From the NCBI RefSeq assembly GCF_022179805.1, contig NZ_BPUO01000002.1:372001-436000 (forward strand): 64,000 nucleotides of DNA. Direction: 5' to 3'. Below are positions 1 to 64,000 of this stretch, in pieces. This stretch comes from Cupriavidus pauculus. GTDB taxonomy: Bacteria; Pseudomonadota; Gammaproteobacteria; Burkholderiales; Burkholderiaceae. Each line of letters opens with the position of its first letter. Positions within the stretch are counted from its first letter, which is position 1. Both the position numbers and the translations under genes were made by a program. A model generated the notes under the pieces. The model had not been told where the DNA came from. It was given only the letters and a program-made list of their open reading frames with translations, and made no database searches.

Positions 1-969
1 CACGCCGACCGGGCCGTTCCAGACGATGGTACCAGCGGCCTTGAGCTGCTCGGCCAGCATCGCGGCGGTCTTCGGACCGATGTCCAGGATCATGTCGTCA
101 TCGGCCACGTCCTTGACGTCCTTGACCGTGGCGGCTGCCGTGGCGCTGAATTCCTTGGCGCAGACCACGTCCACCGGAATCGGCACCGACGCGCCGCGCG
201 CGGCCATGATGTCGATGATGGTCTTGGCGTCGCCCACCAGGTCGGCCTCGGCCAGCGACTTACCGATCTTCAGGCCGGCGGCCAGCATGAACGTGTTGGC
301 GATGCCGCCACCCACCACGAGGTTGTCGACCTTGTCGGCCAGCGACTTCAGGATGGTCAGCTTGGTCGATACCTTGGAGCCGGCGACGATGGCCACCAGC
401 GGACGGGCCGGCTGGCCCAGCGCGCGGCCCAGCGCGTCGATTTCAGCGGCCAGCAGCGGGCCGGCGCAGGCTACGGGGGCGTACTTGGCGATACCGTGCG
501 TGGTGGCTTCGGCGCGATGGGCCGTGCCAAATGCGTCATTGACGTACACATCGCAAAGCTTGGCCATCTTCTGGGCCAGCTCGTCGCTGTTCTTCTTCTC
601 ACCCTTGTTCACGCGGCAGTTTTCCAGCAGCACGACCTGGCCCGGCGCCACTTCCACGCCGTCCACCCAGTTCTGCACCAGCTTCACCGGCTTGCCCAGC
701 AATTCGGACAGGCGCGCGGCGATCGGGGCCAGCGAATCCTCGGGCTTGAACTCGCCTTCGGTCGGGCGGCCCAGGTGTGACGTCACCATCACGGCGGCGC
801 CAGCATCGAGGCAAGCCTGGATGGCCGGCACCGAGGCGCGGATGCGCGTGTCTTCGGTGATATTGCCTGCGTCGTCTTGCGGCACGTTCAGGTCGGCACG
901 GATAAACACACGTTTGCCGGAGATTTTGCCTTGGGAAATGAGATCGGTAAGACGCAGGACAGAGGTCAT
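1..969 (-). CDS. pgk: Phosphoglycerate kinase, N-terminal 323 residues (3' end cut by window edge)
   Basis: Cytoplasmic glycolytic enzyme interconverting 1,3-bisphosphoglycerate plus ADP with 3-phosphoglycerate plus ATP. The reverse-strand reading from the ATG at 969 is open to base 1. It shows the family hallmarks: [10 protein letters not shown] near residue 22 with the substrate-binding Asp and Asn, SHLGRPTEG near 65, the hinge region, and the start of the nucleotide-binding half ([10 protein letters not shown]). The full protein is normally about 390-420 residues, so roughly 80 C-terminal residues lie outside the window. No other ATG fits the family N-terminus better. The upstream 700 bp is non-coding and shared with a divergent regulator. 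Confidence 0.97.
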
Positions 970-1174
970 GGCTATAAGAGCGGGGACTGGGCCGGCATAC
1001 AGCCGTCCACAGAAAACAGGAAAACCGGCATTTTACCTGATCGCCGTTACGGATTTGCGCCCTTGCGGCCCGGTCCGGCCAACACATCACATCGCGATAC
1101 GATAGAAACCCTACTTCGGTGGGGTCATCGTATCTTCCAAGACATTCGACGCTTCGGGTAATGTAGCCCCCTAA

Positions 1175-1230
1175 TGTACCAAACATATGCAAATTCAGAT
1201 AATCAGACTATTTTTGATAGTTTTGGTACA
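1175..1230. promoter_or_regulatory. AT-rich inverted repeat in the pgk / LuxR-regulator intergenic region
   Basis: The 700 bp between pgk and the divergent regulator holds no convincing gene. In its middle is an AT-rich block bounded by TGTACCAAAC (1175-1184) and GTTTTGGTACA (1220-1230), an inverted repeat with one extra T. A TTGATA (1214-1219) and a poor CGATAA 17 bp downstream could form a weak plus-strand promoter. The arrangement suits an operator controlling one or both divergent genes. The assignment is inferred. Confidence 0.35.
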
Positions 1231-1669
1231 AAATTGCGATAACCGGCATAGACCGGTCATCACCATTCCCCCGGACGCGGCATAACGGACATGGGGGAAG
1301 GACCGCCGTAAGAATGCAAGGGGGTAGTCAGATGGAGCAAGCCGACATACACGGCATGCGCCGCGTTTTGCACAGGGGCATCCTCGCTAGCGCCACGTGC
1401 GGACAGCGCGGGCGCGTCCTGGGTGACAGCATCCATCCAGTCACCGAACCATCCACATCCCATGAATCGACATCCGGGCCGCTGACGGTGCGTGCCCGGC
1501 AATTTCGGCCAACCTCTGCGCACCACGGAGGCTGCCCCCCTTTCTTCCTGCTGCAGCACGTTTTCGACTGCAGCCCCGCAGCATCGACACCATCGACCCT
1601 CTGCAGGCCCGCGAGGCGCAGCGGAAACCATTCGTTTTGCGCGTCGCCACGGACAAGAAGGACTCACGG

Positions 1670-2830
1670 ATGAAAGACAGTGAGCTGCACGAGACCATAC
1701 GTGGTCTCTATCTCGGCGTATTCGAACCGCTGGCGTGGCAGCGCAGCCTGCATGCGTTGTGCGAAGCCAGCGGCAGCATCCAGGCGTCTCTCCTGGTGCT
1801 GGATACACGCCAGCAGACCGTAAGGGTGCGCCATATGGTCAATCGCGCGCCCGACAACCTAGCCATCCTGCCCCCGCCTTACCAGATTCACCAGGACATG
1901 CCGATTTCCGGCGCCATGCCAGTCGGGGGCTGGCACATCGACCGCCGCGACACGGCCGGTGCCGTGGTGGGGCACCAGGCCTTCCGGGGCGAGTCGTTCG
2001 ACGATGTGGCGCTGACGTCGGTCATGGCCTGCCTGGTGGATCGCCGTGCGACGCACGAGATCTACCTGGCGCTCCAGCGGCCGGCCAGCGAGGAAGGCTA
2101 TTCGGAGGCCGACGCACGCGCGCTGGACTGGGCCATTCCCCACCTGCGCGATGCCCTGGCCCTGCGCGACCGCACGCACGGCGTGGCCACCCAGGGCCAT
2201 GTCTCGGCGGATCTGCTGAACCGCCTGCCGTTCGGCGTGATCGTGCTGACTGAAACGGGCAAGGTCCTGCTGGCCAACGCCGCCGGCGAGCCATGGACGC
2301 GCCGGCTGCTGCCGACCGAGCCCGCCGACCCGCTCGCGGTCAATGTCAATATGAATGGCAGTAGCTGGCGCCTGTCGCGCCCGTTCGCCGACGTGGTGCG
2401 GTCGCTGTGCGATCCCGGCACGCTGCAGCCTGCGCAGGCCATCCAGGCCGTTGGCGCCGATGGCCGTGTGGCGCAGATCGTGGCGGTGGCGCTCACGCAG
2501 CCGTTGTACCTGTCGTCGGAATGGGAGGGACAGCCGGTGCTGGTGGCCATCCATGAGAACAGCGGCCCGCCGCGCACCGCACCGGCGGTGCTGCGCGACC
2601 TCTATGGCATGACGCCGGCCGAAACCCGGCTGGCCATGCTGCTGACCAGCGGCATCGGCCTGCCCGATGCCTGCATGCAACTGGGCATCAAGCGCGAAAC
2701 CGGGCGTTCGCAACTGAAGGCCATCTTCACCAAGACCAATACCAGCACGCAGGCCCAACTGGCCCACCTGCTGACCCGCCTGGGCAGCATCCTGGCGGAA
2801 CCGGGCGGCCGCGCCGCCCACATCGTTTAG
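1670..2830 (+). CDS. LuxR-family helix-turn-helix transcriptional regulator
   Basis: A predicted 386-residue DNA-binding regulator. The C-terminal part (about residues 313-370, from TPAETRLAMLL through the segment around GIKRETGRSQLKAIF) has the spacing of a LuxR/FixJ helix-turn-helix, ending with a family-typical 'TQAQLAHLL'. The N-terminal 250 residues look like a PAS-type sensory region without obvious cofactor ligands. The ATG at 1670 is preferred over a TTG at 1637 because AAGAAGGA lies about 8 nt upstream. The gene converges on azlD with a 4-nt overlap of stop codons. Its targets are unknown; nearby candidates are pgk and the azlCD genes. Confidence 0.75.
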   Translation: MKDSELHETIRGLYLGVFEPLAWQRSLHALCEASGSIQASLLVLDTRQQTVRVRHMVNRAPDNLAILPPPYQIHQDMPISGAMPVGGWHIDRRDTAGAVVGHQAFRGESFDDVALTSVMACLVDRRATHEIYLALQRPASEEGYSEADARALDWAIPHLRDALALRDRTHGVATQGHVSADLLNRLPFGVIVLTETGKVLLANAAGEPWTRRLLPTEPADPLAVNVNMNGSSWRLSRPFADVVRSLCDPGTLQPAQAIQAVGADGRVAQIVAVALTQPLYLSSEWEGQPVLVAIHENSGPPRTAPAVLRDLYGMTPAETRLAMLLTSGIGLPDACMQLGIKRETGRSQLKAIFTKTNTSTQAQLAHLLTRLGSILAEPGGRAAHIV

Positions 2831-3150
2831 CCCAGCAGTCGCAGCGCGGTGTACACCGCCATGCCCACCGCGATCATGCCGACCATGCGTTTGGTCAGCA
2901 CATAGCAAACGGTGGCGGCAATCCCGGCCATGAGCTTGTCGTTGCCGGGGCCGATCGTGAAGTGTCCCTCGAACGTCAGAAGGTCCGGCAGGATGATGGC
3001 AGCCAGCGCGGCAGCCGGCGCATAGCGCAGGGCGCGCTGGATGCGGTCCGGCACCGTCACACGCTCGCCCGCCATCAGGAACAGCGCGCGCGACAGCACG
3101 GTCACCACGGTCATGCCGAGGATGGCGATCCAGGTTTCAAGATGGCTCAT
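2827..3150 (-). CDS. azlD: Branched-chain amino-acid exporter small subunit, AzlD family
   Basis: A 107-residue, very hydrophobic protein with about four membrane segments, matching the usual length of AzlD/YgaH. AzlD pairs with AzlC to form an inner-membrane exporter of branched-chain amino acids or their analogues. The family signature region SRALFLMAGERVTVPDRIQ and the segment YAPAAALAAIILPDLL are recognisable. Its ATG overlaps the azlC stop codon (ATGA), indicating translational coupling and a two-gene operon. Confidence 0.85.
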   Translation of the reverse strand: MSHLETWIAILGMTVVTVLSRALFLMAGERVTVPDRIQRALRYAPAAALAAIILPDLLTFEGHFTIGPGNDKLMAGIAATVCYVLTKRMVGMIAVGMAVYTALRLLG

Positions 3151-3953
3151 GCCTGGTCTCCGGTCGGCTGGCCGCCCTTGCGGCGGGAACTGCGCCGGAT
3201 GGTGCGCAACGTGGCGCGCGCCGCCATCTCGTCGCTGGCCATGCCGGCCGCGATGGCCGCCACCACAGCCAGCACCAGTGCCAGCCGGTATGGCAGGTCG
3301 AAGCACAGCAGCGCCACCACCGCCGACACCACCACGGCCATCAGCGTCGACCGCGAGTTGATCGTCGCGATCATCACCGGAATCAGCGCCAGCGTGCCCG
3401 CCAGCGCCAGGCCCCAGCTATCGGGAAACAGGCTGGCCAGCACGATGCCGATGATCGACGACACCTGCCAGGTGGCGCCGTTGATCAGCGCCATGCCCCA
3501 GAAATACCCTTCCTTGCCCGGCGCGTAGCCCGGCTCGGCATAGCGCTGCATGAAGTAGACAAAATGCAGGTCGCCGTTGAAGAAGCCCAGCAGCGTACGG
3601 CGCCACGCCGGCAGGTAATTGAAGTGAGGCTGCAGCGCGGCGCTGAAGATCACGAAGCGCAGGTTGACCACGGCCGCCGTGAGCCACACCGTCCAGATCG
3701 GCATGCCCGCCGCGAACAGCGGCAGCACCGCCAGTTGCGCCGACCCCGCGTAGACCAGCAGCGACATGCCGATGGCCTCGGGCACGGTCAGCGCCGATTT
3801 GCTCATGGCCACCCCGGTGACCAGGCCCCACGAAAATACCGCGGGCAATGAGGGCGCGAAAAAACGCGCGCCGTCGAGAAAGGCGTTGCGTTCCACCTCG
3901 GCAAAGCGATGCCAGAGGCGCAACCACACCGGAGACGACTGTCGGGGTGTCAT
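3147..3953 (-). CDS. azlC: Branched-chain amino-acid exporter large subunit, AzlC family
   Basis: Inner-membrane permease of about 268 residues. The AzlC core (FFAPSLPAVFSWGLVTGVAM, then the segment around YAGSAQLAVLPLF) is clear, followed by several more membrane helices. With AzlD it is expected to export branched-chain amino acids. The start at 3953 gives a family-like N-terminus; an in-frame ATG at 4019 would add 22 residues of unlikely sequence, and neither has a strong ribosome-binding site, so the start is uncertain. It is followed by azlD with a 4-nt overlap. Confidence 0.85.
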   Translation of the reverse strand: MTPRQSSPVWLRLWHRFAEVERNAFLDGARFFAPSLPAVFSWGLVTGVAMSKSALTVPEAIGMSLLVYAGSAQLAVLPLFAAGMPIWTVWLTAAVVNLRFVIFSAALQPHFNYLPAWRRTLLGFFNGDLHFVYFMQRYAEPGYAPGKEGYFWGMALINGATWQVSSIIGIVLASLFPDSWGLALAGTLALIPVMIATINSRSTLMAVVVSAVVALLCFDLPYRLALVLAVVAAIAAGMASDEMAARATLRTIRRSSRRKGGQPTGDQA

Positions 3954-4168
3954 GGCGAGAAGAGAAGAGACGGCCACAGCAGGCTGCCGGATGCGGCATC
4001 GCCGTGAAGAAATGACCATCGGCCACGCTAGACGCGTGGCCGATGGCGGAGCCCCATTATAGGGCCGCGTGGATCGCTGGTAAGCGGCGGCTTAATTGCG
4101 ATCCCGCAAGTGTTGTTTCGAGGTCAAAGGCGCGCGTATCCGTCACCCGATCCGTCACCCATCGCACG

Positions 4169-5488
4169 TCACGCTGGCTTGCCGACGGGCTGGGTGGGCG
4201 AGGCGGGCTGGGCCGCCTCGTCGTGGCCATCGTCGCCGCCGCCACCGGCCTGCCCCAGGTCCATGCCCGAGGTCTCGGGCAGCAGGGCCGCCGACACCAT
4301 CACGAGCGCGTAGCCCACGCCAGCCACCATCGCGATGCCCAGCGCCAGCGACGTGCGGCCGCTGTTGAGCCAGCCCACGGCCAGCGGGAAGAACGATCCG
4401 ATCACGCGGCCCATGTTGTACGACACGCCGTAACCGGTGGCCCGGATGCTGCTGGGATACGACTCCGAGATCGTGGCGCCAATGCCCGAGAACACGCCCT
4501 GCATCAGCACGCCCAGCGGAAAGCCCAGGAACAGCATCGACGTGTTCGACACTGGAATCACCATGTAGATCATGGCCATCACGAACGCACCCGCGGCAAA
4601 CGCGATGTAGGTCAGGCGGCGTCCCCAGCGGTCAGTGGCATAGGCCCCCGCCACATAGCCCACCAGCGATCCCAGGATGGTCACCGCCAGATAGGTGCTG
4701 GTGCCGAACACCGACAGGCCGCGCTCGGTCTTCAGGAACGTGGGCAGCCACGTGGCAATAGCGTAGTAGGCTCCCAGCATGCCGCCCGACAGCAGGCTGC
4801 ACAGCAGCGTCTTGCGCAGCAGCGGCTTGCGGAACACGCGCGCCAGGTCGGCACCGGGCGAAACGGCCGCGCGCTCGGCACGGCTTTTCAGGAAGACTTC
4901 AGGCTCCTGCAGGTTGCGGCGCAGGTAGACCACCACCAGCGCGGGCAGGATGCCCAGGAAGAAGCACACGCGCCACGCCGTCTCGGGTTCGAACAGGTTG
5001 AACGTGATGGCATAGGCGATGGCCGCGCCGCCCCAGCCGAACGAGTAGCTGCTGGCCGTGAAGCCCGAGTACTTGCCGCGATGGGCAGGATTGCGGATCA
5101 GCTCGGTCACCAGCACCATGCACAGCGATGACTCCCCGCCAAAGCCCAGGCCCTGCAGCATGCGGAACACCATCAGCTGCTCTGGCGAATTGGCCATGCC
5201 GCACAGGAAGCACGACACCGCGAACACCAGGATCGTCCAGCGCAGCACGCGTACCCGGCCAAAACGGTCCGCCAGCAGACCCGCCCCCACCGCACCCACC
5301 AGCGACGACACCAGCGTCCACGTCACGATGGCGCCCGCCATCGACTTGCTCATGCCCCACTGCGCGAGCAGCGTCGAAATCAGGAACGAATAGATCATGA
5401 AGTCGAACACGTCGACCGCATGACCCAGGAACGCCCCATAGAATCCCTTGCGCTCCGCGCGCGACAACTCCTTGAACCAGTCCAGCAT
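4169..5488 (-). CDS. MFS transporter of the sugar/aromatic-acid:H+ symporter type
   Basis: A 439-residue inner-membrane transporter with about 12 predicted helices. The motif-A loop between helices 2 and 3 (LLADRFGRVRVLRW) is present, and the GFGGESSLCMVLVTELI segment resembles the sialate/benzoate-type branch of the major facilitator superfamily. The C-terminus ends in a short soluble tail rich in Gly, Asp and Pro. It lies 32 bp downstream of an amidase gene on the same strand, so the two probably form an operon in which the transporter brings in the amidase substrate or exports its product. The substrate cannot be read from sequence. Confidence 0.85.
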   Translation of the reverse strand: MLDWFKELSRAERKGFYGAFLGHAVDVFDFMIYSFLISTLLAQWGMSKSMAGAIVTWTLVSSLVGAVGAGLLADRFGRVRVLRWTILVFAVSCFLCGMANSPEQLMVFRMLQGLGFGGESSLCMVLVTELIRNPAHRGKYSGFTASSYSFGWGGAAIAYAITFNLFEPETAWRVCFFLGILPALVVVYLRRNLQEPEVFLKSRAERAAVSPGADLARVFRKPLLRKTLLCSLLSGGMLGAYYAIATWLPTFLKTERGLSVFGTSTYLAVTILGSLVGYVAGAYATDRWGRRLTYIAFAAGAFVMAMIYMVIPVSNTSMLFLGFPLGVLMQGVFSGIGATISESYPSSIRATGYGVSYNMGRVIGSFFPLAVGWLNSGRTSLALGIAMVAGVGYALVMVSAALLPETSGMDLGQAGGGGDDGHDEAAQPASPTQPVGKPA

Positions 5489-5520
5489 GATTGCCCTCCC
5501 CTAGTGCCTTTTTGTTGGAT

Positions 5521-7005
5521 TCAACGCAGTCCCGCCGGCGGCCTGAAACCGTGGCCGGCGTCTTCCAGCAGTTGCGCGAACCGCAGCGACGTGAGATCGC
5601 CGTAGCGCCGCGCCACGATCTGCACGCCCACCGGCAGGCCATTGCTGGCGGGGCCGATGGGCGCGACGGTCGATGGCAGGCCGCACAGTCCCGAATGGCC
5701 TGCCCAGAACAACTGCGACGTCAGCGGCCAGGGCTGGCCATTGACGGAAATCGTGCGCTGCCACGGCTCGCCCTGTTCGTCGAGCGGAAACGCCGTGGTG
5801 GACGCGGCCGGACACAGCAGCACGTCGTAGTCGCCGAAGAAGCGATTCCAGGCCCGGGCGAACGCCTCGCGCGCAGGCTGCATCAGCAGCCAGTCGCGGT
5901 GGCTCAGCGTGGCGCCGGAGTACTGCAGCGTCGAGTAGTCGGCGTCGCTACCGGCCCCATCACCGGCGGCGGCGCGCTCTCGGGCATCGGCGAACGCGGC
6001 GTCGTCCAAATGCAGCGAGGTCGTGGCACGCAGCAGCAGTACATACGTTTGCCAAAGCTGCGCCGCGTCGAAATCGGGTCGGACATTCCAGGTCACCTGC
6101 GCGCCGGCCTGCCCGAGCCATTGCCCAAGCTTTTCGATGGCTTCGCTGACCGGGGCGTCGACCTCGGCCAGCGGGTGCGAGGGCAGCACAGCCACCCTGA
6201 AATCGGCCAGGTGCGTGTGGTCGCACGGCGGCAGTTCCAATTGCCAGGCCGGTGCCATGGCCGCGTCGGGGCCGGCGATGGCGCGCAGCACCAGTTCCAG
6301 GTCGCGCGCGCTGCGCGCCACCGGGCCGGCCACATTGATGTCCTGCTCGGCAAACCCGGACCGGGCATTGCCATGGCCGCACAGCGGCACGATGCCGTGG
6401 CTGCTCTTGTGCGAAAACACGCCGCAGTAGTGCGCGGGATTGCGCAGTGACGACCCGATGTCAGAGCCCACGTCGAAATAGCTCATGCCGACGCAGACTG
6501 CCGCGGCGCTGCCGCCCGAAGATCCGCCCGGCGTGCGCGTGGGGTCGTGCGGATTGCGCGTGGTGCCGTAGATCGCGTTGTAGCTCTGCCAGTCGCGCAG
6601 GCCCATCGGCACATTGGTCTTGCCCAGCAGCACGGCGCCATGTGCACGTAGGCGCTCGACCACCGCGGCATCGGCGGCGGCGCGATGCGTGGCGCGAGCC
6701 GGCACGCCGCACGTGGTGGGCCAGCCGGCCACGTCGAACGATTCCTTGATCGAAAACGGGACGCCATCGAGCGGTCCGCGCGTCCGGCCCGCGTGACGGC
6801 GCGCATCGCTCTGCGCCGCCGCCTCGCGCGCCGCCTCGAAATCGGCCAGCACCAGCGCATTGATCGTGCCGTGATGCGCGGCCCAGGCAGCCTGGCACGA
6901 CGCCACCAGCGCCTGCGCCGTGGTCTCGCCGCGCGCCAACTGCGCGGCGGCTACATGGGCAGGCATCCAGCGGACATCTGGAAGAGACGGGTCGGGCAGG
7001 GTCAC
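5521..7005 (-). CDS. Amidase (amidase-signature family)
   Basis: A 494-residue hydrolase of the amidase-signature family, which uses a Ser-cis-Ser-Lys triad to hydrolyse amide bonds. The triad is visible: Lys in FSIKESFDVAG, cis-Ser in the glycine/serine-rich PGGSSGGSAAAV, and nucleophilic Ser in SDIGSSLRNPAHYCG. The GTG at 7005 is chosen because GGAG lies just upstream and the protein then begins MTLPDPSLPDV; an ATG at 7155 would add 50 residues of non-family sequence. Substrate is unknown. The gene is followed at 32 bp by an MFS transporter in the same direction. Confidence 0.88.
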   Translation of the reverse strand: MTLPDPSLPDVRWMPAHVAAAQLARGETTAQALVASCQAAWAAHHGTINALVLADFEAAREAAAQSDARRHAGRTRGPLDGVPFSIKESFDVAGWPTTCGVPARATHRAAADAAVVERLRAHGAVLLGKTNVPMGLRDWQSYNAIYGTTRNPHDPTRTPGGSSGGSAAAVCVGMSYFDVGSDIGSSLRNPAHYCGVFSHKSSHGIVPLCGHGNARSGFAEQDINVAGPVARSARDLELVLRAIAGPDAAMAPAWQLELPPCDHTHLADFRVAVLPSHPLAEVDAPVSEAIEKLGQWLGQAGAQVTWNVRPDFDAAQLWQTYVLLLRATTSLHLDDAAFADARERAAAGDGAGSDADYSTLQYSGATLSHRDWLLMQPAREAFARAWNRFFGDYDVLLCPAASTTAFPLDEQGEPWQRTISVNGQPWPLTSQLFWAGHSGLCGLPSTVAPIGPASNGLPVGVQIVARRYGDLTSLRFAQLLEDAGHGFRPPAGLR

Positions 7006-7098
7006 AGGGGCTCCGTTGTTGTCATGGGCTGACGGATGTCGGGCACGGCGGCGCCGGTCAGCTTGATGGGGGCGATTTCTGGAAGCTACGCTCGGTAT

Positions 7099-7126
7099 AC
7101 TATATTCAGCATTCGCTAAATCACAA
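7099..7126 (-). promoter_or_regulatory. Candidate sigma-70 promoter of the amidase-MFS operon
   Basis: On the minus strand TTGTGA (7121-7126) is separated by 16 bp from TATAGT (7099-7104), about 94 bp ahead of the amidase start. This is the only promoter-like AT-rich patch in the 350-bp gap between the SNF2 helicase and the amidase; no gene is seen in that gap. Confidence 0.4.
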
Positions 7127-7355
7127 GGCAGTATTTGTGCCAAGGCGCGCTGCACCGCAGCGAAGAGTGACTCTACGCGGCCATTGGCGCGCCATCGCTT
7201 GCAACATAAGGGATTTCAATGAGGGCAAGCAGGCGGAATTGCTGACGCGACCAAGTCAGAGCGCCCTTCCGGTTGCGATCCGCGTCTGTGCATTCGCACC
7301 AGAATCGGGATGAGTTTGTATACCGTTTGGTGCAAACGCGGAACAGGAGCCAGCG

Positions 7356-10355
7356 TCAGCGGCGCAGCAATCCCACGAGTTCGTCGATATCGGGCAGCAC
7401 GGCTTCGCGGCCAACGGCTTCGTCCGCCGAGGCGTCGAGCACGCCCTCGGCCAGCGCGCGCTTGCCCTGGTGCAGGTCGACGATGCGTTCTTCGATCGTG
7501 CCCGCCGTAATCAGGCGATAGACCGTGACCGGCCGTTGCTGGCCGATCCGGTGCGCGCGTCCCATGGCCTGGTCCTCGGCGGCCGGGTTCCACCAGGGGT
7601 CAGCGATCACCACGTAGTCGGCAGCGGTCAGGTTCAGGCCGAAGCCGCCGGCCTTCAGGCTGATCAGGAAGACGTCGCCGTCGCCGGCCTGGAACGCAGC
7701 CACGCGCTTTGTCCGCTCGGCGGCTGGCGTGGCGCCATCGAGGTACTGGCAGGCCAGGCCCGCCTCGTCCAGCGGCTGGCGCAGCAACTGCAGGAAATCG
7801 ACGAACTGGCTGAACACCAGCGTCTTGTGGCCATTGGCCGCCAGCGTGGCGGCCAGCTCGGCGAACGCGCGCACCTTGGCGCCCGGGTGGTTGGTCTCTG
7901 GCGTCACCAGACGCGGATCGCACGCCGCGCGGCGCATGCGCATCAGTTGCGCCAGCACGTGGATGCGCGCGTCGGGCTCGGGCAGCTTGGCGGGCGCGCG
8001 GCGATCCTTCTTCGGCCGCAGCAGCGCGCGTTCGGCTTCTGACAGTGCCTGACGGCGCAGCGCCTCGTAGTGCGCCGCCTCGGCCGGTTCGGGCGCCACG
8101 CGAATCACCAGTTCGGTACGCGGCGGCAGTTCGTCCAGCACCTGCACCTTGGTCCGGCGCAGCACGAATGGCACGATCATCCGGCGCAGACGCACGCGCG
8201 GATCGCGTGCGCCGTTGCGTTCGATCGGATTGGCGAAATGCTCGTTGAAACGCACCAGCGACCCGAGCAGGCCCGGATTGCAGAAGCGCATGACGGCCCA
8301 CAGTTCCGCCAGGCGGTTCTCGACGGGCGTGCCGGACAGCGCGATGCGGCAGTCGGCCTGCAGCGCGAACATCGCCTGCGCGCGCCGCGCCGACGGGTTC
8401 TTGAACGACTGCGCCTCGTCGGCCACCACGGTGTGCCAGTGGCGCTCGCAAAACGCGCGGCGCGCCTGCTGCAGCAGGTTGTACGAGACGATCACCAGAT
8501 CGCCGGCGCCGGCCTGCTCGACAATCGCCTCTCGGTCGCCTTCGGCATAGACGTGGACTTGCAGCGACGGCGCGAAGCGGCGCGCTTCGGCCGCCCAGTT
8601 GCCGCACACCGATGTGGGCGCCACCACCAGCGCGGCGCCCGCTCCGGCGCGCGCCAGCATCACCGCCAGCGACTGCAGCGTCTTGCCCAGCCCCATGTCG
8701 TCGGCCAGGCAGGCGCCGAACCCGGCATCGGCCAGCGACATCATCCAGCGATAGCCTTCCACCTGGTACGGTCGCAATTCGGCCACCAGCGTGGCCGGCA
8801 CCACGGCATCGCGCTCACGCGCTTCACGCAGGCGGCGCACGCGGGTACGGAAATGCGCATCGGGATCGATACCCACGCCCGCCAGCGCATCGTCGAGCCA
8901 TGGCGTGGCCACCAGCGGCACGCGGATGCCGTCGCGCACGCCATCGCCCACGGCGGCCAGGTCGCGCAGGCGCTCGCGCAACTGGCGCGTCAGCGCCACG
9001 TACACGCCCTGCTCCATCGGGATAAAGCGCCCGGCATGGCCATGTGCCCATGCCACGAGCTTTTCCAGCGACAGCACCAGGCCCTCGGCCACCTGCAGTT
9101 CGCCCACGAGCTTGAACCAGTCGCTACCCGCCTGCTCCACGCTGATCGCCAGTTGCGGCAGATCGGCCGACAGCACACGCAGTTCGCGCCCGCGCGGCCA
9201 TTCCAGGTCGATCACGCCGCGCAGGCCGGGCAGCGTTTCAACGGCGGTCAGCGCGTCCTCGGGGTCGTCCAGCGTCCAGTTCAGCTCGCCGCTCCCCGGC
9301 GCCTGCTGCACCAGGAACGGCAGCGCATCGAACACCTCGGCCACATGGGCCTGCTCGGCATCGAGATCGCGGCGAGTGGACACCGTCTCGCCGCCCAGCG
9401 TCGCCATCAGTTGCGCGCGGCCATGGCCCGGCGCCAAGCGCGGCCCGACCGGCCCCAGCGGCGTCACCACCAGCCGCAGGCTGATGCCCCGCCCCACCGG
9501 CGCCACTTCGGCACGCAGCCGCGATTCGGGATCGCGCTCGCGTGCCTGACCGGAACTGTCGGCATGGATCTGGAAATGGCCGGCCAGCGCCCGCAGCGTG
9601 CTGTCGAGCCGCGCCTGCGCGGTGGCGGGCACCGTCAGGCCCTGCGCGATCCACTTTGCGGCCTCCTGCTGGGCGGCCGTGAAGCGCACCACGCGTAGCC
9701 GGCGGGCGCCGTCCTGCAGCACCGTGACCAGCCGCAGCGCTTCGGCCTCCTGCTTCGCGGCGGCGGGCAGGAAGTCTTCCATCGACTTCGGCGCGCGCAT
9801 CGGCGGCACGATGCGCAGCGTGAAACGGTCGCCGTCGCGCACGGCCTCCAGCGCGGGCGCCGCTTCCAGCACTTCCATCGGAATGGTGGGGGCATGCGCC
9901 AGCACCACGGCCGGATGGCCGACCAGCGCGACGATGGCGGCCGCGCGGTCCAGCACGAGCCGCCGGTTGCGTGAGGTGTCGCGCCGGATCGCTCGTGCCA
10001 CGCGGTCATCCCACGGCGGGAGGGTGTCGTCGTCGGCCACGCGGGCCAGCGTCACCGGGCGCGGCTTGCCCCAGCCACGGGCGCCCCACGCCTGCTCCAG
10101 CGGCTCGATCGTGCCCACCTCGCCATCGGCGTCGAAGGTGATCGCCCAGAGCAGGCGGTGGCCCGCGCCGGCCGCGTCCGGGGTCGGCGCGTCGCCTGCC
10201 AGCGCTTCCAGGGCGCCCAGCGCGTCGCGCCAGCGGTCGTCGCCGGTGGATTCGTCGGGTTCGGAGAGGATGGGAGCGGACTGGGGCACGCGCGGCGCGG
10301 GTCGGTAAAGAACGTGCGATTGTAGAACGGCATCCCCCGCCAGCCGCGTTGGCAC
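7356..10355 (-). CDS. SNF2/RapA-type DEAD/DEAH ATP-dependent helicase
   Basis: A 999-residue Swi2/Snf2-like ATPase that would translocate on double-stranded DNA; its bacterial role is usually unknown. The N-terminal half (residues 1-500) is a poorly conserved accessory region. The SNF2 ATPase lobe starts near 520, with Walker A in DDMGLGKTLQS near residue 550, the DEAQ box in VVADEAQSFKNP near 645, and LSGTPVENRLAELW. The helicase-C lobe follows near 870 (TLVFSQFVDFLQLLR) with the arginine-finger motif QAMGRAHRIGQ. The start is a GTG at 10355 in a G-rich context, so the exact N-terminus is uncertain. It is divergent from ilvE. Confidence 0.9.
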   Translation of the reverse strand: MPTRLAGDAVLQSHVLYRPAPRVPQSAPILSEPDESTGDDRWRDALGALEALAGDAPTPDAAGAGHRLLWAITFDADGEVGTIEPLEQAWGARGWGKPRPVTLARVADDDTLPPWDDRVARAIRRDTSRNRRLVLDRAAAIVALVGHPAVVLAHAPTIPMEVLEAAPALEAVRDGDRFTLRIVPPMRAPKSMEDFLPAAAKQEAEALRLVTVLQDGARRLRVVRFTAAQQEAAKWIAQGLTVPATAQARLDSTLRALAGHFQIHADSSGQARERDPESRLRAEVAPVGRGISLRLVVTPLGPVGPRLAPGHGRAQLMATLGGETVSTRRDLDAEQAHVAEVFDALPFLVQQAPGSGELNWTLDDPEDALTAVETLPGLRGVIDLEWPRGRELRVLSADLPQLAISVEQAGSDWFKLVGELQVAEGLVLSLEKLVAWAHGHAGRFIPMEQGVYVALTRQLRERLRDLAAVGDGVRDGIRVPLVATPWLDDALAGVGIDPDAHFRTRVRRLREARERDAVVPATLVAELRPYQVEGYRWMMSLADAGFGACLADDMGLGKTLQSLAVMLARAGAGAALVVAPTSVCGNWAAEARRFAPSLQVHVYAEGDREAIVEQAGAGDLVIVSYNLLQQARRAFCERHWHTVVADEAQSFKNPSARRAQAMFALQADCRIALSGTPVENRLAELWAVMRFCNPGLLGSLVRFNEHFANPIERNGARDPRVRLRRMIVPFVLRRTKVQVLDELPPRTELVIRVAPEPAEAAHYEALRRQALSEAERALLRPKKDRRAPAKLPEPDARIHVLAQLMRMRRAACDPRLVTPETNHPGAKVRAFAELAATLAANGHKTLVFSQFVDFLQLLRQPLDEAGLACQYLDGATPAAERTKRVAAFQAGDGDVFLISLKAGGFGLNLTAADYVVIADPWWNPAAEDQAMGRAHRIGQQRPVTVYRLITAGTIEERIVDLHQGKRALAEGVLDASADEAVGREAVLPDIDELVGLLRR

Positions 10356-10417
10356 GCAGGGCCCCCCGGCTTACAATGACGCCTTTACGACTTTTGTTGG
10401 TGCAAAGGGAGACAACC

Positions 10418-11338
10418 ATGTCGATGGCGGATCGCGACGGCAAGATCTGGATGGACGGCAAGCTGATTGAATGGCGCGATGCCAAGATTCACGTCCTGAC
10501 GCACACCCTGCACTACGGCATGGGCGTTTTCGAAGGCGTACGCGCCTACAAGACCCCCGAAGGCACCGCGATTTTCCGCCTCAAGGAGCACACGCGCCGA
10601 CTGTTCAATTCGGCCAAGATCTTCCAGATGGCCATGCCGTTCGATGAAGCCACGCTCGAAGCCGCGCAACGCGAGGTGGTACGCGCCAACAACCTGGAGT
10701 CGTGCTACATCCGCCCGCTGGTCTGGATTGGCTCGGAAAAGCTGGGCGTCTCGGCCAAGGGCAACACCATCCACGTGGCCATCGCCGCGTGGCCGTGGGG
10801 CGCCTACCTGGGCGAGGAAGGCCTGGAGCGCGGTATCCGCGTGAAGACGTCGTCGTTCACGCGCCACCACGTCAATGTGTCGCTGGTGCGCGCCAAGGCC
10901 AGCGGCTACTACATCAACTCGATCCTGGCCAACCAGGAAGCCACCGGCCTGGGCTACGACGAGGCGCTGCTGCTGGACACCGACGGCTACGTGAGCGAAG
11001 GCTCGGGCGAGAACGTGTTCGTGGTGCGCAATGGCGTGATCTACACGCCGGACCTGGCCTCGTGCCTGGACGGCATTACCCGTGACGCCACGCTGACGAT
11101 TGCCCGCGACCTGGGTATCGAGGTGCGCGAAAAGCGCATCACGCGCGACGAGATGTACTGCGCGGACGAAGCGTTCTTCACCGGCACCGCCGCCGAAGTG
11201 ACGCCGATCCGTGAACTGGACGACCGCGTGATTGGCGAAGGCCGCCGCGGCCCGGTGACCAAGCGCATCCAGGACGCGTTCTTCGCGGCCGTGGGCGGCA
11301 CCGACGAAAAATACAAGAAGTGGCTGACGCTGGTCTGA
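10418..11338 (+). CDS. ilvE: Branched-chain-amino-acid aminotransferase
   Basis: PLP-dependent class IV aminotransferase (306 residues) catalysing the last step of Val, Leu and Ile synthesis, and the first step of their breakdown, with 2-oxoglutarate/glutamate. Visible features are HYGMGVFEGVRAY near residue 33, the PLP-lysine segment RAKASGYYINS near 155, and SEGSGENVFVVRNG near 194. Length matches the 300-310-residue family. The ATG at 10418 has AAAGGGAG 7 nt upstream. It is followed at 49 bp by a zinc-finger gene on the same strand. Confidence 0.96.
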   Translation: MSMADRDGKIWMDGKLIEWRDAKIHVLTHTLHYGMGVFEGVRAYKTPEGTAIFRLKEHTRRLFNSAKIFQMAMPFDEATLEAAQREVVRANNLESCYIRPLVWIGSEKLGVSAKGNTIHVAIAAWPWGAYLGEEGLERGIRVKTSSFTRHHVNVSLVRAKASGYYINSILANQEATGLGYDEALLLDTDGYVSEGSGENVFVVRNGVIYTPDLASCLDGITRDATLTIARDLGIEVREKRITRDEMYCADEAFFTGTAAEVTPIRELDDRVIGEGRRGPVTKRIQDAFFAAVGGTDEKYKKWLTLV

Positions 11339-11387
11339 TCCGGCGCGGTCCACAATCCATCCATCCCTGCAAGACCATCGCAATACC

Positions 11388-11582
11388 ATGACGCAAACTG
11401 CAACCGTCGTCGAAATCGGCGCTGAAGACATTCCGCTGCACTGCCCCACCGGCAATACGCCGGCCTGGAACTACCATCCGCGCGTGTTCCTGGACGTGGT
11501 GGACACCGGTGAAGTGCGCTGCCCGTACTGCGGCACCGTGTACAAGCTCAAGCCGGGCAGCGTGCTGAAGGGTCACCACTGA
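11388..11582 (+). CDS. Zinc-finger CHCC-domain protein (NDUFS6-like)
   Basis: A 64-residue protein of the zf-CHCC family. The zinc site is visible as LHCPTG early on, then NYHPRVFL (His), and CPYCGTVYKL with two Cys. Homologues in proteobacteria are small uncharacterised proteins related to an accessory subunit of mitochondrial complex I. The gene lies between ilvE and waaF, an order usual in Cupriavidus and Ralstonia. Function is unproven. Confidence 0.85.
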   Translation: MTQTATVVEIGAEDIPLHCPTGNTPAWNYHPRVFLDVVDTGEVRCPYCGTVYKLKPGSVLKGHH

Positions 11583-11620
11583 CCCGCCCGGCCCACGCCA
11601 CTTCCCGCCGCTTTGACCTG

Positions 11621-11651
11621 ACGCCCCGGGCCGCCCAGCGCCCCGGGGCGT
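11621..11651 (+). terminator. Strong hairpin after the zinc-finger gene
   Basis: ACGCCCCGGG (11621-11630) pairs perfectly with CCCGGGGCGT (11642-11651) over an 11-nt loop. Only a short T run follows, so termination may be partial. Confidence 0.5.
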
Positions 11652-11697
11652 TGCCATGCCCGGGTACACGAAGAAGGGCCACGCAATACCCACTTTC

Positions 11698-12720
11698 ATG
11701 AGAAAAGCCCTCGTTATCGCCCCCAACTGGATCGGCGACGCCCTGATGGCGCAGCCGCTGTTCGCGCTGCTCAAGGCGCGTCATCCGCGCCTGGTCATCG
11801 ACGCGCTGGCCCCGAAATGGGTCGCTCCCGTGCTGGCGCGCATGCCCGAGATCAGCCAGGTGTTTCCGAGCGACCTGGCGCACGGCAAGCTGCAGCTCAG
11901 CGCGCGGCTGATGTTCGCGCAGCAGCTCAAGCACGAAGGCTACGACGTGGCCTATGTGCTGCCCAATTCGCTGAAGTCGGCGCTGATTCCGTTCCTGGCG
12001 GGCATTCCGCTGCGCATCGGCTATCGCGGCGAGGCGCGCTTCGGCATGCTCAACGTGCGCCACGCCAATCCGCCGCGCGATAAGCGCCCGCCGATGGTGG
12101 AGCACTACGCACGCCTGGCGCTCAAGCCCGGCGCGCGCCTGCCCGAATCGATTCCCGACCCGCAACTCAAGGTGGACCCGGCGCGCATGGCCGCCACGGC
12201 CCAGCGCTTCGGCATCGCGCCAGGCACTCGCGTGATCGCGTTCTGCCCCGGCGCGGAATTCGGCCCGGCCAAGCGCTGGCCCGCCGCGCACTTCGCAGCA
12301 CTGGCGCAGATGCTGCGCCGGTCGTACCCGTACGCGCAGATCGTGACGCTGGGCTCGGCCAAGGACGCGGAGATCGCGGACGAGATCGTCCAGGGCGCGC
12401 CGTTCGTGCGTAATCTCTGCGGCCAGACGTCGCTGGACGATGCCGTGGACATGCTGGCGCTGTCAGAGGCCGCCGTCTGCAACGATTCGGGCCTGATGCA
12501 CGTGACCGCCGCGCTGAACCGGCCCCAGGTGGCCGTCTATGGTTCCAGCGACCCCCGCCACACGCCCCCGCTGTCACAGGCAGCGAGTATCATGTGGCTT
12601 CAACTCGAGTGCAGCCCCTGCTTCAAGCGCGAGTGCCCGCTGGGCCACCTGCGTTGCCTGAAGGAGATCGAACCCGAAATGGTGTTCGTCGAGCTACGCA
12701 AGCTGCTGCACCGCCCCTGA
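11698..12720 (+). CDS. waaF: ADP-heptose:LPS heptosyltransferase II
   Basis: A 340-residue GT9-family glycosyltransferase that adds the second L-glycero-D-manno-heptose to the LPS inner core at the cytoplasmic face of the inner membrane. The start MRKALVIAPNWIGDALMAQP is characteristic, as are FCPGAEFGPAKRWP in the nucleotide-sugar half and NDSGLMHVTAALNRP, with the C-terminal Cys-containing segment LECSPCFKRECPLGH. The ATG at 11698 is chosen for this N-terminus. gmhB, which makes the heptose precursor, lies 50 kb away in the same window. Confidence 0.95.
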   Translation: MRKALVIAPNWIGDALMAQPLFALLKARHPRLVIDALAPKWVAPVLARMPEISQVFPSDLAHGKLQLSARLMFAQQLKHEGYDVAYVLPNSLKSALIPFLAGIPLRIGYRGEARFGMLNVRHANPPRDKRPPMVEHYARLALKPGARLPESIPDPQLKVDPARMAATAQRFGIAPGTRVIAFCPGAEFGPAKRWPAAHFAALAQMLRRSYPYAQIVTLGSAKDAEIADEIVQGAPFVRNLCGQTSLDDAVDMLALSEAAVCNDSGLMHVTAALNRPQVAVYGSSDPRHTPPLSQAASIMWLQLECSPCFKRECPLGHLRCLKEIEPEMVFVELRKLLHRP

Positions 12721-12730
12721 CCCGACCACC

Positions 12731-13171
12731 ATGCCTCGTTTCGCCCGCCTGTTCGATTCCGCCGAAGACATCGTCGATGCCTTCCGTGAAGCCATGAAGT
12801 TGCGCGATGCCGATGGCGCGCTGCGACTCTGGCTGGACGAAGACTCGGTCACCTGCGTGATGCCCGACGGCCAGCGCCTGATCGGCCATGAAAACCTGCG
12901 CCAGGCATTTGCGCAGCTGCTGGAAGAGCAGCCGGTGCTGATCGATGCCATCGAGACCAGCAGCCATTCGTCGCTGGGCGTGTCGATCTTCGACGTCACC
13001 GAGGCGCTGCGCTTTGGCGAAGGCCGCGTGGAAGCCGACCTGTTCGTGCACACCACCTACGTGCTGATGCAGAACCACGAGGGCTGGCGCCTGGCGCATA
13101 TCCACTGCAGCCCGGCCAACGCGGTGCAGGTGGCCGCCGTGGCCGCCGCGCCGGGACAGGCCCTGCACTGA
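12731..13171 (+). CDS. SnoaL/NTF2-like protein (ketosteroid-isomerase-like fold)
   Basis: A 146-residue protein whose pattern suggests the NTF2-like cone fold: an N-terminal helix pair with FREAMKLRDADGALRLWLDEDSV, then strands such as VHTTYVLMQNHEGWRLAHIHCS. Proteins of this type are often small enzymes or ligand binders, and no catalytic role can be assigned. It follows waaF by 10 bp and precedes the hydrolase gene by 14 bp, so the three are likely co-transcribed. Confidence 0.7.
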   Translation: MPRFARLFDSAEDIVDAFREAMKLRDADGALRLWLDEDSVTCVMPDGQRLIGHENLRQAFAQLLEEQPVLIDAIETSSHSSLGVSIFDVTEALRFGEGRVEADLFVHTTYVLMQNHEGWRLAHIHCSPANAVQVAAVAAAPGQALH

Positions 13172-13185
13172 CCGCAGTGCAGGCC

Positions 13186-14214
13186 ATGACTCTGGGCAAC
13201 ACGTTCGGCGACACTTTCCAGATGCCCTGGTGGCTGCGTGGCGGCCACGCGCAGACCATCCTGCCCGCGCGCTTCACGCGGCATCGCCGCATCGCGTTCC
13301 GCCGCGAACGCTGGCAAACCCCCGACGACGACTTCATCGACCTGGACTGGACCACACACCCGGTGACACCTGGGGCGCCGCTGGTGGTGATGTTCCACGG
13401 CCTGGAAGGCAATTCCCGCAGCCACTACGCGCAGACGCTGATGACGGCGCTGCGCGACCGTGGCTGGCAGGGCGTGATTCCGCATTTCCGGGGCTGCTCG
13501 GGCCAGTTGAACCAGGCGCCGCGTTTTTATCATTCGGGCGATTCCGCCGAGATCCGCTGGGTCCTGCACCGCCTGCGCGACCAGTTGCATATCACCGAGC
13601 CCGGCCGCGAAATGCTGGCCGTCGGCATCTCGCTGGGCGGCAACGCGCTGCTGCGCTTTCTTGGCGAAGACGGCCGCGACGCGAGCTTTCTGCGTGCGGC
13701 GGCCTCCGTGTCGGCGCCGCTCGATCTGGCAGCCGGCGGCGCGGCTTTGTCGAGCGGCTTCAACATGATCTACACGCGCATGTTCCTGCAGACGCTCAAG
13801 GTCAAGTCGCTGGCCAAGCTGGAGCAGTTTCCGGCGCTGTTTGACCGCGACACCATGATGCGCAGCCGCGACCTGTACGCGTTCGACAACGTGGTGACAG
13901 CACCGCTGCACGGCTTTCGCGATACCGACGACTACTGGACGCGCGCCTCCAGCAAGCCGATCCTGGGCGAGATCCGCGTGCCGACGCTGGTGCTCAATGC
14001 CCGCAACGACCCCTTCCTGCCGGCCCGGCACCTGCCAGGCCCCACCGATGTCAGCGCCGACGTGCTGCTGGAGCAGCCCGAACACGGCGGCCACGTGGGC
14101 TTCATGACGCCGCGCGGCGGACTGCTCAGGCAACTGCCGCTGTTCCCGATGGCCGGCCACATCGAATGGCTGCCCGCGCGCATACTGGACTTCTTTGACG
14201 GCGTCGGCAAATAA
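13186..14214 (+). CDS. Alpha/beta hydrolase of the YheT family
   Basis: A 342-residue alpha/beta hydrolase. The oxyanion/lid region reads MFHGLEGNSRSHYAQTL near residue 65, the nucleophile elbow is VGISLGGNALLRFLG near 147 (Ser between Ile and Leu), the acid is in NARNDPFLP near 270, and the His is in EHGGHVGF near 303. This matches the YheT-type esterase/hydrolase family, whose natural substrate is unknown. An ATG at 13186 and a GTG at 13177 are both possible starts; ATG is preferred. Confidence 0.85.
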   Translation: MTLGNTFGDTFQMPWWLRGGHAQTILPARFTRHRRIAFRRERWQTPDDDFIDLDWTTHPVTPGAPLVVMFHGLEGNSRSHYAQTLMTALRDRGWQGVIPHFRGCSGQLNQAPRFYHSGDSAEIRWVLHRLRDQLHITEPGREMLAVGISLGGNALLRFLGEDGRDASFLRAAASVSAPLDLAAGGAALSSGFNMIYTRMFLQTLKVKSLAKLEQFPALFDRDTMMRSRDLYAFDNVVTAPLHGFRDTDDYWTRASSKPILGEIRVPTLVLNARNDPFLPARHLPGPTDVSADVLLEQPEHGGHVGFMTPRGGLLRQLPLFPMAGHIEWLPARILDFFDGVGK

Positions 14215-14224
14215 AGGAGACACC

Positions 14225-14803
14225 ATGGATGAAGTGGTAAAGCAAGCCATGGCGCGCTGGCCAAACGTGCCGAACTGCTTTGGCTGGCTGGCGCTGGACC
14301 GTCGCGGCCAATGGCGCATGCGCAACGAGTTCGCGCAGCAGCATGGCCTGTCGGGCGACCCGATCCGCCACGAGGCGTTGATTGCCTTTATCGAGCGCAA
14401 CTACACGCACGATGGGCACGGCGCGTGGTATTTCCAGAATGGCCCGCAGCGCGTGTTTGTCTCGCTGGCGTACGCTCCGTGGATCGCGCGCCTGCATAAC
14501 GGCGTGCTGACCACATCGTCGGACAAGGCGTTCACGCCCACCGCCTGCTTTGCCGACGAGCACGGCAATGTGGTGCTGTCAGGCACTGTGGAAGGCATGG
14601 ACGGCGAGCAGGCAGCAGTGCTGCACGATCACGACCTTGACGCGTTCAGCACGGCCAGCGACTGGCACGGCGAAGCGTGCGGCGCCGCGCTGGGCGTGTT
14701 CCATTACGGCGGGCGTGATCTCGATATCGAACCGATCGTCGAGGCGGAAGTGCCGAAGCGGTTCGGCTTTGTCAGGACACCGGTCGCGGAGCAGGCAGCC
14801 TAG
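14225..14803 (+). CDS. Conserved hypothetical protein (Burkholderiales type)
   Basis: A 192-residue soluble protein starting MDEVVKQAMARWPNVPNCFG, preceded by an ideal AAAGGAGA site. Acidic and aromatic residues are spread through the sequence, with no signal peptide or membrane segment. It resembles a conserved DUF2946/DUF2944-like protein seen beside hydrolase genes in Burkholderiales, but the family name is from memory and not certain. It starts 10 bp after the hydrolase stop and converges on the M48 protease gene, so it probably ends the operon that begins at waaF. Confidence 0.7.
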   Translation: MDEVVKQAMARWPNVPNCFGWLALDRRGQWRMRNEFAQQHGLSGDPIRHEALIAFIERNYTHDGHGAWYFQNGPQRVFVSLAYAPWIARLHNGVLTTSSDKAFTPTACFADEHGNVVLSGTVEGMDGEQAAVLHDHDLDAFSTASDWHGEACGAALGVFHYGGRDLDIEPIVEAEVPKRFGFVRTPVAEQAA

Positions 14804-14834
14804 TCGGGCCGCCTGATTGCCGTTTGGCTTGCCG

Positions 14835-16721
14835 CTAGTTCGGCATGCCCTTGTTGTCCTGGCGATCTTCCTTGTACTGCAGCTGCAACTGGTGCAGCCG
14901 CGCATCGACTTCCGAGAGCGTGTAGAAGTCGCCGTCGCCGGCCTTGCGCGCGATCTGAAGCTGCTCGATGGCTGCCTGGTACGAGCCATCCATCGCATAC
15001 TTCTCGGCCAACGCCTGATGCTGCTGCAGGCGCTTGCCCTGCGCGGCATAGGCACGCGCCAGCATCTCCCACCATTCCGAACGGCCGGTTTCCTCGCGCG
15101 TACGCGACCGGAGGAAGGCCACCGCATCGTCAAGTCGGTTCGACGCCAGCAACGTGTCGGCATAGGTCACGGCCGCCGCGTGCGATAGCGGGAACGCCTT
15201 CAGCGTGGCGGCCGCCTGCGTCAGTGCTTCCTGCGTGCGGCCCTCGCTGCGCGCCAGTTCCACGGCCATCACATCGAGCATCGGCGTGCCTGACGTGGCG
15301 CCCGGAATCGTGCCGTACAGGCGCCGCGCTTCGGCCAGGGCCTTCTCGGCGTCGGTAAAGCGTCCGAGTTTCTGGTTGGTGAACGCGATGCCGTAGTAGA
15401 CGGCGGGCAGCCGCACTGCCGATACCGTGTTCAGTTGCGCCTTGAACGACGCCAGCAGGTTGCGCAGGTCATTGGGCGTGGGCGACTGCAGCACCGCCGC
15501 GCGCACACGTGCGAATTCGTAGTCGGGCGTATTGCCGACCTTGCGCGCGGTGACGTGGCGCACACGGTCCTGCATGTCGGCAATCCGCTCGGAGGTCAGC
15601 GGGTGGGTGCGCACGTAGGCGGGCACGGAATTGTCCGAGATACCCATCACGCGCTGCAGCCGCTGGAAGAAGTCCGGCATGCCCTGCGGATCGAACCCGG
15701 CGGCCGTCATGATCTGGAAGCCCACGCGATCGGCCTCGCGTTCGGCGCCGCGCGAGAACGACAGCTGGTTGGCAATCGCCGCGCCCTGCCCGCCCATCGC
15801 CAGCGCCGCCGCCGCATCGCCGCTCTTGGTAGCGGCCAGCCCGGCCAGCACCATCGACGCCAGCGCAATCCACATCGACTGGTCCTGGCTGGTAATGCCG
15901 CGCGCGATATGCCGCTGCGTGACGTGGCCGATTTCGTGGCCCAGCACCGACGCCAGTTCGGACTCGGTATCGGACTGCACCAGCAGCCCGGTATGCACGC
16001 CGATAAAGCCGCCCGGCATGGCGAACGCGTTGATCGAGCGGTCACGCACGCCGAACAGCTCGAAGCCGGTGGCAAACGTGCCTGCGCCGTTCGACCCCGC
16101 GATGTTCATGCGGCGCGCGGCCTGCACCAGTCGATATCCCAGTGCGTTCAGATAATCGTTGAGCAGCGGGTCGGACACGTAGTCGGGATCGCGCCGGATG
16201 CTGCGCATGATCCGGTCGCCGAGGCGCTTTTCCATGTCCGGCGACAGCGATGCCGTGGACGGGTCGCCCAGGTCGGGCAACTGGATGCCAGCACCCTCCA
16301 CCACCGTGTTGCCGCTGCGCAGTCCGAATTCCGATTTCTGGCCCGCGCGGACGCTGCGGTTGAGGTTGTCATAGACCTGGTCGCTGACACCGCCGCCGAT
16401 GTCCGGGGCGGCGCTCGGTGCCGTCAGCTTCGGAATGCCCGGCGCGGCCTGCGTGCCTGACGACACCCCGGACGTAGCCAGCTTCGCATTGGCCGCCGTC
16501 GCTGCGCCGGACCGGGGTGCCTGCGACGGGGTCGCGGCCGGCGTCGACTGCGGCCAGGCTGGCGCCGCCATCGTCAGCACGAGCACGGCCGCCAGCGCAC
16601 GTGCCGCATGTGACGCACGGACGGCCGGCAAGGCGTGATCGTTGGCGCTGGGTGGGGCGCTGGAGCGGGCGTGGGCACTCGACCGGACGGGCAGGCGGCG
16701 AGGCCATGATGTCTTGAGCAT
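14835..16721 (-). CDS. bepA: Periplasmic M48 metalloprotease with TPR tail (BepA-like)
   Basis: A 628-residue exported zinc protease resembling BepA/YfgC, which assists or degrades outer-membrane protein assembly intermediates such as LptD. The N-terminus has a basic stretch followed by a hydrophobic segment (ALAAVLVLTMAAPAWPQ near 50), an unusually long leader. The catalytic site is VLGHEIGHVTQRH near residue 270, and the third zinc ligand is Glu in RGAEREADRVGFQ. The C-terminal third consists of TPR-like helix pairs. Start at 16721 is chosen over an upstream ATG at 16757. The gene is divergent from moaC. Confidence 0.85.
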   Translation of the reverse strand: MLKTSWPRRLPVRSSAHARSSAPPSANDHALPAVRASHAARALAAVLVLTMAAPAWPQSTPAATPSQAPRSGAATAANAKLATSGVSSGTQAAPGIPKLTAPSAAPDIGGGVSDQVYDNLNRSVRAGQKSEFGLRSGNTVVEGAGIQLPDLGDPSTASLSPDMEKRLGDRIMRSIRRDPDYVSDPLLNDYLNALGYRLVQAARRMNIAGSNGAGTFATGFELFGVRDRSINAFAMPGGFIGVHTGLLVQSDTESELASVLGHEIGHVTQRHIARGITSQDQSMWIALASMVLAGLAATKSGDAAAALAMGGQGAAIANQLSFSRGAEREADRVGFQIMTAAGFDPQGMPDFFQRLQRVMGISDNSVPAYVRTHPLTSERIADMQDRVRHVTARKVGNTPDYEFARVRAAVLQSPTPNDLRNLLASFKAQLNTVSAVRLPAVYYGIAFTNQKLGRFTDAEKALAEARRLYGTIPGATSGTPMLDVMAVELARSEGRTQEALTQAAATLKAFPLSHAAAVTYADTLLASNRLDDAVAFLRSRTREETGRSEWWEMLARAYAAQGKRLQQHQALAEKYAMDGSYQAAIEQLQIARKAGDGDFYTLSEVDARLHQLQLQYKEDRQDNKGMPN

Positions 16722-16893
16722 GTTGCTATGATAGCGGCCTCCGGATGCCGTTCCCATCGGGCAAGCCCCAGCGCGCGTTGCCGTTGTTTTGCGTCACGAT
16801 GCGCCCCGGTGGCGGCGTGTTCCCGCACCGTTCCACCTGCGGTCGTACCGCCCGCATCCACCCGTACCCAAGCCCTTTTATTCCTTCGCGACC

Positions 16894-17373
16894 ATGAGCC
16901 AACTCACCCACTTCGACACCGCCGGCCGGGCCCACATGGTCGACGTCGGCAACAAGTCCAGCACGCACCGGGTGGCCGTGGCCACCGGCACCATCACGAT
17001 GCTGCCCGAGACCTTCGCACTGGTGCGCGATGGCACGGCAAAGAAGGGCGATGTGCTGGGCATTGCCCGCGTGGCCGCCATCATGGCCACCAAGCGCACG
17101 TCGGACCTGATTCCGCTGTGCCACCCGATCGGCCTGACACGCGTGGCAGTGGACTTCGCACTCGATGCCCCCAGCTCGACCATCGCCTGCATCGTGCGCA
17201 CCGAGACACACGGCCAGACCGGCGTGGAGATGGAAGCACTGACCGGCGTGCAGGTGGCCCTGCTGACGATCTACGACATGTGCAAGGCCGTCGATCGCGG
17301 CATGGTCATCGGCAATGTGAAGCTGCTGGAGAAGCATGGCGGGAAGTCGGGCGACTGGGTGGCGGGAGGCTAA
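16894..17373 (+). CDS. moaC: Cyclic pyranopterin monophosphate synthase; 3' end supplied by an inserted island
   Basis: A 159-residue enzyme of molybdenum-cofactor biosynthesis that converts the cyclised GTP intermediate to cyclic pyranopterin monophosphate. Family motifs are [16 protein letters not shown] at the start, [18 protein letters not shown] near residue 70, the [20 protein letters not shown] segment, and KSGDWVAGG at the end. Length is normal. Bases 17245-17291 recur exactly at 27738-27784, followed there by a diverged but homologous 3' end. The last 27 codons here therefore come from the inserted element, which has replaced the native tail without breaking the frame. The junction makes MoaC a functional chimera. 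Confidence 0.95.
17245..17291 (+). repeat. attL: left copy of the 47-bp attachment core inside moaC
   Basis: These 47 bases are identical to 27738-27784. One base upstream differs (C versus G), and downstream the copies diverge. The position in the coding 3' end of moaC, 224 bp before an integrase start, makes it the left attachment site. Confidence 0.9.
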
Positions 17374-17484
17374 GTAGTTGTTTTGTAAGCCTTAGCCCGA
17401 GACGAACCATTGGCTACCGGATTTACTAGCAGCATCGCTGGCTTGACCTGCGAAAGCACCAGGGAGTGGCGAAACATCGATCTT

Positions 17485-17501
17485 GTCCAAATTCTGTCCA
17501 A
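17485..17501 (+). repeat. Two GTCCAA repeats phased at 11 bp (candidate integrase arm site, left)
   Basis: GTCCAA occurs at 17485-17490 and 17496-17501 just upstream of the integrase. The surrounding 20 bp (17482-17501) match 18 of 20 positions at 27655-27674 near the other end. Direct 11-bp spacing suggests protein binding on one DNA face. Integrase arm-type binding or autoregulation is inferred. Confidence 0.55.
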
Positions 17502-17514
17502 GTGAGGATGGGAG

Positions 17515-18498
17515 ATGGCATCGATAAGACATCGAGGAAGCAGGTGGCAGGCGCGGGTAACACGGATCGGGTTCCCGCCCGAAGTGAAGTCTTTCGAGAC
17601 ACGGCAGGACGCCGAACGTTGGGCAAGGTCTATCGAATCGGAGATGGACAAAGGTAGCTACGTCAGCCGAACCGAGGCGGAGGCGACCACGCTTGGACAG
17701 ATCCTCCAACGGTACATCGCAGAGGTTTGCCCTTTAATGCGAGGCGGGGCTGACGACACCATCCGGCTGCGTGCGATGTGTCGGACCAGATTTGCGAGGC
17801 TCAGTATGGCTGCGCTGACCCCGATGGCAATCGCCACGTATCGAGATGACCGCCTGAAGCAAGTGAAGGCGGGGACGGTAATCCGCGAACTGGCCTATTT
17901 GTCGGCGATCATCAACCACGCTCGTCGAGAGTGGGGGATCAATGTCCCAAACCCGGTCGCATCTGTTCGCAAGCCGTCAGCGCCGCAGGGGCGTGACAGG
18001 GTACTGTCGGCGGAGGAAGAAGCCCGCTTGCTGACTGCATTGGCCCCTACCGGTCGTCGAAATCCGTGGCTACGCCCAATGGCAATCCTGAGCCTGGAAT
18101 CGGCAATGCGGCGGGGTGAACTTCTGCAACTTCGCTGGGCAAATATCAACTTGGAGGACCAGACGGCATTCTTGCCTGTGACCAAGAATGGCACGGCGCG
18201 GACAGTGCCCCTGTCCTTGAAAGCTGTGGCTCTATTGCGCGACTTGCCAAGGTGCATCGATGGAAGCGTATTCCCGATCAATGCCCCGGCCCACCATAAG
18301 GCATTTAAACGGGCATGCAAACGGGCTGGACTGGTGGACCTGAACTGGCATGACCTTCGTCATACGGCGATCACTCGGCTGGCCACAAAGCTGCCAAATC
18401 TGATCGAACTCGCGGCAGTATCTGGACACCGCAGCCTGACGATGCTGAAGCGGTACTATCATCCGTCTGCGGTCGATCTGGCGAAAAAGATCCGTTGA
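17515..18498 (+). CDS. Tyrosine-type site-specific integrase
   Basis: A 327-residue phage-type tyrosine recombinase that would integrate and excise the element. The N-terminal arm-binding-like region begins MASIRHRGSRWQARV, followed by a core-binding helical domain (residues 60-150). Catalytic residues are visible: Arg199 in SAMRRGELL, Lys in TKNGTARTVPL, His279 and Arg282 in WHDLRHTA, His305 in SGHRSL, and the nucleophilic Tyr at 314 or 315 in LKRYYHP. All are present, so it should be active. It is transcribed away from attL into the island. A GAGG site lies about 7 nt before the ATG. Confidence 0.95.
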   Translation: MASIRHRGSRWQARVTRIGFPPEVKSFETRQDAERWARSIESEMDKGSYVSRTEAEATTLGQILQRYIAEVCPLMRGGADDTIRLRAMCRTRFARLSMAALTPMAIATYRDDRLKQVKAGTVIRELAYLSAIINHARREWGINVPNPVASVRKPSAPQGRDRVLSAEEEARLLTALAPTGRRNPWLRPMAILSLESAMRRGELLQLRWANINLEDQTAFLPVTKNGTARTVPLSLKAVALLRDLPRCIDGSVFPINAPAHHKAFKRACKRAGLVDLNWHDLRHTAITRLATKLPNLIELAAVSGHRSLTMLKRYYHPSAVDLAKKIR

Positions 18499-18915
18499 TC
18501 AGGACCGTGAAATGTCACACTCACTCGCACAACGTGAGACCACACTTCACGGCTTAGAACTGTCCGTGCTGACGGTCAGCGTGGCTTGAGCGAGCAATCA
18601 ATGACTCGAGGTGCTACTTCGCACCCCCCGAGAGTAACAAGCAGTGATAACTCTGGTCTGTGAACGCGATACACGCGAGATCGGGATCCGGGTACATCGC
18701 TTCCCAGCACTGATTTCTTCCCACTCTGCCCGTAGCATTTTGGATAGTTTGCTATCAACGGCAGGCCGCGCTGTGTTGGACTGCACCGCTAACTCGCCGG
18801 CCTTCGGAGAAGTAGCGCACGTACGCGGAAGCGCTCAGTGCGTCCTGGCCGTAACACCAAAATGCAAGTAGCTCCCGCCCATCAAGTCCGTTAGTCCCTG
18901 AAGCGCCACTTCAAT
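18499..18915. other. Non-coding stretch downstream of the integrase
   Basis: No open frame here has a ribosome-binding site or family resemblance. The longest, at 18644-18871, lacks both. The stretch ends at the operator-promoter block of the toxin gene. Confidence 0.5.
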
Positions 18916-18980
18916 GTTCCCACAATGGGAACTTGACTAGCCCAGCACACAGGGGTACATTTGTTCCCACGTCGTGAACA
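18916..18980 (+). promoter_or_regulatory. Promoter flanked by two operators, driving the toxin-antitoxin-like cassette
   Basis: A sigma-70-like promoter TTGACT (18933-18938), 17 bp, TACATT (18956-18961) lies between two related palindromes. The first is GTTCCCACAATGGGAAC (18916-18932), a perfect 7-bp inverted repeat with 3-bp spacer abutting the -35. The second is TGTTCCCACGTCGTGAACA (18962-18980), a looser palindrome abutting the -10. Both contain GTTCCCAC. Such flanking operators are typical of autorepressed toxin-antitoxin operons. The probable repressor is the HTH region of the HigA-like protein encoded second. Confidence 0.65.
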
Positions 18981-18989
18981 GATAAAAAT

Positions 18990-19253
18990 ATGAAATTGCA
19001 CGGTAGGAACAGGCTGCAGGAGCTGTTCGGACTGGATGACCAGACCGACAGGTGGCTTCGCGCCTGGATTTCAGAGGTAGCGAGTGCAAACTGGAAGCAA
19101 GCCAAGGATGTGCTTCGTCAGTTTCCTCAAGCGAAATGGGTTACAGACAACGTTGTCCAGTTCCACGTAGAGCCTCAGGCGGCGTGGATTGAGGTGGCGA
19201 TGTCATTCTCACCTCCCGTGGCCGTCGTATGCGATCTGAAGCGCACAAAATAG
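18990..19253 (+). CDS. higB: HigB-family toxin-like protein
   Basis: An 87-residue protein with the layout of HigB/RelE-fold mRNA interferases: MKLHGRNRLQELF, then WLRAWISEVASANWKQAKDV near residue 22, and FPQAKWVTDNVVQFHV near 45. Known relatives act on ribosome-bound mRNA. The C-terminus (WIEVAMSFSPPVAVVCDLKRTK) departs from the usual RLVVRIAY...GTHAEYD ending, so catalytic residues may be changed. It precedes a HigA-like gene by 8 bp, the family's typical toxin-first order, and sits behind a dual-operator promoter. Confidence 0.7.
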   Translation: MKLHGRNRLQELFGLDDQTDRWLRAWISEVASANWKQAKDVLRQFPQAKWVTDNVVQFHVEPQAAWIEVAMSFSPPVAVVCDLKRTK

Positions 19254-19261
19254 CGATGTTA

Positions 19262-20476
19262 ATGGACACCAAAGTAATCCGTTCCGAAGAGCAGCATCAG
19301 GCATATCTTGCCGAGATGCAAAGTTTGATAGCAGGCAACCCGAGGCTTGGGAGTCATGAGGCTGAGCGCCTGGAGTTGCTGTCTGTACTGATTGAGGCGT
19401 ACGAGAACCAGAAGTATCCGGTTGAAGCTCCGGACCCGATTGATGCAATCCTTTTCCGGATGCAGGAGCAGGGCCTAAAGCAAGCCGATCTTGTCCCCTA
19501 TTTCGGGACACGCAGCCGAGTTTCAGAGGTTCTAAGCAGAAAGCGCCCCTTGACGATCCCTATGATTCGCGCCCTTTCTAGCGGTCTTGGGATTTCGGCA
19601 GAGACGCTTCTGGGAGTTGAGCCTGCAGATGCTTCGCGACCACGAAAGGATGAAGTGGATTGGAGTGGATTTCCTGTTAAGGAAATGATTGCGAGGGGCT
19701 GGCTTCAAAGAATCGCGAGTAAGGCCAAAGGGTCTACGGAAGACCTTGTTAAGGGTTTTATCGCGGATGCAGGCATGCAGCTTGGAACAGCCGCCTTCCG
19801 ACGCTCCTTGCATGGTGACGCCTACTCACCAAGTACGAGGTACGCGCTGCATGCGTGGCTAGCCAGGGTCATCCAAAAAGCGAGGGAAAAGAAGGGAAGC
19901 TTGGGGAGATTTGATCATGCCGGATTTTCGCCTTCGTTTTTGCGCGATCTGGTCCAGCTTAGTTGGTCAGACCAAGGCCCAGCACTTGCAGTCGAATTCC
20001 TCGAAAAATTTGGCATTGCAGTGGTCGTTGAGCCACCCCTCAAGGGAACCTTGCTTGACGGCGCAGCCTTGCATGACACGGATGGCACACCAATTATCGG
20101 GCTCACTTTAAGGTTCGATCGGCTAGATAATTTTTGGTTTACCCTGCTGCACGAGGTCGTACACTTGTGGAAACACGTAAGTCAAGAAGAGACCTTTTTG
20201 GATAACATGGATTCCTCATCAGAGGATCGCATGGAACTTGAGGCTAATCGGATCGCAAAGGAAGCATTAATACCTCGGGTAACCTGGAAACGTAGTGAAG
20301 CGTATCTAAATCCAAGCAGTGAAGCTATTGACAAGCTCTCCAGGGAGCTAAAGATTCATCCCGCAATTATTGTAGGCAGACTAAGGAAAGAGCGGGAAAA
20401 CTACACTTTGTTTACCGAATTCGTTGGCCAGAACCAAGTGCGGAAGCACTTCAATTTGTCAGGAGTGGAGATCTAG
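19262..20476 (+). CDS. higA: HigA-like HTH protein fused to an ImmA/IrrE-type metallopeptidase
   Basis: A 404-residue fusion. The N-terminus MDTKVIRSEEQHQAYLAEMQ is the usual HigA opening, followed by an HTH-XRE domain at about residues 61-118 (GLKQADLVPYFGTRSRVSEVLSRK). After a helical linker comes an ImmA/IrrE-like zinc protease domain with LLHEVVHLWKH, His297, Glu298 and His301, and a later ELEANRIAKEALIP helix. It probably represses the upstream promoter and binds the HigB-like toxin, while the protease domain could act as a switch. The ATG at 19262 is chosen for the family N-terminus. It is followed at 1 bp by the beta-family gene. Confidence 0.8.
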   Translation: MDTKVIRSEEQHQAYLAEMQSLIAGNPRLGSHEAERLELLSVLIEAYENQKYPVEAPDPIDAILFRMQEQGLKQADLVPYFGTRSRVSEVLSRKRPLTIPMIRALSSGLGISAETLLGVEPADASRPRKDEVDWSGFPVKEMIARGWLQRIASKAKGSTEDLVKGFIADAGMQLGTAAFRRSLHGDAYSPSTRYALHAWLARVIQKAREKKGSLGRFDHAGFSPSFLRDLVQLSWSDQGPALAVEFLEKFGIAVVVEPPLKGTLLDGAALHDTDGTPIIGLTLRFDRLDNFWFTLLHEVVHLWKHVSQEETFLDNMDSSSEDRMELEANRIAKEALIPRVTWKRSEAYLNPSSEAIDKLSRELKIHPAIIVGRLRKERENYTLFTEFVGQNQVRKHFNLSGVEI

Positions 20477-20477
20477 T

Positions 20478-21596
20478 ATGAGTCTCAAATACGTTCCGGT
20501 GATGGCTGCGAAGCGTGGCGAGTTTACAGCCTTAGCCAATCTCCGCACCTCGATCTCTGAGAAGATCATTCCGGTCTTTGAATTGCCATCAAAGAAGCCG
20601 GAGGCCATCCAACATGAGAAGAAGATTGCCCGCACTGCTATTGGCGCGGGAAAGGCATGGGCGAACCGCTTAGCGTTCCTGGACATCTCCAAATGGAGCC
20701 CGGACGCGCGTACTGAGAGTGGAATCCACGTCTTGGAATTTGCGTTCGGTCAGTTCCGCACTGAAGGAGTTGTGGTCCAGCCCGTTGTCGGATATGACCG
20801 CTGGGACGACCCTGCTTATAGCCTAGCATTGAAGAATATCAGGAAGGCGTATCAGATCACCCCCTGCATTCGCCTTGACTTGGAAGCAATCAAAGAAGAC
20901 CTGGGCGATCTGGTGTATTTCGAAGGCAGGATGCAGGAAATTCTGGACGGACTTGATGTTGGCCCGGAGAACTGTTATGTGATGGTGGACTTTGGAGATG
21001 TCTCGAAGACTGCTGTGCCCGACATCATCCAAGCTACCGAAGACGCGGTTCAGGCGCTGCGTTCGATGGGATTTGGCCCAGTAGTTGTCGTCGGTGGCTC
21101 AATGCCCGCAGGAGTGAACGAAGCCGTAGATGCACCTGACACTGAGGGATGCATCCCACGTATCGAAATGTGGGCGTGGAAAGCGGTATTCTCTGGCCTG
21201 AAGGATGAAGGTATCGTCTTCGGCGACTACCTTATCCGGAGCCCCAAAGCCGCAGAAGGAGTGATCGCACCTGACGCAAATGGCAAAATTCGCTATACGA
21301 TCGAAAATCAGACCTTCATCGTCCGAGGCCACACGAAGAGGCTGGACTCCCTGACAGTCCAGCACAAGGATCTTGCACAGAAGCTAGTCGCGTCTGCCCA
21401 TTACATGGGCCCCTCGTTTAGCTGGGGTGACTCGGAGCTCTTGAATTGCAGCCTGGGGCTCAAGGAACTTCGCGAATCCACGGTCATGATCGCCGTTGAC
21501 AGCAACCATCACATTCACACAGTAGTGGCGGAAGTATCGGAGCATCAGAGCAAAGTTCTCGCGGCCATCGCTACAACCCCGGAGAACATTGAGTAA
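20478..21596 (+). CDS. Beta family protein (T4 beta-protein domain)
   Basis: A 372-residue protein resembling the beta protein family (named from phage T4), of unknown molecular function. It opens MSLKYVPVMAAKRGEFTAL, contains IIPVFELPSKKPEA, and carries the conserved C-terminal segment LASAHYMGPSFSWGDSELLNC-like (about residues 300-335 here). It is predicted soluble, probably with a barrel-like alternation of strands and helices. The ATG lies 1 bp after the higA-like stop codon, with AGGAG upstream, so it is the third gene of a tightly coupled operon. It may be an effector or a partner of the ImmA/IrrE protein; this is inference. Confidence 0.7.
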   Translation: MSLKYVPVMAAKRGEFTALANLRTSISEKIIPVFELPSKKPEAIQHEKKIARTAIGAGKAWANRLAFLDISKWSPDARTESGIHVLEFAFGQFRTEGVVVQPVVGYDRWDDPAYSLALKNIRKAYQITPCIRLDLEAIKEDLGDLVYFEGRMQEILDGLDVGPENCYVMVDFGDVSKTAVPDIIQATEDAVQALRSMGFGPVVVVGGSMPAGVNEAVDAPDTEGCIPRIEMWAWKAVFSGLKDEGIVFGDYLIRSPKAAEGVIAPDANGKIRYTIENQTFIVRGHTKRLDSLTVQHKDLAQKLVASAHYMGPSFSWGDSELLNCSLGLKELRESTVMIAVDSNHHIHTVVAEVSEHQSKVLAAIATTPENIE

Positions 21597-21883
21597 GACA
21601 GTAGAGCGCTTGCCGCGCCTGCCCTTGGGGCGGTACGTCGCCAGATGTACCGCTCCAGCTCCTCGAGGACGTATCGCCAGCGCAGGCCCCCGGCCGTCCA
21701 CAGTGTAGTCACACTGTTCGGATTAGCAGCAGGGCTTACCTGCCCAACATACCTCCCTCCACTGTAGAAGTCCCTTAGAGTGACAGGGAGGGGTACGGTG
21801 CCAGTCAGCCTCGGCGAGCGAGCCAGCGACCCTGCCCAGCGGCACCGCCCTTGACTAAGTTATCGACCTCGACGCATCTCCCC

Positions 21884-23713
21884 TCAATTGCGTGCTGCGT
21901 GCTTCAGTTGCTCTTTCAGTCTCTCGATTTGATTTTTGAGCAATCCATTCTCATCCTCAAGGCTCTTAATTCTATCTTCCTTCCTGTTGCTCATTTTTGG
22001 AAATGATAGAAGCATATCAAGCTCATCCTTGAAGGGCATTATAGGTTGATAGAGTTTATGAAACGCTCGCCCGACAGCACCTCTGAATAACTCCAAAATC
22101 GGCGCATGCTCACCGGATGAGAGCACGTGGCTCGTTGCAATTCCGGGGTACGGATCAATATAGACGATTTTGCTGATTCCGAGTTGATAGGCTTTCTTTG
22201 CGCACAGTTCACAAGGGCTTGCTGTAGTAAATAGGACGCCACCCTGCAGCTGCTGCCCACCGTATTTCGAAATCTGGAGAAAAGCATTTTCTTCAGCATG
22301 AAGTGACCGGGTGTGAACTTGGTTCTTTTCCTTGTCCACCTCATTCTGTAGATCCTTAAAACAGAAGCAAAGATTCCTACCATTCAGTGTCTTCGAGCCT
22401 AAGGCTCCAGAGAATTTATGTGAGAGCACTGCTCGGAAGGTGCCATCGTTCTTTTCATAGTGACTGTACGCTTTCTCGTCGATGCCATTGAGTAAATCAT
22501 CGGCACTGCGTAAGAGGCATGGAACCTGGCCCTGAGCGGAATTATTCCACCCCACTGCCTTTACCGAATAGTTTGCATCCGTAACTACCGCTCCGACTTG
22601 CCGCGAAATACACCCGGAATTGTGCTTAACGCTGTAAGCGATTTGCATCCCACTCTCAATCGATGTAGGCATAATCAATCCGGGATGCATCATTAATGAT
22701 ACATACCACGCCAATTGACATCTAAGTTGGCTGTGCCCGTACTGATCGGTACGTGGATTGTTTACGTGGATATCCGCTATCTCAATACACTTCTGGATAT
22801 TCTGGGATGTATATTTTCTGTAACCGCTCAACTTATCAGGATACTCCTTGGCATCGAGATCAAGAATCTGCTGATCGGAGAATTTTCGACTATTACGCAA
22901 ATGTGAAAGTCGATTCTCATTAGCTGTGTTGACAGCGAGCAAATGAAAATCTGCGTATCTTTCCTTGAGGAACATGGCCTCATAGGGATTCCGAATCGCG
23001 TCGATCACAATGTAGCAAGGCACACCCTCTTGGCGAGACACAAACCGGGCCGACTTGATGACCTTATTAATCGTTACGGAGAGACTAAATATCTTATCAG
23101 GATCGAACTTGCTATTGTTAGCGCATCCTGACGTCCTGATGTTATCTCCCACTATCTGATAGACCCTCGTATAGGCATCAATCGAGAGTTTTTTCAGATG
23201 TTCTCGGAGCTGATCAGAAAATAATGGAAGCCATTCAAAATAAATTTGATAGGCCACCTTCTTCTTGTTTTCTTGAGACTCAACTGTATCGTCCTTAGCA
23301 CCCAAGTAATCCTTTATTCTTGCGTGCGCCTCCTCATACTCTGGTTTGAAGCTCCTGAGCTTCTCCCTAACATCTGGAAGATTGTCCCCGAGGATTTCGG
23401 CGACAAGTTTTGTAAACTCAGCAAAACTCAATACAAGAATATAACGCGTAATGACAGATCTCACTTGCAGCCATTTGAAAGGGTGCCAATGGGGCTCAAG
23501 GTAACGCTTAACTATTCTGAACTTTCTTGCCTCATTTCCGGTGTAGTGCGAAGCTCCGGCTTCTGGCAAATTTCGTAGATCGCCCGACAAAATCTGAGCA
23601 GTGGTGGAGCACCCGGAGCCAGTCCTACCTGTCAGTCCAATAACTATGAAATCACTGGACTCCTTAAATACATTCTCCAAGGCAACCGAAACCTTTTCCA
23701 CATCCTCCAACAT
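21884..23713 (-). CDS. avcD: Antiphage dCTP/dCMP deaminase with N-terminal P-loop kinase-like domain (AvcD/DCD type)
   Basis: A 609-residue protein of the AvcD/DCD defence family, which depletes deoxycytidine nucleotides during phage infection. The N-terminal P-loop domain has Walker A GLTGRTGSGCST at about 26-37. The C-terminal zinc-dependent deaminase domain has the HAE motif in SLHAEENAFLQ near residue 470 and the PCxxC zinc ligands in ASPCELCAKKAY near 500. A coiled coil covers the last 30 residues. The start follows AAGGAG at 7 nt. Base use is clearly more AT-rich than the host, and the gene runs against the island's other genes. Non-coding sequence upstream could hold an AvcI-like RNA inhibitor. 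Confidence 0.85.
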   Translation of the reverse strand: MLEDVEKVSVALENVFKESSDFIVIGLTGRTGSGCSTTAQILSGDLRNLPEAGASHYTGNEARKFRIVKRYLEPHWHPFKWLQVRSVITRYILVLSFAEFTKLVAEILGDNLPDVREKLRSFKPEYEEAHARIKDYLGAKDDTVESQENKKKVAYQIYFEWLPLFSDQLREHLKKLSIDAYTRVYQIVGDNIRTSGCANNSKFDPDKIFSLSVTINKVIKSARFVSRQEGVPCYIVIDAIRNPYEAMFLKERYADFHLLAVNTANENRLSHLRNSRKFSDQQILDLDAKEYPDKLSGYRKYTSQNIQKCIEIADIHVNNPRTDQYGHSQLRCQLAWYVSLMMHPGLIMPTSIESGMQIAYSVKHNSGCISRQVGAVVTDANYSVKAVGWNNSAQGQVPCLLRSADDLLNGIDEKAYSHYEKNDGTFRAVLSHKFSGALGSKTLNGRNLCFCFKDLQNEVDKEKNQVHTRSLHAEENAFLQISKYGGQQLQGGVLFTTASPCELCAKKAYQLGISKIVYIDPYPGIATSHVLSSGEHAPILELFRGAVGRAFHKLYQPIMPFKDELDMLLSFPKMSNRKEDRIKSLEDENGLLKNQIERLKEQLKHAARN

Positions 23714-24362
23714 CTTCCATCTCCTTGTTGCTTATTTTTTCATTCAAAGCATTCTAGCAGTATTGACAGCCAGAGGGATCTTTCCGAATTTGCTTTCTTG
23801 AGCAGCTAACATGGGGCCGCCAAGCTTAGCTCGAAAACTGCGGCAGTTGCGTACCGTGTTGTCCACGCCAGGCACCGTAGGGGCTCGCCACCCCAAGAGG
23901 CTTTGGGGATCTGGCCAAGATAATGAGATTCCGTGGGGATAATGAGCTTTCGTCACGAGCAGCGGCGCCCCCCCATAGCTAGGTACTTACTTCGGAAACA
24001 ACCCCCGTTTCTGCAGAGGTCGCCCACCCCTTACCCCCAGTACCTTTGGAAACCATGACCCTTTTCGGGGAAAGCCTGAAAGGCATAGGGGGTACTTTTT
24101 TTGGGAGTCTGAATATCTGGGGACGGTTTCCAGCGTGCAAGGCTCAACAACAGCAATAGCTCAAGGGCTTTAACCCTTTTTTGAAGATCGATTCGATTCG
24201 ACTAGGGGGGGGTACTTGGGCAGAGCGGTCGGAAAAATCCTGACAGCGTCACCACAGCGAAACCCCAGGGACAGATCGAGGACCGTCCGAGGGACACGTT
24301 GAGAGAACTCAAGGAAATCCGTGGCTGATCTTCAAGACACTGAGGAGTACGGAATCGGTCCC
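23714..24362. other. Long non-coding region upstream of avcD; possible regulatory RNA
   Basis: About 650 bp without a credible gene. It contains a hairpin CCCCAAGAGGCTTTGGGG (23891-23908), the repeat GATAATGAG twice within 35 bp near 23920-23950, the recurring string GGGGGTACTT near 24090 and 24210, and a small plus-strand hairpin with T tract (24163-24182). In known AvcID systems a small RNA is encoded just upstream of avcD, so this is the place to look. No homology to a known AvcI could be tested. Confidence 0.4.
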
Positions 24363-24448
24363 TTTCGTACCCAAGTCGCACGATATGTACGAAAGTAAGC
24401 CTAGACAAATTTCGTACATAGAGTATTATTCGTACATCTCTTTCGTAC
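24363..24448. repeat. Array of TTTCGTAC boxes upstream of the serine recombinase
   Basis: TTTCGTAC occurs at 24363-24370, 24410-24417 and 24441-24448, ATTCGTAC at 24428-24435, and the inverse GTACGAAA at 24387-24394. All lie within 100 bp before the recombinase start at 24460. They could be resolution-site subsites bound by the recombinase, or operators for it. Confidence 0.6.
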
Positions 24449-24459
24449 ACATTAGCCCC

Positions 24460-25056
24460 ATGTCCAGAGTCTTCGCTTACTGCCGCGTCTCCACCTCCGA
24501 TCAGACGACCGACAACCAGGTCAGGGAAATCGAAGCGGCTGGGTTTGCCATTCAGGCGAAGCGCATTGAGATTGAGGTGGTGAGCGGGTCCGTCGCTGCG
24601 TTTGAGCGCCCTCGCTTCTCGCGTCTGGTAGATCGCATGGAAAGCGGGGATGTCCTCGTCGTGACCAAGCTGGACCGACTGGGCCGCAATGCGATGGACG
24701 TGCGGAGCACCATTGATAGGCTGGCTGCTGATGGCATCAGGGTCCATTGCTTGGCCCTTGGGGGCGTGGACCTTACTAGCGCAGCGGGACGGATGACTAT
24801 GCAAGTCCTTGCCGCCGTGGCTGAGTTTGAGCGGGACCTGCTCATCGAGCGCACGACCGCAGGTATCAGTAGGGCGAAGGCCGAAGGCAAGGCCTTTGGA
24901 CGGCCCTCAGCGCTCTCGTTGGCGCAACAGGATGCTGTGCGCTCTCAACTCGCCCAAGGCGTCTCTGTGGCCCAGCTCGCGAGGGACTTCAATACAACTC
25001 GCCAGACCATCATGCGTATCCGCGCCAAGGACCAGGCGATCTCAGTTTCTATCTGA
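24460..25056 (+). CDS. Small serine recombinase (resolvase/invertase type)
   Basis: A 198-residue member of the small serine recombinase family. The catalytic N-terminal domain begins [20 protein letters not shown] with nucleophilic Ser11 and neighbouring Arg9, followed by [10 protein letters not shown] near residue 75 and the long E-helix. The C-terminal helix-turn-helix is [19 protein letters not shown] near 170. It is full length and no key residue is missing. It might resolve multimers or invert DNA within the element; the boxes upstream are candidate binding sites. It is independent of the tyrosine integrase. Confidence 0.92.
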
Positions 25057-25506
25057 TGCCCCTTGTGCCCCTGAGGAAGCGGGACCGAGAAGGGATGCTC
25101 CACAGCAGCAGTCTAGCTTGGAGTCTCGAAATTCGCGGCCAGTATCTCTGCCCCAACAGTTAGCCCCACGGGGCTGGCCCTACATCCCTCCGTCATAGGC
25201 GCGTTGACGTGGACTTCAATGTCGTCAAATGCCGCCGTAGCCCGCTCGCTCGCTCCGCACAACCTCCTTGCGGACATATGCATTCGCCACCGTCACCAAG
25301 CAATGCCGTCACTCCGTCTTGGACCGAAACTCTGATGTGATTCGATCTGATTTGATCTGATCTGATATCACAATCGAAGTAACCAATTCCCGCATGGATC
25401 ATATCACGCTAATTCAAATGATTCCCGAGGGCCACGGGAGGTGATTAGGAGGCATGCACGGTCGCACGACTATCATTCATTTGTCACCGCTATCGAGAAT
25501 ATCGAC
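25057..25506. other. Non-coding stretch with a GATCTGAT repeat block
   Basis: No gene is seen. At 25331-25372 the sequence is a run of overlapping GATCTGAT/TGATTTGATCTGAT units with 5-10 bp periodicity, ending in GATATCAC. It lies 135 bp before the short gene and may be an operator or an origin element. Confidence 0.4.
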
Positions 25507-25728
25507 ATGAAGAGAATCAAACCCCCGATTTACCCGTGGCAGCAAGAACCCCTCTTTCCGCAAAAGCAAAAACATCACTCACTCGGAGTCCCAGTAACAT
25601 CGGAGATGTACTTAAAAATACAGTGGATTATTAATAACAAGCCCGGCTATAGATCCATGCGAGCGTTTGCCGTGACAGCTCTTTCCAATGAAATAGAGCG
25701 GACACTAGCAGAGCTTGATATCAAGTGA
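25507..25728 (+). CDS. Small protein coupled to the polymerase-like gene
   Basis: A 73-residue protein beginning MKRIKPPIYPWQQEPLFPQ. Its second half (GVPVTSEMYLKIQWIINNK, then YRSMRAFAVTALSNEIERTL) alternates a short strand and helices in a way that suggests a ribbon-helix-helix DNA-binding fold, but the match is weak. The start at 25507 is chosen over a GTG at 25441. Its stop codon overlaps the GTG start of the next gene (GTGA), so they are translated together. Confidence 0.5.
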   Translation: MKRIKPPIYPWQQEPLFPQKQKHHSLGVPVTSEMYLKIQWIINNKPGYRSMRAFAVTALSNEIERTLAELDIK

Positions 25729-27035
25729 GTATGCGCACCATGGATGCCGACGAGTTCTCTGTAATAGCCACGGAGGCAGAGGAGAACGACAGACCCATCA
25801 ATGGGATGCGGGTAGCCGCAAGCGAGTCAGCTCGCGAAATGATCATCGACATTACTGGTCAGCTACTAGTTTTGGAAGACTACTATGAAATGCGCGAAAG
25901 GAAACGAAAAAAGACTGATCAACGCCTATTCGAGCAACAGGTCGAAGCAATTATATGCGACCTAATTCATCGTGATCTTACGAGACCTGGAAAATCCATT
26001 GCAGTACCATTCACCAAGGCCATCCTTGGTTCAAAGGATAGGTATCGCTCTCCCATATTGAACAAGACCCTTCCAACGGTCATCCGGAATATGGCGATGC
26101 CTGAAATGGACTTCCTTCAGCTAGAACTGGGATTTCCTCGTGCCTTTACCGAGCGGCCCGGTAGACAAACGACGATCAGAGCGAGTGATCGGCTGCGGGG
26201 ACTCGCCTCACATTACGGTATTGGGCTTAAGGACTTGGGCATCCAGCTGGGTGGGGAGACTATCATCCTAAAGGAAACCAACAGCGGCCCCTTCGACAGG
26301 GGCGGACGCATCCAATACGTAGACACTGCTGATACGAATCGGTATCGGGAAGAGATGAGGCGAATCAATGCATTCCTAAGCGAAGCCGACATCAGTCTGC
26401 TGACCACCTCAAAGCCGATTGATGCAAATGATCGTTATCTCGTGAGGGTATTCAACGACGGAAGCTTTGCAAGAGGTGGCCGATTGTTTGGTGGATTTTG
26501 GCAAACCCTTTCGAGACAGGACCGGCAAGATTTGATCTTGATAGACGAAAACGACACCGTGACCCTGGACTATGGACAGATGGCACCTCGAATTCTCTAT
26601 GGAATGAAGGGTGTTCAGCCTCATTTTGATGATGCCTACGCAATACCGGGACTCGAAGCGTACCGTACCGGAGCGAAGAAGGTTTTCAACTCCATGATCC
26701 ACCCGGAAAAGACGTTATCACGCAAGCCCAGAGGGACTAAAAGCCTCCTGCCCCCTTGGCCTATTAAGAAAATAATGGACACCATAACGACATTCCACAG
26801 CCCGATTGCCGACCTTTTCTTCGCCGACAAAGGAATGGAAGTCTTTTTCATTGAGAGTCAGATTCTGGTTGCAGTGCTGCTCAAATTATGTGATCTCAAT
26901 ATTGCCGCCCTACCCATTCACGACGCGATTATTGTGGCCGATCATCATCAGGGGCAGGCCCAATCAATTATGCATGACACTTTCCTGACTATGACCGGCA
27001 TCGAAGGAACTGTCAGCATCGAAAGCCCTAACTGA
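25725..27035 (+). CDS. Putative palm-domain polymerase-like protein of mobile elements
   Basis: A 436-residue protein without a known name, resembling conserved hypothetical proteins of plasmids and islands. Its C-terminal half carries an order reminiscent of family A DNA polymerases and T7-type RNA polymerase: motif A-like VTLDYGQMAPRILYG with Asp282, motif B-like Arg314 plus Lys at +4 and Asn at +8 (YRTGAKKVFNSMIHP), and motif C-like PIHDAIIVADHH with His399-Asp400. A conserved FNDGSFARGGRLFGGFWQ segment precedes motif A. No exonuclease or thumb domain is obvious. GTG start overlaps the preceding stop; ATGs at 25731 and 25740 are alternatives. A replication role is inferred. Confidence 0.6.
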   Translation: MSMRTMDADEFSVIATEAEENDRPINGMRVAASESAREMIIDITGQLLVLEDYYEMRERKRKKTDQRLFEQQVEAIICDLIHRDLTRPGKSIAVPFTKAILGSKDRYRSPILNKTLPTVIRNMAMPEMDFLQLELGFPRAFTERPGRQTTIRASDRLRGLASHYGIGLKDLGIQLGGETIILKETNSGPFDRGGRIQYVDTADTNRYREEMRRINAFLSEADISLLTTSKPIDANDRYLVRVFNDGSFARGGRLFGGFWQTLSRQDRQDLILIDENDTVTLDYGQMAPRILYGMKGVQPHFDDAYAIPGLEAYRTGAKKVFNSMIHPEKTLSRKPRGTKSLLPPWPIKKIMDTITTFHSPIADLFFADKGMEVFFIESQILVAVLLKLCDLNIAALPIHDAIIVADHHQGQAQSIMHDTFLTMTGIEGTVSIESPN

Positions 27036-27122
27036 TGGCGAATCTTGGCAATATGGGTCCAGTCCATAGCGGAGTCTGATTTCAGAATTACCATACACCC
27101 TACAAGACAGTACAGCAATGAA

Positions 27123-27192
27123 TCTATAGACGTATCCATAGACAGATCATCATTGATGCTCTATGGATAGACAGATCATCTACTCTATAGAG
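27123..27192. repeat. AT-rich repeat cluster (candidate origin or operator)
   Basis: The 700 bp between the polymerase-like gene and attR has no convincing gene. Near its start are two copies of ATAGACAGATCATC (27138-27151, 27167-27180), a partial third copy at 27126, the inverted pair TATCCATAG/CTATGGATA (27133-27141, 27161-27169), and the palindrome CTCTATAGAG (27183-27192). The AT-richness next to a replication-like gene suggests an origin. Confidence 0.5.
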
Positions 27193-27646
27193 ATATACTA
27201 ATACCATTATACTTAGATCTCTTCACCTTCCCTTATGAGGGGCCCATAGGGAAACTAGGTTTGCTTCGGAATGCCTGCAATCAAGGAAGACCGGAGACTG
27301 TCCTCGATACGTTCCTCTGCTCTCCAGCATGAAGCAGCTTTCCCTGTCGGACCATTTTTTACCGGCTCAGTGTAGGCACGGCATTTGATTGTCCAGTCGT
27401 GACGCCGGCAGAGGAAACCGGATTTCTCAATTCCTCCTCTCTTCAGTCCTACGCGGCCTCCACTGCCGCAAGCGACCAATACGAGATTCAGTCGCGGACC
27501 AGCGTTAGCCACAAAGCGTAGAGTGAATGTTCGTGCCAGTGGCCGTGGAACATCCTTCGGTTGTGACTCCAACGTGGATGCTCTGTCGCTAAGAATCCCC
27601 ACATCCCGTAAACTTGCGTCTGGCACGTTTAGAGAGGCTGAATGTC

Positions 27647-27674
27647 GTCCAAGCCTTGTCCAAACGCTGTCCAA
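27647..27674 (+). repeat. Three GTCCAA repeats phased at 11 bp (candidate integrase arm site, right)
   Basis: GTCCAA at 27647, 27658 and 27669 has exact 11-bp spacing, 64 bp inside the right attachment core. It matches the pair at 17485 and 17496 in motif and spacing. Confidence 0.55.
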
Positions 27675-27737
27675 TTTGATCAACGAATTTGGTCAAGATC
27701 GAACACCCTTACGCTTGCAAGTCCTTGATCTATATGG

Positions 27738-27784
27738 GGCGTGCAGGTGGCCCTGCTGACGATCTACGACATGTGCAAGGCCGT
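27738..27784 (+). repeat. attR: right copy of the 47-bp attachment core
   Basis: Identical to 17245-17291. Downstream the sequence is the native moaC 3' end of the chromosome. Confidence 0.9.
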
Positions 27785-27863
27785 GGACCGGGGCATGGTC
27801 ATGGGGAATGTGAAGCTTTTGGAAAAGCACGGTGGCAAATCGGGCGACTGGGTGGCGCCGTAA
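27738..27863 (+). pseudogene. moaC: Displaced native 3' end of moaC (42 codons)
   Basis: These 126 bases stay in the moaC frame and end at TAA. After the shared 47-bp core, 12 of 25 aligned codons differ from the intact copy, and 11 of those differences are synonymous (the other is Ile to Met); the end is VAP instead of VAGG. It lacks a start and the first 117 residues, so it is not expressed as a protein. It marks the right edge of the island. The next gene is 229 bp further. Confidence 0.9.
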
Positions 27864-28092
27864 TACTTGTCCGCGCCCCTGTCCGGACCGTAACGGCGAT
27901 GTTGCGCGCCGATGCCTGCACACACGCCTCTGTTCGTGCCATTCATCCTGCCCGTAATAAAGGTAACGCGGCATTTCCAGATGGCCCACGGTGCCCCTGA
28001 CTGCGGCAAATTGATATTCAATACAAAACGTCACGCCGGGCCGGTATGCCGGCCGCGCGCGTCAGGCGTTGAGTAACAGGCAAGTACTTGGG

Positions 28093-28566
28093 ATGCAGAT
28101 CATGAACGGGCGCAAGCTCTGCCAGGTGGCCCTGGCATTGGCCGCGATTGCCGCGGCGGGGTACAGCACGACATCGCTGGCCGGCGGGTATCACCACACG
28201 CGTGCCCGCGTGGGCGTTGGCGTCTACGTGGGACCGGGATGGGGCCCTGGTTGGGGTCCCGGCTGGGGACCGGGTTGGGGGCCGGGATGGGCACCCTATG
28301 GGCCGTACTACTACCCCGGCTACTATCCCGCGCCGGCCGTGGTGGCCGTGCCGCCGCCAAATCCGCCGCAATACATCGAACAGGGCAGCGACGGCAATCC
28401 CGCCATCACCGACGGCTCGTCGCCCAATGCCTGGTGGTACCACTGCTCGCAGCCCGAGGGCTACTACCCGTACGTTCGCGAGTGCCCCGGCGGCTGGCAG
28501 CGCGAGCAGCCGCGCGCCCCGTCTTCGGCCGCGCCCGTACCGGCCACGCCTGGAGTGACATCATGA
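28093..28566 (+). CDS. Exported glycine/proline/tryptophan-repeat protein
   Basis: A 157-residue protein with a signal peptide (MQIMNGRKLCQVALALAAIAAAGYSTTSLAGG region). It is followed by tandem GPGW units near residues 46-65 and a Tyr/Pro-rich stretch (PYGPYYYPGYYPAP). The C-terminal part has NAWWYHCSQPEGYYPYVRECPGGW with two Cys. Similar small exported proteins occur widely in Burkholderiales and are of unknown function. Alternative ATG at 28102. Its stop overlaps the next gene's start (ATGA). Confidence 0.75.
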   Translation: MQIMNGRKLCQVALALAAIAAAGYSTTSLAGGYHHTRARVGVGVYVGPGWGPGWGPGWGPGWGPGWAPYGPYYYPGYYPAPAVVAVPPPNPPQYIEQGSDGNPAITDGSSPNAWWYHCSQPEGYYPYVRECPGGWQREQPRAPSSAAPVPATPGVTS

Positions 28567-29087
28567 GAATGCGGTCCCTGTGCCTGCTGACGGCAGCTTC
28601 GCTGGGGTTGGGTGCCTGCGCGGTAATGCCGTCGGGCCCAAGTGTCATGGCGCTGCCGGGCACCAACAAGACGTTCGACCAGTTCCGTGGCGACGACTAC
28701 AACTGCCGGCAGTTCGCGTTTGGGCAGATCGGCGGGACGAGCCCGCAACAAAATGCCAATACGGCCGCCGTGGGAAGCGCCGTCATCGGCACCGCGCTGG
28801 GCGCGGCCGCTGGTGCCGCTTTCGGGGGTGGTGAAGGTGCCGCCGTCGGCGCCGGGGTGGGACTTCTTACCGGCTCCGCCGTGGGCGCCGGCAATTCGTA
28901 CAACGCGGGTTATGGCTCGCAGCGTGCATATGACGCGGCCTACGTGCAGTGCATGTACGCCAGCGGCAACCGCGTGCCGGTGTATGGCCAGATGGTGACC
29001 GCCCAGCCGCCTGCACGCGCCGCCATGCCGCCCGCCAACTATCAGCCCTACTACCCGCCCCCGCCTCCGCCGGGATACACGCGCTAG
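28563..29087 (+). CDS. Lipoprotein with glycine-zipper domain
   Basis: A 174-residue lipoprotein. The signal peptide ends in a lipobox LGAC near residue 19. A DxYNCRQFAFGQ segment is followed by a glycine-zipper membrane segment at about 65-105 rich in alternating Gly and Ala (GSAVIGTALGAAAGAAFGGG). The C-terminus is Pro/Tyr-rich. Glycine-zipper proteins often insert in the outer membrane. It is coupled to the preceding exported protein and its stop overlaps that of the convergent ligase gene by 4 nt. Confidence 0.8.
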   Translation: MRMRSLCLLTAASLGLGACAVMPSGPSVMALPGTNKTFDQFRGDDYNCRQFAFGQIGGTSPQQNANTAAVGSAVIGTALGAAAGAAFGGGEGAAVGAGVGLLTGSAVGAGNSYNAGYGSQRAYDAAYVQCMYASGNRVPVYGQMVTAQPPARAAMPPANYQPYYPPPPPPGYTR

Positions 29088-30931
29088 TCGATACCCTGGC
29101 CGCCCGAGGCCGCCCGATGGTGGTCTCGCTGCTCGCGCATGCGGACCCACGCGCAGAATTCGCGCGGCCGGCGGTCGGCGGAGAGTGCGTCGCAGTCGCG
29201 CGCTAACGCGTCAAACTGCGTCGCTTCGTCGCCCTGATAGTAGTAGCGCAGACGCTCCATCCAGAGCCGTGCACGTTCCTGCTCGCCGGTCAGTGCCAGC
29301 AGCCATGCGCTGCGGCGAATCAGCGTAGGCGTGGGCAGCAGATGCAACGCCGCGATATGGTTCGGCAGCAAGCCGGCGGCGCTGCCCGGCGTGATTGTCG
29401 TATGTTCGGCCACATCGGACGCCGCGTGCTGCCTGAACCAGTAGCGCGGCATGGGCAGCGCGGCACGATGTTCGTCGCTCGCGTACTCGCGGGCTTCCAC
29501 CCGCTTGTAGTCCTGCCACAACGTGGCCAGCACCACGGCCGACCCCGCCACGAACACCACGCCCACCACCGTGACCGCGAACCGTGGCCACCGCTTGCCG
29601 ACGCCCGACGGTTCCAGCCAGGCCAGCAGGAAACAGAACGGCAGGAAGTAGTACAGGTAGTGCAGCGGATACTCGAGCATCGAGTGCGCCGCCAGCATCG
29701 CCAGCCAGATCAGGACCGGTACCGCCATGCCCCGCTCGGTAGCCGAGCCGCGCAAGATCCGGTCGCGCATCACACGCCAGAACCACGCCGCCAACACCAG
29801 TACAACGCCAGCCGTACCCACTGCACCCGTCTTGGCCAGCAGATCGAGCACCGCGTTGTGCGCGTGCAGTGACATCTCGGCCACCACTTGCGTCTGCGAC
29901 GTAATCTGGAACTGCGCCCAGCCGAACTCGCCATAGCCGACGCCAAGCCACGGATGCGTGCGGAACATCGCCAGGGCCTGCGTCCACAGCGCGCCCCGAT
30001 ACGAAATCTGGCTACCCGACTGCAGTTGCGCCACGGTGTCGAACAGGCGCCAGTCGAACGCCTGTCCCGCCATCTTGATCCCGGGCTGCAATGCCGCGAA
30101 ACCCACCACCAGCAGCACCGCGGCAGCGACCAGGCCGGGTGCCCGATGCATCGGGCTGGCACCGCGCGGCGTGCCGCGCGCCATCAGCGCCGCCAGCAAC
30201 GCGTACACGGCGGTCAGCCCGACATGGACCAGCCCCGTGCGCGACCCCGACAGCACGATGCCACTTTCCAGCATCAACGTGGCCACGAGCCATGCCGGAA
30301 ACTGCAGCCAGCTACGCGTCGCCAGCCAGATCGCCGCAGCCAGTGCCAGGCCATTGACCGTGGCCTGATGGTTGGGCTGGTTCAGGTTGCCCCAGAGGCG
30401 CCGGTTGGCATCGTAGAAATACTCGGAGACAAGCCCGAACGTCTGGTCTTCCATGTGGAAGACCTGAATCCATTGCGCCAGCGTGCCGAGCAGCCCGGCC
30501 ACCAGAAAGGCAATGGCCAGCGCATCGACAATGGCAGCACGACGCTCGGAAGACATCCCCTGGCTCGTGCGCCACGCGCTCACCATGACGGCGGTGCCAA
30601 GCCCCAGCACCAGTTGCGTGGTCAGACGGCTGCCCGACGTATCGGCCATGCCCGATGCCGCTTGCAGCAGCGTGGTGCCGAGCAACCAGACCGGGAACAG
30701 CGCCACCCACGGAAAAGCCCGCGCAGCGCGCCGGTCGGTCAGGTCGGCCGGGTCCGTGCGCCCGGCCTGCATCGCCAGTACGGCCACCAGCACGACCCCG
30801 AGGACGGCTGCGGTCCATTCGCCGTAGAACGTCGCCAGCGGCAGCGTATGGCGGGAGACCAGGAACGGAACAGTAAAGGCAACGACAATGGCCGTCGCGG
30901 GAATCGTGGCTCGGTGGGCCGGCATGCGCAC
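29084..30931 (-). CDS. pglL: O-antigen ligase-like / pilin O-oligosaccharyltransferase, PglL type
   Basis: A 615-residue polytopic inner-membrane protein with about 12 helices. It carries the Wzy/PglL ligase core: the periplasmic loop RLWGNLNQPNHQATVNGLAL near residue 180, the segment around LSGSRTGLVHVGLTAVY near 230, and LHAHNAVLDLLAKTGAVG near 360. A soluble C-terminal tail follows. It sits just downstream of two type IV pilin genes on the same strand, as pilin glycosyltransferases do, and would transfer lipid-linked glycan to pilin or other exported proteins. A WaaL-type O-antigen ligase role is the alternative. Confidence 0.8.
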   Translation of the reverse strand: MRMPAHRATIPATAIVVAFTVPFLVSRHTLPLATFYGEWTAAVLGVVLVAVLAMQAGRTDPADLTDRRAARAFPWVALFPVWLLGTTLLQAASGMADTSGSRLTTQLVLGLGTAVMVSAWRTSQGMSSERRAAIVDALAIAFLVAGLLGTLAQWIQVFHMEDQTFGLVSEYFYDANRRLWGNLNQPNHQATVNGLALAAAIWLATRSWLQFPAWLVATLMLESGIVLSGSRTGLVHVGLTAVYALLAALMARGTPRGASPMHRAPGLVAAAVLLVVGFAALQPGIKMAGQAFDWRLFDTVAQLQSGSQISYRGALWTQALAMFRTHPWLGVGYGEFGWAQFQITSQTQVVAEMSLHAHNAVLDLLAKTGAVGTAGVVLVLAAWFWRVMRDRILRGSATERGMAVPVLIWLAMLAAHSMLEYPLHYLYYFLPFCFLLAWLEPSGVGKRWPRFAVTVVGVVFVAGSAVVLATLWQDYKRVEAREYASDEHRAALPMPRYWFRQHAASDVAEHTTITPGSAAGLLPNHIAALHLLPTPTLIRRSAWLLALTGEQERARLWMERLRYYYQGDEATQFDALARDCDALSADRRPREFCAWVRMREQRDHHRAASGGQGID

Positions 30932-31048
30932 GGGGACTGGGAGGCAAAGGCGCCATGATAGCGTGGGCGCTTGTGCCCATGGGCTTTGCCGGTCAGTCGT
31001 CGAAGCCTTGTTGCGTTCCGAAGTCCAGAACGAAGTTGGCTAGTCCGT

Positions 31049-31534
31049 TCAGGTTTTGGTCGCGGCCTGATATGCGCAGGCTTGCGGCAGGTAGCGTTGT
31101 TCGGCGTTGGACGTGCAATCCCACGTGATCGATCCCTTGTCGGCGTTGCCCATCGTCAGCGTGACGGTCTTGCCTTGCAGCCCCTTCGATACCCCAGCGG
31201 CCTTGAACGTCGCGACGATCGTGCAACCACCGCCTGCCACCGCAGTACCTCCCGTCGTGATCCTTTCCACGTATGCGCCGGAGATATCCGTGGCAACCGG
31301 TATGCCGGCTGCGGTTGCGCTCGCGTTGCTCGGGCATGACCCCTCTTGCGAAAACGCCTCAGTCACCGAAGCCTTTTGCCCCGACCCCAGGTTCAGCCCC
31401 TCGGCGAACTGCGCGCGCGCCAGGTAGTCCTGGTATTGCGGGATGGCAATCGCTGCCAGGATGCCGATGATCGCGACCACGATCATCAGTTCGATCAGCG
31501 TAAAGCCGGCTTGGCGAACTCGCTTGTGTTGCAT
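31049..31534 (-). CDS. pilA: Type IV pilin, PilA-like (downstream copy)
   Basis: A 161-residue major-type pilin. Leader [10 protein letters not shown] is followed by the class III N-terminal segment [19 protein letters not shown], with Gly-1/Phe+1 cleavage by PilD and Glu+5. The C-terminal domain has Cys pairs for the D-region disulphide (GSCPSN and LPQACAY). It is one of two tandem pilins; the two are about equally long in the mature part. PglL lies directly downstream. Confidence 0.93.
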
Positions 31535-31725
31535 GTTGACCCCCAGATTGAAAAGTTGTCCTGTGATGGCACTACGCCGGCGGCGGCAAGGCCATCGGCA
31601 GGCCAGATCTTCACGGGTGTCATGCCGGTTCTGGATTGATGCAGCACAAGCTGACAGGCAATGTCGCAATCGCGGACAGGCGCGACAAAACGGGGATGCG
31701 GCGTTCGAAATCAGGCATTTCCGAA

Positions 31726-31753
31726 GCGCGGATCGGACGCTTCCGATCCGCGC
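31726..31753 (-). terminator. Perfect 12-bp hairpin between the two pilin genes
   Basis: GCGCGGATCGGA (31726-31737) pairs with TCCGATCCGCGC (31742-31753) over a 4-nt loop. The T tract on the minus strand is short, so it may attenuate transcription between the two pilins and bias expression towards the upstream copy. Confidence 0.55.
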
Positions 31754-31783
31754 TATCGTCTTCAGCAAATCAGCTCACGCGGC

Positions 31784-32320
31784 TTACTTGTCGTCCGCCG
31801 ACGCTGTCAGTTGCCCGCAGGCCTGCGGCAGGTACTTCTTGTCGGCCGACGACTGGCACTTCCATGTGATCGAACCCTTGTCGGCGTTGCCCATGGTCAG
31901 CACCACATACTTGCCGAGCAGTCCCTTGGCAATGCCGGCGTCCTTGAAGTTCGCGGTGATCGTGCAGCCGCCCGCGTCACTGGCGGTGCCGCCGGTCTGC
32001 ACGCTGCGCACGTAGCTGCCGACGATCGACGACGCGGCCGGAATGCCGTCGGTGGCGCCACTTGCGTTGTTGGGACACGTGCCCGTGTACGAGAAAGCCT
32101 CGGTGAGCGCCGCCTTCTGCCCCGAGGCAAGGTTGACCCCTTCGGAGAATTGCGACCGCGCCACATAGTCCTGGTACTGCGGAATGGCGATACCGGCCAG
32201 GATGCCGATGATCGCCACCACGATCATGAGTTCGATCAGCGAGAAGCCGTGTTGCGCGTGCCGGGCGTGGCGGTGCGATCCACGGAGGTTGGTGCCGAAG
32301 GCGTTGGTCTTGCGTTGCAT
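31784..32320 (-). CDS. pilA: Type IV pilin, PilA-like with an unusually long leader
   Basis: A 178-residue pilin with the core [20 protein letters not shown]. The leader before the Gly-Phe cleavage site has 25 residues ([20 protein letters not shown] followed by HAQHG), Arg/His-rich, compared with 10 in the neighbouring copy. The mature part includes Cys in TGTCPNN and LPQACGQ. It is upstream of the other pilin on the same strand. Both share AITIPQYQDY-like N-terminal sequence and similar C-terminal layout, so they are paralogues from duplication. Confidence 0.93.
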
Positions 32321-32441
32321 GTTGACCCTTTCATTGAGTTTTGGATGGAATGAAATTGCGTCGCGCCGCACCCCCGAAAGGTGTGCGATGCGCCGCGGGG
32401 TCATGATCGGAAGAACCACCCCAGCGGCCCAATGACCTCGG

Positions 32442-32469
32442 ACAATTCCCACAGAAAAGTGGGAATTGT
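32442..32469. promoter_or_regulatory. Perfect 11-bp inverted repeat upstream of the long-leader pilin
   Basis: ACAATTCCCAC (32442-32452) and GTGGGAATTGT (32459-32469) are perfect inverted copies over AGAAAA. The block lies 120 bp upstream of the pilin start. It could be an operator or an RNA hairpin of the leader; no sigma-54 -24/-12 promoter was found. Confidence 0.45.
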
Positions 32470-32529
32470 TTGGAAATCCGCAGGAGTCCGTAGCGCGGAA
32501 GCCGCGCTTTTGGGTGTTGCAAAAACAAA

Positions 32530-32555
32530 ACGGGCGACCCGCTTGGGTCGCCCGT
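32530..32555 (-). terminator. Intrinsic terminator of terC
   Basis: ACGGGCGACCC (32530-32540) pairs with GGGTCGCCCGT (32545-32555) over GCTT. On the minus strand a T-rich run follows, 28 bp after the terC stop. It separates terC from the pilin genes. Confidence 0.85.
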
Positions 32556-32582
32556 TTCAGGCTCGTTCAGCTACCAGGTCGC

Positions 32583-33281
32583 TCAGGCGATCTTCTGCGT
32601 AGCGCGCTTCTGCAGCAGCTTGCCCAGCAGTACCACCAGCACGGCACCAGCCACGCCGAACACCAGGTGGGCGTGCGGCACGTTGACCTGGAACCAGGCG
32701 GCATCGACCGGATCGCTGACCAGCATTTCGCCGGCCAGGTAGCCCAGCAGCGCGGCGCCCAGCACGATGATGATCGGGAAGCGCTCCATCACCTTGAGCA
32801 GCAGCGTGCTGCCGAAGACGATCAGCGGAATCGACAGGCCCAGGCCGATGATCAGCAGCATCAGCTGGCTGCCTTCGGGGCCCTTCTGCGCGGCGGCGGC
32901 AACCGCCACCACGTTGTCCAGCGACATGACCAGGTCGGCGATCAGAATCGTGCGAACCGCGGCCCAGATGTTGTCCTTGGCGTCGTGGCCGTCTTCGCCG
33001 TCGTCGCCGGTCAGCAGTTGCACGCCGATGTAGACCAGCAGGATGGCACCCACGATCTTCAGGTACGGCAGGCTCAGCAGCTTGACGGCTGCCACGGTCA
33101 GCACCACCCGCATGATGATGGCGGCGGCGCTACCCCAGAAAATGGCTTTCTTCTGCTGCGCGGGGGGTAGGTTGCGCGATGCGAGCGCGATCACCACGGC
33201 GTTATCGCCCGACAGGACGATATTGGTCAGGATGATCGATCCCAGCGCAATCCAGAACGTGCTGCTGGACAACAATTCCAC
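32583..33281 (-). CDS. terC: TerC-family membrane protein (YjbE-like metal exporter)
   Basis: A 232-residue inner-membrane protein with about seven helices. TerC hallmarks are LSGDNAVVIALASRNLP near residue 24 and LVMSLDNVVAVAAAAQ near 117, both with the conserved Asp-Asn pairs. The YjbE-like branch exports Mn2+ or other metals to loaded secreted enzymes. No yybP-ykoY manganese riboswitch was recognised upstream. It is a single gene with a clear terminator. Confidence 0.85.
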   Translation of the reverse strand: MELLSSSTFWIALGSIILTNIVLSGDNAVVIALASRNLPPAQQKKAIFWGSAAAIIMRVVLTVAAVKLLSLPYLKIVGAILLVYIGVQLLTGDDGEDGHDAKDNIWAAVRTILIADLVMSLDNVVAVAAAAQKGPEGSQLMLLIIGLGLSIPLIVFGSTLLLKVMERFPIIIVLGAALLGYLAGEMLVSDPVDAAWFQVNVPHAHLVFGVAGAVLVVLLGKLLQKRATQKIA

Positions 33282-33467
33282 GGCTTGACTCCTCGAATTA
33301 CAAAGTTATTTCCGTGCCCGCGGAAGCTGCCACTGATCGGCCAACTGCGGACTTTCGGATGTCTGAACTACCAGACATGAGATGTATCGTAGAAACCTTA
33401 CGATTGGGTTTCATTGTGACGCAACGGTCCTCGGGAAATACCCTAGGGGCACCGCTCGCCAGAACGA

Positions 33468-33500
33468 CATTGCCCCCGCCAGTGACGGCCGGGGGCAATG
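33468..33500 (-). terminator. Perfect 11-bp hairpin after sucD
   Basis: CATTGCCCCCG (33468-33478) pairs with CGGGGGCAATG (33490-33500). It lies 83 bp beyond the sucD stop in the 300-bp gap to terC; the T tract is poor. Confidence 0.55.
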
Positions 33501-33582
33501 CGCGCGACCCGAAAGGCCGCTGGTACTGCATGCCGCACCGCGCTCCGGATCGTCCGGAATACGGTGCGGTATTCGACACTGC

Positions 33583-34464
33583 TTACAGCTTGGCCTTCAG
33601 CAGGCGAGCCATTTCCGACGGGTTCTTGGTCACCGTGATACCGCAGGCTTCCATGATTTCCAGCTTGGCCTGGGCGGTGTCGGCACCACCCGAGATCAGC
33701 GCGCCGGCGTGGCCCATGCGCTTGCCCGGAGGCGCGGTCACGCCAGCGATGAAGCCAACCACCGGCTTCTTCATGTTTTCCTTGATCCAGTAAGCCGCGT
33801 TGGCTTCGTCCGGACCACCGATTTCACCGATCATGACCACGGCGTCCGTATCCGGATCGTCGTTGAACATCTTCATCACGTCGATGTGCTTCAGGCCATT
33901 GATGGGGTCGCCACCAATGCCGACAGCCGACGACTGGCCCAGGCCCAGCGCGGTCAGCTGGCCCACGGCTTCGTACGTCAGCGTGCCCGAGCGCGACACC
34001 ACGCCGATGCGGCCCTTGCGGTGGATGTGACCCGGCATGATGCCGATCTTGATCTCGTCCGGCGTGATCAGGCCCGGGCAGTTCGGTCCCAGCAGCAGCG
34101 TCTTCTTGTTCTGCTTACGCATCTTGTCCTTGACTTCCATCATGTCACGGACGGGGATGCCTTCGGTAATGCAGACCACCAGGTCCAGGTCGGCGTCGAC
34201 GGCTTCCCAGATGGCGGCGGCAGCGCCTGCGGGCGGCACGTAGATCACCGAAACGGTGGCGCCGGTCTGTGCCTTGGCGTCCTTGACGCTGGCGTAGATG
34301 GGAATGCCTTCGAAGTCTTCGCCGGCCTTCTTCGGGTTCACGCCGGCAACGAACGCGTTCTTGCCGTTGGCATAGTCACGGCAGCCACGGGTGTGGAACT
34401 GGCCGGTCTTGCCGGTGATACCCTGGGTGATGACCTTCGTGTCCTTGTTGATCAGAATGCTCAT
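33583..34464 (-). CDS. sucD: Succinyl-CoA synthetase alpha subunit
   Basis: A 293-residue subunit of the TCA-cycle enzyme that makes ATP (or GTP) from succinyl-CoA. The N-terminal CoA-binding Rossmann part starts [33 protein letters not shown] follows near residue 150, and the phosphorylated His is in [11 protein letters not shown] near 246. Full length. It starts 58 bp after sucC on the same strand. Confidence 0.97.
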
Positions 34465-34522
34465 TTGCTAGTCCTTTTAGTCGCCCCGCCCGGCTGTGGC
34501 CAGGCGGCAACGAAAGTTGTCC

Positions 34523-35689
34523 TTACTTGCCAGCGGCAGCGGCCACGACCTTCTGGGCAGCTTCTTCCATCGTGTCAGCCGAAATGATCGGCAGACCGGA
34601 TTCAGCCAGCATCTTCTTGCCCAGGTCTTCGTTCGTGCCCTTCATGCGGACGACCAGCGGCACGCCCAGTTGCACGGCCTTCGACGCCGAGATCACGCCT
34701 TCGGCGATCACGTCGCAGCGCATGATGCCGCCGAAGATGTTCACCAGGATGGCTTCCACGTTCGGGTTCTTCAGCATCAGCTTGAAGGCTTCGGTCACCT
34801 TCTCGGTGGTGGCACCGCCGCCCACGTCCAGGAAGTTGGCCGGCTCGCCGCCGAACAGCTTGATGGTGTCCATCGTGGCCATGGCCAGACCAGCGCCGTT
34901 CACCAGGCAGCCGATGTTGCCGTCCAGCGAGATGTAGGCCAGGTCGAACTTCGAGGCTTCGATTTCGTTGGCGTCTTCTTCGTCCAGGTCACGGTACGCG
35001 ACGATTTCCGGGTGACGGAACAGTGCGTTCGAGTCGAAGTTGAACTTGGCGTCCAGTGCGATCACCTTGCCGTCGCCGGTCAGGATCAGCGGGTTGATTT
35101 CGGCCAGCGAAGCGTCGGTTTCCCAGAACGCCTTGTACAGGCCTTGCAGCGCCTGGCGGGCTTGCGCCACGCTTGCGTCGGGCACGCCGATCTTGCGGGC
35201 GATGTCGTCGGCGTCGGCGTCCTTCAGGCCTTCAGCCGGATCCACCAGCAGCGTGTGGATCTTTTCCGGCGAATGGGCTGCAACTTCTTCGATGTCCATG
35301 CCGCCTTCGCTCGAGGCCATCAGGGCCACCTTTTGCGAAACGCGATCCACCACCAGCGAAACGTACAGTTCCTTCTTGATGTCGGCGCCTTCTTCGACCA
35401 GCAGGCGGTTGACCTTCTTGCCTTCCGGGCCGGTCTGGTGCGTCACCAGCGTCATGCCGAGAATGTTGGTGGCGTAGGTCTTCACCTCGTCGATGCTCTT
35501 GGCCACCTTCACGCCGCCGCCCTTGCCGCGGCCACCTGCGTGGATCTGTGCCTTGACAACCCACACCGGGCCACCGAGCTGTTCAGCCGCCTTCAGGGCC
35601 TCTTCGACCGAGAAAGCCGGGATGCCGCGCGGAACCGGCACATTGTATTTGCGCAGGATTTCCTTGCCTTGATACTCATGGATATTCAT
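34523..35689 (-). CDS. sucC: Succinyl-CoA synthetase beta subunit
   Basis: A 388-residue ATP-grasp subunit that partners SucD. It begins [20 protein letters not shown], contains [20 protein letters not shown] near residue 45 and the [17 protein letters not shown] segment near 320. The [18 protein letters not shown] region is also typical. It is the first gene of a sucCD operon. Confidence 0.97.
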
Positions 35690-35779
35690 GCGTGTTTCCT
35701 TTCGGGTAGGCGTAAAGGGATTGGAAAAATAGTTGGAGACGAAGGGCTTGCGCCTGTTTCCTTGAGCCGACCGTGACGG

Positions 35780-36451
35780 TCAGCCCGACGTACCGTTGGG
35801 CCGGTGGGCCAGGGTGTCTTCGCCACCTGATGCGGGGGCATCGGCGCGTGACGCGGTCTGGGGGGACGACGCCGCAGCGCCGGCTTTCGGTTTCGGCTGG
35901 TGACCATACCAGCGCGGGTAAAACTGCCGAACCACCTCGCCCTCGAATTTGAGTGCGTGGCATCCATGCAGCTGCATGGGCGGTTCGGGATTGGGATCGT
36001 CGGCGCCGTCGCGAATCTTGAACACGTCGCCGGCAAATGCCTGGATGGCCGCGGTAGGCAACACGCCGGCCAGTTCCGTGAGGTGGGTGCAGCCGGCCAC
36101 ATGGCCAAGCCGCTCGCGCACCGCACGGCGGAAACCTTTCATCAGATTCAGACCGATCAGCTCGCGGTAGGCCGGGCCGATGGTGTCGCAATGCGTCGGA
36201 TAGGGCACCCATTCCGAGCACGCCTCGGCGTCCACGATATTGAGGCGCAGATCGATCGTCACGCGCAGCCACAGGTCGTGCAACGGCTGGCCCTCGGGCC
36301 GGATACGGTTGCCCGCCAGTTCGATGTCGCGCGGCTTGGTATCGGTCAGGCGTGCCTCGATGTCCCACAGGCCGTCGTCCCGCAAATAGGCCTCGGCCGT
36401 GATGGAACGGCGATGACGCAAGGCACGATTGACGGGTGGGGAAAGCGGCAT
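35780..36451 (-). CDS. DUF2889 protein
   Basis: A 223-residue protein of the DUF2889 family: MPLSPPVNRALRHRRSITAE at the start, YLRDDGLWDIEARLTDTK near residue 28, and GCTHLTELAGVLPTAAIQ near 122. Function is unknown; the segment with several His and Cys suggests metal binding. A long tail of Ala, Pro and Ser ends the protein. It sits upstream of sucC on the same strand with a 90-bp gap. Confidence 0.8.
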   Translation of the reverse strand: MPLSPPVNRALRHRRSITAEAYLRDDGLWDIEARLTDTKPRDIELAGNRIRPEGQPLHDLWLRVTIDLRLNIVDAEACSEWVPYPTHCDTIGPAYRELIGLNLMKGFRRAVRERLGHVAGCTHLTELAGVLPTAAIQAFAGDVFKIRDGADDPNPEPPMQLHGCHALKFEGEVVRQFYPRWYGHQPKPKAGAAASSPQTASRADAPASGGEDTLAHRPNGTSG

Positions 36452-36792
36452 GACAGCAGGGGCTGAAGCGGCAGGCTGATGTGTGGCGGTATTCGGGGGC
36501 AAATCTCTTGGCGCACTCCGGGGCCATCTTCTGGCCGACGACCCGGTTTCAGCCGGGCGGCCGCCTGGGCCGGAGAACTCGTGGAGTTTAACATGCCGCG
36601 CTGCTTTGACCGGGAACATCCTGCGCGACAGTCTGTCCGGCGCGGATTGTTGCACGCCCGCTGGCGGCAAACCCGCTCCAAACATGGGTTTCGGGCCGAC
36701 ACGCCAGACTCGCGCTGCGTTGCATCAGTGGTACGACAACTAGGTTGACGCTTCACCTAATACCCCTTATGCGTACGCAGGTATGCAGATGG
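36452..36792. other. Gap between recX and the DUF2889 gene
   Basis: About 340 bp without a supported gene; open frames here have no ribosome-binding site or family match, and no structure of note was seen. Confidence 0.5.
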
Positions 36793-37245
36793 CTACGCGT
36801 CGTCCTCGGCACCCCGGATGATCTTGCCGATCACCGACCGCGAGAAGCCTCGCGCCATCATGAAACGGATCTGCTTGGCGCGCGCCTCAGGTGAATCAGG
36901 CGGAACACCGAAGCGCTTGCGCCACACCTCGGTTGCCCGCTCCAGCTCGGAGTCACGCAGCCGATCCTGGAGTTCACGCAGTTGCTCGCCGCCAAGCTGG
37001 TGGGTCTTGGCTTCCTGCAGCACGCGGGCGGCGCCATAGCGACTGGCACGCCGATGGACGAGACTGTCCACGAAGCGGTCGTTCGACAGCCAGTTTTCGC
37101 GCTCCAGCGCGTCGAGCAGCGCTTCGACTTCCTCGGCCGACTCGGCGTGCGGTGCCAGCTTGCGCGCCAGTTCCACACGGCTGTGCTCGCGGCGCGAGAG
37201 ATAGCCGACTGCGCGGGCCTTGAGGGAGAGCGGAGGACGGGGCAT
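36793..37245 (-). CDS. recX: RecA regulator RecX
   Basis: A 150-residue three-helix-repeat protein that binds RecA filaments and limits their assembly. Family repeats are visible: RAVGYLSRREHSRVELARKL, then VEALLDALERENWLSNDRFV, and IRFMMARGFSRSVIGKII. It follows recA on the same strand beyond a terminator-like hairpin, so readthrough from recA may supply it at low level. Confidence 0.93.
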   Translation of the reverse strand: MPRPPLSLKARAVGYLSRREHSRVELARKLAPHAESAEEVEALLDALERENWLSNDRFVDSLVHRRASRYGAARVLQEAKTHQLGGEQLRELQDRLRDSELERATEVWRKRFGVPPDSPEARAKQIRFMMARGFSRSVIGKIIRGAEDDA

Positions 37246-37310
37246 CGGCGGGGAAATTCAGGCGGGGATGAGTGCCGGCATTGCCGGCGTCGCCGGCTCA
37301 GCCAAAACAA

Positions 37311-37342
37311 AAAAGCCGCCGCACAACCATGCGACGGCTTTT
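37311..37342 (-). terminator. Intrinsic terminator between recA and recX
   Basis: AAAAGCCGCCGCA and TGCGACGGCTTTT (37311-37342) pair with one mismatch-like bulge, followed on the minus strand by a T-rich run. It lies about 40 bp after the recA stop. Confidence 0.75.
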
Positions 37343-37379
37343 CTTGCGAACCACTTGGGAGACAACGTTGGCGTCAGCC

Positions 37380-38441
37380 TCAGCCGTCGACCTCGGCCGG
37401 CGAGCCAACGGGCGCATTGGTCGGGGCCACGCCCAATGCCGCGCGCACCTTGTTCTCGATCTCGGCGGCGATGTCCGGGTTCTCGCGCAGGTATTCACGC
37501 GCGTTGTCCTTGCCCTGGCCGATCTTGTCGCCGTTGTAGCTGTACCACGCGCCCGCCTTCTCGACGATCTTGGCGTCCACGCCGAGGTCGATGATCTCGC
37601 CCTGGCGCGAAATGCCCTGGCCGTAGAGGATGTCGAAGAATGCCTCGCGGAACGGCGGCGACACCTTGTTCTTGACCACCTTGACCTTGGTCTCGTTACC
37701 GATCACCTCGTCGCCCTTCTTGATCGAGCCGATGCGGCGGATATCGAGACGTACCGACGCGTAGAACTTCAGCGCGTTACCGCCCGTGGTGGTTTCCGGC
37801 GAACCGAACATCACACCGATCTTCATGCGGATCTGGTTGATGAAGATCACCAGGCAGTTGGTGCGCTTGATGGTACCGGTCAGCTTGCGCAGCGCCTGGC
37901 TCATCAGGCGGGCCTGCAGGCCCGGCAGCGAATCGCCCATCTCGCCTTCGATTTCGGCCTTCGGCACCAGTGCAGCCACCGAGTCGATCACGATCAGGTC
38001 GATCGAGCCCGAGCGCACCAGCGCGTCGGTGATTTCCAGTGCCTGCTCGCCGGTATCCGGCTGCGAGATCAGCAGGCTGTTGACGTCCACGCCCAGCTTG
38101 CCGGCGTATTGCACGTCCAGTGCGTGTTCCGCGTCGATAAAGGCGCAGGTGCCACCCAGCTTCTGCATCTCGGCCACCACCTGCAGCGTCAGCGTGGTCT
38201 TGCCCGACGATTCCGGGCCGTAGATCTCGACCACCCGGCCGCGCGGCAGGCCACCGACGCCCAGCGCGATGTCCAGGCCCAGCGATCCGGTGGACACCAC
38301 CTGGATATCCTGCTCGATGTCGCCATCGCCCAGGCGCATGATCGAGCCCTTGCCAAACTGCTTCTCGATCTGGGAGAGCGCGGCGGCAAGCGCCTTCTGC
38401 TTCTCAGCGTTCACGCCGGCGCCGGCCTTCTTGTCGTCCAT
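37380..38441 (-). CDS. recA: Recombinase RecA
   Basis: A 353-residue ATP-dependent strand-exchange protein and coprotease for LexA. Walker A is [16 protein letters not shown] near residue 71, and the DNA-binding L2 segment ([20 protein letters not shown]) is near 217. The acidic C-terminal tail is relatively short and ends [10 protein letters not shown] LexA box lies in its promoter region. It is divergent from a response regulator gene and followed by recX. Confidence 0.98.
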
Positions 38442-38600
38442 GGTCGTCCTTCAATCAATGGGTGGTCAATTGGTGTATAAATAGGCCGCATGCGGCGCGG
38501 CGCCTGTATTTCAAGCCTTTTCCGATGGATTTCGGACGGCTTTGGCGCCTGACCCGGCCTCACGCGCGCCCCTTTCGGGACCACTGCGCGGAATGTCGGG

Positions 38601-38630
38601 TACTGTATAAAAAAACAGTATGCTTGGCAA
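38601..38630 (-). promoter_or_regulatory. LexA (SOS) box over the recA promoter
   Basis: TACTGTATAAAAAAACAGTA (38601-38620) is a perfect CTGT-N8-ACAG LexA operator. On the minus strand TTGCCA (38625-38630) and TACAGT (38602-38607) with 17 bp spacing form a likely promoter that the box overlaps. It lies 160 bp ahead of the recA start and 82 bp ahead of the divergent regulator gene. Confidence 0.85.
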
Positions 38631-38701
38631 GCCCCACCGGTACCGCAACCCGGCGGCCGGCAATGCCAGCGCAAAAAAGCTGACAAGGGTGGAGACAAAC
38701 C

Positions 38702-39391
38702 ATGCGGATTCTGATCGCCGAAGATGACGACGTGCTGGCAGACGGCCTGACACGGTCGCTGCGCCATTCCGGCTACGCCGTCGATCACGTCGCCAACGGC
38801 GTGGAAGCCGATTCGGCGCTCTCCACGCAGAATTTCGACCTGCTGATCCTGGACCTGGGCCTGCCCCGCATGCCCGGCCTGGAAGTGCTCAAGCGGTTGC
38901 GTGCGCGCGGCGCCATGCTGCCGGTGCTGATCCTGACCGCCGCCGACGGCGTGGACGAGCGCGTCAAGGGGCTGGACCTGGGCGCCGACGACTACATGGC
39001 CAAGCCCTTCGCGCTGTCCGAACTGGAGGCGCGCGTGCGCGCGCTGGTGCGGCGCGGGGCCGGCGGCGGCGCCACGCTGATGCGCCACGGGCCGCTGGCC
39101 TTCGACCAGGTCGGCCGCATCGCCTTCCTGAACGACCAGATGCTGGACCTGTCGGCCCGCGAAGTGGGCCTGCTGGAGATCCTGCTCACGCGCAGCGGAC
39201 GGCTGGTGTCGAAGGAACAGCTCGTCGACCACCTGTGCGAATGGGGCGAGGAAGTCAGCAACAACGCGATCGAGGTCTACGTGCACCGCCTGCGCAAGAA
39301 GATCGAGGTGGGCGGCATCCGCATCGCCACGGTGCGCGGCCTGGGCTACTGCCTGGAGAAGTTCCAGCCGGCCATGGCCACGCATGGCTGA
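38702..39391 (+). CDS. OmpR-family response regulator (TctD/QseB-like)
   Basis: A 229-residue two-component regulator. The receiver domain has the acidic pair EDDDVLADG, the phospho-acceptor Asp in LLILDLGLPRMPG near residue 51, and the conserved Lys in DDYMAKPF near 101. The winged-helix DNA-binding domain follows at 125-225 (VSNNAIEVYVHRLRKKI). The partner kinase starts 12 bp downstream. Confidence 0.93.
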   Translation: MRILIAEDDDVLADGLTRSLRHSGYAVDHVANGVEADSALSTQNFDLLILDLGLPRMPGLEVLKRLRARGAMLPVLILTAADGVDERVKGLDLGADDYMAKPFALSELEARVRALVRRGAGGGATLMRHGPLAFDQVGRIAFLNDQMLDLSAREVGLLEILLTRSGRLVSKEQLVDHLCEWGEEVSNNAIEVYVHRLRKKIEVGGIRIATVRGLGYCLEKFQPAMATHG

Positions 39392-39403
39392 TGCGGGGTG
39401 CCC

Positions 39404-40975
39404 ATGAGCCTGCTGCGCCTGCCATGGCGACGCCAACCCGCCGCAGGCAGCACCCGCCCGCCTGAACCGCCACGCCCCACGCTGGCCGACGCCGCCGCCG
39501 AGGATGCCGCGCTGGCCGACGCCCTGCCCCACCTGGAGGAAACCTCCGCTCATCCCGCACCGCGCTCGCTGTTCGGTGAAATCCTGGACTGGATGCTGGC
39601 GCCTCTGCTGCTGCTCTGGCCGATGAGCATCGCGGTCACCTACCTGGTGGCCAAGTCCATCGCGAATGGGCCGTTCGACCGCGCGCTGGAAGCCAGCGCC
39701 ATCGTGCTGTCACAGCAGGTGCGCGAGGTGAACGGGCGGGTGACGCTGCAGTTGCCGCTATCGGCTCGCGAGATCTTGCGCGCCGACGAGACCGACAACA
39801 TCTACTACCAGGTGGTGGGCAAGCGCGGCGAGTACGTGGCCGGCGATCACGACCTGCCCCTGCCGCCCGAGGACGAACAGGGCCATGCGGGGCTGGTGTC
39901 GATGCGCGACGAACGCGTGGCCGGCAACGACGTGCGCGTGGCCTACACCTATGTGGACCTGAAGGGCGTAGGCGGCAACCAGCCGGTGCTGGTGCAGGTG
40001 GCCGAGACGCTGGACAAGCGTGCGCGCCTGGCCAACGAGATCATCAAGGGCGTGATCCTGCCGCAGTTCGTGATCCTGCCGCTGGCCGTGGTGCTGGTGT
40101 GGTTTGGCCTGACGCGCGGGCTGGCGCCGCTCACCGCAATCCAGCAGCGCATCCGGGCACGCAATCCCGGCGATACGAGTCCGATCGACGAGCGCGCGGC
40201 GCCGCAGGAAATCACGCCACTGGTGGCGTCGTTCAACGACCTGCTGGCCCAGCTCGACCAGTCGGTGCAGACGCAGAAGCGCTTCATTGCCGATGCCGCG
40301 CACCAGATGAAAACGCCGCTGGCCGGGCTGCGCATGCAGGCCGAACTGGCGCAGCGCGAACAGTCGCCCGAAGAGTTGCGGCGGTCGCTGGCGCAGATCG
40401 CCGGCAGTTCCGAACGCACCGCACACCTGGTGACCCAGTTGCTGTCTCTGGCGCGCATGGAAAACCTGGCGGGTGTAGGCGGCATGGCGCCGCTGGACCT
40501 GACCACACTGGCCCGCGACGTGGTCAAGGACTGGCTGCCGCAAGCGTGGGCGCGCCGCATCGATCTGGGCCTGGAAGCCGACGATCATCCGGTCATGATC
40601 ACCGGCAATCGGCTGATGCTGACCGAGATGCTGAACAACCTCGTCGACAACGCCATTCGCTACACGCCGGCCGGCGGCCATGCCACCGTGCGCGTGAGCA
40701 CCGATGCGTTCGAGCCGTTCGTTTATCTCGATGTGGAGGACACCGGATCAGGCATCGCCCCGGGGGAGCGCGAACGCGTGATGGAGCGCTTCTACCGCGT
40801 GCTGGGCACCAACACCGAAGGCAGCGGCCTGGGCCTGGCCATCGTGCGCGAGATCGTGCAGCAGCACGGCGGCGAGGTCACCATCGACGACAACGTCTAC
40901 CAGGCGTCGCCGCGCCTGGCGGGCGCACGCTTCCGCGTCACGCTGCGCCGCACCGAGCCTGAAGACGACTCATGA
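39404..40975 (+). CDS. Sensor histidine kinase, TctE/QseC-like
   Basis: A 523-residue inner-membrane kinase. An N-terminal cytoplasmic stretch precedes a helix at about 70-90, a periplasmic sensor of the TctE-like (2CSK) type, and a second helix near 220. HAMP follows, then the H box ADAAHQMKTPLAG near 305, the N box NNLVDNAIRYTPAGG, and G boxes DTGSGIAPGERERV and GSGLGLAIVREIV. A GTG at 39398 is an alternative start. Its stop overlaps the DUF4212 start (ATGA), tying the pair to that small membrane protein. Carboxylates are the usual signals of the family. Confidence 0.92.
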   Translation: MSLLRLPWRRQPAAGSTRPPEPPRPTLADAAAEDAALADALPHLEETSAHPAPRSLFGEILDWMLAPLLLLWPMSIAVTYLVAKSIANGPFDRALEASAIVLSQQVREVNGRVTLQLPLSAREILRADETDNIYYQVVGKRGEYVAGDHDLPLPPEDEQGHAGLVSMRDERVAGNDVRVAYTYVDLKGVGGNQPVLVQVAETLDKRARLANEIIKGVILPQFVILPLAVVLVWFGLTRGLAPLTAIQQRIRARNPGDTSPIDERAAPQEITPLVASFNDLLAQLDQSVQTQKRFIADAAHQMKTPLAGLRMQAELAQREQSPEELRRSLAQIAGSSERTAHLVTQLLSLARMENLAGVGGMAPLDLTTLARDVVKDWLPQAWARRIDLGLEADDHPVMITGNRLMLTEMLNNLVDNAIRYTPAGGHATVRVSTDAFEPFVYLDVEDTGSGIAPGERERVMERFYRVLGTNTEGSGLGLAIVREIVQQHGGEVTIDDNVYQASPRLAGARFRVTLRRTEPEDDS

Positions 40976-41325
40976 AAAGAACGCCCCGCGACCGGATGAC
41001 GCCGCTGGAGCGGCGCGCCTGGTATCACAACGTGCGCTGGATCACCGCGCTGCTGGCGGCGTGGTTCGTCATGACGTTCGGCGTGAGCTGGTTTGCACGC
41101 TCGCTGCGCTTCGACTTCATGGGTTGGCCGTTTTCCTACTGGATGGCCGCCCAGGGCTCGCTGATCCTCTACGTGCTGATGGCCGCGCTCTACGCCTGGC
41201 GCATGAACCGCGCCGACGACGAGGCGCATGCGCGCGAGCGTGAACTGGCCAGCGCCGAAGCCCACCCGGCGCCGCCCGACCAGGCTGGCAACACCCCTGG
41301 CACCCCCCCGCCGCCCACTATCTAG
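40972..41325 (+). CDS. DUF4212 small membrane protein (symporter small subunit) without its partner
   Basis: A 117-residue protein with two membrane helices (WITALLAAWFVMTFGVSWF and YWMAAQGSLILYVLMAALYAW) and a Pro-rich tail. The RRAWYHNVRW and FDFMGWPF motifs match DUF4212, usually the small subunit of a sodium:solute symporter encoded next to the large subunit. Here no large subunit follows; the next gene is an MFS transporter 300 bp away. Either the partner is elsewhere, or this small protein acts with the kinase or MFS protein. Confidence 0.8.
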   Translation: MKRTPRDRMTPLERRAWYHNVRWITALLAAWFVMTFGVSWFARSLRFDFMGWPFSYWMAAQGSLILYVLMAALYAWRMNRADDEAHARERELASAEAHPAPPDQAGNTPGTPPPPTI

Positions 41326-41631
41326 GGGTTTCCTCGCGGTTGGCGCGTATTGCTGCGGAGCAAGAATGGCGCAATTGGCGACGCCATGCGGTCCGCGCGC
41401 CAGATGGCACGCAGTGCAGCATGCAGGGCACCTTCCAGGCGCACATTTTCTCTAGCGTATACCCCGACGGATTCAGCCCCGTTTGTCCTGAATCTGTCAG
41501 AACTCAGTAAGTTTCGCCTCCCACAATCGTTCCAACCTCGGCGCAATGGGCCTGTGCGTGCACTCGTACGACACCGACGGCGGGGACCCTGAAGATTTTC
41601 GACGGAAGAACGGAAACGGAGGAGACAACAA

Positions 41632-43329
41632 ATGGCAAACGCGCATAACGTGGGAGCCGTGCCCGGGGGCACTGCTCACAATGCGCCGATGACGAAGGAA
41701 GAGAGAAAGGTCATTCTGGCCTCTTCCCTAGGCACGGTGTTCGAGTGGTACGACTTTTACCTGTACGGTTCGCTGGCGGCGGTCATCGCCAAGCAGTTCT
41801 TTGCCGGCCTGGACCCGACGTCCGCCTTCATCTTCGCACTGCTGGCTTTTGCTGCGGGCTTCATCGTGCGGCCGTTCGGCGCACTGGTGTTCGGCCGCCT
41901 GGGCGACATGATCGGCCGCAAGTACACCTTCCTGGTGACCATCCTGATCATGGGCCTGTCGACGTTCATCGTCGGCCTGCTGCCCGGCTACGCCACCATT
42001 GGCTGGGCCGCGCCGATCATCCTGATCCTGCTGCGCATGCTGCAGGGCCTGGCACTGGGCGGTGAGTACGGCGGTGCCGCCACCTACGTGGCCGAGCACG
42101 CTCCGCACGGCAAGCGCGGCGCCTACACGGCGTGGATCCAGACCACGGCCACGATGGGCCTGTTCCTGTCGCTGATCGTGATTCTGCTGGTGCGTGAAGC
42201 CACGGGCCCGAACTTCGACGTGTGGGGCTGGCGTATCCCGTTCCTGCTGTCGATCCTGCTGCTGGCCATGTCGGTGTACATCCGCCTGTCGATGAGTGAG
42301 TCGCCGGCCTTCCAGAAGATGAAGGCCGAGGGCAAGACGTCGAAGGCACCGCTGACCGAAGCCTTTGGCCAATGGCGTAACCTGAAGATCGTGATCCTGG
42401 CGCTGGTGGGCCTGACCGCCGGCCAAGCCGTGGTCTGGTACACGGGCCAGTTCTACTCGCTGTTCTTCCTGACGCAGGTGCTGAAGGTGGACGCGAAGAC
42501 GGCCAACCTGCTGATTGCCGGCGCACTGGTGATCGGCACGCCGTTCTTCATCTTCTTCGGCTCGCTGTCGGACAAGATCGGCCGCAAGTGGATCATCATG
42601 CTGGGCTGCGCGCTGGCCGTGCTGACCTACTTCCCGCTGTTCAAGGCGATGACCCACTACGCCAACCCGGCACTGGAACGCGCCCAGCAGTCGGCCCAGA
42701 TCGTGGTGACGGCAGACCCGGCCAGCTGCTCGTTCCAGGGCAGCCCGATCGCACGTGAAATCGACTTCCGCAGTTCTTGCGACATCGTCAAGCGCACGCT
42801 GGCCCAGGCATCGGCCAGCTACGAGGTGGTGAACGCTCCGGCGGGCACCGTTGCCTCGGTGAAGATCGGCGACAAGGAAATCAAGTCGTTCGACGCCACG
42901 GTGGGCAAGGGCGCCTTCGATGACGCCAGCAAGAAGCAGATCGCCGACTTCAAGAAGGCGGTCAGCAGCGAGATGAGCGCGCACGGCTATCCGACCAAGG
43001 CCGACCCGGCCCAGATGAACACGATCATGGTGCTGGTGATCCTGGTCATCCTGGTCATCTACGTGACGATGGTCTACGGCCCGATCGCGGCCATGCTGGT
43101 GGAAATGTTCCCCACCCGCATCCGCTACTCGTCGATGTCGCTGCCCTACCACATCGGTAACGGCTGGTTCGGCGGCCTGCTGCCCACCATCTCGTTCGCG
43201 CTGGTGGCCCAGAACGGCAACATCTACTACGGCCTCTGGTACCCGATCGTGATCGCCGCCATGACCTTCGTCCTGGGCGCGCTGTTCGTGCGCGAGACCA
43301 AGGACATCGACATCTACGCCAACGACTAA
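41632..43329 (+). CDS. MHS-type MFS transporter with a large inserted loop
   Basis: A 565-residue metabolite:H+ symporter of the MFS. Motif-A-like LVFGRLGDMIGRKYTFL near residue 85 and the LGGEYGGAATYVAEHAPHGKRG segment near 140 are typical of the ProP/ShiA group. Between helices near residues 345 and 460 is an inserted hydrophilic segment of about 115 residues (with two Cys, CSFQGS and SSCDIV), making the protein longer than the usual 430-460. A GGAGGAG site precedes the ATG. Substrate unknown. Confidence 0.88.
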   Translation: MANAHNVGAVPGGTAHNAPMTKEERKVILASSLGTVFEWYDFYLYGSLAAVIAKQFFAGLDPTSAFIFALLAFAAGFIVRPFGALVFGRLGDMIGRKYTFLVTILIMGLSTFIVGLLPGYATIGWAAPIILILLRMLQGLALGGEYGGAATYVAEHAPHGKRGAYTAWIQTTATMGLFLSLIVILLVREATGPNFDVWGWRIPFLLSILLLAMSVYIRLSMSESPAFQKMKAEGKTSKAPLTEAFGQWRNLKIVILALVGLTAGQAVVWYTGQFYSLFFLTQVLKVDAKTANLLIAGALVIGTPFFIFFGSLSDKIGRKWIIMLGCALAVLTYFPLFKAMTHYANPALERAQQSAQIVVTADPASCSFQGSPIAREIDFRSSCDIVKRTLAQASASYEVVNAPAGTVASVKIGDKEIKSFDATVGKGAFDDASKKQIADFKKAVSSEMSAHGYPTKADPAQMNTIMVLVILVILVIYVTMVYGPIAAMLVEMFPTRIRYSSMSLPYHIGNGWFGGLLPTISFALVAQNGNIYYGLWYPIVIAAMTFVLGALFVRETKDIDIYAND

Positions 43330-43410
43330 GGCTAGCAAGCATTCACCGGAGGGATACGACCGGTAACCCTCGCTCAGGATGGCTGGCCGGCAGGCCAGCC
43401 GCTCCTTCCA

Positions 43411-43438
43411 GGCAGACCCTCGGGTCTGCCATTTTTTT
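43411..43438 (+). terminator. Intrinsic terminator of the MFS gene
   Basis: GGCAGACCC (43411-43419) pairs with GGGTCTGCC (43422-43430), followed by a run of seven T. Just upstream GGCTGGCC/GGCCAGCC (43381-43400) forms a second hairpin. Confidence 0.9.
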
Positions 43439-43478
43439 GGGCAAACGCGAAAGCTTGCAGAAAGTTGCCACAAAGCTG

Positions 43479-43506
43479 TTGACAGGTTCGAAACCGTAGG
43501 TATAAT
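43479..43506 (+). promoter_or_regulatory. Promoter of tRNA-Met
   Basis: TTGACA (43479-43484), 16 bp, TATAAT (43501-43506): consensus sigma-70 hexamers 13 bp before the tRNA. Confidence 0.9.
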
Positions 43507-43519
43507 TTCGTTCTTCGTT

Positions 43520-43596
<77 letters not shown>

Positions 43597-43604
43597 TCTA
43601 TTTG

Positions 43605-43639
43605 AAAAGCCGCAATCCTTCACGGGATTGCGGCTTTTT
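43605..43639. terminator. Terminator after tRNA-Met, probably bidirectional
   Basis: AAAAGCCGCAATCC pairs with GGATTGCGGCTTTTT; both strands have the T run, so it can also end the convergent decarboxylase transcript. Confidence 0.85.
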
Positions 43640-43703
43640 GCTTTGGGTTTCTGGTTTTTGCCCCTGGGCAGCGAGTCGCCGCCCAGGGCCTGCCGCCCTA
43701 CTC

Positions 43704-45413
43704 CTACCGCTCCAGCTCCACCATCACCGCAGCCAGCTTCGCGCTGTCCAGCGCCAACTGCCGCTGCTCCTCCAGCACGCCCTGCAGGATTGCCTGCGTG
43801 GTGTCCGGATTCGCCAGCACCACCCGGAACACCGCAATCGCGCGGCTATCCCATTGCGAGGACGTGAGCTGCGTGCGCGAGACGAACGAGCGGCCGGCGT
43901 CGCGCTGCCTTTCCTGGATGTCGATGGTCAGCGCGTCGAGCGCCTGCTGGATCCGCTCACGCCGGTCGGCGGGTGTAGCGGGCGACAGCAGCGCGGCCCG
44001 CACCGGCTCGGGTACGTAGCGGTAGGTCAGGATGCAAAGCTGCGGGCGGCTGTCGAGCTCGAAGTCGGGCTGGCGCTCGATCAGGTCGGCGAAGTATCTG
44101 GCGTTGTCGATGCCGGTATCGATCAGTCTGGCCAGCCCCTTGCGGCCCAGCAGATGCAGGTTGGCATAGAGCATCACGGCCGCCGCGCCACGCGAGCCTT
44201 CCAGCGTGTGGCGACCCAGGTCCACCGATCCCTTGCGGACGATGTAGTTGGCGTGCTGGATGATGTCCTGCGTTCTGGCGGGATCGCGGAACAACACCAT
44301 GCCGGCACCCATCGGCACGTAGAACTGCTTGTGGGCATCGATGACCACCGAGTCGGCACGCTCGATGCCAGCAAAGCGCCAGCGTTCCCGCTCGGACAGC
44401 AGCGTGGCCCCGCCCCACGCCGCATCAACGTGGAAATGGCAATCGAATTCCTGCGCAACGTCGGCAATGGCGTCGAGCAGATCAACGGCGCCGGTTTCGG
44501 TCGTGCCGGCGATGCCGACGATGGCCATCGTGCGAATGTTGCGCTGCTGCAGGTCCTGGATTGTCTGGCGCAGCAGGTCAACCCGCATGCGGCCGTCCGC
44601 ATCGACGCCGACGGGCACCAGGTTGTCGCGGCCGATGCCCAGGATGTCAGCCGCCTTGCGCAGCGAGTAGTGACCACGCTCCGAGACCACGATGGCAAGA
44701 CCGTCGTACCCGTAGTGCCGCAACGCCGCCACCAGCCCGGCACCGTTGATGCCGGCAAACCCGTCGCGCGCACGCAGCGCATGGTTGCGGCTGGCCCAAA
44801 GCGCCGACAGGTTTGCCGTAGTGCCGCCCGAGCAGAACGCGCCCAGCGAGTGTTCGGCATCGTGCAGCCATCGGGCATAGAACGTGTTGTCCTGCCCGAA
44901 CACGAGCTTGTGCAGCATGCCGATGACCTGCCGCTCCAGCCCCGTCAGCGTGCCCGAGGTTTCGAGCTTCACTACGTTCTGGTTCAACGCCGCCACGATC
45001 TTGGCCAGCGACGGCATGAACGACGGCAGCGATGACGTCATGTGCCCGACGAAGGTGGGCGCCGCCACGGGCATCACGTGGCGGAACACATCGTTGAGCA
45101 GGTGATCGGCATGCGCCTGCGGTGCGGTGGGATCTTCAGGCAACTCCACCGAGGCGAACTGCGCCTCGCGCGTGGCACAGGCGCCCACGGGGTCGAAGTC
45201 CTGGCTTGCGAAGAAGTCGGCCGGATGCTCGGCGATGCGTCGCTCCAGGTCTTCGAATGCGCCGCGGTCGGCGTCGAACCAGTGCAGCGGGCAGTCGGCA
45301 TCGCCCACGGGTTGAGCGTGCGATGTGTCTATCGCGGTCACCCCTGCGGCGTTCGTCTCCGGCCCGTTCGTCTCCGATGCAATCGTTTCCGGCGCAAGTC
45401 TTTGGCGCTTCAT
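43704..45413 (-). CDS. Group II PLP-dependent decarboxylase (PanP/glutamate-decarboxylase-like)
   Basis: A 569-residue pyridoxal-phosphate decarboxylase. Family motifs are GAFCSGGTTANLSALWASRN near residue 200, the segment HFHVDAAWGGATLLSE near 330 (Asp of the PLP site), and the PLP Lys in VIDAHKQFYVPMGAG near 360. The closest named relatives act on aspartate (PanP) or glutamate; the substrate cannot be chosen from motifs alone. ATG at 45413 is preferred over 45419 for its ribosome-binding-site spacing. No partner antiporter is adjacent. Confidence 0.85.
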   Translation of the reverse strand: MKRQRLAPETIASETNGPETNAAGVTAIDTSHAQPVGDADCPLHWFDADRGAFEDLERRIAEHPADFFASQDFDPVGACATREAQFASVELPEDPTAPQAHADHLLNDVFRHVMPVAAPTFVGHMTSSLPSFMPSLAKIVAALNQNVVKLETSGTLTGLERQVIGMLHKLVFGQDNTFYARWLHDAEHSLGAFCSGGTTANLSALWASRNHALRARDGFAGINGAGLVAALRHYGYDGLAIVVSERGHYSLRKAADILGIGRDNLVPVGVDADGRMRVDLLRQTIQDLQQRNIRTMAIVGIAGTTETGAVDLLDAIADVAQEFDCHFHVDAAWGGATLLSERERWRFAGIERADSVVIDAHKQFYVPMGAGMVLFRDPARTQDIIQHANYIVRKGSVDLGRHTLEGSRGAAAVMLYANLHLLGRKGLARLIDTGIDNARYFADLIERQPDFELDSRPQLCILTYRYVPEPVRAALLSPATPADRRERIQQALDALTIDIQERQRDAGRSFVSRTQLTSSQWDSRAIAVFRVVLANPDTTQAILQGVLEEQRQLALDSAKLAAVMVELER

Positions 45414-45497
45414 GTGCATTACCCACTCAATCCCGTGCCGCGGCCGCGCGGCCTTTTGGCAGGGATTATGCCGCATCGGGCTTGCGGTGGCGGGCGG

Positions 45498-46198
45498 CTA
45501 CTGCACCACGGTGACCTCTTTCCTTGCACGCGGCCTTGTCATGCGCGGAGCCGTCTCCGCTTCCAGCGGCAGCAGCCGGTGGATCCTCGCAAACTCCGCC
45601 AGGTCGATCAGCGAGCTGAAACCCAGCTTGTCCATGATGCTGGCCTTGTGCGAACTGACGGTCTTGTTGCTGATCTCCAGCACCTCCGAGATCGCCTTGT
45701 TGGATTGCCCCACCGCCAGAAGGCGCAGCACGGTCAGCTCGCGCCGGCTCAGCAGGCTCATGGGATCGGCCGGATTGGCGGCGGCCCGCCGGAAGGTCGG
45801 CAGCGACTTGATCGGAAAGGCGACATAGCCGGCCATCAACGCGCGTACGGCGTCGGCCAGCCCGTCCAGCCCCGCACTCTTGTCGATGTACCCGTGGGCG
45901 CCGCCCAGCAGCGCGCGCTCGCCCGCGCGACGCTGCGCGGACAGCACCAGCACGCACGTGGTCGACCAGGTCGTCACCACTTCCTCCAGCGCGGCATCGC
46001 CGGGCAGGTCATCAAGTTGCAGATCCATCACGACCAGGTCGGCCGGACGGTCCCTCAGGGCAAGCAGCGCGCCGGCGCCGCCGTTGGCAACGCGAACCTC
46101 CTCGAACCCACCCGCATTCTCCAGAACAGTACATACGGCCTTTCGGACCACGGGATGCGGGATGCGGGATGCGGATCGATAACGATGGCATTTGGCAT
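45498..46198 (-). pseudogene. NarL/FixJ-type response regulator frameshifted by a heptanucleotide repeat
   Basis: From ATG at 46198, with GGAG upstream, the receiver domain starts MPNAIVIDPHP; the remainder VVRKAVCTVLENAGGFEEV lies in another frame. Between the two is (GGGATGC)3 on the plus strand. One copy restores IDPHPVVRKAV and 228 residues; four copies also keep frame; three do not. The phospho-acceptor Asp is in LVVMDLQL, and the LuxR-type HTH is near the C-terminus (LSRRELTVLRLLAVGQSNKAI). The second acidic-pocket residue is Pro (IDPHP). As sequenced, full-length protein would not be made, though internal GTG at 46151 could give a receiver-truncated form. Confidence 0.85.
46152..46172 (-). 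repeat. (GGGATGC)3 slippage-prone tract in the response-regulator start
   Basis: Three perfect 7-bp units in the coding 5' end, 26 nt after the ATG. Copy-number changes by slipped-strand pairing would toggle the frame. Confidence 0.9.
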
Positions 46199-46522
46199 GT
46201 CAGGACTCCGTGTGAAAGCACTAGCGGGAGCATAGATTTTTTGCAGCCGCACGGATGTCAGCCCGGTCTGGTTTTGTTGTATGAAATTTCCGTAATGCCC
46301 TGCGGAAACTTCAGATGTTGAGTATTTGTATCGGCCGGATGCTTGCGAAACTGCGAGTGCCGCAGATTTCCGGACTATGCGATCAGGCGGATGACAATCG
46401 TGAAATCCTTAAATATTCCGCCTGGATTTGATCTACGTTACGGTATGAGCACGATGTGCGTGCCAAGATGGTCACGTAGCGCGTACAGCGCCCCGAAGCT
46501 TTTCAACCAAGGAGATAGCGCC

Positions 46523-46981
46523 ATGCCCCCGATGTCCAATATCGTGCTTGCCACCGACGGCTCCGCCTTCAGCGATGCCGCCGCGCGTTTTCTGGCCGAT
46601 GGCAAGCTGCTGCAGTCTGGCTTCACGGTGCACGTGCTGCACGTATCGCCCGACGTCACGGGCCAGGTGCGCGCCTTCGTCAACAAGGAAACCATCGATG
46701 CCTGGCACAACGAGGCCAGCGAGAAGGCCATGGCATCGGTCTGCGCGATACTCGAAGGCGCGGGTATTCCGTTCGAATGCCATGCGCTGCATGGCTATCC
46801 GCCCGAGAAGATCCTTGGCCATGCGAAGTCGGTGAATGCTGCCGCCATCGTCATGGGTACCCACGGACGCGGTTCGTTCTTCGATGCGGTACTGGGTTCC
46901 GTCGCTGGGCGCGTGCTGGCGCAGGCCGATTGCCCGGTGGTGATGGTGAAGGCGGCAGACAAGGACAAGCCGACGGCTTGA
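46523..46981 (+). CDS. Universal stress protein (UspA family)
   Basis: A 152-residue UspA-fold protein. It begins MPPMSNIVLATDGSAFSDAA, has the ATP-binding-type segment AAAIVMGTHGRGSFFDAVLGSVAGRVLAQADCPVV in the G-x2-G-x9-G(S/T) layout, and the classical length. AAGGAGA precedes the ATG. It is divergent from the response regulator across a 324-bp gap in which TTTCCG/CGGAAA at 46288-46310 is a loose inverted repeat. Confidence 0.92.
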   Translation: MPPMSNIVLATDGSAFSDAAARFLADGKLLQSGFTVHVLHVSPDVTGQVRAFVNKETIDAWHNEASEKAMASVCAILEGAGIPFECHALHGYPPEKILGHAKSVNAAAIVMGTHGRGSFFDAVLGSVAGRVLAQADCPVVMVKAADKDKPTA

Positions 46982-46997
46982 CCTGAGGGATGACGGA

Positions 46998-48047
46998 CTA
47001 CGCCGACCAGAGCGGCGGTTCGTCCATCAGCGCGATCTGCTCGCGCAGTTCGAGGATGCGATCCTGCCAGTAGCGGGCGGTACCGAACCACGGAAACGCC
47101 GCCGGGAACGCGGGGTCGCGCCAGCGGCTGGCCAGCCAGGCGCTGTAGTGCAACAGCCGCAGCGTGCGCAGCGGCTCCACGAGCCACAGCTCGCGGGTAT
47201 CGAAATCGGCGAAGTCCTCGTAGCCCGCGACGATATCGGCCAACTGGTCCTGCATCGCGGCACGATCGCCTTCCAGCAGCATCCAGATATCCTGCACCGC
47301 CGGCCCCATGCGGCTGTCGTCGAAGTCGACGAAATGCGGGCCCGGTGCGCCACGTCCGCGCGCATCGTCTTCATCGATCCACAGCACGTTGCCGCGATGG
47401 CAATCGCCATGCAGGCGCAGCGTACGCACATCGCCCGCGCGCTCGTAGCAGCGGCGCACGGCGTCCAGCGCCAGGTCCACCGCCGCGCGCCAGGGCGCGA
47501 GCAGGTCAGCGGGAATGCAGTCGTTGGCGATCAGATAGTCGCGCGCGGCCACACCGAACGTTTCGACATCGAGCGCCGGACGTGCGTGATAGGGTGCCGC
47601 GGCGCCGCAGGCATGAATGCGGCCGATAAAGCGGCCCAGCCACGTACGCGTGGCCGCCTGGTCCAGCGCGGGCTCGCGGCCGCCGCAGCGGGGAAACACG
47701 GCAAACCGGAACCCCGCGTGCGTCAACAGCGTGCTGGCGGGTTGCCCGCCCACCGTCGCGGTCAGCGCCGGCACGGCCGGGATCTCGGCATCGGCCAGTT
47801 GCTGCACGAACGCGTGTTCTTCAAGAATCGCCGCGTCGCTCCACCGGCCGGGCCGGTAGAACTTCACGACCAGCGGCGCGGCATCCTCGATGCCCACCTG
47901 CCAGACGCGGTTCTCGTAGCTGTTCAGGGCCAGCAACCGGCCATCCGGATAGAAACCCGCCGCCTCGAGCGCATCGAGGATGCACTCGGGCGTGAGTCCC
48001 GCATAGGGGACGTCGGCGCTGGGCGATGGGTGATCCGGTGCGGTCAT
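46998..48047 (-). CDS. srkA: Stress-response kinase SrkA/YihE
   Basis: A 349-residue Ser/Thr kinase of the YihE family that counters stress-induced death in E. coli. The nucleotide region has VVKFYRPGRWSD near residue 60, the catalytic loop LRLHGDCHRGNVLWIDE near 210, and the metal-binding VDFDDSRMGPAVQDIWM near 238. Full length. It lies 12 bp downstream of rhlE, so the two are probably co-transcribed. Confidence 0.93.
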   Translation of the reverse strand: MTAPDHPSPSADVPYAGLTPECILDALEAAGFYPDGRLLALNSYENRVWQVGIEDAAPLVVKFYRPGRWSDAAILEEHAFVQQLADAEIPAVPALTATVGGQPASTLLTHAGFRFAVFPRCGGREPALDQAATRTWLGRFIGRIHACGAAAPYHARPALDVETFGVAARDYLIANDCIPADLLAPWRAAVDLALDAVRRCYERAGDVRTLRLHGDCHRGNVLWIDEDDARGRGAPGPHFVDFDDSRMGPAVQDIWMLLEGDRAAMQDQLADIVAGYEDFADFDTRELWLVEPLRTLRLLHYSAWLASRWRDPAFPAAFPWFGTARYWQDRILELREQIALMDEPPLWSA

Positions 48048-48059
48048 TGCGGGGTCCCG

Positions 48060-49664
48060 TCAGGGCGCCTTGCGATTGCCGCCAAGCAGCGCGGCTTGCG
48101 GCGCGGGGCGGCGATTGCGGGCCGGAGCGGCCGCCACGCTGTCCTGCGCGGGGCGCGGCGACTGCGGACGTGCCTGTTGCGGACGCGCTTGCTGCGGACG
48201 CTGGCCGGCCGGCTTTGCTGCATTGGCCGTGCCGTTGTTGCCGGCACCATTGCCACCGCCGTTGGCAGGCTTGCGTGCCGCGCCATTGGCATTCCCATTG
48301 GCGCTTCCATTGGCACTGCCGTTGCGGCCGTCGCCACGCGCGGGCTTTGCGGCCTGCGCGGGACGCGCCTGGCGCGGTGCTTCCTGGCGCTGGCCTTGCG
48401 GCGCGCGAGGCTGACGACGTTCGCCGGCGCCGGCATTGCCGCCACCGTTGCCGCGCGGCTGGCCGCCGCCGCGTTGCTGGCGCCCCTTCTGGATCGGCTC
48501 GGCCGCGATGCTCGGGTCCACTTCGAATCCGGGCAGCGACACCTGTTCGATCTGACGCTTGATCAGGCGCTCGATGTCACGCAGCAGGCCGTGTTCGTCC
48601 ACGCAGACCAGCGAAATCGCCTCGCCCTCGGCGCCCGCGCGGCCCGTGCGGCCGATGCGGTGCACGTAGTCCTCGGGCACATTGGGCAGGTCGAAGTTCA
48701 CCACATGCGGAAGCTGGTCGATATCGATACCGCGTGCGGCGATGTCGGTGGCCACCAGCAGGCGCAGCGTGCCGGCCTTGAACTCGGTCAGCGCGCGCGT
48801 GCGGGCCGACTGGCTCTTGTTGCCGTGAATGGCCAGCGCAGACAGGCCGTCCTTGGTTAGCTGTTCCGCCAGGCGGTTGGCGCCATGCTTGGTGCGCGTG
48901 AACACCAGCACCTGGTGCCAGTCATGCTGGCGCACCAGGTGGGCCAGCAGTTCGCGCTTGCGTTCGCGGTCCACCGGGAACACGCGCTGCGCCACGGTTT
49001 CGGCCGTGGTGTTGCGGCGTGCCACTTCGATCGAGGCTGGGTTGTTCAGCAGGCGGTCGGCCAGCGCGCGGATGTCGTCCGAGAACGTGGCCGAGAACAG
49101 CAGGTTCTGGCGCTTGGGCGGCAGGACGTTCAGGACCTTGCGGATGTCGTGGATGAAGCCCATGTCGAGCATGCGGTCTGCTTCATCGAGCACCAGCAGT
49201 TCCACATGCGACAGGTCGATCGTGCGTTGCGACACGTGGTCGAGCAGGCGGCCCGGCGTGGCCACGACGATGTCGACGCCGCGCTTCAGCGCTTCGATCT
49301 GGGGATTGATACCCACACCGCCAAACATCACCATGGATCGCAGCTTCAGGTACTTGCCGTAGTTGCGGACGCTCTCCTCAACCTGGGCGGCCAGCTCGCG
49401 CGTGGGAGTCAGCACCAGGGCGCGCACTTGCGGGCGGGCGCCACGGGGCGCCGGATTGCGCGCGGCGGACTCGGACAGCAACTGCAGCATGGGCAGCGTG
49501 AAGCCTGCCGTCTTGCCGGTGCCGGTCTGAGCACCGGCGAGCAGATCGCCACCTTTCAGAATTGCGGGAATGGCTTGCGCCTGAATCGGGGTTGGCGTGG
49601 TGTAGCCCTGTTCGGCCACGGCACGCGCCAGCTTGTCGGACAAGCCGAGTTCGGAAAAAGACAT
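48060..49664 (-). CDS. rhlE: DEAD-box RNA helicase RhlE
   Basis: A 534-residue ATP-dependent RNA helicase linked to ribosome assembly and RNA decay. The Q motif region ([21 protein letters not shown]), Walker [14 protein letters not shown] near residue 45, DEAD in [15 protein letters not shown] near 160, SAT in [11 protein letters not shown], and [13 protein letters not shown] are all present. The C-terminal 150 residues form a basic low-complexity tail rich in Gly, Asn, Arg and Ala, including [15 protein letters not shown]. Confidence 0.95.
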
Positions 49665-49904
49665 GAAAGGACGCTTCGGCCGCCTGTCGCGCAGCAGATG
49701 TGCGCCAATCGTCGGGCGGCTCGGGTAGATAACCGTGCCTGGGTGCAGGCCGGCGGGACGGGTCGATTGCCCCCGCTCCCGGGCTGGAAAGGCCCGTAGT
49801 GTACCAGTCTGTGGAAATGGGCGTACCGGTAGTAGGCTTCAGGTGGCCCTGCGCTATCATGGCGGCCACCCGGTGCCGGCGCGCGCCAGCCCCCTCCCAT
49901 CGCC

Positions 49905-51593
49905 ATGCGGTTCCGTTTTCTCGAAGACCAGGAAGTCACGCTTTTCGCGGCCATCCCCATTGGCCTGCTGGCGGGCATCGTGACCACACTGTTCAAGGAC
50001 GCGCTGGAAGCCAGCGGGCTGGTCATGTTCGGCAAGAACGCCGATATCGTGCTGGTCTTCGCCGGCCTGGCACTGGTGTGGCGCGTGGTGATTCCGATGG
50101 TTGGCGGCGCCGTGGCCGGCGCGCTGGTGGTGGCCGCGCAGCACTATGCGCGCACCGAGACCCTGCCCAGCGAATACATGGAAGCCGTGGCACGCGGGTC
50201 TGGCCGGCTGCCGATCAAGATCACCCTGCTGCGCGCGCTGTCGTCGTTCTGCTCGATCGTATCGGGCAGCTCGGTCGGCAAGGAAGGCGCCATGATCCAG
50301 CTGGCCGCGCTGACCGGCTCGGTCTTTCCGTCGAGCCGCGCCGACCAGGCCGGCGACGACAGCAACATGCGCCGCATGCTCACCGCCTGCGGTGCCGCCG
50401 CCGGTCTTGCCACCGCCTATCACACGCCGTTGTCCGCCGCCGTCTTCGTGGCCGAAGTCGTGTTCGGCGCACTGGCCGTGCAGCGGCTGATGCCGCTGTT
50501 CCTGGCTTCGGTGGCCGGCACGATGGTCAGCCAGTGGCGCGGCGGCCTGGAGCCGCTCTACACCGGGCTTCACATCGGCCCGGACCTGCTCCAGCAGCCG
50601 CACCTGCTGCTGGCCGCCGCCGGCATCGGCCTGATCGCGGGCGTTTCGGGCGCGGTATTCATGCGCGCCAACACGCTGGCCCGCAACGGCTTCCGGCACG
50701 TGCCCGGCGGCCCGGTGGCGCGCCTGGCGCTGGGTGGCCTGCTGGTGGGGCTGCTGGCCACCGTGGTGCCCGAGGTGGTGGGCAACGGCTACTACACGAT
50801 CCAGACGATCCTGCGCAACGAACCGCTCTCGGTGGCGGTCTGGGGCGTGCTGCTGGCCAAGCTCGTGGCCACCGTGGTCAGCATGGGCTCCGGCGCCATT
50901 GGCGGTGTGTTCACGCCGTCGATGTTCGTGGGCGCGGCGCTGGGCCAACTGGTGGCGCTTGGCATCCCGGGCGGGACCGATACGCCGGTGCTGCCACTGG
51001 TGGGGATGACGGCTTTCCTGGCCGCCACCAGCCAGGCGCCGCTGATGTCGATCCTGATGGTGTTCGAGATGACGCTGGCGCCCACGCTGTTGCTGCCGCT
51101 GATGATCGGCGCGGTGGCGGCGTACTACACGGCGTCGCGCTGCCAGACGCTGTCGCTGTACAGCGTGGTTGTGGAGCGCGCCCAGGCCAGCGCCGCCGTG
51201 GAACGCGCGCGCGGGTTGCGCCTGGCCGGGCTGTGCGATCCGACGAACACGGTCATCGACCCCACTGCTTCGGTGGCGCAGGCAGCGGACAAGTTCGCCG
51301 AAACCGGCACGCGCTACCTGTACCTAGTGGACGCCGCCGGCACGCTGCTGGGCGCCATCTCGATCCACGCCGTCCAGCGCGCGCAGCGCGAGGCGCCGGA
51401 TGCCACGCTGCTGTCGCTGGGCGACCTCTGCTTCCCCTGCCTGACCCCCGACTCGCGCCTGCGCGATGCGCTGGCCATCTTCTCGGAACATGGCATCAAC
51501 CGCATCCCACTGGTGCGCGATGCCGCCAGCCGCGAACTGATGGGCACCGTATCCAAGCAGCGCGTGCTGCAAGAGGCATCCTGCCTGTTCTAG
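49905..51593 (+). CDS. clcB: ClC chloride channel/transporter with C-terminal CBS pair
   Basis: A 562-residue ClC family membrane protein with about 12-14 helices. The permeation motifs read VSGSSVGKEGAMIQLAAL (in place of GREGP) near residue 110 and GSGAIGGVFTPSMFVGAALGQ near 325. A CBS-domain pair fills residues 430-555 (CDPTNTVIDPTASVAQAADKF and LCFPCLTPDSRLRDALAIF). It may exchange Cl-/H+ or conduct Cl-. Divergent from rhlE. Confidence 0.9.
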   Translation: MRFRFLEDQEVTLFAAIPIGLLAGIVTTLFKDALEASGLVMFGKNADIVLVFAGLALVWRVVIPMVGGAVAGALVVAAQHYARTETLPSEYMEAVARGSGRLPIKITLLRALSSFCSIVSGSSVGKEGAMIQLAALTGSVFPSSRADQAGDDSNMRRMLTACGAAAGLATAYHTPLSAAVFVAEVVFGALAVQRLMPLFLASVAGTMVSQWRGGLEPLYTGLHIGPDLLQQPHLLLAAAGIGLIAGVSGAVFMRANTLARNGFRHVPGGPVARLALGGLLVGLLATVVPEVVGNGYYTIQTILRNEPLSVAVWGVLLAKLVATVVSMGSGAIGGVFTPSMFVGAALGQLVALGIPGGTDTPVLPLVGMTAFLAATSQAPLMSILMVFEMTLAPTLLLPLMIGAVAAYYTASRCQTLSLYSVVVERAQASAAVERARGLRLAGLCDPTNTVIDPTASVAQAADKFAETGTRYLYLVDAAGTLLGAISIHAVQRAQREAPDATLLSLGDLCFPCLTPDSRLRDALAIFSEHGINRIPLVRDAASRELMGTVSKQRVLQEASCLF

Positions 51594-51786
51594 GCAGACG
51601 GCTGCCCGCGATCCGGCCGATGTACGGATTGCGCCACACCGCGCAGCCGCGCCGTTCCCCTTCCCGGTCCGCAAACGGGTAAAATCGCCGGCTACCCTGC
51701 CTGCGCAATGTGGCTGCAAGCGTGATGGCGTCCGGCGCCGGCGGTATTCCAATAACGATCGCTGTTTTTCTTTGTCGGGAGCCCTC

Positions 51787-52191
51787 ATGCCGAAGCTGTT
51801 TTCGCGTTCGATGCACGTTGCGTGCGCCGCAGTGCTGCTGTTTGCCGTCGCCCCGGCCATGGCGCAGATCACCACCCAGGCCACGACCCAGGCAGTGCCC
51901 ACGCCCGTCGGCGGCACGCCGATCCGCGTGATCCCCGCCGACGCGCCCATGGCGCGCATGGAACTGGCGCGGCCGTCGGCCACCGACCCGCTGCAGGCCA
52001 AGCTCGACGGCAAGGTCCACGGCGTGGCCCCGGGGTTGCGGCTCTTCAGCACGGACACTGCGCTGATCAACCCGAACACGGTGGCAGGCAAGAAGCTCGA
52101 TGTGCGATACAAGCTCGACCTCTATGGCCAGTTGCTGACCGCGTGGGTACTGACCGATGCGGAAGTCAAGGCGTGGAAGGCCGCGCACTGA
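51787..52191 (+). CDS. Exported hypothetical protein
   Basis: A 134-residue protein with signal peptide MPKLFSRSMHVACAAVLLFA and cleavage near APAMAQ. The mature part has a Thr/Pro-rich start and strand-like segments ending VRYKLDLYGQLLTAWVLTDA. GGGAG precedes the ATG. Function unknown; 63 bp before miaB on the same strand. Confidence 0.75.
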   Translation: MPKLFSRSMHVACAAVLLFAVAPAMAQITTQATTQAVPTPVGGTPIRVIPADAPMARMELARPSATDPLQAKLDGKVHGVAPGLRLFSTDTALINPNTVAGKKLDVRYKLDLYGQLLTAWVLTDAEVKAWKAAH

Positions 52192-52254
52192 CCCATTTCT
52201 GAAACAACCTGTTGTGCCCTGGATGCCCCCAGGTAAACCACTGAGACCGGCACC

Positions 52255-53607
52255 ATGAAGAAGGTATTTGTCAAAACGTACGGCTGCCAGATGAACGAGT
52301 ACGACTCGGACAAGATGGTGGACGTACTGAACGCCACGCAGGGCATGGAGCCCACGGACAACGTCGAAGACGCCGACGTGATCCTGTTCAACACCTGCTC
52401 GATCCGCGAAAAGGCCCAGGAGAAGGTGTTCTCCGAACTGGGCCGCATGAAGGCGCTCAAGGCCGCCAAACCCGACCTGGTGATTGGCGTGGGTGGCTGC
52501 GTGGCCAGCCAGGAAGGCGCCGCCATCGTGTCGCGCGCGCCGTACGTCGACGTCGTGTTCGGGCCGCAGACGCTGCACCGCCTGCCCGACCTGATCAACC
52601 GCCGCCAGAGCACCGGCCTGTCGCAGGTCGACATCTCGTTTCCCGAGATCGAAAAGTTCGACCACCTGCCGCCGGCGCGCGTGGATGGCCCGAGCGCGTT
52701 CGTGTCGATCATGGAAGGCTGCTCGAAGTACTGCAGCTACTGCGTGGTGCCCTACACGCGCGGCGAGGAAGTGTCGCGCCCGTTCGAGGACGTGCTGGCC
52801 GAAGTGGCTGGCCTGGCCGACCAGGGCGTGCGCGAGGTGACGCTGCTGGGCCAGAACGTCAACGCGTATCGCGGCACCATGGGCGGTACCAGCGAGATTG
52901 CCGACTTCGCGTTGCTGATCGAGTACGTGGCCGAGATTCCCGGCATCGAGCGCATCCGCTACACCACCAGCCACCCGAAGGAATTCACGTCGCGCCTGGT
53001 GGAGCTGTACGAACGCTGCGACAAGCTCGTGAACCACCTGCACCTGCCCGTGCAGCATGCGTCGGACCGCGTGCTGATGGCGATGAAGCGCGGCTACAGC
53101 GTGCTCGAATACAAGAGCATCATCCGCCGGCTGCGCACCATCCGCCCCGACATGTCGATGTCGTCGGACTTCATCGTCGGCTTTCCCGGCGAGACCGATG
53201 CCGACTTCGACAAGCTGATGGCCATGGTCAACGAGATCGGCTACGACACGTCGTTCTCGTTCATCTTCAGCGCACGCCCCGGCACGCCGGCCGCCAACCT
53301 GCACGACGATACGCCGTACGACGTGAAGCTGCGCCGCCTGCAGGTGCTGCAGGCCGCGATCGAGGAAAACGTGGTGCGCATTAGCCAGGGCATGCTTGGC
53401 ACGGTGCAGCGCATCCTGGTGGAAGGCCCGGCCCGCAAGGACCCGACCGAACTGCACGGCCGCACCGAGAACAACCGCGTGGTCAACTTTGCGCTGCCGG
53501 GCGTGCCCCTGGCGCAGCGCGACCGCATGATCGGCCAGCTGGTGGACGTGAACATCACGCAGGCGTTCCCGCACTCGTTGCGCGGCGAACTGATCGTGCG
53601 TCAATAA
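52255..53607 (+). CDS. miaB: tRNA-2-methylthio-N6-dimethylallyladenosine synthase
   Basis: A 450-residue radical-SAM methylthiotransferase that modifies A37 of tRNAs reading UNN codons. The N-terminal UPF0004 domain starts [20 protein letters not shown] with Cys ligands, the radical-SAM cluster is CSKYCSYC near residue 157, and a C-terminal TRAM domain follows. It begins the phoH-ybeY-corC-lnt run. Confidence 0.97.
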
Positions 53608-53613
53608 GGCGTT

Positions 53614-54609
53614 ATGAAGATTCCAACCGCAGAGTTTGTCGCGCCCAAGGACGACAACACCCGCCTGCAGAACCTGTGCGGGCCCCTCGATGAAAACCTG
53701 CGCCAGATCGAACAGGCGCTGGACGTGACGATCCAGCGCCGCGGCCACCGCATGACGGTGCGCGGCGAGCGCGCGCAGGACGCTGCGCTGGCGCTGGAAC
53801 GCTTCTACAACAACGCCAGGGTGACGCTGTCGATCGACGACGTGCAGCTTGGCCTGGTGGAAGCGCGCCAGATCGCCGCGCATGGTGCCTACCTGCCCGG
53901 CAACGACGACGACGCGCCGACCGAAGTGGGAGACGACTCGCCGGTGCTGCACACGCGCCGCTCGGGCCTGCAGGGCCGCACGGCGATGCAGCGCGAATAC
54001 CTGCGCCACATCCTCGCGCACGACCTGACGCTTGGCGTCGGGCCGGCCGGCACGGGCAAGACCTATCTGGCCGTAGCGTGCGCCGTGGACGCGCTGGAGC
54101 GCGACTCCGTCAAGCGCATCGTGCTGACGCGCCCGGCCGTGGAAGCGGGCGAACGGCTCGGCTTCCTGCCCGGCGACCTGGCGCAGAAGGTGGATCCGTA
54201 CCTGCGCCCGCTGTACGACGCGCTGTACGACCTGCTTGGTTTCGATCGCACGCAGAAGATGTTCGAGCGCCAGATGATCGAGATCGCGCCGCTGGCGTAC
54301 ATGCGCGGCCGCACGCTGAACCACGCGTTCATCATCCTGGACGAAGCCCAGAACACCACGCCGGAGCAGATGAAGATGTTCCTGACGCGGATCGGCTTCG
54401 GCTCCAAGGCCGTGATCACCGGCGACACCACGCAGATCGACCTGCCGCGCGGCCAGAAGAGCGGCCTCGTGGAAGCGCAGCACGTGCTGCGCGATGTGCG
54501 CGGTGTGGCCGTTACACGCTTTTCCAGCGTCGACGTGGTGCGCCATCCGCTGGTGGCTCGCATCGTCGATGCTTACGACGAATATCACGCCCAGCATAAG
54601 GACGCCTGA
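53614..54609 (+). CDS. ybeZ: PhoH-like ATPase
   Basis: A 331-residue PhoH family protein. Walker [18 protein letters not shown] near residue 143 and the Walker B-like [21 protein letters not shown] near 240 are intact, and the KH-like N-terminal domain precedes. In E. coli the equivalent YbeZ acts with YbeY in rRNA processing. It starts 6 bp after miaB and runs to 2 bp before ybeY. Confidence 0.94.
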
Positions 54610-54611
54610 TC

Positions 54612-55364
54612 TTGACCAAGAAGTCCCCCGTCACCAAGACGCCCGACGCCACGCGCGTCGTCCTGTTCGATGCCGACGGCCGCGCGCGCAAGGCGTCGGT
54701 CCACGCACTGCGTATCCAGCTGGCCGACGGCCGCAGCCTGACGCTCGACCTCTCGCAAGCCAACGACGGCGTGGTGGCCCTGCTGGCCGAGCACACCGAC
54801 ACGCGCCAGCAGGCCGGCCTCCTAGTACGCCCCGACGACGCCGACACGCTGTCGGTGGCCGTCACCGCCACGCCGATCGTGACCACCACGGGCACGCCGG
54901 CCACGCCGCCCGAAGTGGAGCTTGATGTCCAGTTCGGCGACGGCGCACGCGCCCGCAAGGGCGTGCCGGCGCGCAAGCTGATCGAAAAGTGGGTGAAGTC
55001 CGCGCTCTACGCCGACGCCGAGCTGACCGTGCGCTTTGTCGACGAGGAAGAAGGCCGCGCGCTGAACCGCACGTACCGGGGCAAGGACTACGCGACCAAT
55101 GTGCTCACGTTCGCCTACGCCGAGAGCGCCGACGATCCTGTGACCGGCGACATCGTGCTGTGCTGCCCGGTGGTGGAAACGGAAGCCCGGCAACAGAAGA
55201 AGCCGCTTGAAGCACACTACGCGCACCTGATCGTGCACGGCGTGCTGCATGCGCAGGGCTACGAGCACGAAGACGACGAAGAGGCCGAGGAAATGGAAGC
55301 CATCGAAACCGAAACGCTGCAGGCGCTCGGTTTCAGCGACCCGTATCTGCCGGTGCGCGAGTAG
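54612..55364 (+). CDS. ybeY: Endoribonuclease YbeY with N-terminal extension
   Basis: A 250-residue rRNA maturation factor. The zinc site [16 protein letters not shown] near residue 207 has the three His ligands, and the preceding [18 protein letters not shown] matches the family. A poorly conserved leader of about 100 residues (before [15 protein letters not shown]) is longer than the usual 150-residue enzyme. The start is a TTG at 54612, only 2 bp after phoH, so the true N-terminus may lie further in. Confidence 0.85.
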
Positions 55365-55474
55365 TCACAAAAGGCTGGACCCGTGATGCCGGAGACACTA
55401 CAATCCTGGCGTCACGGGGCTGCAAGCCTTTTAGTGTATGCTTCAGACGATCTCCACCACGCGCTCGCCGCGAC

Positions 55475-56362
55475 ATGAACGACCCCTATCCCAGTTCGAA
55501 ACCTGCCAGTTTCAGGCAGCCGGATCGGCCCCGATCCCTTCTCGAACGCCTTTCGGATTTCATCTCCCCTGAGCCGGACACCCGCGCTGAACTGCTCGAA
55601 GTGTTGCAGGATGCGCACGAGCGCAACCTGATCGATGCCGATTCGCTCTCGATGATCGAGGGCGTGTTCCAGGTATCGGAGCTGACTGCGCGCGACATCA
55701 TGGTGCCCCGTGCCCAGATGGATGCGGTCAACATCGCGGACACGCCAGAAGCGTTCATCCCGTTCATGCAGCAGACCGCACACTCGCGGTTTCCGGTGTA
55801 CGAGGGCAATCGCGACAACATCATCGGCATCCTGCTGGCCAAGGACCTGCTGCGCTACTACACCGACGAGAACTTCGACCTGCGCGAAACGCTGCGCCCG
55901 GCCGTGTTCATTCCGGAGTCGAAGCGACTGAATATCCTGCTGCGCGAATTCCGTATCAACCGCAATCACATTGCCATCGTCGTCGACGAGTACGGCGGCG
56001 TGGCCGGACTGGTCACGATCGAGGACGTGCTCGAACAGATCGTTGGCGACATCGAGGACGAGTTCGATCTGGATGAGGACCAGGACATGATCCTGCCCAC
56101 CGCGGACGGCGCCTGGCGCGTGCGCGGCCTGACCGAGATCGAGCAGTTCAACGAGGCATTCGGCACGGCGTTTTCGAACGACGATGTCGATACCGTGGGC
56201 GGCCTGCTGACCAATCACGTCGGCCACGTGCCGCATCGTGGCGAAATCATCACCTTGCCGCCGATCCGCTTCGAGGTGCTCCGCGCCGACGCGCGCCAGG
56301 TGCACCTGCTCCAGGTGCACCGCGAGGCACCCGCCGACACCAACGGCATGGCCGACGCATGA
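55475..56362 (+). CDS. corC: CorC-type CBS-domain protein
   Basis: A 295-residue cytoplasmic protein linked to magnesium/cobalt export. It has two CBS domains at about 70-200 (TARDIMVPRAQMDAVNI and VVDEYGGVAGLVTIEDVLEQ) and a C-terminal CorC_HlyC transporter-associated domain (GEIITLPPIRFEVLRADARQ). The stop overlaps the lnt start (ATGA), as is typical in this cluster. Confidence 0.93.
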   Translation: MNDPYPSSKPASFRQPDRPRSLLERLSDFISPEPDTRAELLEVLQDAHERNLIDADSLSMIEGVFQVSELTARDIMVPRAQMDAVNIADTPEAFIPFMQQTAHSRFPVYEGNRDNIIGILLAKDLLRYYTDENFDLRETLRPAVFIPESKRLNILLREFRINRNHIAIVVDEYGGVAGLVTIEDVLEQIVGDIEDEFDLDEDQDMILPTADGAWRVRGLTEIEQFNEAFGTAFSNDDVDTVGGLLTNHVGHVPHRGEIITLPPIRFEVLRADARQVHLLQVHREAPADTNGMADA

Positions 56363-57999
56363 AGCGCGCCGGCACGCCCGACGCCGTGGCTACCCGCCGC
56401 ACCGATCCGATGGTCGGCAGTGGTCCGTCCTCCCCCTCCGCCACCCCTGCCGGCGCCTTCCAGGCCACATCGCGCCAGGGCATGCTGTTCCGCCTGCTGA
56501 TTGCCGCCGCGCTTGGCGTGGCGCACACGCAGGCGTTCGCGCCGCATGACTGGTGGTGGCTGCAGATCCTGTCGGTGGCCGGGCTCGTGGCGCTGGTTGC
56601 CGACGCGCCGCGTCCGCGCGCGGCCGCCGCCACCGCCTATGCGTTCGGGATGGGCTGGTTCCTGTCCGGCATCTGGTGGCTCTATATCAGCATGCACGTC
56701 TACGGCGAGATGCCTGCCTGGATGGCGGCGCTGGCCGTGGTGCTGTTCGCGGGCTACCTGTCGCTCTGGCCGGCGCTGGCCGCCGCCCTCTGGCACTGGC
56801 TGACCCGGCGCGGCCGCGACGGCATCCTGGCGGCGCTGGCTTTCGGCGCGGCCTGGGCCTTGTCCGAATGGCTGCGCGGCGTGGTGTTCACCGGCTTCCC
56901 ATGGCTGGGCAGCGGCTATCCGCACACCGACGGCCCGTTGTCGGGCTTCGCGCCGCTGTTCGGCGTCTATGGCATTTCGTTCCTGGCGGCGTCCGCATCG
57001 GCGCTGCTGGTGGCAGGCGTGCGCGCCGCGTTGCGCCGGTCGGAGCCGGGCGCCACTGGCACTGCCGCCGGGTCGGCCGGGCTGATTGTCGCCACGCTCG
57101 GCGGCGGCCTGGCGCTGGCGCCGCTGGCCTACACCGTGCCCGTGGGGCAGCCCATCAACGTGCGGCTGCTGCAAGGCAACGTTGCCCAGGACATCAAGTT
57201 CGAGCCAGTCGGCATCCAGCGGTCGCTGGAGCTGTATCGCGACCTGATCACGGCAGCGCCGGCAGACCTCGTGGTCACGCCCGAGACCGCATTCCCGGTG
57301 ATCCTGCAGGACCTGCCGCTCGATATCGCCAAGGACGTGCGCTCCTATATGGAGAAGACCGGGACGACGGTCGTCTTTGGTGCGGCCGGCGCCGATTCAC
57401 CGGTGGACTTCACCAACAGCGTCTTTGCGATCGGCCCCGAGCAGAACGAACTGTACCGGTACAACAAGCACCACCTGGTACCGTTCGGCGAATTCATCCC
57501 GTTCGGCTTCCACTGGTTCGTGAACATGATGAAGATGCCGCTGGGCGATTTCCGGCGCGGCACGCTGGACCAGCCGGCCGTGCCGGTGCGCGGCATCCAT
57601 GTGGCGCCCAACATCTGCTACGAGGATCTGTTCGGCGAGGAAATCGCCACGACGCTGCGCCAGCAGGCCACGCCCGCGAACATGCTGGCGAATGTGACGA
57701 ATCTGGCATGGTTTGGCGACACCATCGCGCTGGACCAGCATCTGCAGATCTCGCGCATGCGGGCGCTGGAAATGCGCCGCCCGATGCTGCGCGCGACCAA
57801 TACCGGGATGACGGCCGTGGTCGGCCCCGACGGCAAAGTCCAGGCCAGGCTGCCGACGTTCGAAGTGGGCACGCTGACAGCCAGCGTGCAGGGCATGCAG
57901 GGCCTGACGCCGTATATCCGCTGGGGCAACGTGCCGGCGCTGGCCGGCAGCGTGCTCGTGTTGTTGCTGGCGCTGCGGGCGCGGCGCCGGGCGGCCTGA
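56359..57999 (+). CDS. lnt: Apolipoprotein N-acyltransferase
   Basis: A 546-residue inner-membrane enzyme that adds the third acyl chain to lipoproteins. N-terminal helices (residues 30-230) precede the nitrilase-like periplasmic domain. The Glu-Lys-Cys triad is visible: Glu in VVTPETAFPV near 310, Lys in YNKHHLVPFGEF near 370, and Cys in VAPNICYEDLFGEE near 415. Coupled to corC by a 4-nt overlap. Confidence 0.95.
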   Translation: MKRAGTPDAVATRRTDPMVGSGPSSPSATPAGAFQATSRQGMLFRLLIAAALGVAHTQAFAPHDWWWLQILSVAGLVALVADAPRPRAAAATAYAFGMGWFLSGIWWLYISMHVYGEMPAWMAALAVVLFAGYLSLWPALAAALWHWLTRRGRDGILAALAFGAAWALSEWLRGVVFTGFPWLGSGYPHTDGPLSGFAPLFGVYGISFLAASASALLVAGVRAALRRSEPGATGTAAGSAGLIVATLGGGLALAPLAYTVPVGQPINVRLLQGNVAQDIKFEPVGIQRSLELYRDLITAAPADLVVTPETAFPVILQDLPLDIAKDVRSYMEKTGTTVVFGAAGADSPVDFTNSVFAIGPEQNELYRYNKHHLVPFGEFIPFGFHWFVNMMKMPLGDFRRGTLDQPAVPVRGIHVAPNICYEDLFGEEIATTLRQQATPANMLANVTNLAWFGDTIALDQHLQISRMRALEMRRPMLRATNTGMTAVVGPDGKVQARLPTFEVGTLTASVQGMQGLTPYIRWGNVPALAGSVLVLLLALRARRRAA

Positions 58000-58007
58000 G
58001 CCGGCGA

Positions 58008-58100
58008 TCAGCCGGCCAGTGACGTCGCCATCGACACCGCGGCGGCGGCTACCATCACGACGATCGCGACGACATAAGGTTTGCGAGACAGCAGCGACAT
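58008..58100 (-). CDS. Small 30-residue membrane protein
   Basis: MSLLSRKPYVVAIVVMVAAA continues to a short hydrophobic tail: one membrane segment, preceded by AAGGGGA, an excellent ribosome-binding site. It lies on the strand opposite lnt and glyQ in their 470-bp gap. Function unknown. The rest of the gap (58101-58476) holds no other gene; a TGTATACA palindrome at 58242 is its only notable string. Confidence 0.55.
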   Translation of the reverse strand: MSLLSRKPYVVAIVVMVAAAAVSMATSLAG

Positions 58101-58476
58101 GACAAATCCCCTTAACGTTGTTTTCTGATTCGCGGACCGCGACGCCCTGTACAAGCTGTAAGACGGCGCTTCGACCCCGGGGAAGCCCGCAGTCCGGTTG
58201 GCAGCCATCTGGTTTGTGATTCGGTAGCTGCGTGCTTCCACTGTATACAAAAATGGTATCGGCACGTGTCGGACGGTTCTGAAACGGGGGTCGGGATTTA
58301 CCCGACCCGTTGCGCAGGCCCGACACCGTAGACACGCACGATTCGTGCCCTCGGACACGGTTTTCGACCACGATCGCGGCTGAGACGAGCCAAAAACCCG
58401 ATAGAATCCAAGGTTTGGCAAACCCTGCGCGAGACCGTTCGCGCACTTGCCCGCCAGCTTTCCAATTCGTCTTCCT

Positions 58477-59430
58477 ATGCTGACCTTCCAACAAATGATT
58501 CTCACCCTGCAGGCCTACTGGGACCGGCAGGGCTGCGCATTGCTGCAACCGATCGATCTGGAGGTCGGCGCCGGCACGTCGCACGTGCACACGTTCCTGC
58601 GCGCAATTGGCCCAGAGCCGTGGCGCGCAGCGTACGTGCAGCCGTCGCGCCGTCCCAAGGACGGCCGCTATGGCGAGAATCCGAACCGTCTGCAGCACTA
58701 CTACCAGTACCAGGTAGTGCTCAAGCCCGCGCCCGAGAATATCCTGGAGCTGTACCTGGGTTCGCTGGAAGCCCTGGGCCTGGACCTGAAGCAGAACGAC
58801 ATCCGCTTTGTCGAGGACGACTGGGAAAATCCCACGCTGGGCGCCTGGGGCCTGGGCTGGGAAGTCTGGCTGAACGGCATGGAAGTCACGCAGTTCACGT
58901 ACTTCCAGCAGGTGGGCGGCATCGACTGCAAGCCGATCACGGGCGAGATCACCTACGGCATCGAGCGGCTGGCGATGTACCTGCAGAAGGTGGAAAACGT
59001 CTATGACCTGGTGTGGACCGAATGGGAAGAGAACGGCGAGACGCGCCGTCTGACCTATGGTGACGTCTACCACCAGAACGAGGTGGAGCAGTCCACCTAC
59101 AACTTCGAACACAGCAACACCGAAATCCTGTTCCGCCATTTCTCGGAGCATGAAGGCGAAGCCAAGCGCCTGATGGGCGATACCGGCGAAAAGAACGAAG
59201 ACGGCACGCCGAAGCTGAACAGCACCCGCCTGGCACTGCCGGCGTACGAACAGGTGCTGAAGGCCGCCCACACGTTCAACCTGCTCGATGCGCGCGGGGC
59301 AATCTCGGTGACCGAGCGCGCCGCCTACATCGGCCGCATCCGCAACCTGTCGCGCATGGTGGCGCAGGCCTACTACGATTCGCGCGAATCGCTGGGCTTT
59401 CCGATGTGCAACCAGGGGGCTCGCGCATGA
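58477..59430 (+). CDS. glyQ: Glycyl-tRNA synthetase alpha subunit
   Basis: A 317-residue subunit of the heterotetrameric glycyl-tRNA synthetase. It starts [20 protein letters not shown], with [22 protein letters not shown] near residue 60 and the adenylate-site segment [19 protein letters not shown] near 125. The stop overlaps the next start (ATGA). Confidence 0.97.
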
Positions 59431-60047
59431 CGCCCCGCCTGCGCGGCACGCTGGCACTGATGACCCTTGCCGTGCCGGTTGCGCTGTCGCCCGCTGGCAG
59501 CGCATTCGCCGCCGCGCGCACCTCGCCCGCGCCGGCGCCTCAGGCGCTGTACCTGCCGGCGGAACTGGCCAATATCTGCGAGGCCGACGCCCAGGCGCTG
59601 CAGCAGGCCATCACGCGGCACTGGCGTCCGTCGCTGTCGTCGATCGACCAGTGGACGCAGCTGGTGCGCTCGTTCTCGTGCGACCTGTCGGGATCTCGCG
59701 ATCTCGGCTGGCATCGCGTGCCGCTGCGCGCCTATGAGAGCGCCATCCGCTATCCGCTGCAGTGGGTGGAGTGGGAAGAACACGCCGGCCGGTCGCGCCG
59801 GGTGGTGCGCACCTACGCATCCGCCGCGCAGCTGCCCGCGAAGATCGATTTCTGGGTAGGTGGCCGGATCGACGAGATCCGCTACGACCGCCGGTCCCAG
59901 CGCATCGATGCCCGATTCCCCGCCGCCGGTACGCGCGGCGCTTCCGGGGTGGCGGTGCAATGCGCCTACACCACGCTGCAATTCCGCCAGCAGAACGGCC
60001 TGTGGCTGCTGTCTGGCGTGGAACCCAATCTCGCGCCGCGCTGCTGA
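59427..60047 (+). CDS. Exported hypothetical protein between glyQ and glyS
   Basis: A 206-residue protein with a signal peptide [20 protein letters not shown] and a likely cleavage near AFAAA. The mature part has two Cys positions (NICEADAQ and SCDLSG) and strand-rich sequence with [15 protein letters not shown]. It overlaps glyQ by 4 nt and precedes glyS by 30 bp, so it is translated with the synthetase although it is exported. Family not recognised. Confidence 0.75.
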
Positions 60048-60077
60048 TGCGCGCGCCCATACCTGTTGGATAGATTC

Positions 60078-62201
60078 ATGTCGCAACCCATGACCGATTC
60101 GCTGCTGATCGAACTGTTCACCGAAGAACTGCCGCCGAAGGCGCTGGCCCGCCTGGGCGATGCCTTCGCGCAGGGTCTGTTCGATGGCCTCGGCGCGCGC
60201 GATCTGCTCGACGCCGGCGCCGCCGTGACGCCGTTTGCCACGCCCCGCCGCCTGGCCGCGCTGGTGACCGGCGTGCGCCGGACCGCACCGGACCGCGAGC
60301 AGCGCGAGAAGGTGCTGCCGCTGACCGTGGCGCTGGACGCCAACGGCGCACCGACCGCGCCGCTGTCCAAGAAGCTCGCCGCCCTGGCCAAGTCCGTGGG
60401 CGTGGCGGAGATCGACTGGCAGACGCTGGAGCGCGCATCCGACGGCAAGGCCGACGCGTTCTTCTACCGCTACACGGCCAAGGGTGCCACGCTGGCCGAT
60501 GGCCTGCAGGCAGCGCTAGACGAAACGCTGGGCAAGCTGCCGATTCCCAAGGTGATGAGCTATCAGCGCCCTGACGGCGCCACGGTGCACTTCGTGCGCC
60601 CGGCGCATAGCCTGATCGCACTGTACGGCGCAGAAATCGTGCCGGTGGCGGTGCTGGGCCTGCAGGCCAGCAACATCACGCAAGGCCACCGTTTCCTGTC
60701 GCAAGGCATCATCGAGATTCCGCATGCGGGCGAGTACGCGGGCCTGCTGGAGTCGCGCGGCCGCGTGGTGGCCAGCTACACCGAGCGCCGCGAGCGCATC
60801 CGCAGCGCGCTGCTCAAGGAAGCCGGCGCCGACCAGGCCGTGATGCCCGATTCGCTGCTGGACGAAGTGAATTCGCTGGTGGAATGGCCGGTGGTCTATC
60901 CGTGCCACTTCGAGGAAGCGTTCCTGGCCGTGCCGCAGGAATGCCTGATCCTGACGATGCAGACCAACCAGAAGTACTTTGCGCTGACCGACGCTGCCGG
61001 CCAGCTGCGCAACCGCTTCCTGATCGTCTCGAACCTGGCCACCGACACGCCGCAGTCGATCATCACTGGCAACGAGCGCGTGGTGCGCCCGCGCCTGGCC
61101 GACGCGAAGTTCTTCTTCGACCAGGACCGCAAGAAGACGCTGGCCTCGCGCGTGCCGCAACTGGCCAACGTGGTCTACCACAACAAGATCGGCACCCAGC
61201 TGGACCGCGTGCAGCGCCTGCAGCAGATTGCCGGCCACGTGGCCGACGCCATGAACGCCGCCGGTGCCGCCGTCGACAAGGCCGCCGCCATGCGTGGCGC
61301 CGAACTGGCCAAGGCCGACCTGCTGACCGACATGGTAGGCGAGTTCCCCGAGCTGCAGGGCACCATGGGGACGTATTACGCGCGCCATGACGACGAGGCC
61401 GAGGACGTGGCGCTGGCCTGTTCCGAACACTACCGTCCGCGCTTTGCCGGCGACGCGCTGCCCGCGGGCAACGTGAGCACCGCCGTGGCGCTGGCCGACA
61501 AGCTGGAAACGCTGGTGGGCATCTGGGGCATCGGCCTGCAGCCCACGGGCGAGAAGGACCCGTTCGCGCTGCGCCGCCATGCGCTGGGCATCCTGCGCAT
61601 GCTGATCGAGAAGCCGCTGGCGGTGTCGATCGACACGCTGCTGGCACTGACCGAGCAGTCGTTTGCCGGCATCGCCGCCGTCAAGCCGGCGCGCGAGGCG
61701 ATCACCGACTTCCTGTACGACCGCGTGCGCGGCTACCTGAAGGACAAGGGCTACACCACCAATGAAGTGGAAGCCGTGGTCAGCCTGCGCCCGGCCAGCC
61801 TGCACGACATCCTGGCCCGCATGGAAGCCGTGCGCACGTTTGCCGCGCTGCCCGAGGCCGAGGCCCTGGCCGCCGCCAACAAGCGCATCACCAACATCCT
61901 GAAGAAGACCGACGAAGCGATCGGCACGGTAGACACCGCGCTGTTCCAGGAAGCGGCCGAAGGCGCGCTGTTCGAAGCGATCGAGCGCGTGCGCCCGGGC
62001 GTGGAAGCCGCCTTCGCCGGTGGCGATTTCACCGCCGCGCTGCGTGACCTGGCCCAGCTGCGCGATGCCGTGGACCGCTTCTTCAACGACGTGATGGTGA
62101 TGGCCGAAGATGCGAAGCTGCGCGCCAACCGCCTGGCGCTGCTGGCCACGCTGCACGGGCTGGCCAACCGCGTGGCAGACATTTCCAAGCTGGCGGCCTA
62201 A
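60078..62201 (+). CDS. glyS: Glycyl-tRNA synthetase beta subunit
   Basis: A 707-residue subunit that binds tRNA. Its start [20 protein letters not shown], the segment [20 protein letters not shown] near 155, and the C-terminal anticodon-binding helices ([20 protein letters not shown]) are typical. A TTG at 60066 and ATG at 60090 are alternative starts. Confidence 0.97.
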
Positions 62202-62230
62202 GCTGCTGTCAGGCCACATCGGAGAGAGCC

Positions 62231-62833
62231 ATGCCACAGTCCCTGCCGAAGTTCGTGATCCTGGACCGCGACGGCGTGGTCAATCTCGACAGTGACCACT
62301 TCATCAAGACGCCCGACGAATGGGTTCCCATTCCGGGCAGTCTCGAAGCCATCGCCATGCTGAACCAGGCCGGCTATCGCGTCGCGATTGCCAGCAACCA
62401 GTCGGGCATCGGCCGCGGCCTGTTCGAGATGAGTGCACTGAACGCGATGCACGAGAAGATGTACAAGGCGCTGGCCAACCTTGGCGGCCGCGTCGAGGCC
62501 GTGTTCTTCTGCCCGCACACCGCCGCCGACAACTGCGATTGCCGCAAGCCCAAGTCGGGCCTGTACGAGCAGATCGGCGAGCGTTTCGGCATCGAACTGC
62601 GCAACGTGCCCACCGTGGGCGATTCGCTGCGCGACCTCGAGGCCGGCGTGGCCGTGGGCTGCCTGCCGCACCTGGTGCGCACTGGCAAGGGCCTGCGCAC
62701 GCTCGACAAGGGCGGCCTGCCCGCCAATACGCGCGTGCACGACGACCTGGCCGCGTTTGCCCGCTGGCTCATCGCGGAAGGGGCGCACAAGTCCCCTGCC
62801 CCGGCTGCCCATGCAGCCTCGCCCGCGCCCTGA
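62231..62833 (+). CDS. gmhB: D-glycero-beta-D-manno-heptose-1,7-bisphosphate 7-phosphatase
   Basis: A 200-residue HAD-superfamily phosphatase making heptose-1-phosphate for LPS core. The nucleophile motif is FVILDRDGVVNLDS near residue 8, motif II is ASNQSGIGRG near 53, and the zinc-binding Cys are in CPHTAADNCDCRKPKSG near 96. It follows glyS by 29 bp and precedes the acyltransferase gene. Confidence 0.95.
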   Translation: MPQSLPKFVILDRDGVVNLDSDHFIKTPDEWVPIPGSLEAIAMLNQAGYRVAIASNQSGIGRGLFEMSALNAMHEKMYKALANLGGRVEAVFFCPHTAADNCDCRKPKSGLYEQIGERFGIELRNVPTVGDSLRDLEAGVAVGCLPHLVRTGKGLRTLDKGGLPANTRVHDDLAAFARWLIAEGAHKSPAPAAHAASPAP

Positions 62834-62867
62834 GGCTGCACCCGTCTTCCTGAATTCGCCCCCATCG

Positions 62868-63629
62868 ATGACTTTTATCCGCTCCCTGCTGTTCGCGCTG
62901 TACCTGCTGATCCTGACGCCGCCGTATGCGTGCGCCTGTTTCATCGTGTTCCCGTTCATGAACGCGGAGAACCGCTTTCTCTTCGTGCGCGGCTGGCCGC
63001 GCCTGGTGATCGGGGCCGCGCGCCTGATCTGCGGCATCGACTACCGCATCGAGGGCATGGACAAGATGCTCGCCATGCTGGACAAGCCCGTGGTGCTGCT
63101 GTCCAAGCACCAATCGGCCTGGGAAACCGTGGCCTACGTGGCACTGATGCCCAAGCCGCTGTGCTTCGTGTTCAAGCGCGAGCTGCTGTTCGTGCCGTTC
63201 TTCGGCTGGGCGCTGGGCATGCTGAAGATGGTCCACATCAATCGCAAGGACGGCACGCGCGCGTTTGCCTCGGCAGCCCGCCAAGGGCGTGAGCGGCTCA
63301 ACGAGGGCGCATGGATCATCATGTTCCCCGAAGGCACGCGTACCCCGTCTGGCAAGGTCAATCCGCGCTATAAGAGCGGCGGTGCCCGTCTGGCGGTGGA
63401 AACCGGCGCATGGGTGTTTCCGATGGCGGTCAATTCGGGACGCGTCTGGCCGCGCAATTCGTTCATGAAGTATCCGGGTACCATCACGATCTCGATTGGC
63501 GACGCCATCCCGTCGGCCAACAAGACCGCCGACATGCTCAACCAGGAAGTGGAAGCCTGGGTTGAAGCCGAAATGCGCCGTATCGATCCGGAAAGCTACC
63601 GTCAAGCAGGGAGCCAGGCCACCGCATGA
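62868..63629 (+). CDS. plsC: 1-acyl-sn-glycerol-3-phosphate acyltransferase
   Basis: A 253-residue membrane acyltransferase that makes phosphatidic acid. One N-terminal helix is followed by motif I LLSKHQSAWET near residue 82 (the HX4D site reads HQSAWE), motif III FPEGTRTPSGK near 151, and a later hydrophobic VFPMAVNSGRVW. The HX4D Asp is replaced by Glu here. Stop overlaps the next start by 4 nt. Confidence 0.92.
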   Translation: MTFIRSLLFALYLLILTPPYACACFIVFPFMNAENRFLFVRGWPRLVIGAARLICGIDYRIEGMDKMLAMLDKPVVLLSKHQSAWETVAYVALMPKPLCFVFKRELLFVPFFGWALGMLKMVHINRKDGTRAFASAARQGRERLNEGAWIIMFPEGTRTPSGKVNPRYKSGGARLAVETGAWVFPMAVNSGRVWPRNSFMKYPGTITISIGDAIPSANKTADMLNQEVEAWVEAEMRRIDPESYRQAGSQATA

Positions 63630-64000
63630 AGCTGTTGCGCCCCACTGCCGACCCCGGCGCGCAGCTGGAGCTGCCGCTGGCCGACGCCACGCCAGCCGTC
63701 CAGCCGGGGCCGCAGAACCTGCTCGCGCCCCAGCAGCCCGAGGGTTCGACAGGGCAACCGGTGGCGCCAGCCGCCGAAGCCTGGCCGCCGGTACTGCCCA
63801 ACGGCCGGGTGCTGCAGGTGGGAGAACGCACGCTTCACTATTCGCTCAAGCGCTCGTCGCGCCGTACCATCGGCTTCACGGTCGATGACCGCGGGCTGTC
63901 GATCACCGCACCGCGCTGGGTGACACAGGTCGACGTCGAGGCCGCCATCCTCGAAAAGCAACGCTGGATTTTTACCAAACTGGGCGAATGGCGTCACCGC
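63626..64000 (+). CDS. YgjP/DUF45-type metallopeptidase, N-terminal part
   Basis: The first 125 residues of a protein cut by the window edge. A Pro/Ala-rich leader of about 55 residues precedes the DUF45 start (LHYSLKRSSRRTIGFTVDDR, then ITAPRWVTQVDVEAAILEKQ). The zinc HExxH lies beyond the window. The gene overlaps plsC (ATGA). Confidence 0.85.
   Translation, partial: MKLLRPTADPGAQLELPLADATPAVQPGPQNLLAPQQPEGSTGQPVAPAAEAWPPVLPNGRVLQVGERTLHYSLKRSSRRTIGFTVDDRGLSITAPRWVTQVDVEAAILEKQRWIFTKLGEWRHR

Follow-up and report, generated by a model that had tools for sequence, protein, structure and literature searches.

What does a short heptanucleotide repeat do to the gene in which it lies? In the 64,000-nucleotide stretch of Cupriavidus pauculus DNA that was analysed (the window; contig 2, positions 372001-436000, of a 6.8-Mb draft genome in 38 contigs), a gene for a response regulator is divided between two reading frames at such a repeat. 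The regulator may have been lost, it may be switched by changes in repeat number, or a shorter form of it may still be made. The features on which the answer depends are the following.

43704..45476, minus strand: PanP, pyridoxal-dependent aspartate 1-decarboxylase, intact (TIGR03799, 801.4 bits; cut-off 606.1)
45498..46151, minus strand: downstream frame of the regulator gene, carrying the regulator body (receiver without its first strand, and LuxR-type HTH), 217 codons (stop-free; Pfam)
46055..46198, minus strand: upstream frame of the regulator gene, with ATG 46198, about 10 codons common to relatives (MPNAIVIDPH), the tract and an out-of-frame stretch (translation)
46151..46174, no strand assigned: perfect heptanucleotide tandem tract, CGGGATG x 3.4 (Tandem Repeats Finder, 100% matches)
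46523..46981, plus strand: universal stress protein, divergent neighbour, intact (Usp domain within the longer ORF 46343-46981; synteny)

The split gene and its repeat

The minus-strand frame that opens at ATG 46198 encodes MPNAIVIDPHPASRIPW... and runs into a stop after 47 codons. A second frame, different from the first, is open from GTG 46151 to 45498 and contains Pfam matches to Response_reg and to the full GerE HTH. In the window piece the Response_reg match begins at position 10 of the 111-position profile; two relatives that were scanned match from position 2, and their receiver and HTH are both full length. With the tract placed after about codon 10, the upstream frame holds no more of the receiver than strand beta-1 with its Asp; the tract thus removes the first strand and an acidic residue, and the receiver and HTH stay together in the downstream frame. 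The first-pass annotation had placed the receiver in one frame and the remainder in the other, a description that has to be corrected, since all of the receiver but its first strand lies with the HTH. Alignment with relatives showed that the body retains key residues of the receiver family, the phospho-acceptor Asp of VVMDLQ, the Ser of VLVLSA and the Lys of YIDK, as well as the HTH.

A receiver followed by a GerE/LuxR HTH is the arrangement of NarL/FixJ-type regulators, and it is found in the downstream frame; no single frame of the window gene holds a complete receiver. The closest NCBIfam matches of the window piece are FimZ (110 bits, cut-off 271) and EvgA (88.1 bits, cut-off 251), and the closest solved structure is EvgA 5f64. 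With both scores far under the NCBIfam cut-offs, the gene is an equivalog of neither.

The regulator gene is flanked by the genes for the universal stress protein and PanP, an order common to most same-locus relatives. Eight ORFs in 39398-51593 match relatives; the regulator is one of them, and the other seven are all unbroken. No histidine kinase is encoded directly beside the regulator; one lies about 4.5 kb off (39398-40975), past PanP and a transporter gene. That the regulator controls the adjoining genes is a guess from gene position alone. Elsewhere in the window, positions 17515-27035 are G+C-poor (ORFs mostly 0.45-0.59, against about 0.66). This stretch encodes a phage-type integrase (17515-18498), PADLOC matches to PD-Lambda-2 B and C (19229-21596), a dCTP-deaminase-type defence protein (21884-23713), a resolvase (24385-25056) and a 434-codon ORF with no Pfam or PADLOC match (25731-27035). 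It is probably a mobile anti-phage defence island.

The tract itself is 24 bases long, contains three GGG runs plus GG, and holds three whole GGGATGC units at 46152-46172; the 21-base array CGGGATGCGGGATGCGGGATG has a single occurrence in the source genome. Since seven is not divisible by three, the number of units sets the reading frame, a point on which the first-pass annotation was right. The tract clearly exceeds chance expectation, as judged on samples of 400 kb and 464 kb of the 6.8-Mb genome. It is the sole period-7 array with three units in 464 kb (the window plus 20 sampled stretches), and none arose in six Markov-5 simulations of that set. Moreover, the 400-kb sample of the same genome outside the window contains no three-unit heptamer, and the 33 period-7 arrays that it does contain, each of at least two units, measure 14 to 16 bases. 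From base composition alone, 0.0012 arrays of the kind found here would be expected per 6.8 Mb.

Other roles for the tract were considered and rejected. For ribosomal frameshifting, no convincing slippery heptamer was found at the tract on inspection by eye. A G-quadruplex or hairpin role is disfavoured by the presence of only three GGG runs and by a DNA folding z-score of 0.52, nothing beyond shuffled sequences. In terms of the GGGNATC-type G-quadruplex repeats, neither four G-runs nor many dispersed copies were found. Membership in a dispersed heptamer family was likewise rejected: the exact array is present in 2/60 genus genomes (in the other one, at L045, between two ORFs) and in 4/299 family genomes, the source genome included. 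The looser pattern GGGANNC x 3 forms one array in the source genome and occurs in 14/60 genus genomes against 12/60 for the reversed control, and is therefore not enriched in the genus. The arrays elsewhere are read as sporadic heptamer arrays rather than a single family. Two long G-rich heptamer arrays of many units, of GGGAGGC and GGGACTC, were seen in other genus genomes (G016:C2:38000-38272 and G009:C18:150433-150544).

Related loci and the age of the break

A DNA search of 60 genus genomes, the source genome included, found matches in 56 of them, and many of these matches fall on other regulators. The best 30 of this search, the source genome and 29 others (L016-L044), were compared, and 28/29 of the other loci had a frame that covered most of the query in the alignment. 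Thirteen loci (L016-L027 and L029) share as neighbours Usp, the APH-like kinase gene and/or PanP and make up the same-locus set. L028, L030 and L031 were excluded, their neighbours being different or outside the flank, and L032-L044, at about 40% identity, stand outside the set; the synteny comparison covered the closer loci. L009-L012 come from the same genomes as L017, L020, L018 and L019, and these were counted once. Among named organisms, the closest counterparts of the gene, at 82-83% protein identity, are those of Cupriavidus pauculus UM1, Ralstonia sp. 25mfcol4.1, Cupriavidus sp. D384 and U2. Plasmid records gave one match (71.6% over 22% of the query), and no same-species copy was found in them.

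All 13 same-locus relatives have one frame through the site, with the N-terminus M-x-x-A-[IL]-V-[IV]-D, and none of them has a tandem 7-base duplication there. In the five nearest, MPNAIVIDPH is identical and followed by one open frame. Three of the 13 (L021-L023) carry the codon run CATCCCGCCAT at the tract position; this run resembles an imperfect start of the heptamer repeat and suggests how the first copy may have originated. The distance between the regulator and PanP varies among relatives: extra DNA of about 3.5 kb lies there in C. pauculus UM1 (L009, 5633-9190) and of about 1.1 kb in Cupriavidus sp. U2 (L012, 5630-6845), and the gap in L010 is under 0.3 kb. In the group at about 40% identity, a related regulator (L034, genome G032) is shifted out of frame by a single base, at about 1630-1640, that L033 lacks; this could be a true loss or a sequencing error.

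The age of the break was approached through substitution patterns. Pairwise dN/dS is 0.175 between the window copy and its relatives and 0.084 among the relatives, a ratio of 2.09; the same ratio for the seven neighbour genes ranges from 0.73 to 1.50. Relaxed selection was first inferred from this doubling. Because the window lineage stands apart from the rest of the group, relative-rate tests were run with two outgroups, and they gave no confirmation: none of 10 comparisons for the regulator was significant (lowest p 0.118), with 8-11 window-specific changes against 4-8 in the other lineage. The strongest asymmetry, exceeding that of the regulator, was found in the neighbouring APH-like kinase gene, where 1/10 comparisons reached p 0.0117. 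At columns invariant in seven relatives, the window differs at 6/126 in the regulator, 13/348 in PanP, 1/103 in the stress protein and 2/156 in the APH-like kinase. Without significant acceleration in the relative-rate tests the break looks recent, and the 217 stop-free, well conserved codons argue that the event is young relative to the divergence from the nearest relatives. The doubled dN/dS could also reflect an older loss with partial relaxation.

Explanations of the frameshift

Whole units gained in a short tandem repeat are the hallmark of slipped-strand mispairing. The best reading of the locus, and one that we hold to be probable, is that a recent, lineage-specific frameshift of this kind inactivated a FimZ/EvgA-like regulator. 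Replication slippage immediately downstream of the first receiver strand would have multiplied a 7-base unit and put the regulator out of frame, and translation from the native ATG would end in a 47-residue dead-end peptide, so that no complete regulator is expected. The result would be a loss-of-function allele confined to the lineage, in which further slippage may occur, rather than a conserved switch. The tract, the split frame and the intact, tract-free genes of the relatives bear out the first-pass annotation in its main claim that a heptanucleotide expansion had put the regulator out of frame; from them we infer slippage as the cause, loss of the protein and a recent date. A mutator background was also considered; mutS and mutL are both present above cut-offs with open frames, so there is no sign of one, a point that counts against this reading. 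Three copies of a short unit can suffice for such events: in Pseudomonas putida, CTGG x 3 is the main frameshift hotspot in lacI and accounts for the largest class of lacI-inactivating mutations (excerpt of PMC3485313).

The first-pass annotation had left the choice between a phase-variable switch and a strain-specific knock-out. A switch would entail frequent, reversible changes in unit number, mixed populations and selection that keeps the tract. The frame-shifting unit, a position close to the 5' end, an occurrence clearly above chance and a downstream frame that remains intact are all consistent with it. Moreover, three-copy tracts can be mutable, as in lacI (excerpt of PMC3485313), and mutL alleles interconvert through small tandem repeats in Salmonella (excerpt of PMC2955026). 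An above-chance tandem tract in or just before a gene, with a unit able to shift the frame, is what a contingency locus displays; retention of the tract, however, was found in 0/13 same-locus relatives. The tract is also short, with 3.4 units against 6 to 38 in most Haemophilus influenzae heptanucleotide tracts (excerpt of PMC2651432), and the gene encodes a cytoplasmic regulator and no surface structure. In addition, only one other of 60 genus genomes and three others of 299 family genomes have the exact array, a sporadic distribution of the kind that occasional slippage would leave. Among the papers listed in the literature searches, none dealt with this locus or described switching by slippage in Cupriavidus; those on phase variation in the genus were covered by titles and abstract openings. 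We regard a switch as unlikely: of the two options, the knock-out fits best. A young slippage switch, in which reversible loss of the regulator beside the beta-alanine (PanP) and stress-protein genes would serve bet-hedging through a two-component regulator in place of a surface gene, is a speculative variant that we consider quite improbable.

A shorter functional protein might be translated from the internal GTG 46151 or a later start, giving either a phosphorylation-free regulator or an HTH-only product. Besides the GTG, an ATG at 45761 (a Lys codon in relatives) lies just before the HTH, and the downstream frame is fully open with low dN/dS. A recent break predicts low dN/dS equally, however, and the piece has lost strand beta-1 and the acidic residue. 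The Shine-Dalgarno match is 2 of 6 for GTG 46151 and 3 of 6 for ATG 45761, against 4 of 6 for the native ATG. With no good start in the downstream frame, loss of the regulator is expected, and a short product is very unlikely. An assembly or sequencing artefact, conceivable in a draft of 38 contigs, is less credible still, since the expansion is of whole units, unlike homopolymer errors, the 24-base tract is shorter than an ordinary read, and the seven compared neighbour genes are unbroken.

A slippage knock-out at this site would offer a clean and datable case of a regulator silenced by a 5' event in a large genome of high G+C content, in which tracts of this kind are rare to judge from the 400-kb sample. 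If unit number varied inside cultures, a signalling gene in an environmental beta-proteobacterium would join the genes known to be switched by slippage. For the present the locus is one disabled allele, which annotation pipelines will probably call a pseudogene.

Comparison with known systems

The window gene resembles FimZ, EvgA and other NarL-type regulators in joining a receiver to a GerE/LuxR HTH, and differs from FimZ and EvgA in being broken and in having no directly adjoining histidine kinase. As to the repeat, that of Salmonella mutL reportedly has a 6-base unit and leaves the frame unchanged. In both genes, few small tandem copies lie in the gene for a cytoplasmic protein and slippage leads, or in the window gene would have led, to a loss-of-function allele; for mutL, allele conversion was shown experimentally (excerpt of PMC2955026).

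The heptanucleotide tracts of H. influenzae share the 7-base unit with the window tract, and some of them also lie inside reading frames and shift the frame. Most, however, have many more units, are polymorphic among strains and are found in genes for adhesins or TonB-dependent receptors; the survey that describes them counted tracts from a threshold of 3 units (excerpt of PMC2651432). The GGGNATC repeats of Xanthomonas and Nostoc are, like the window tract, G-rich tandem heptamers. They are dispersed by the hundreds, are mostly extragenic and favour four units, whereas the window has one array with three GGG runs (excerpt of PMC4692102).

With lacI, an E. coli gene, the window gene shares a three-copy repeat inside a regulator gene in which gains and losses of whole units break the frame, although the lacI unit has 4 bases and its mutation was measured in P. 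putida, and the window unit has 7 bases and its mutation is deduced from sequence. The two also stand in opposite states, since the three-copy form of lacI is the working one and the three-unit form of the window gene is broken (excerpt of PMC3485313).
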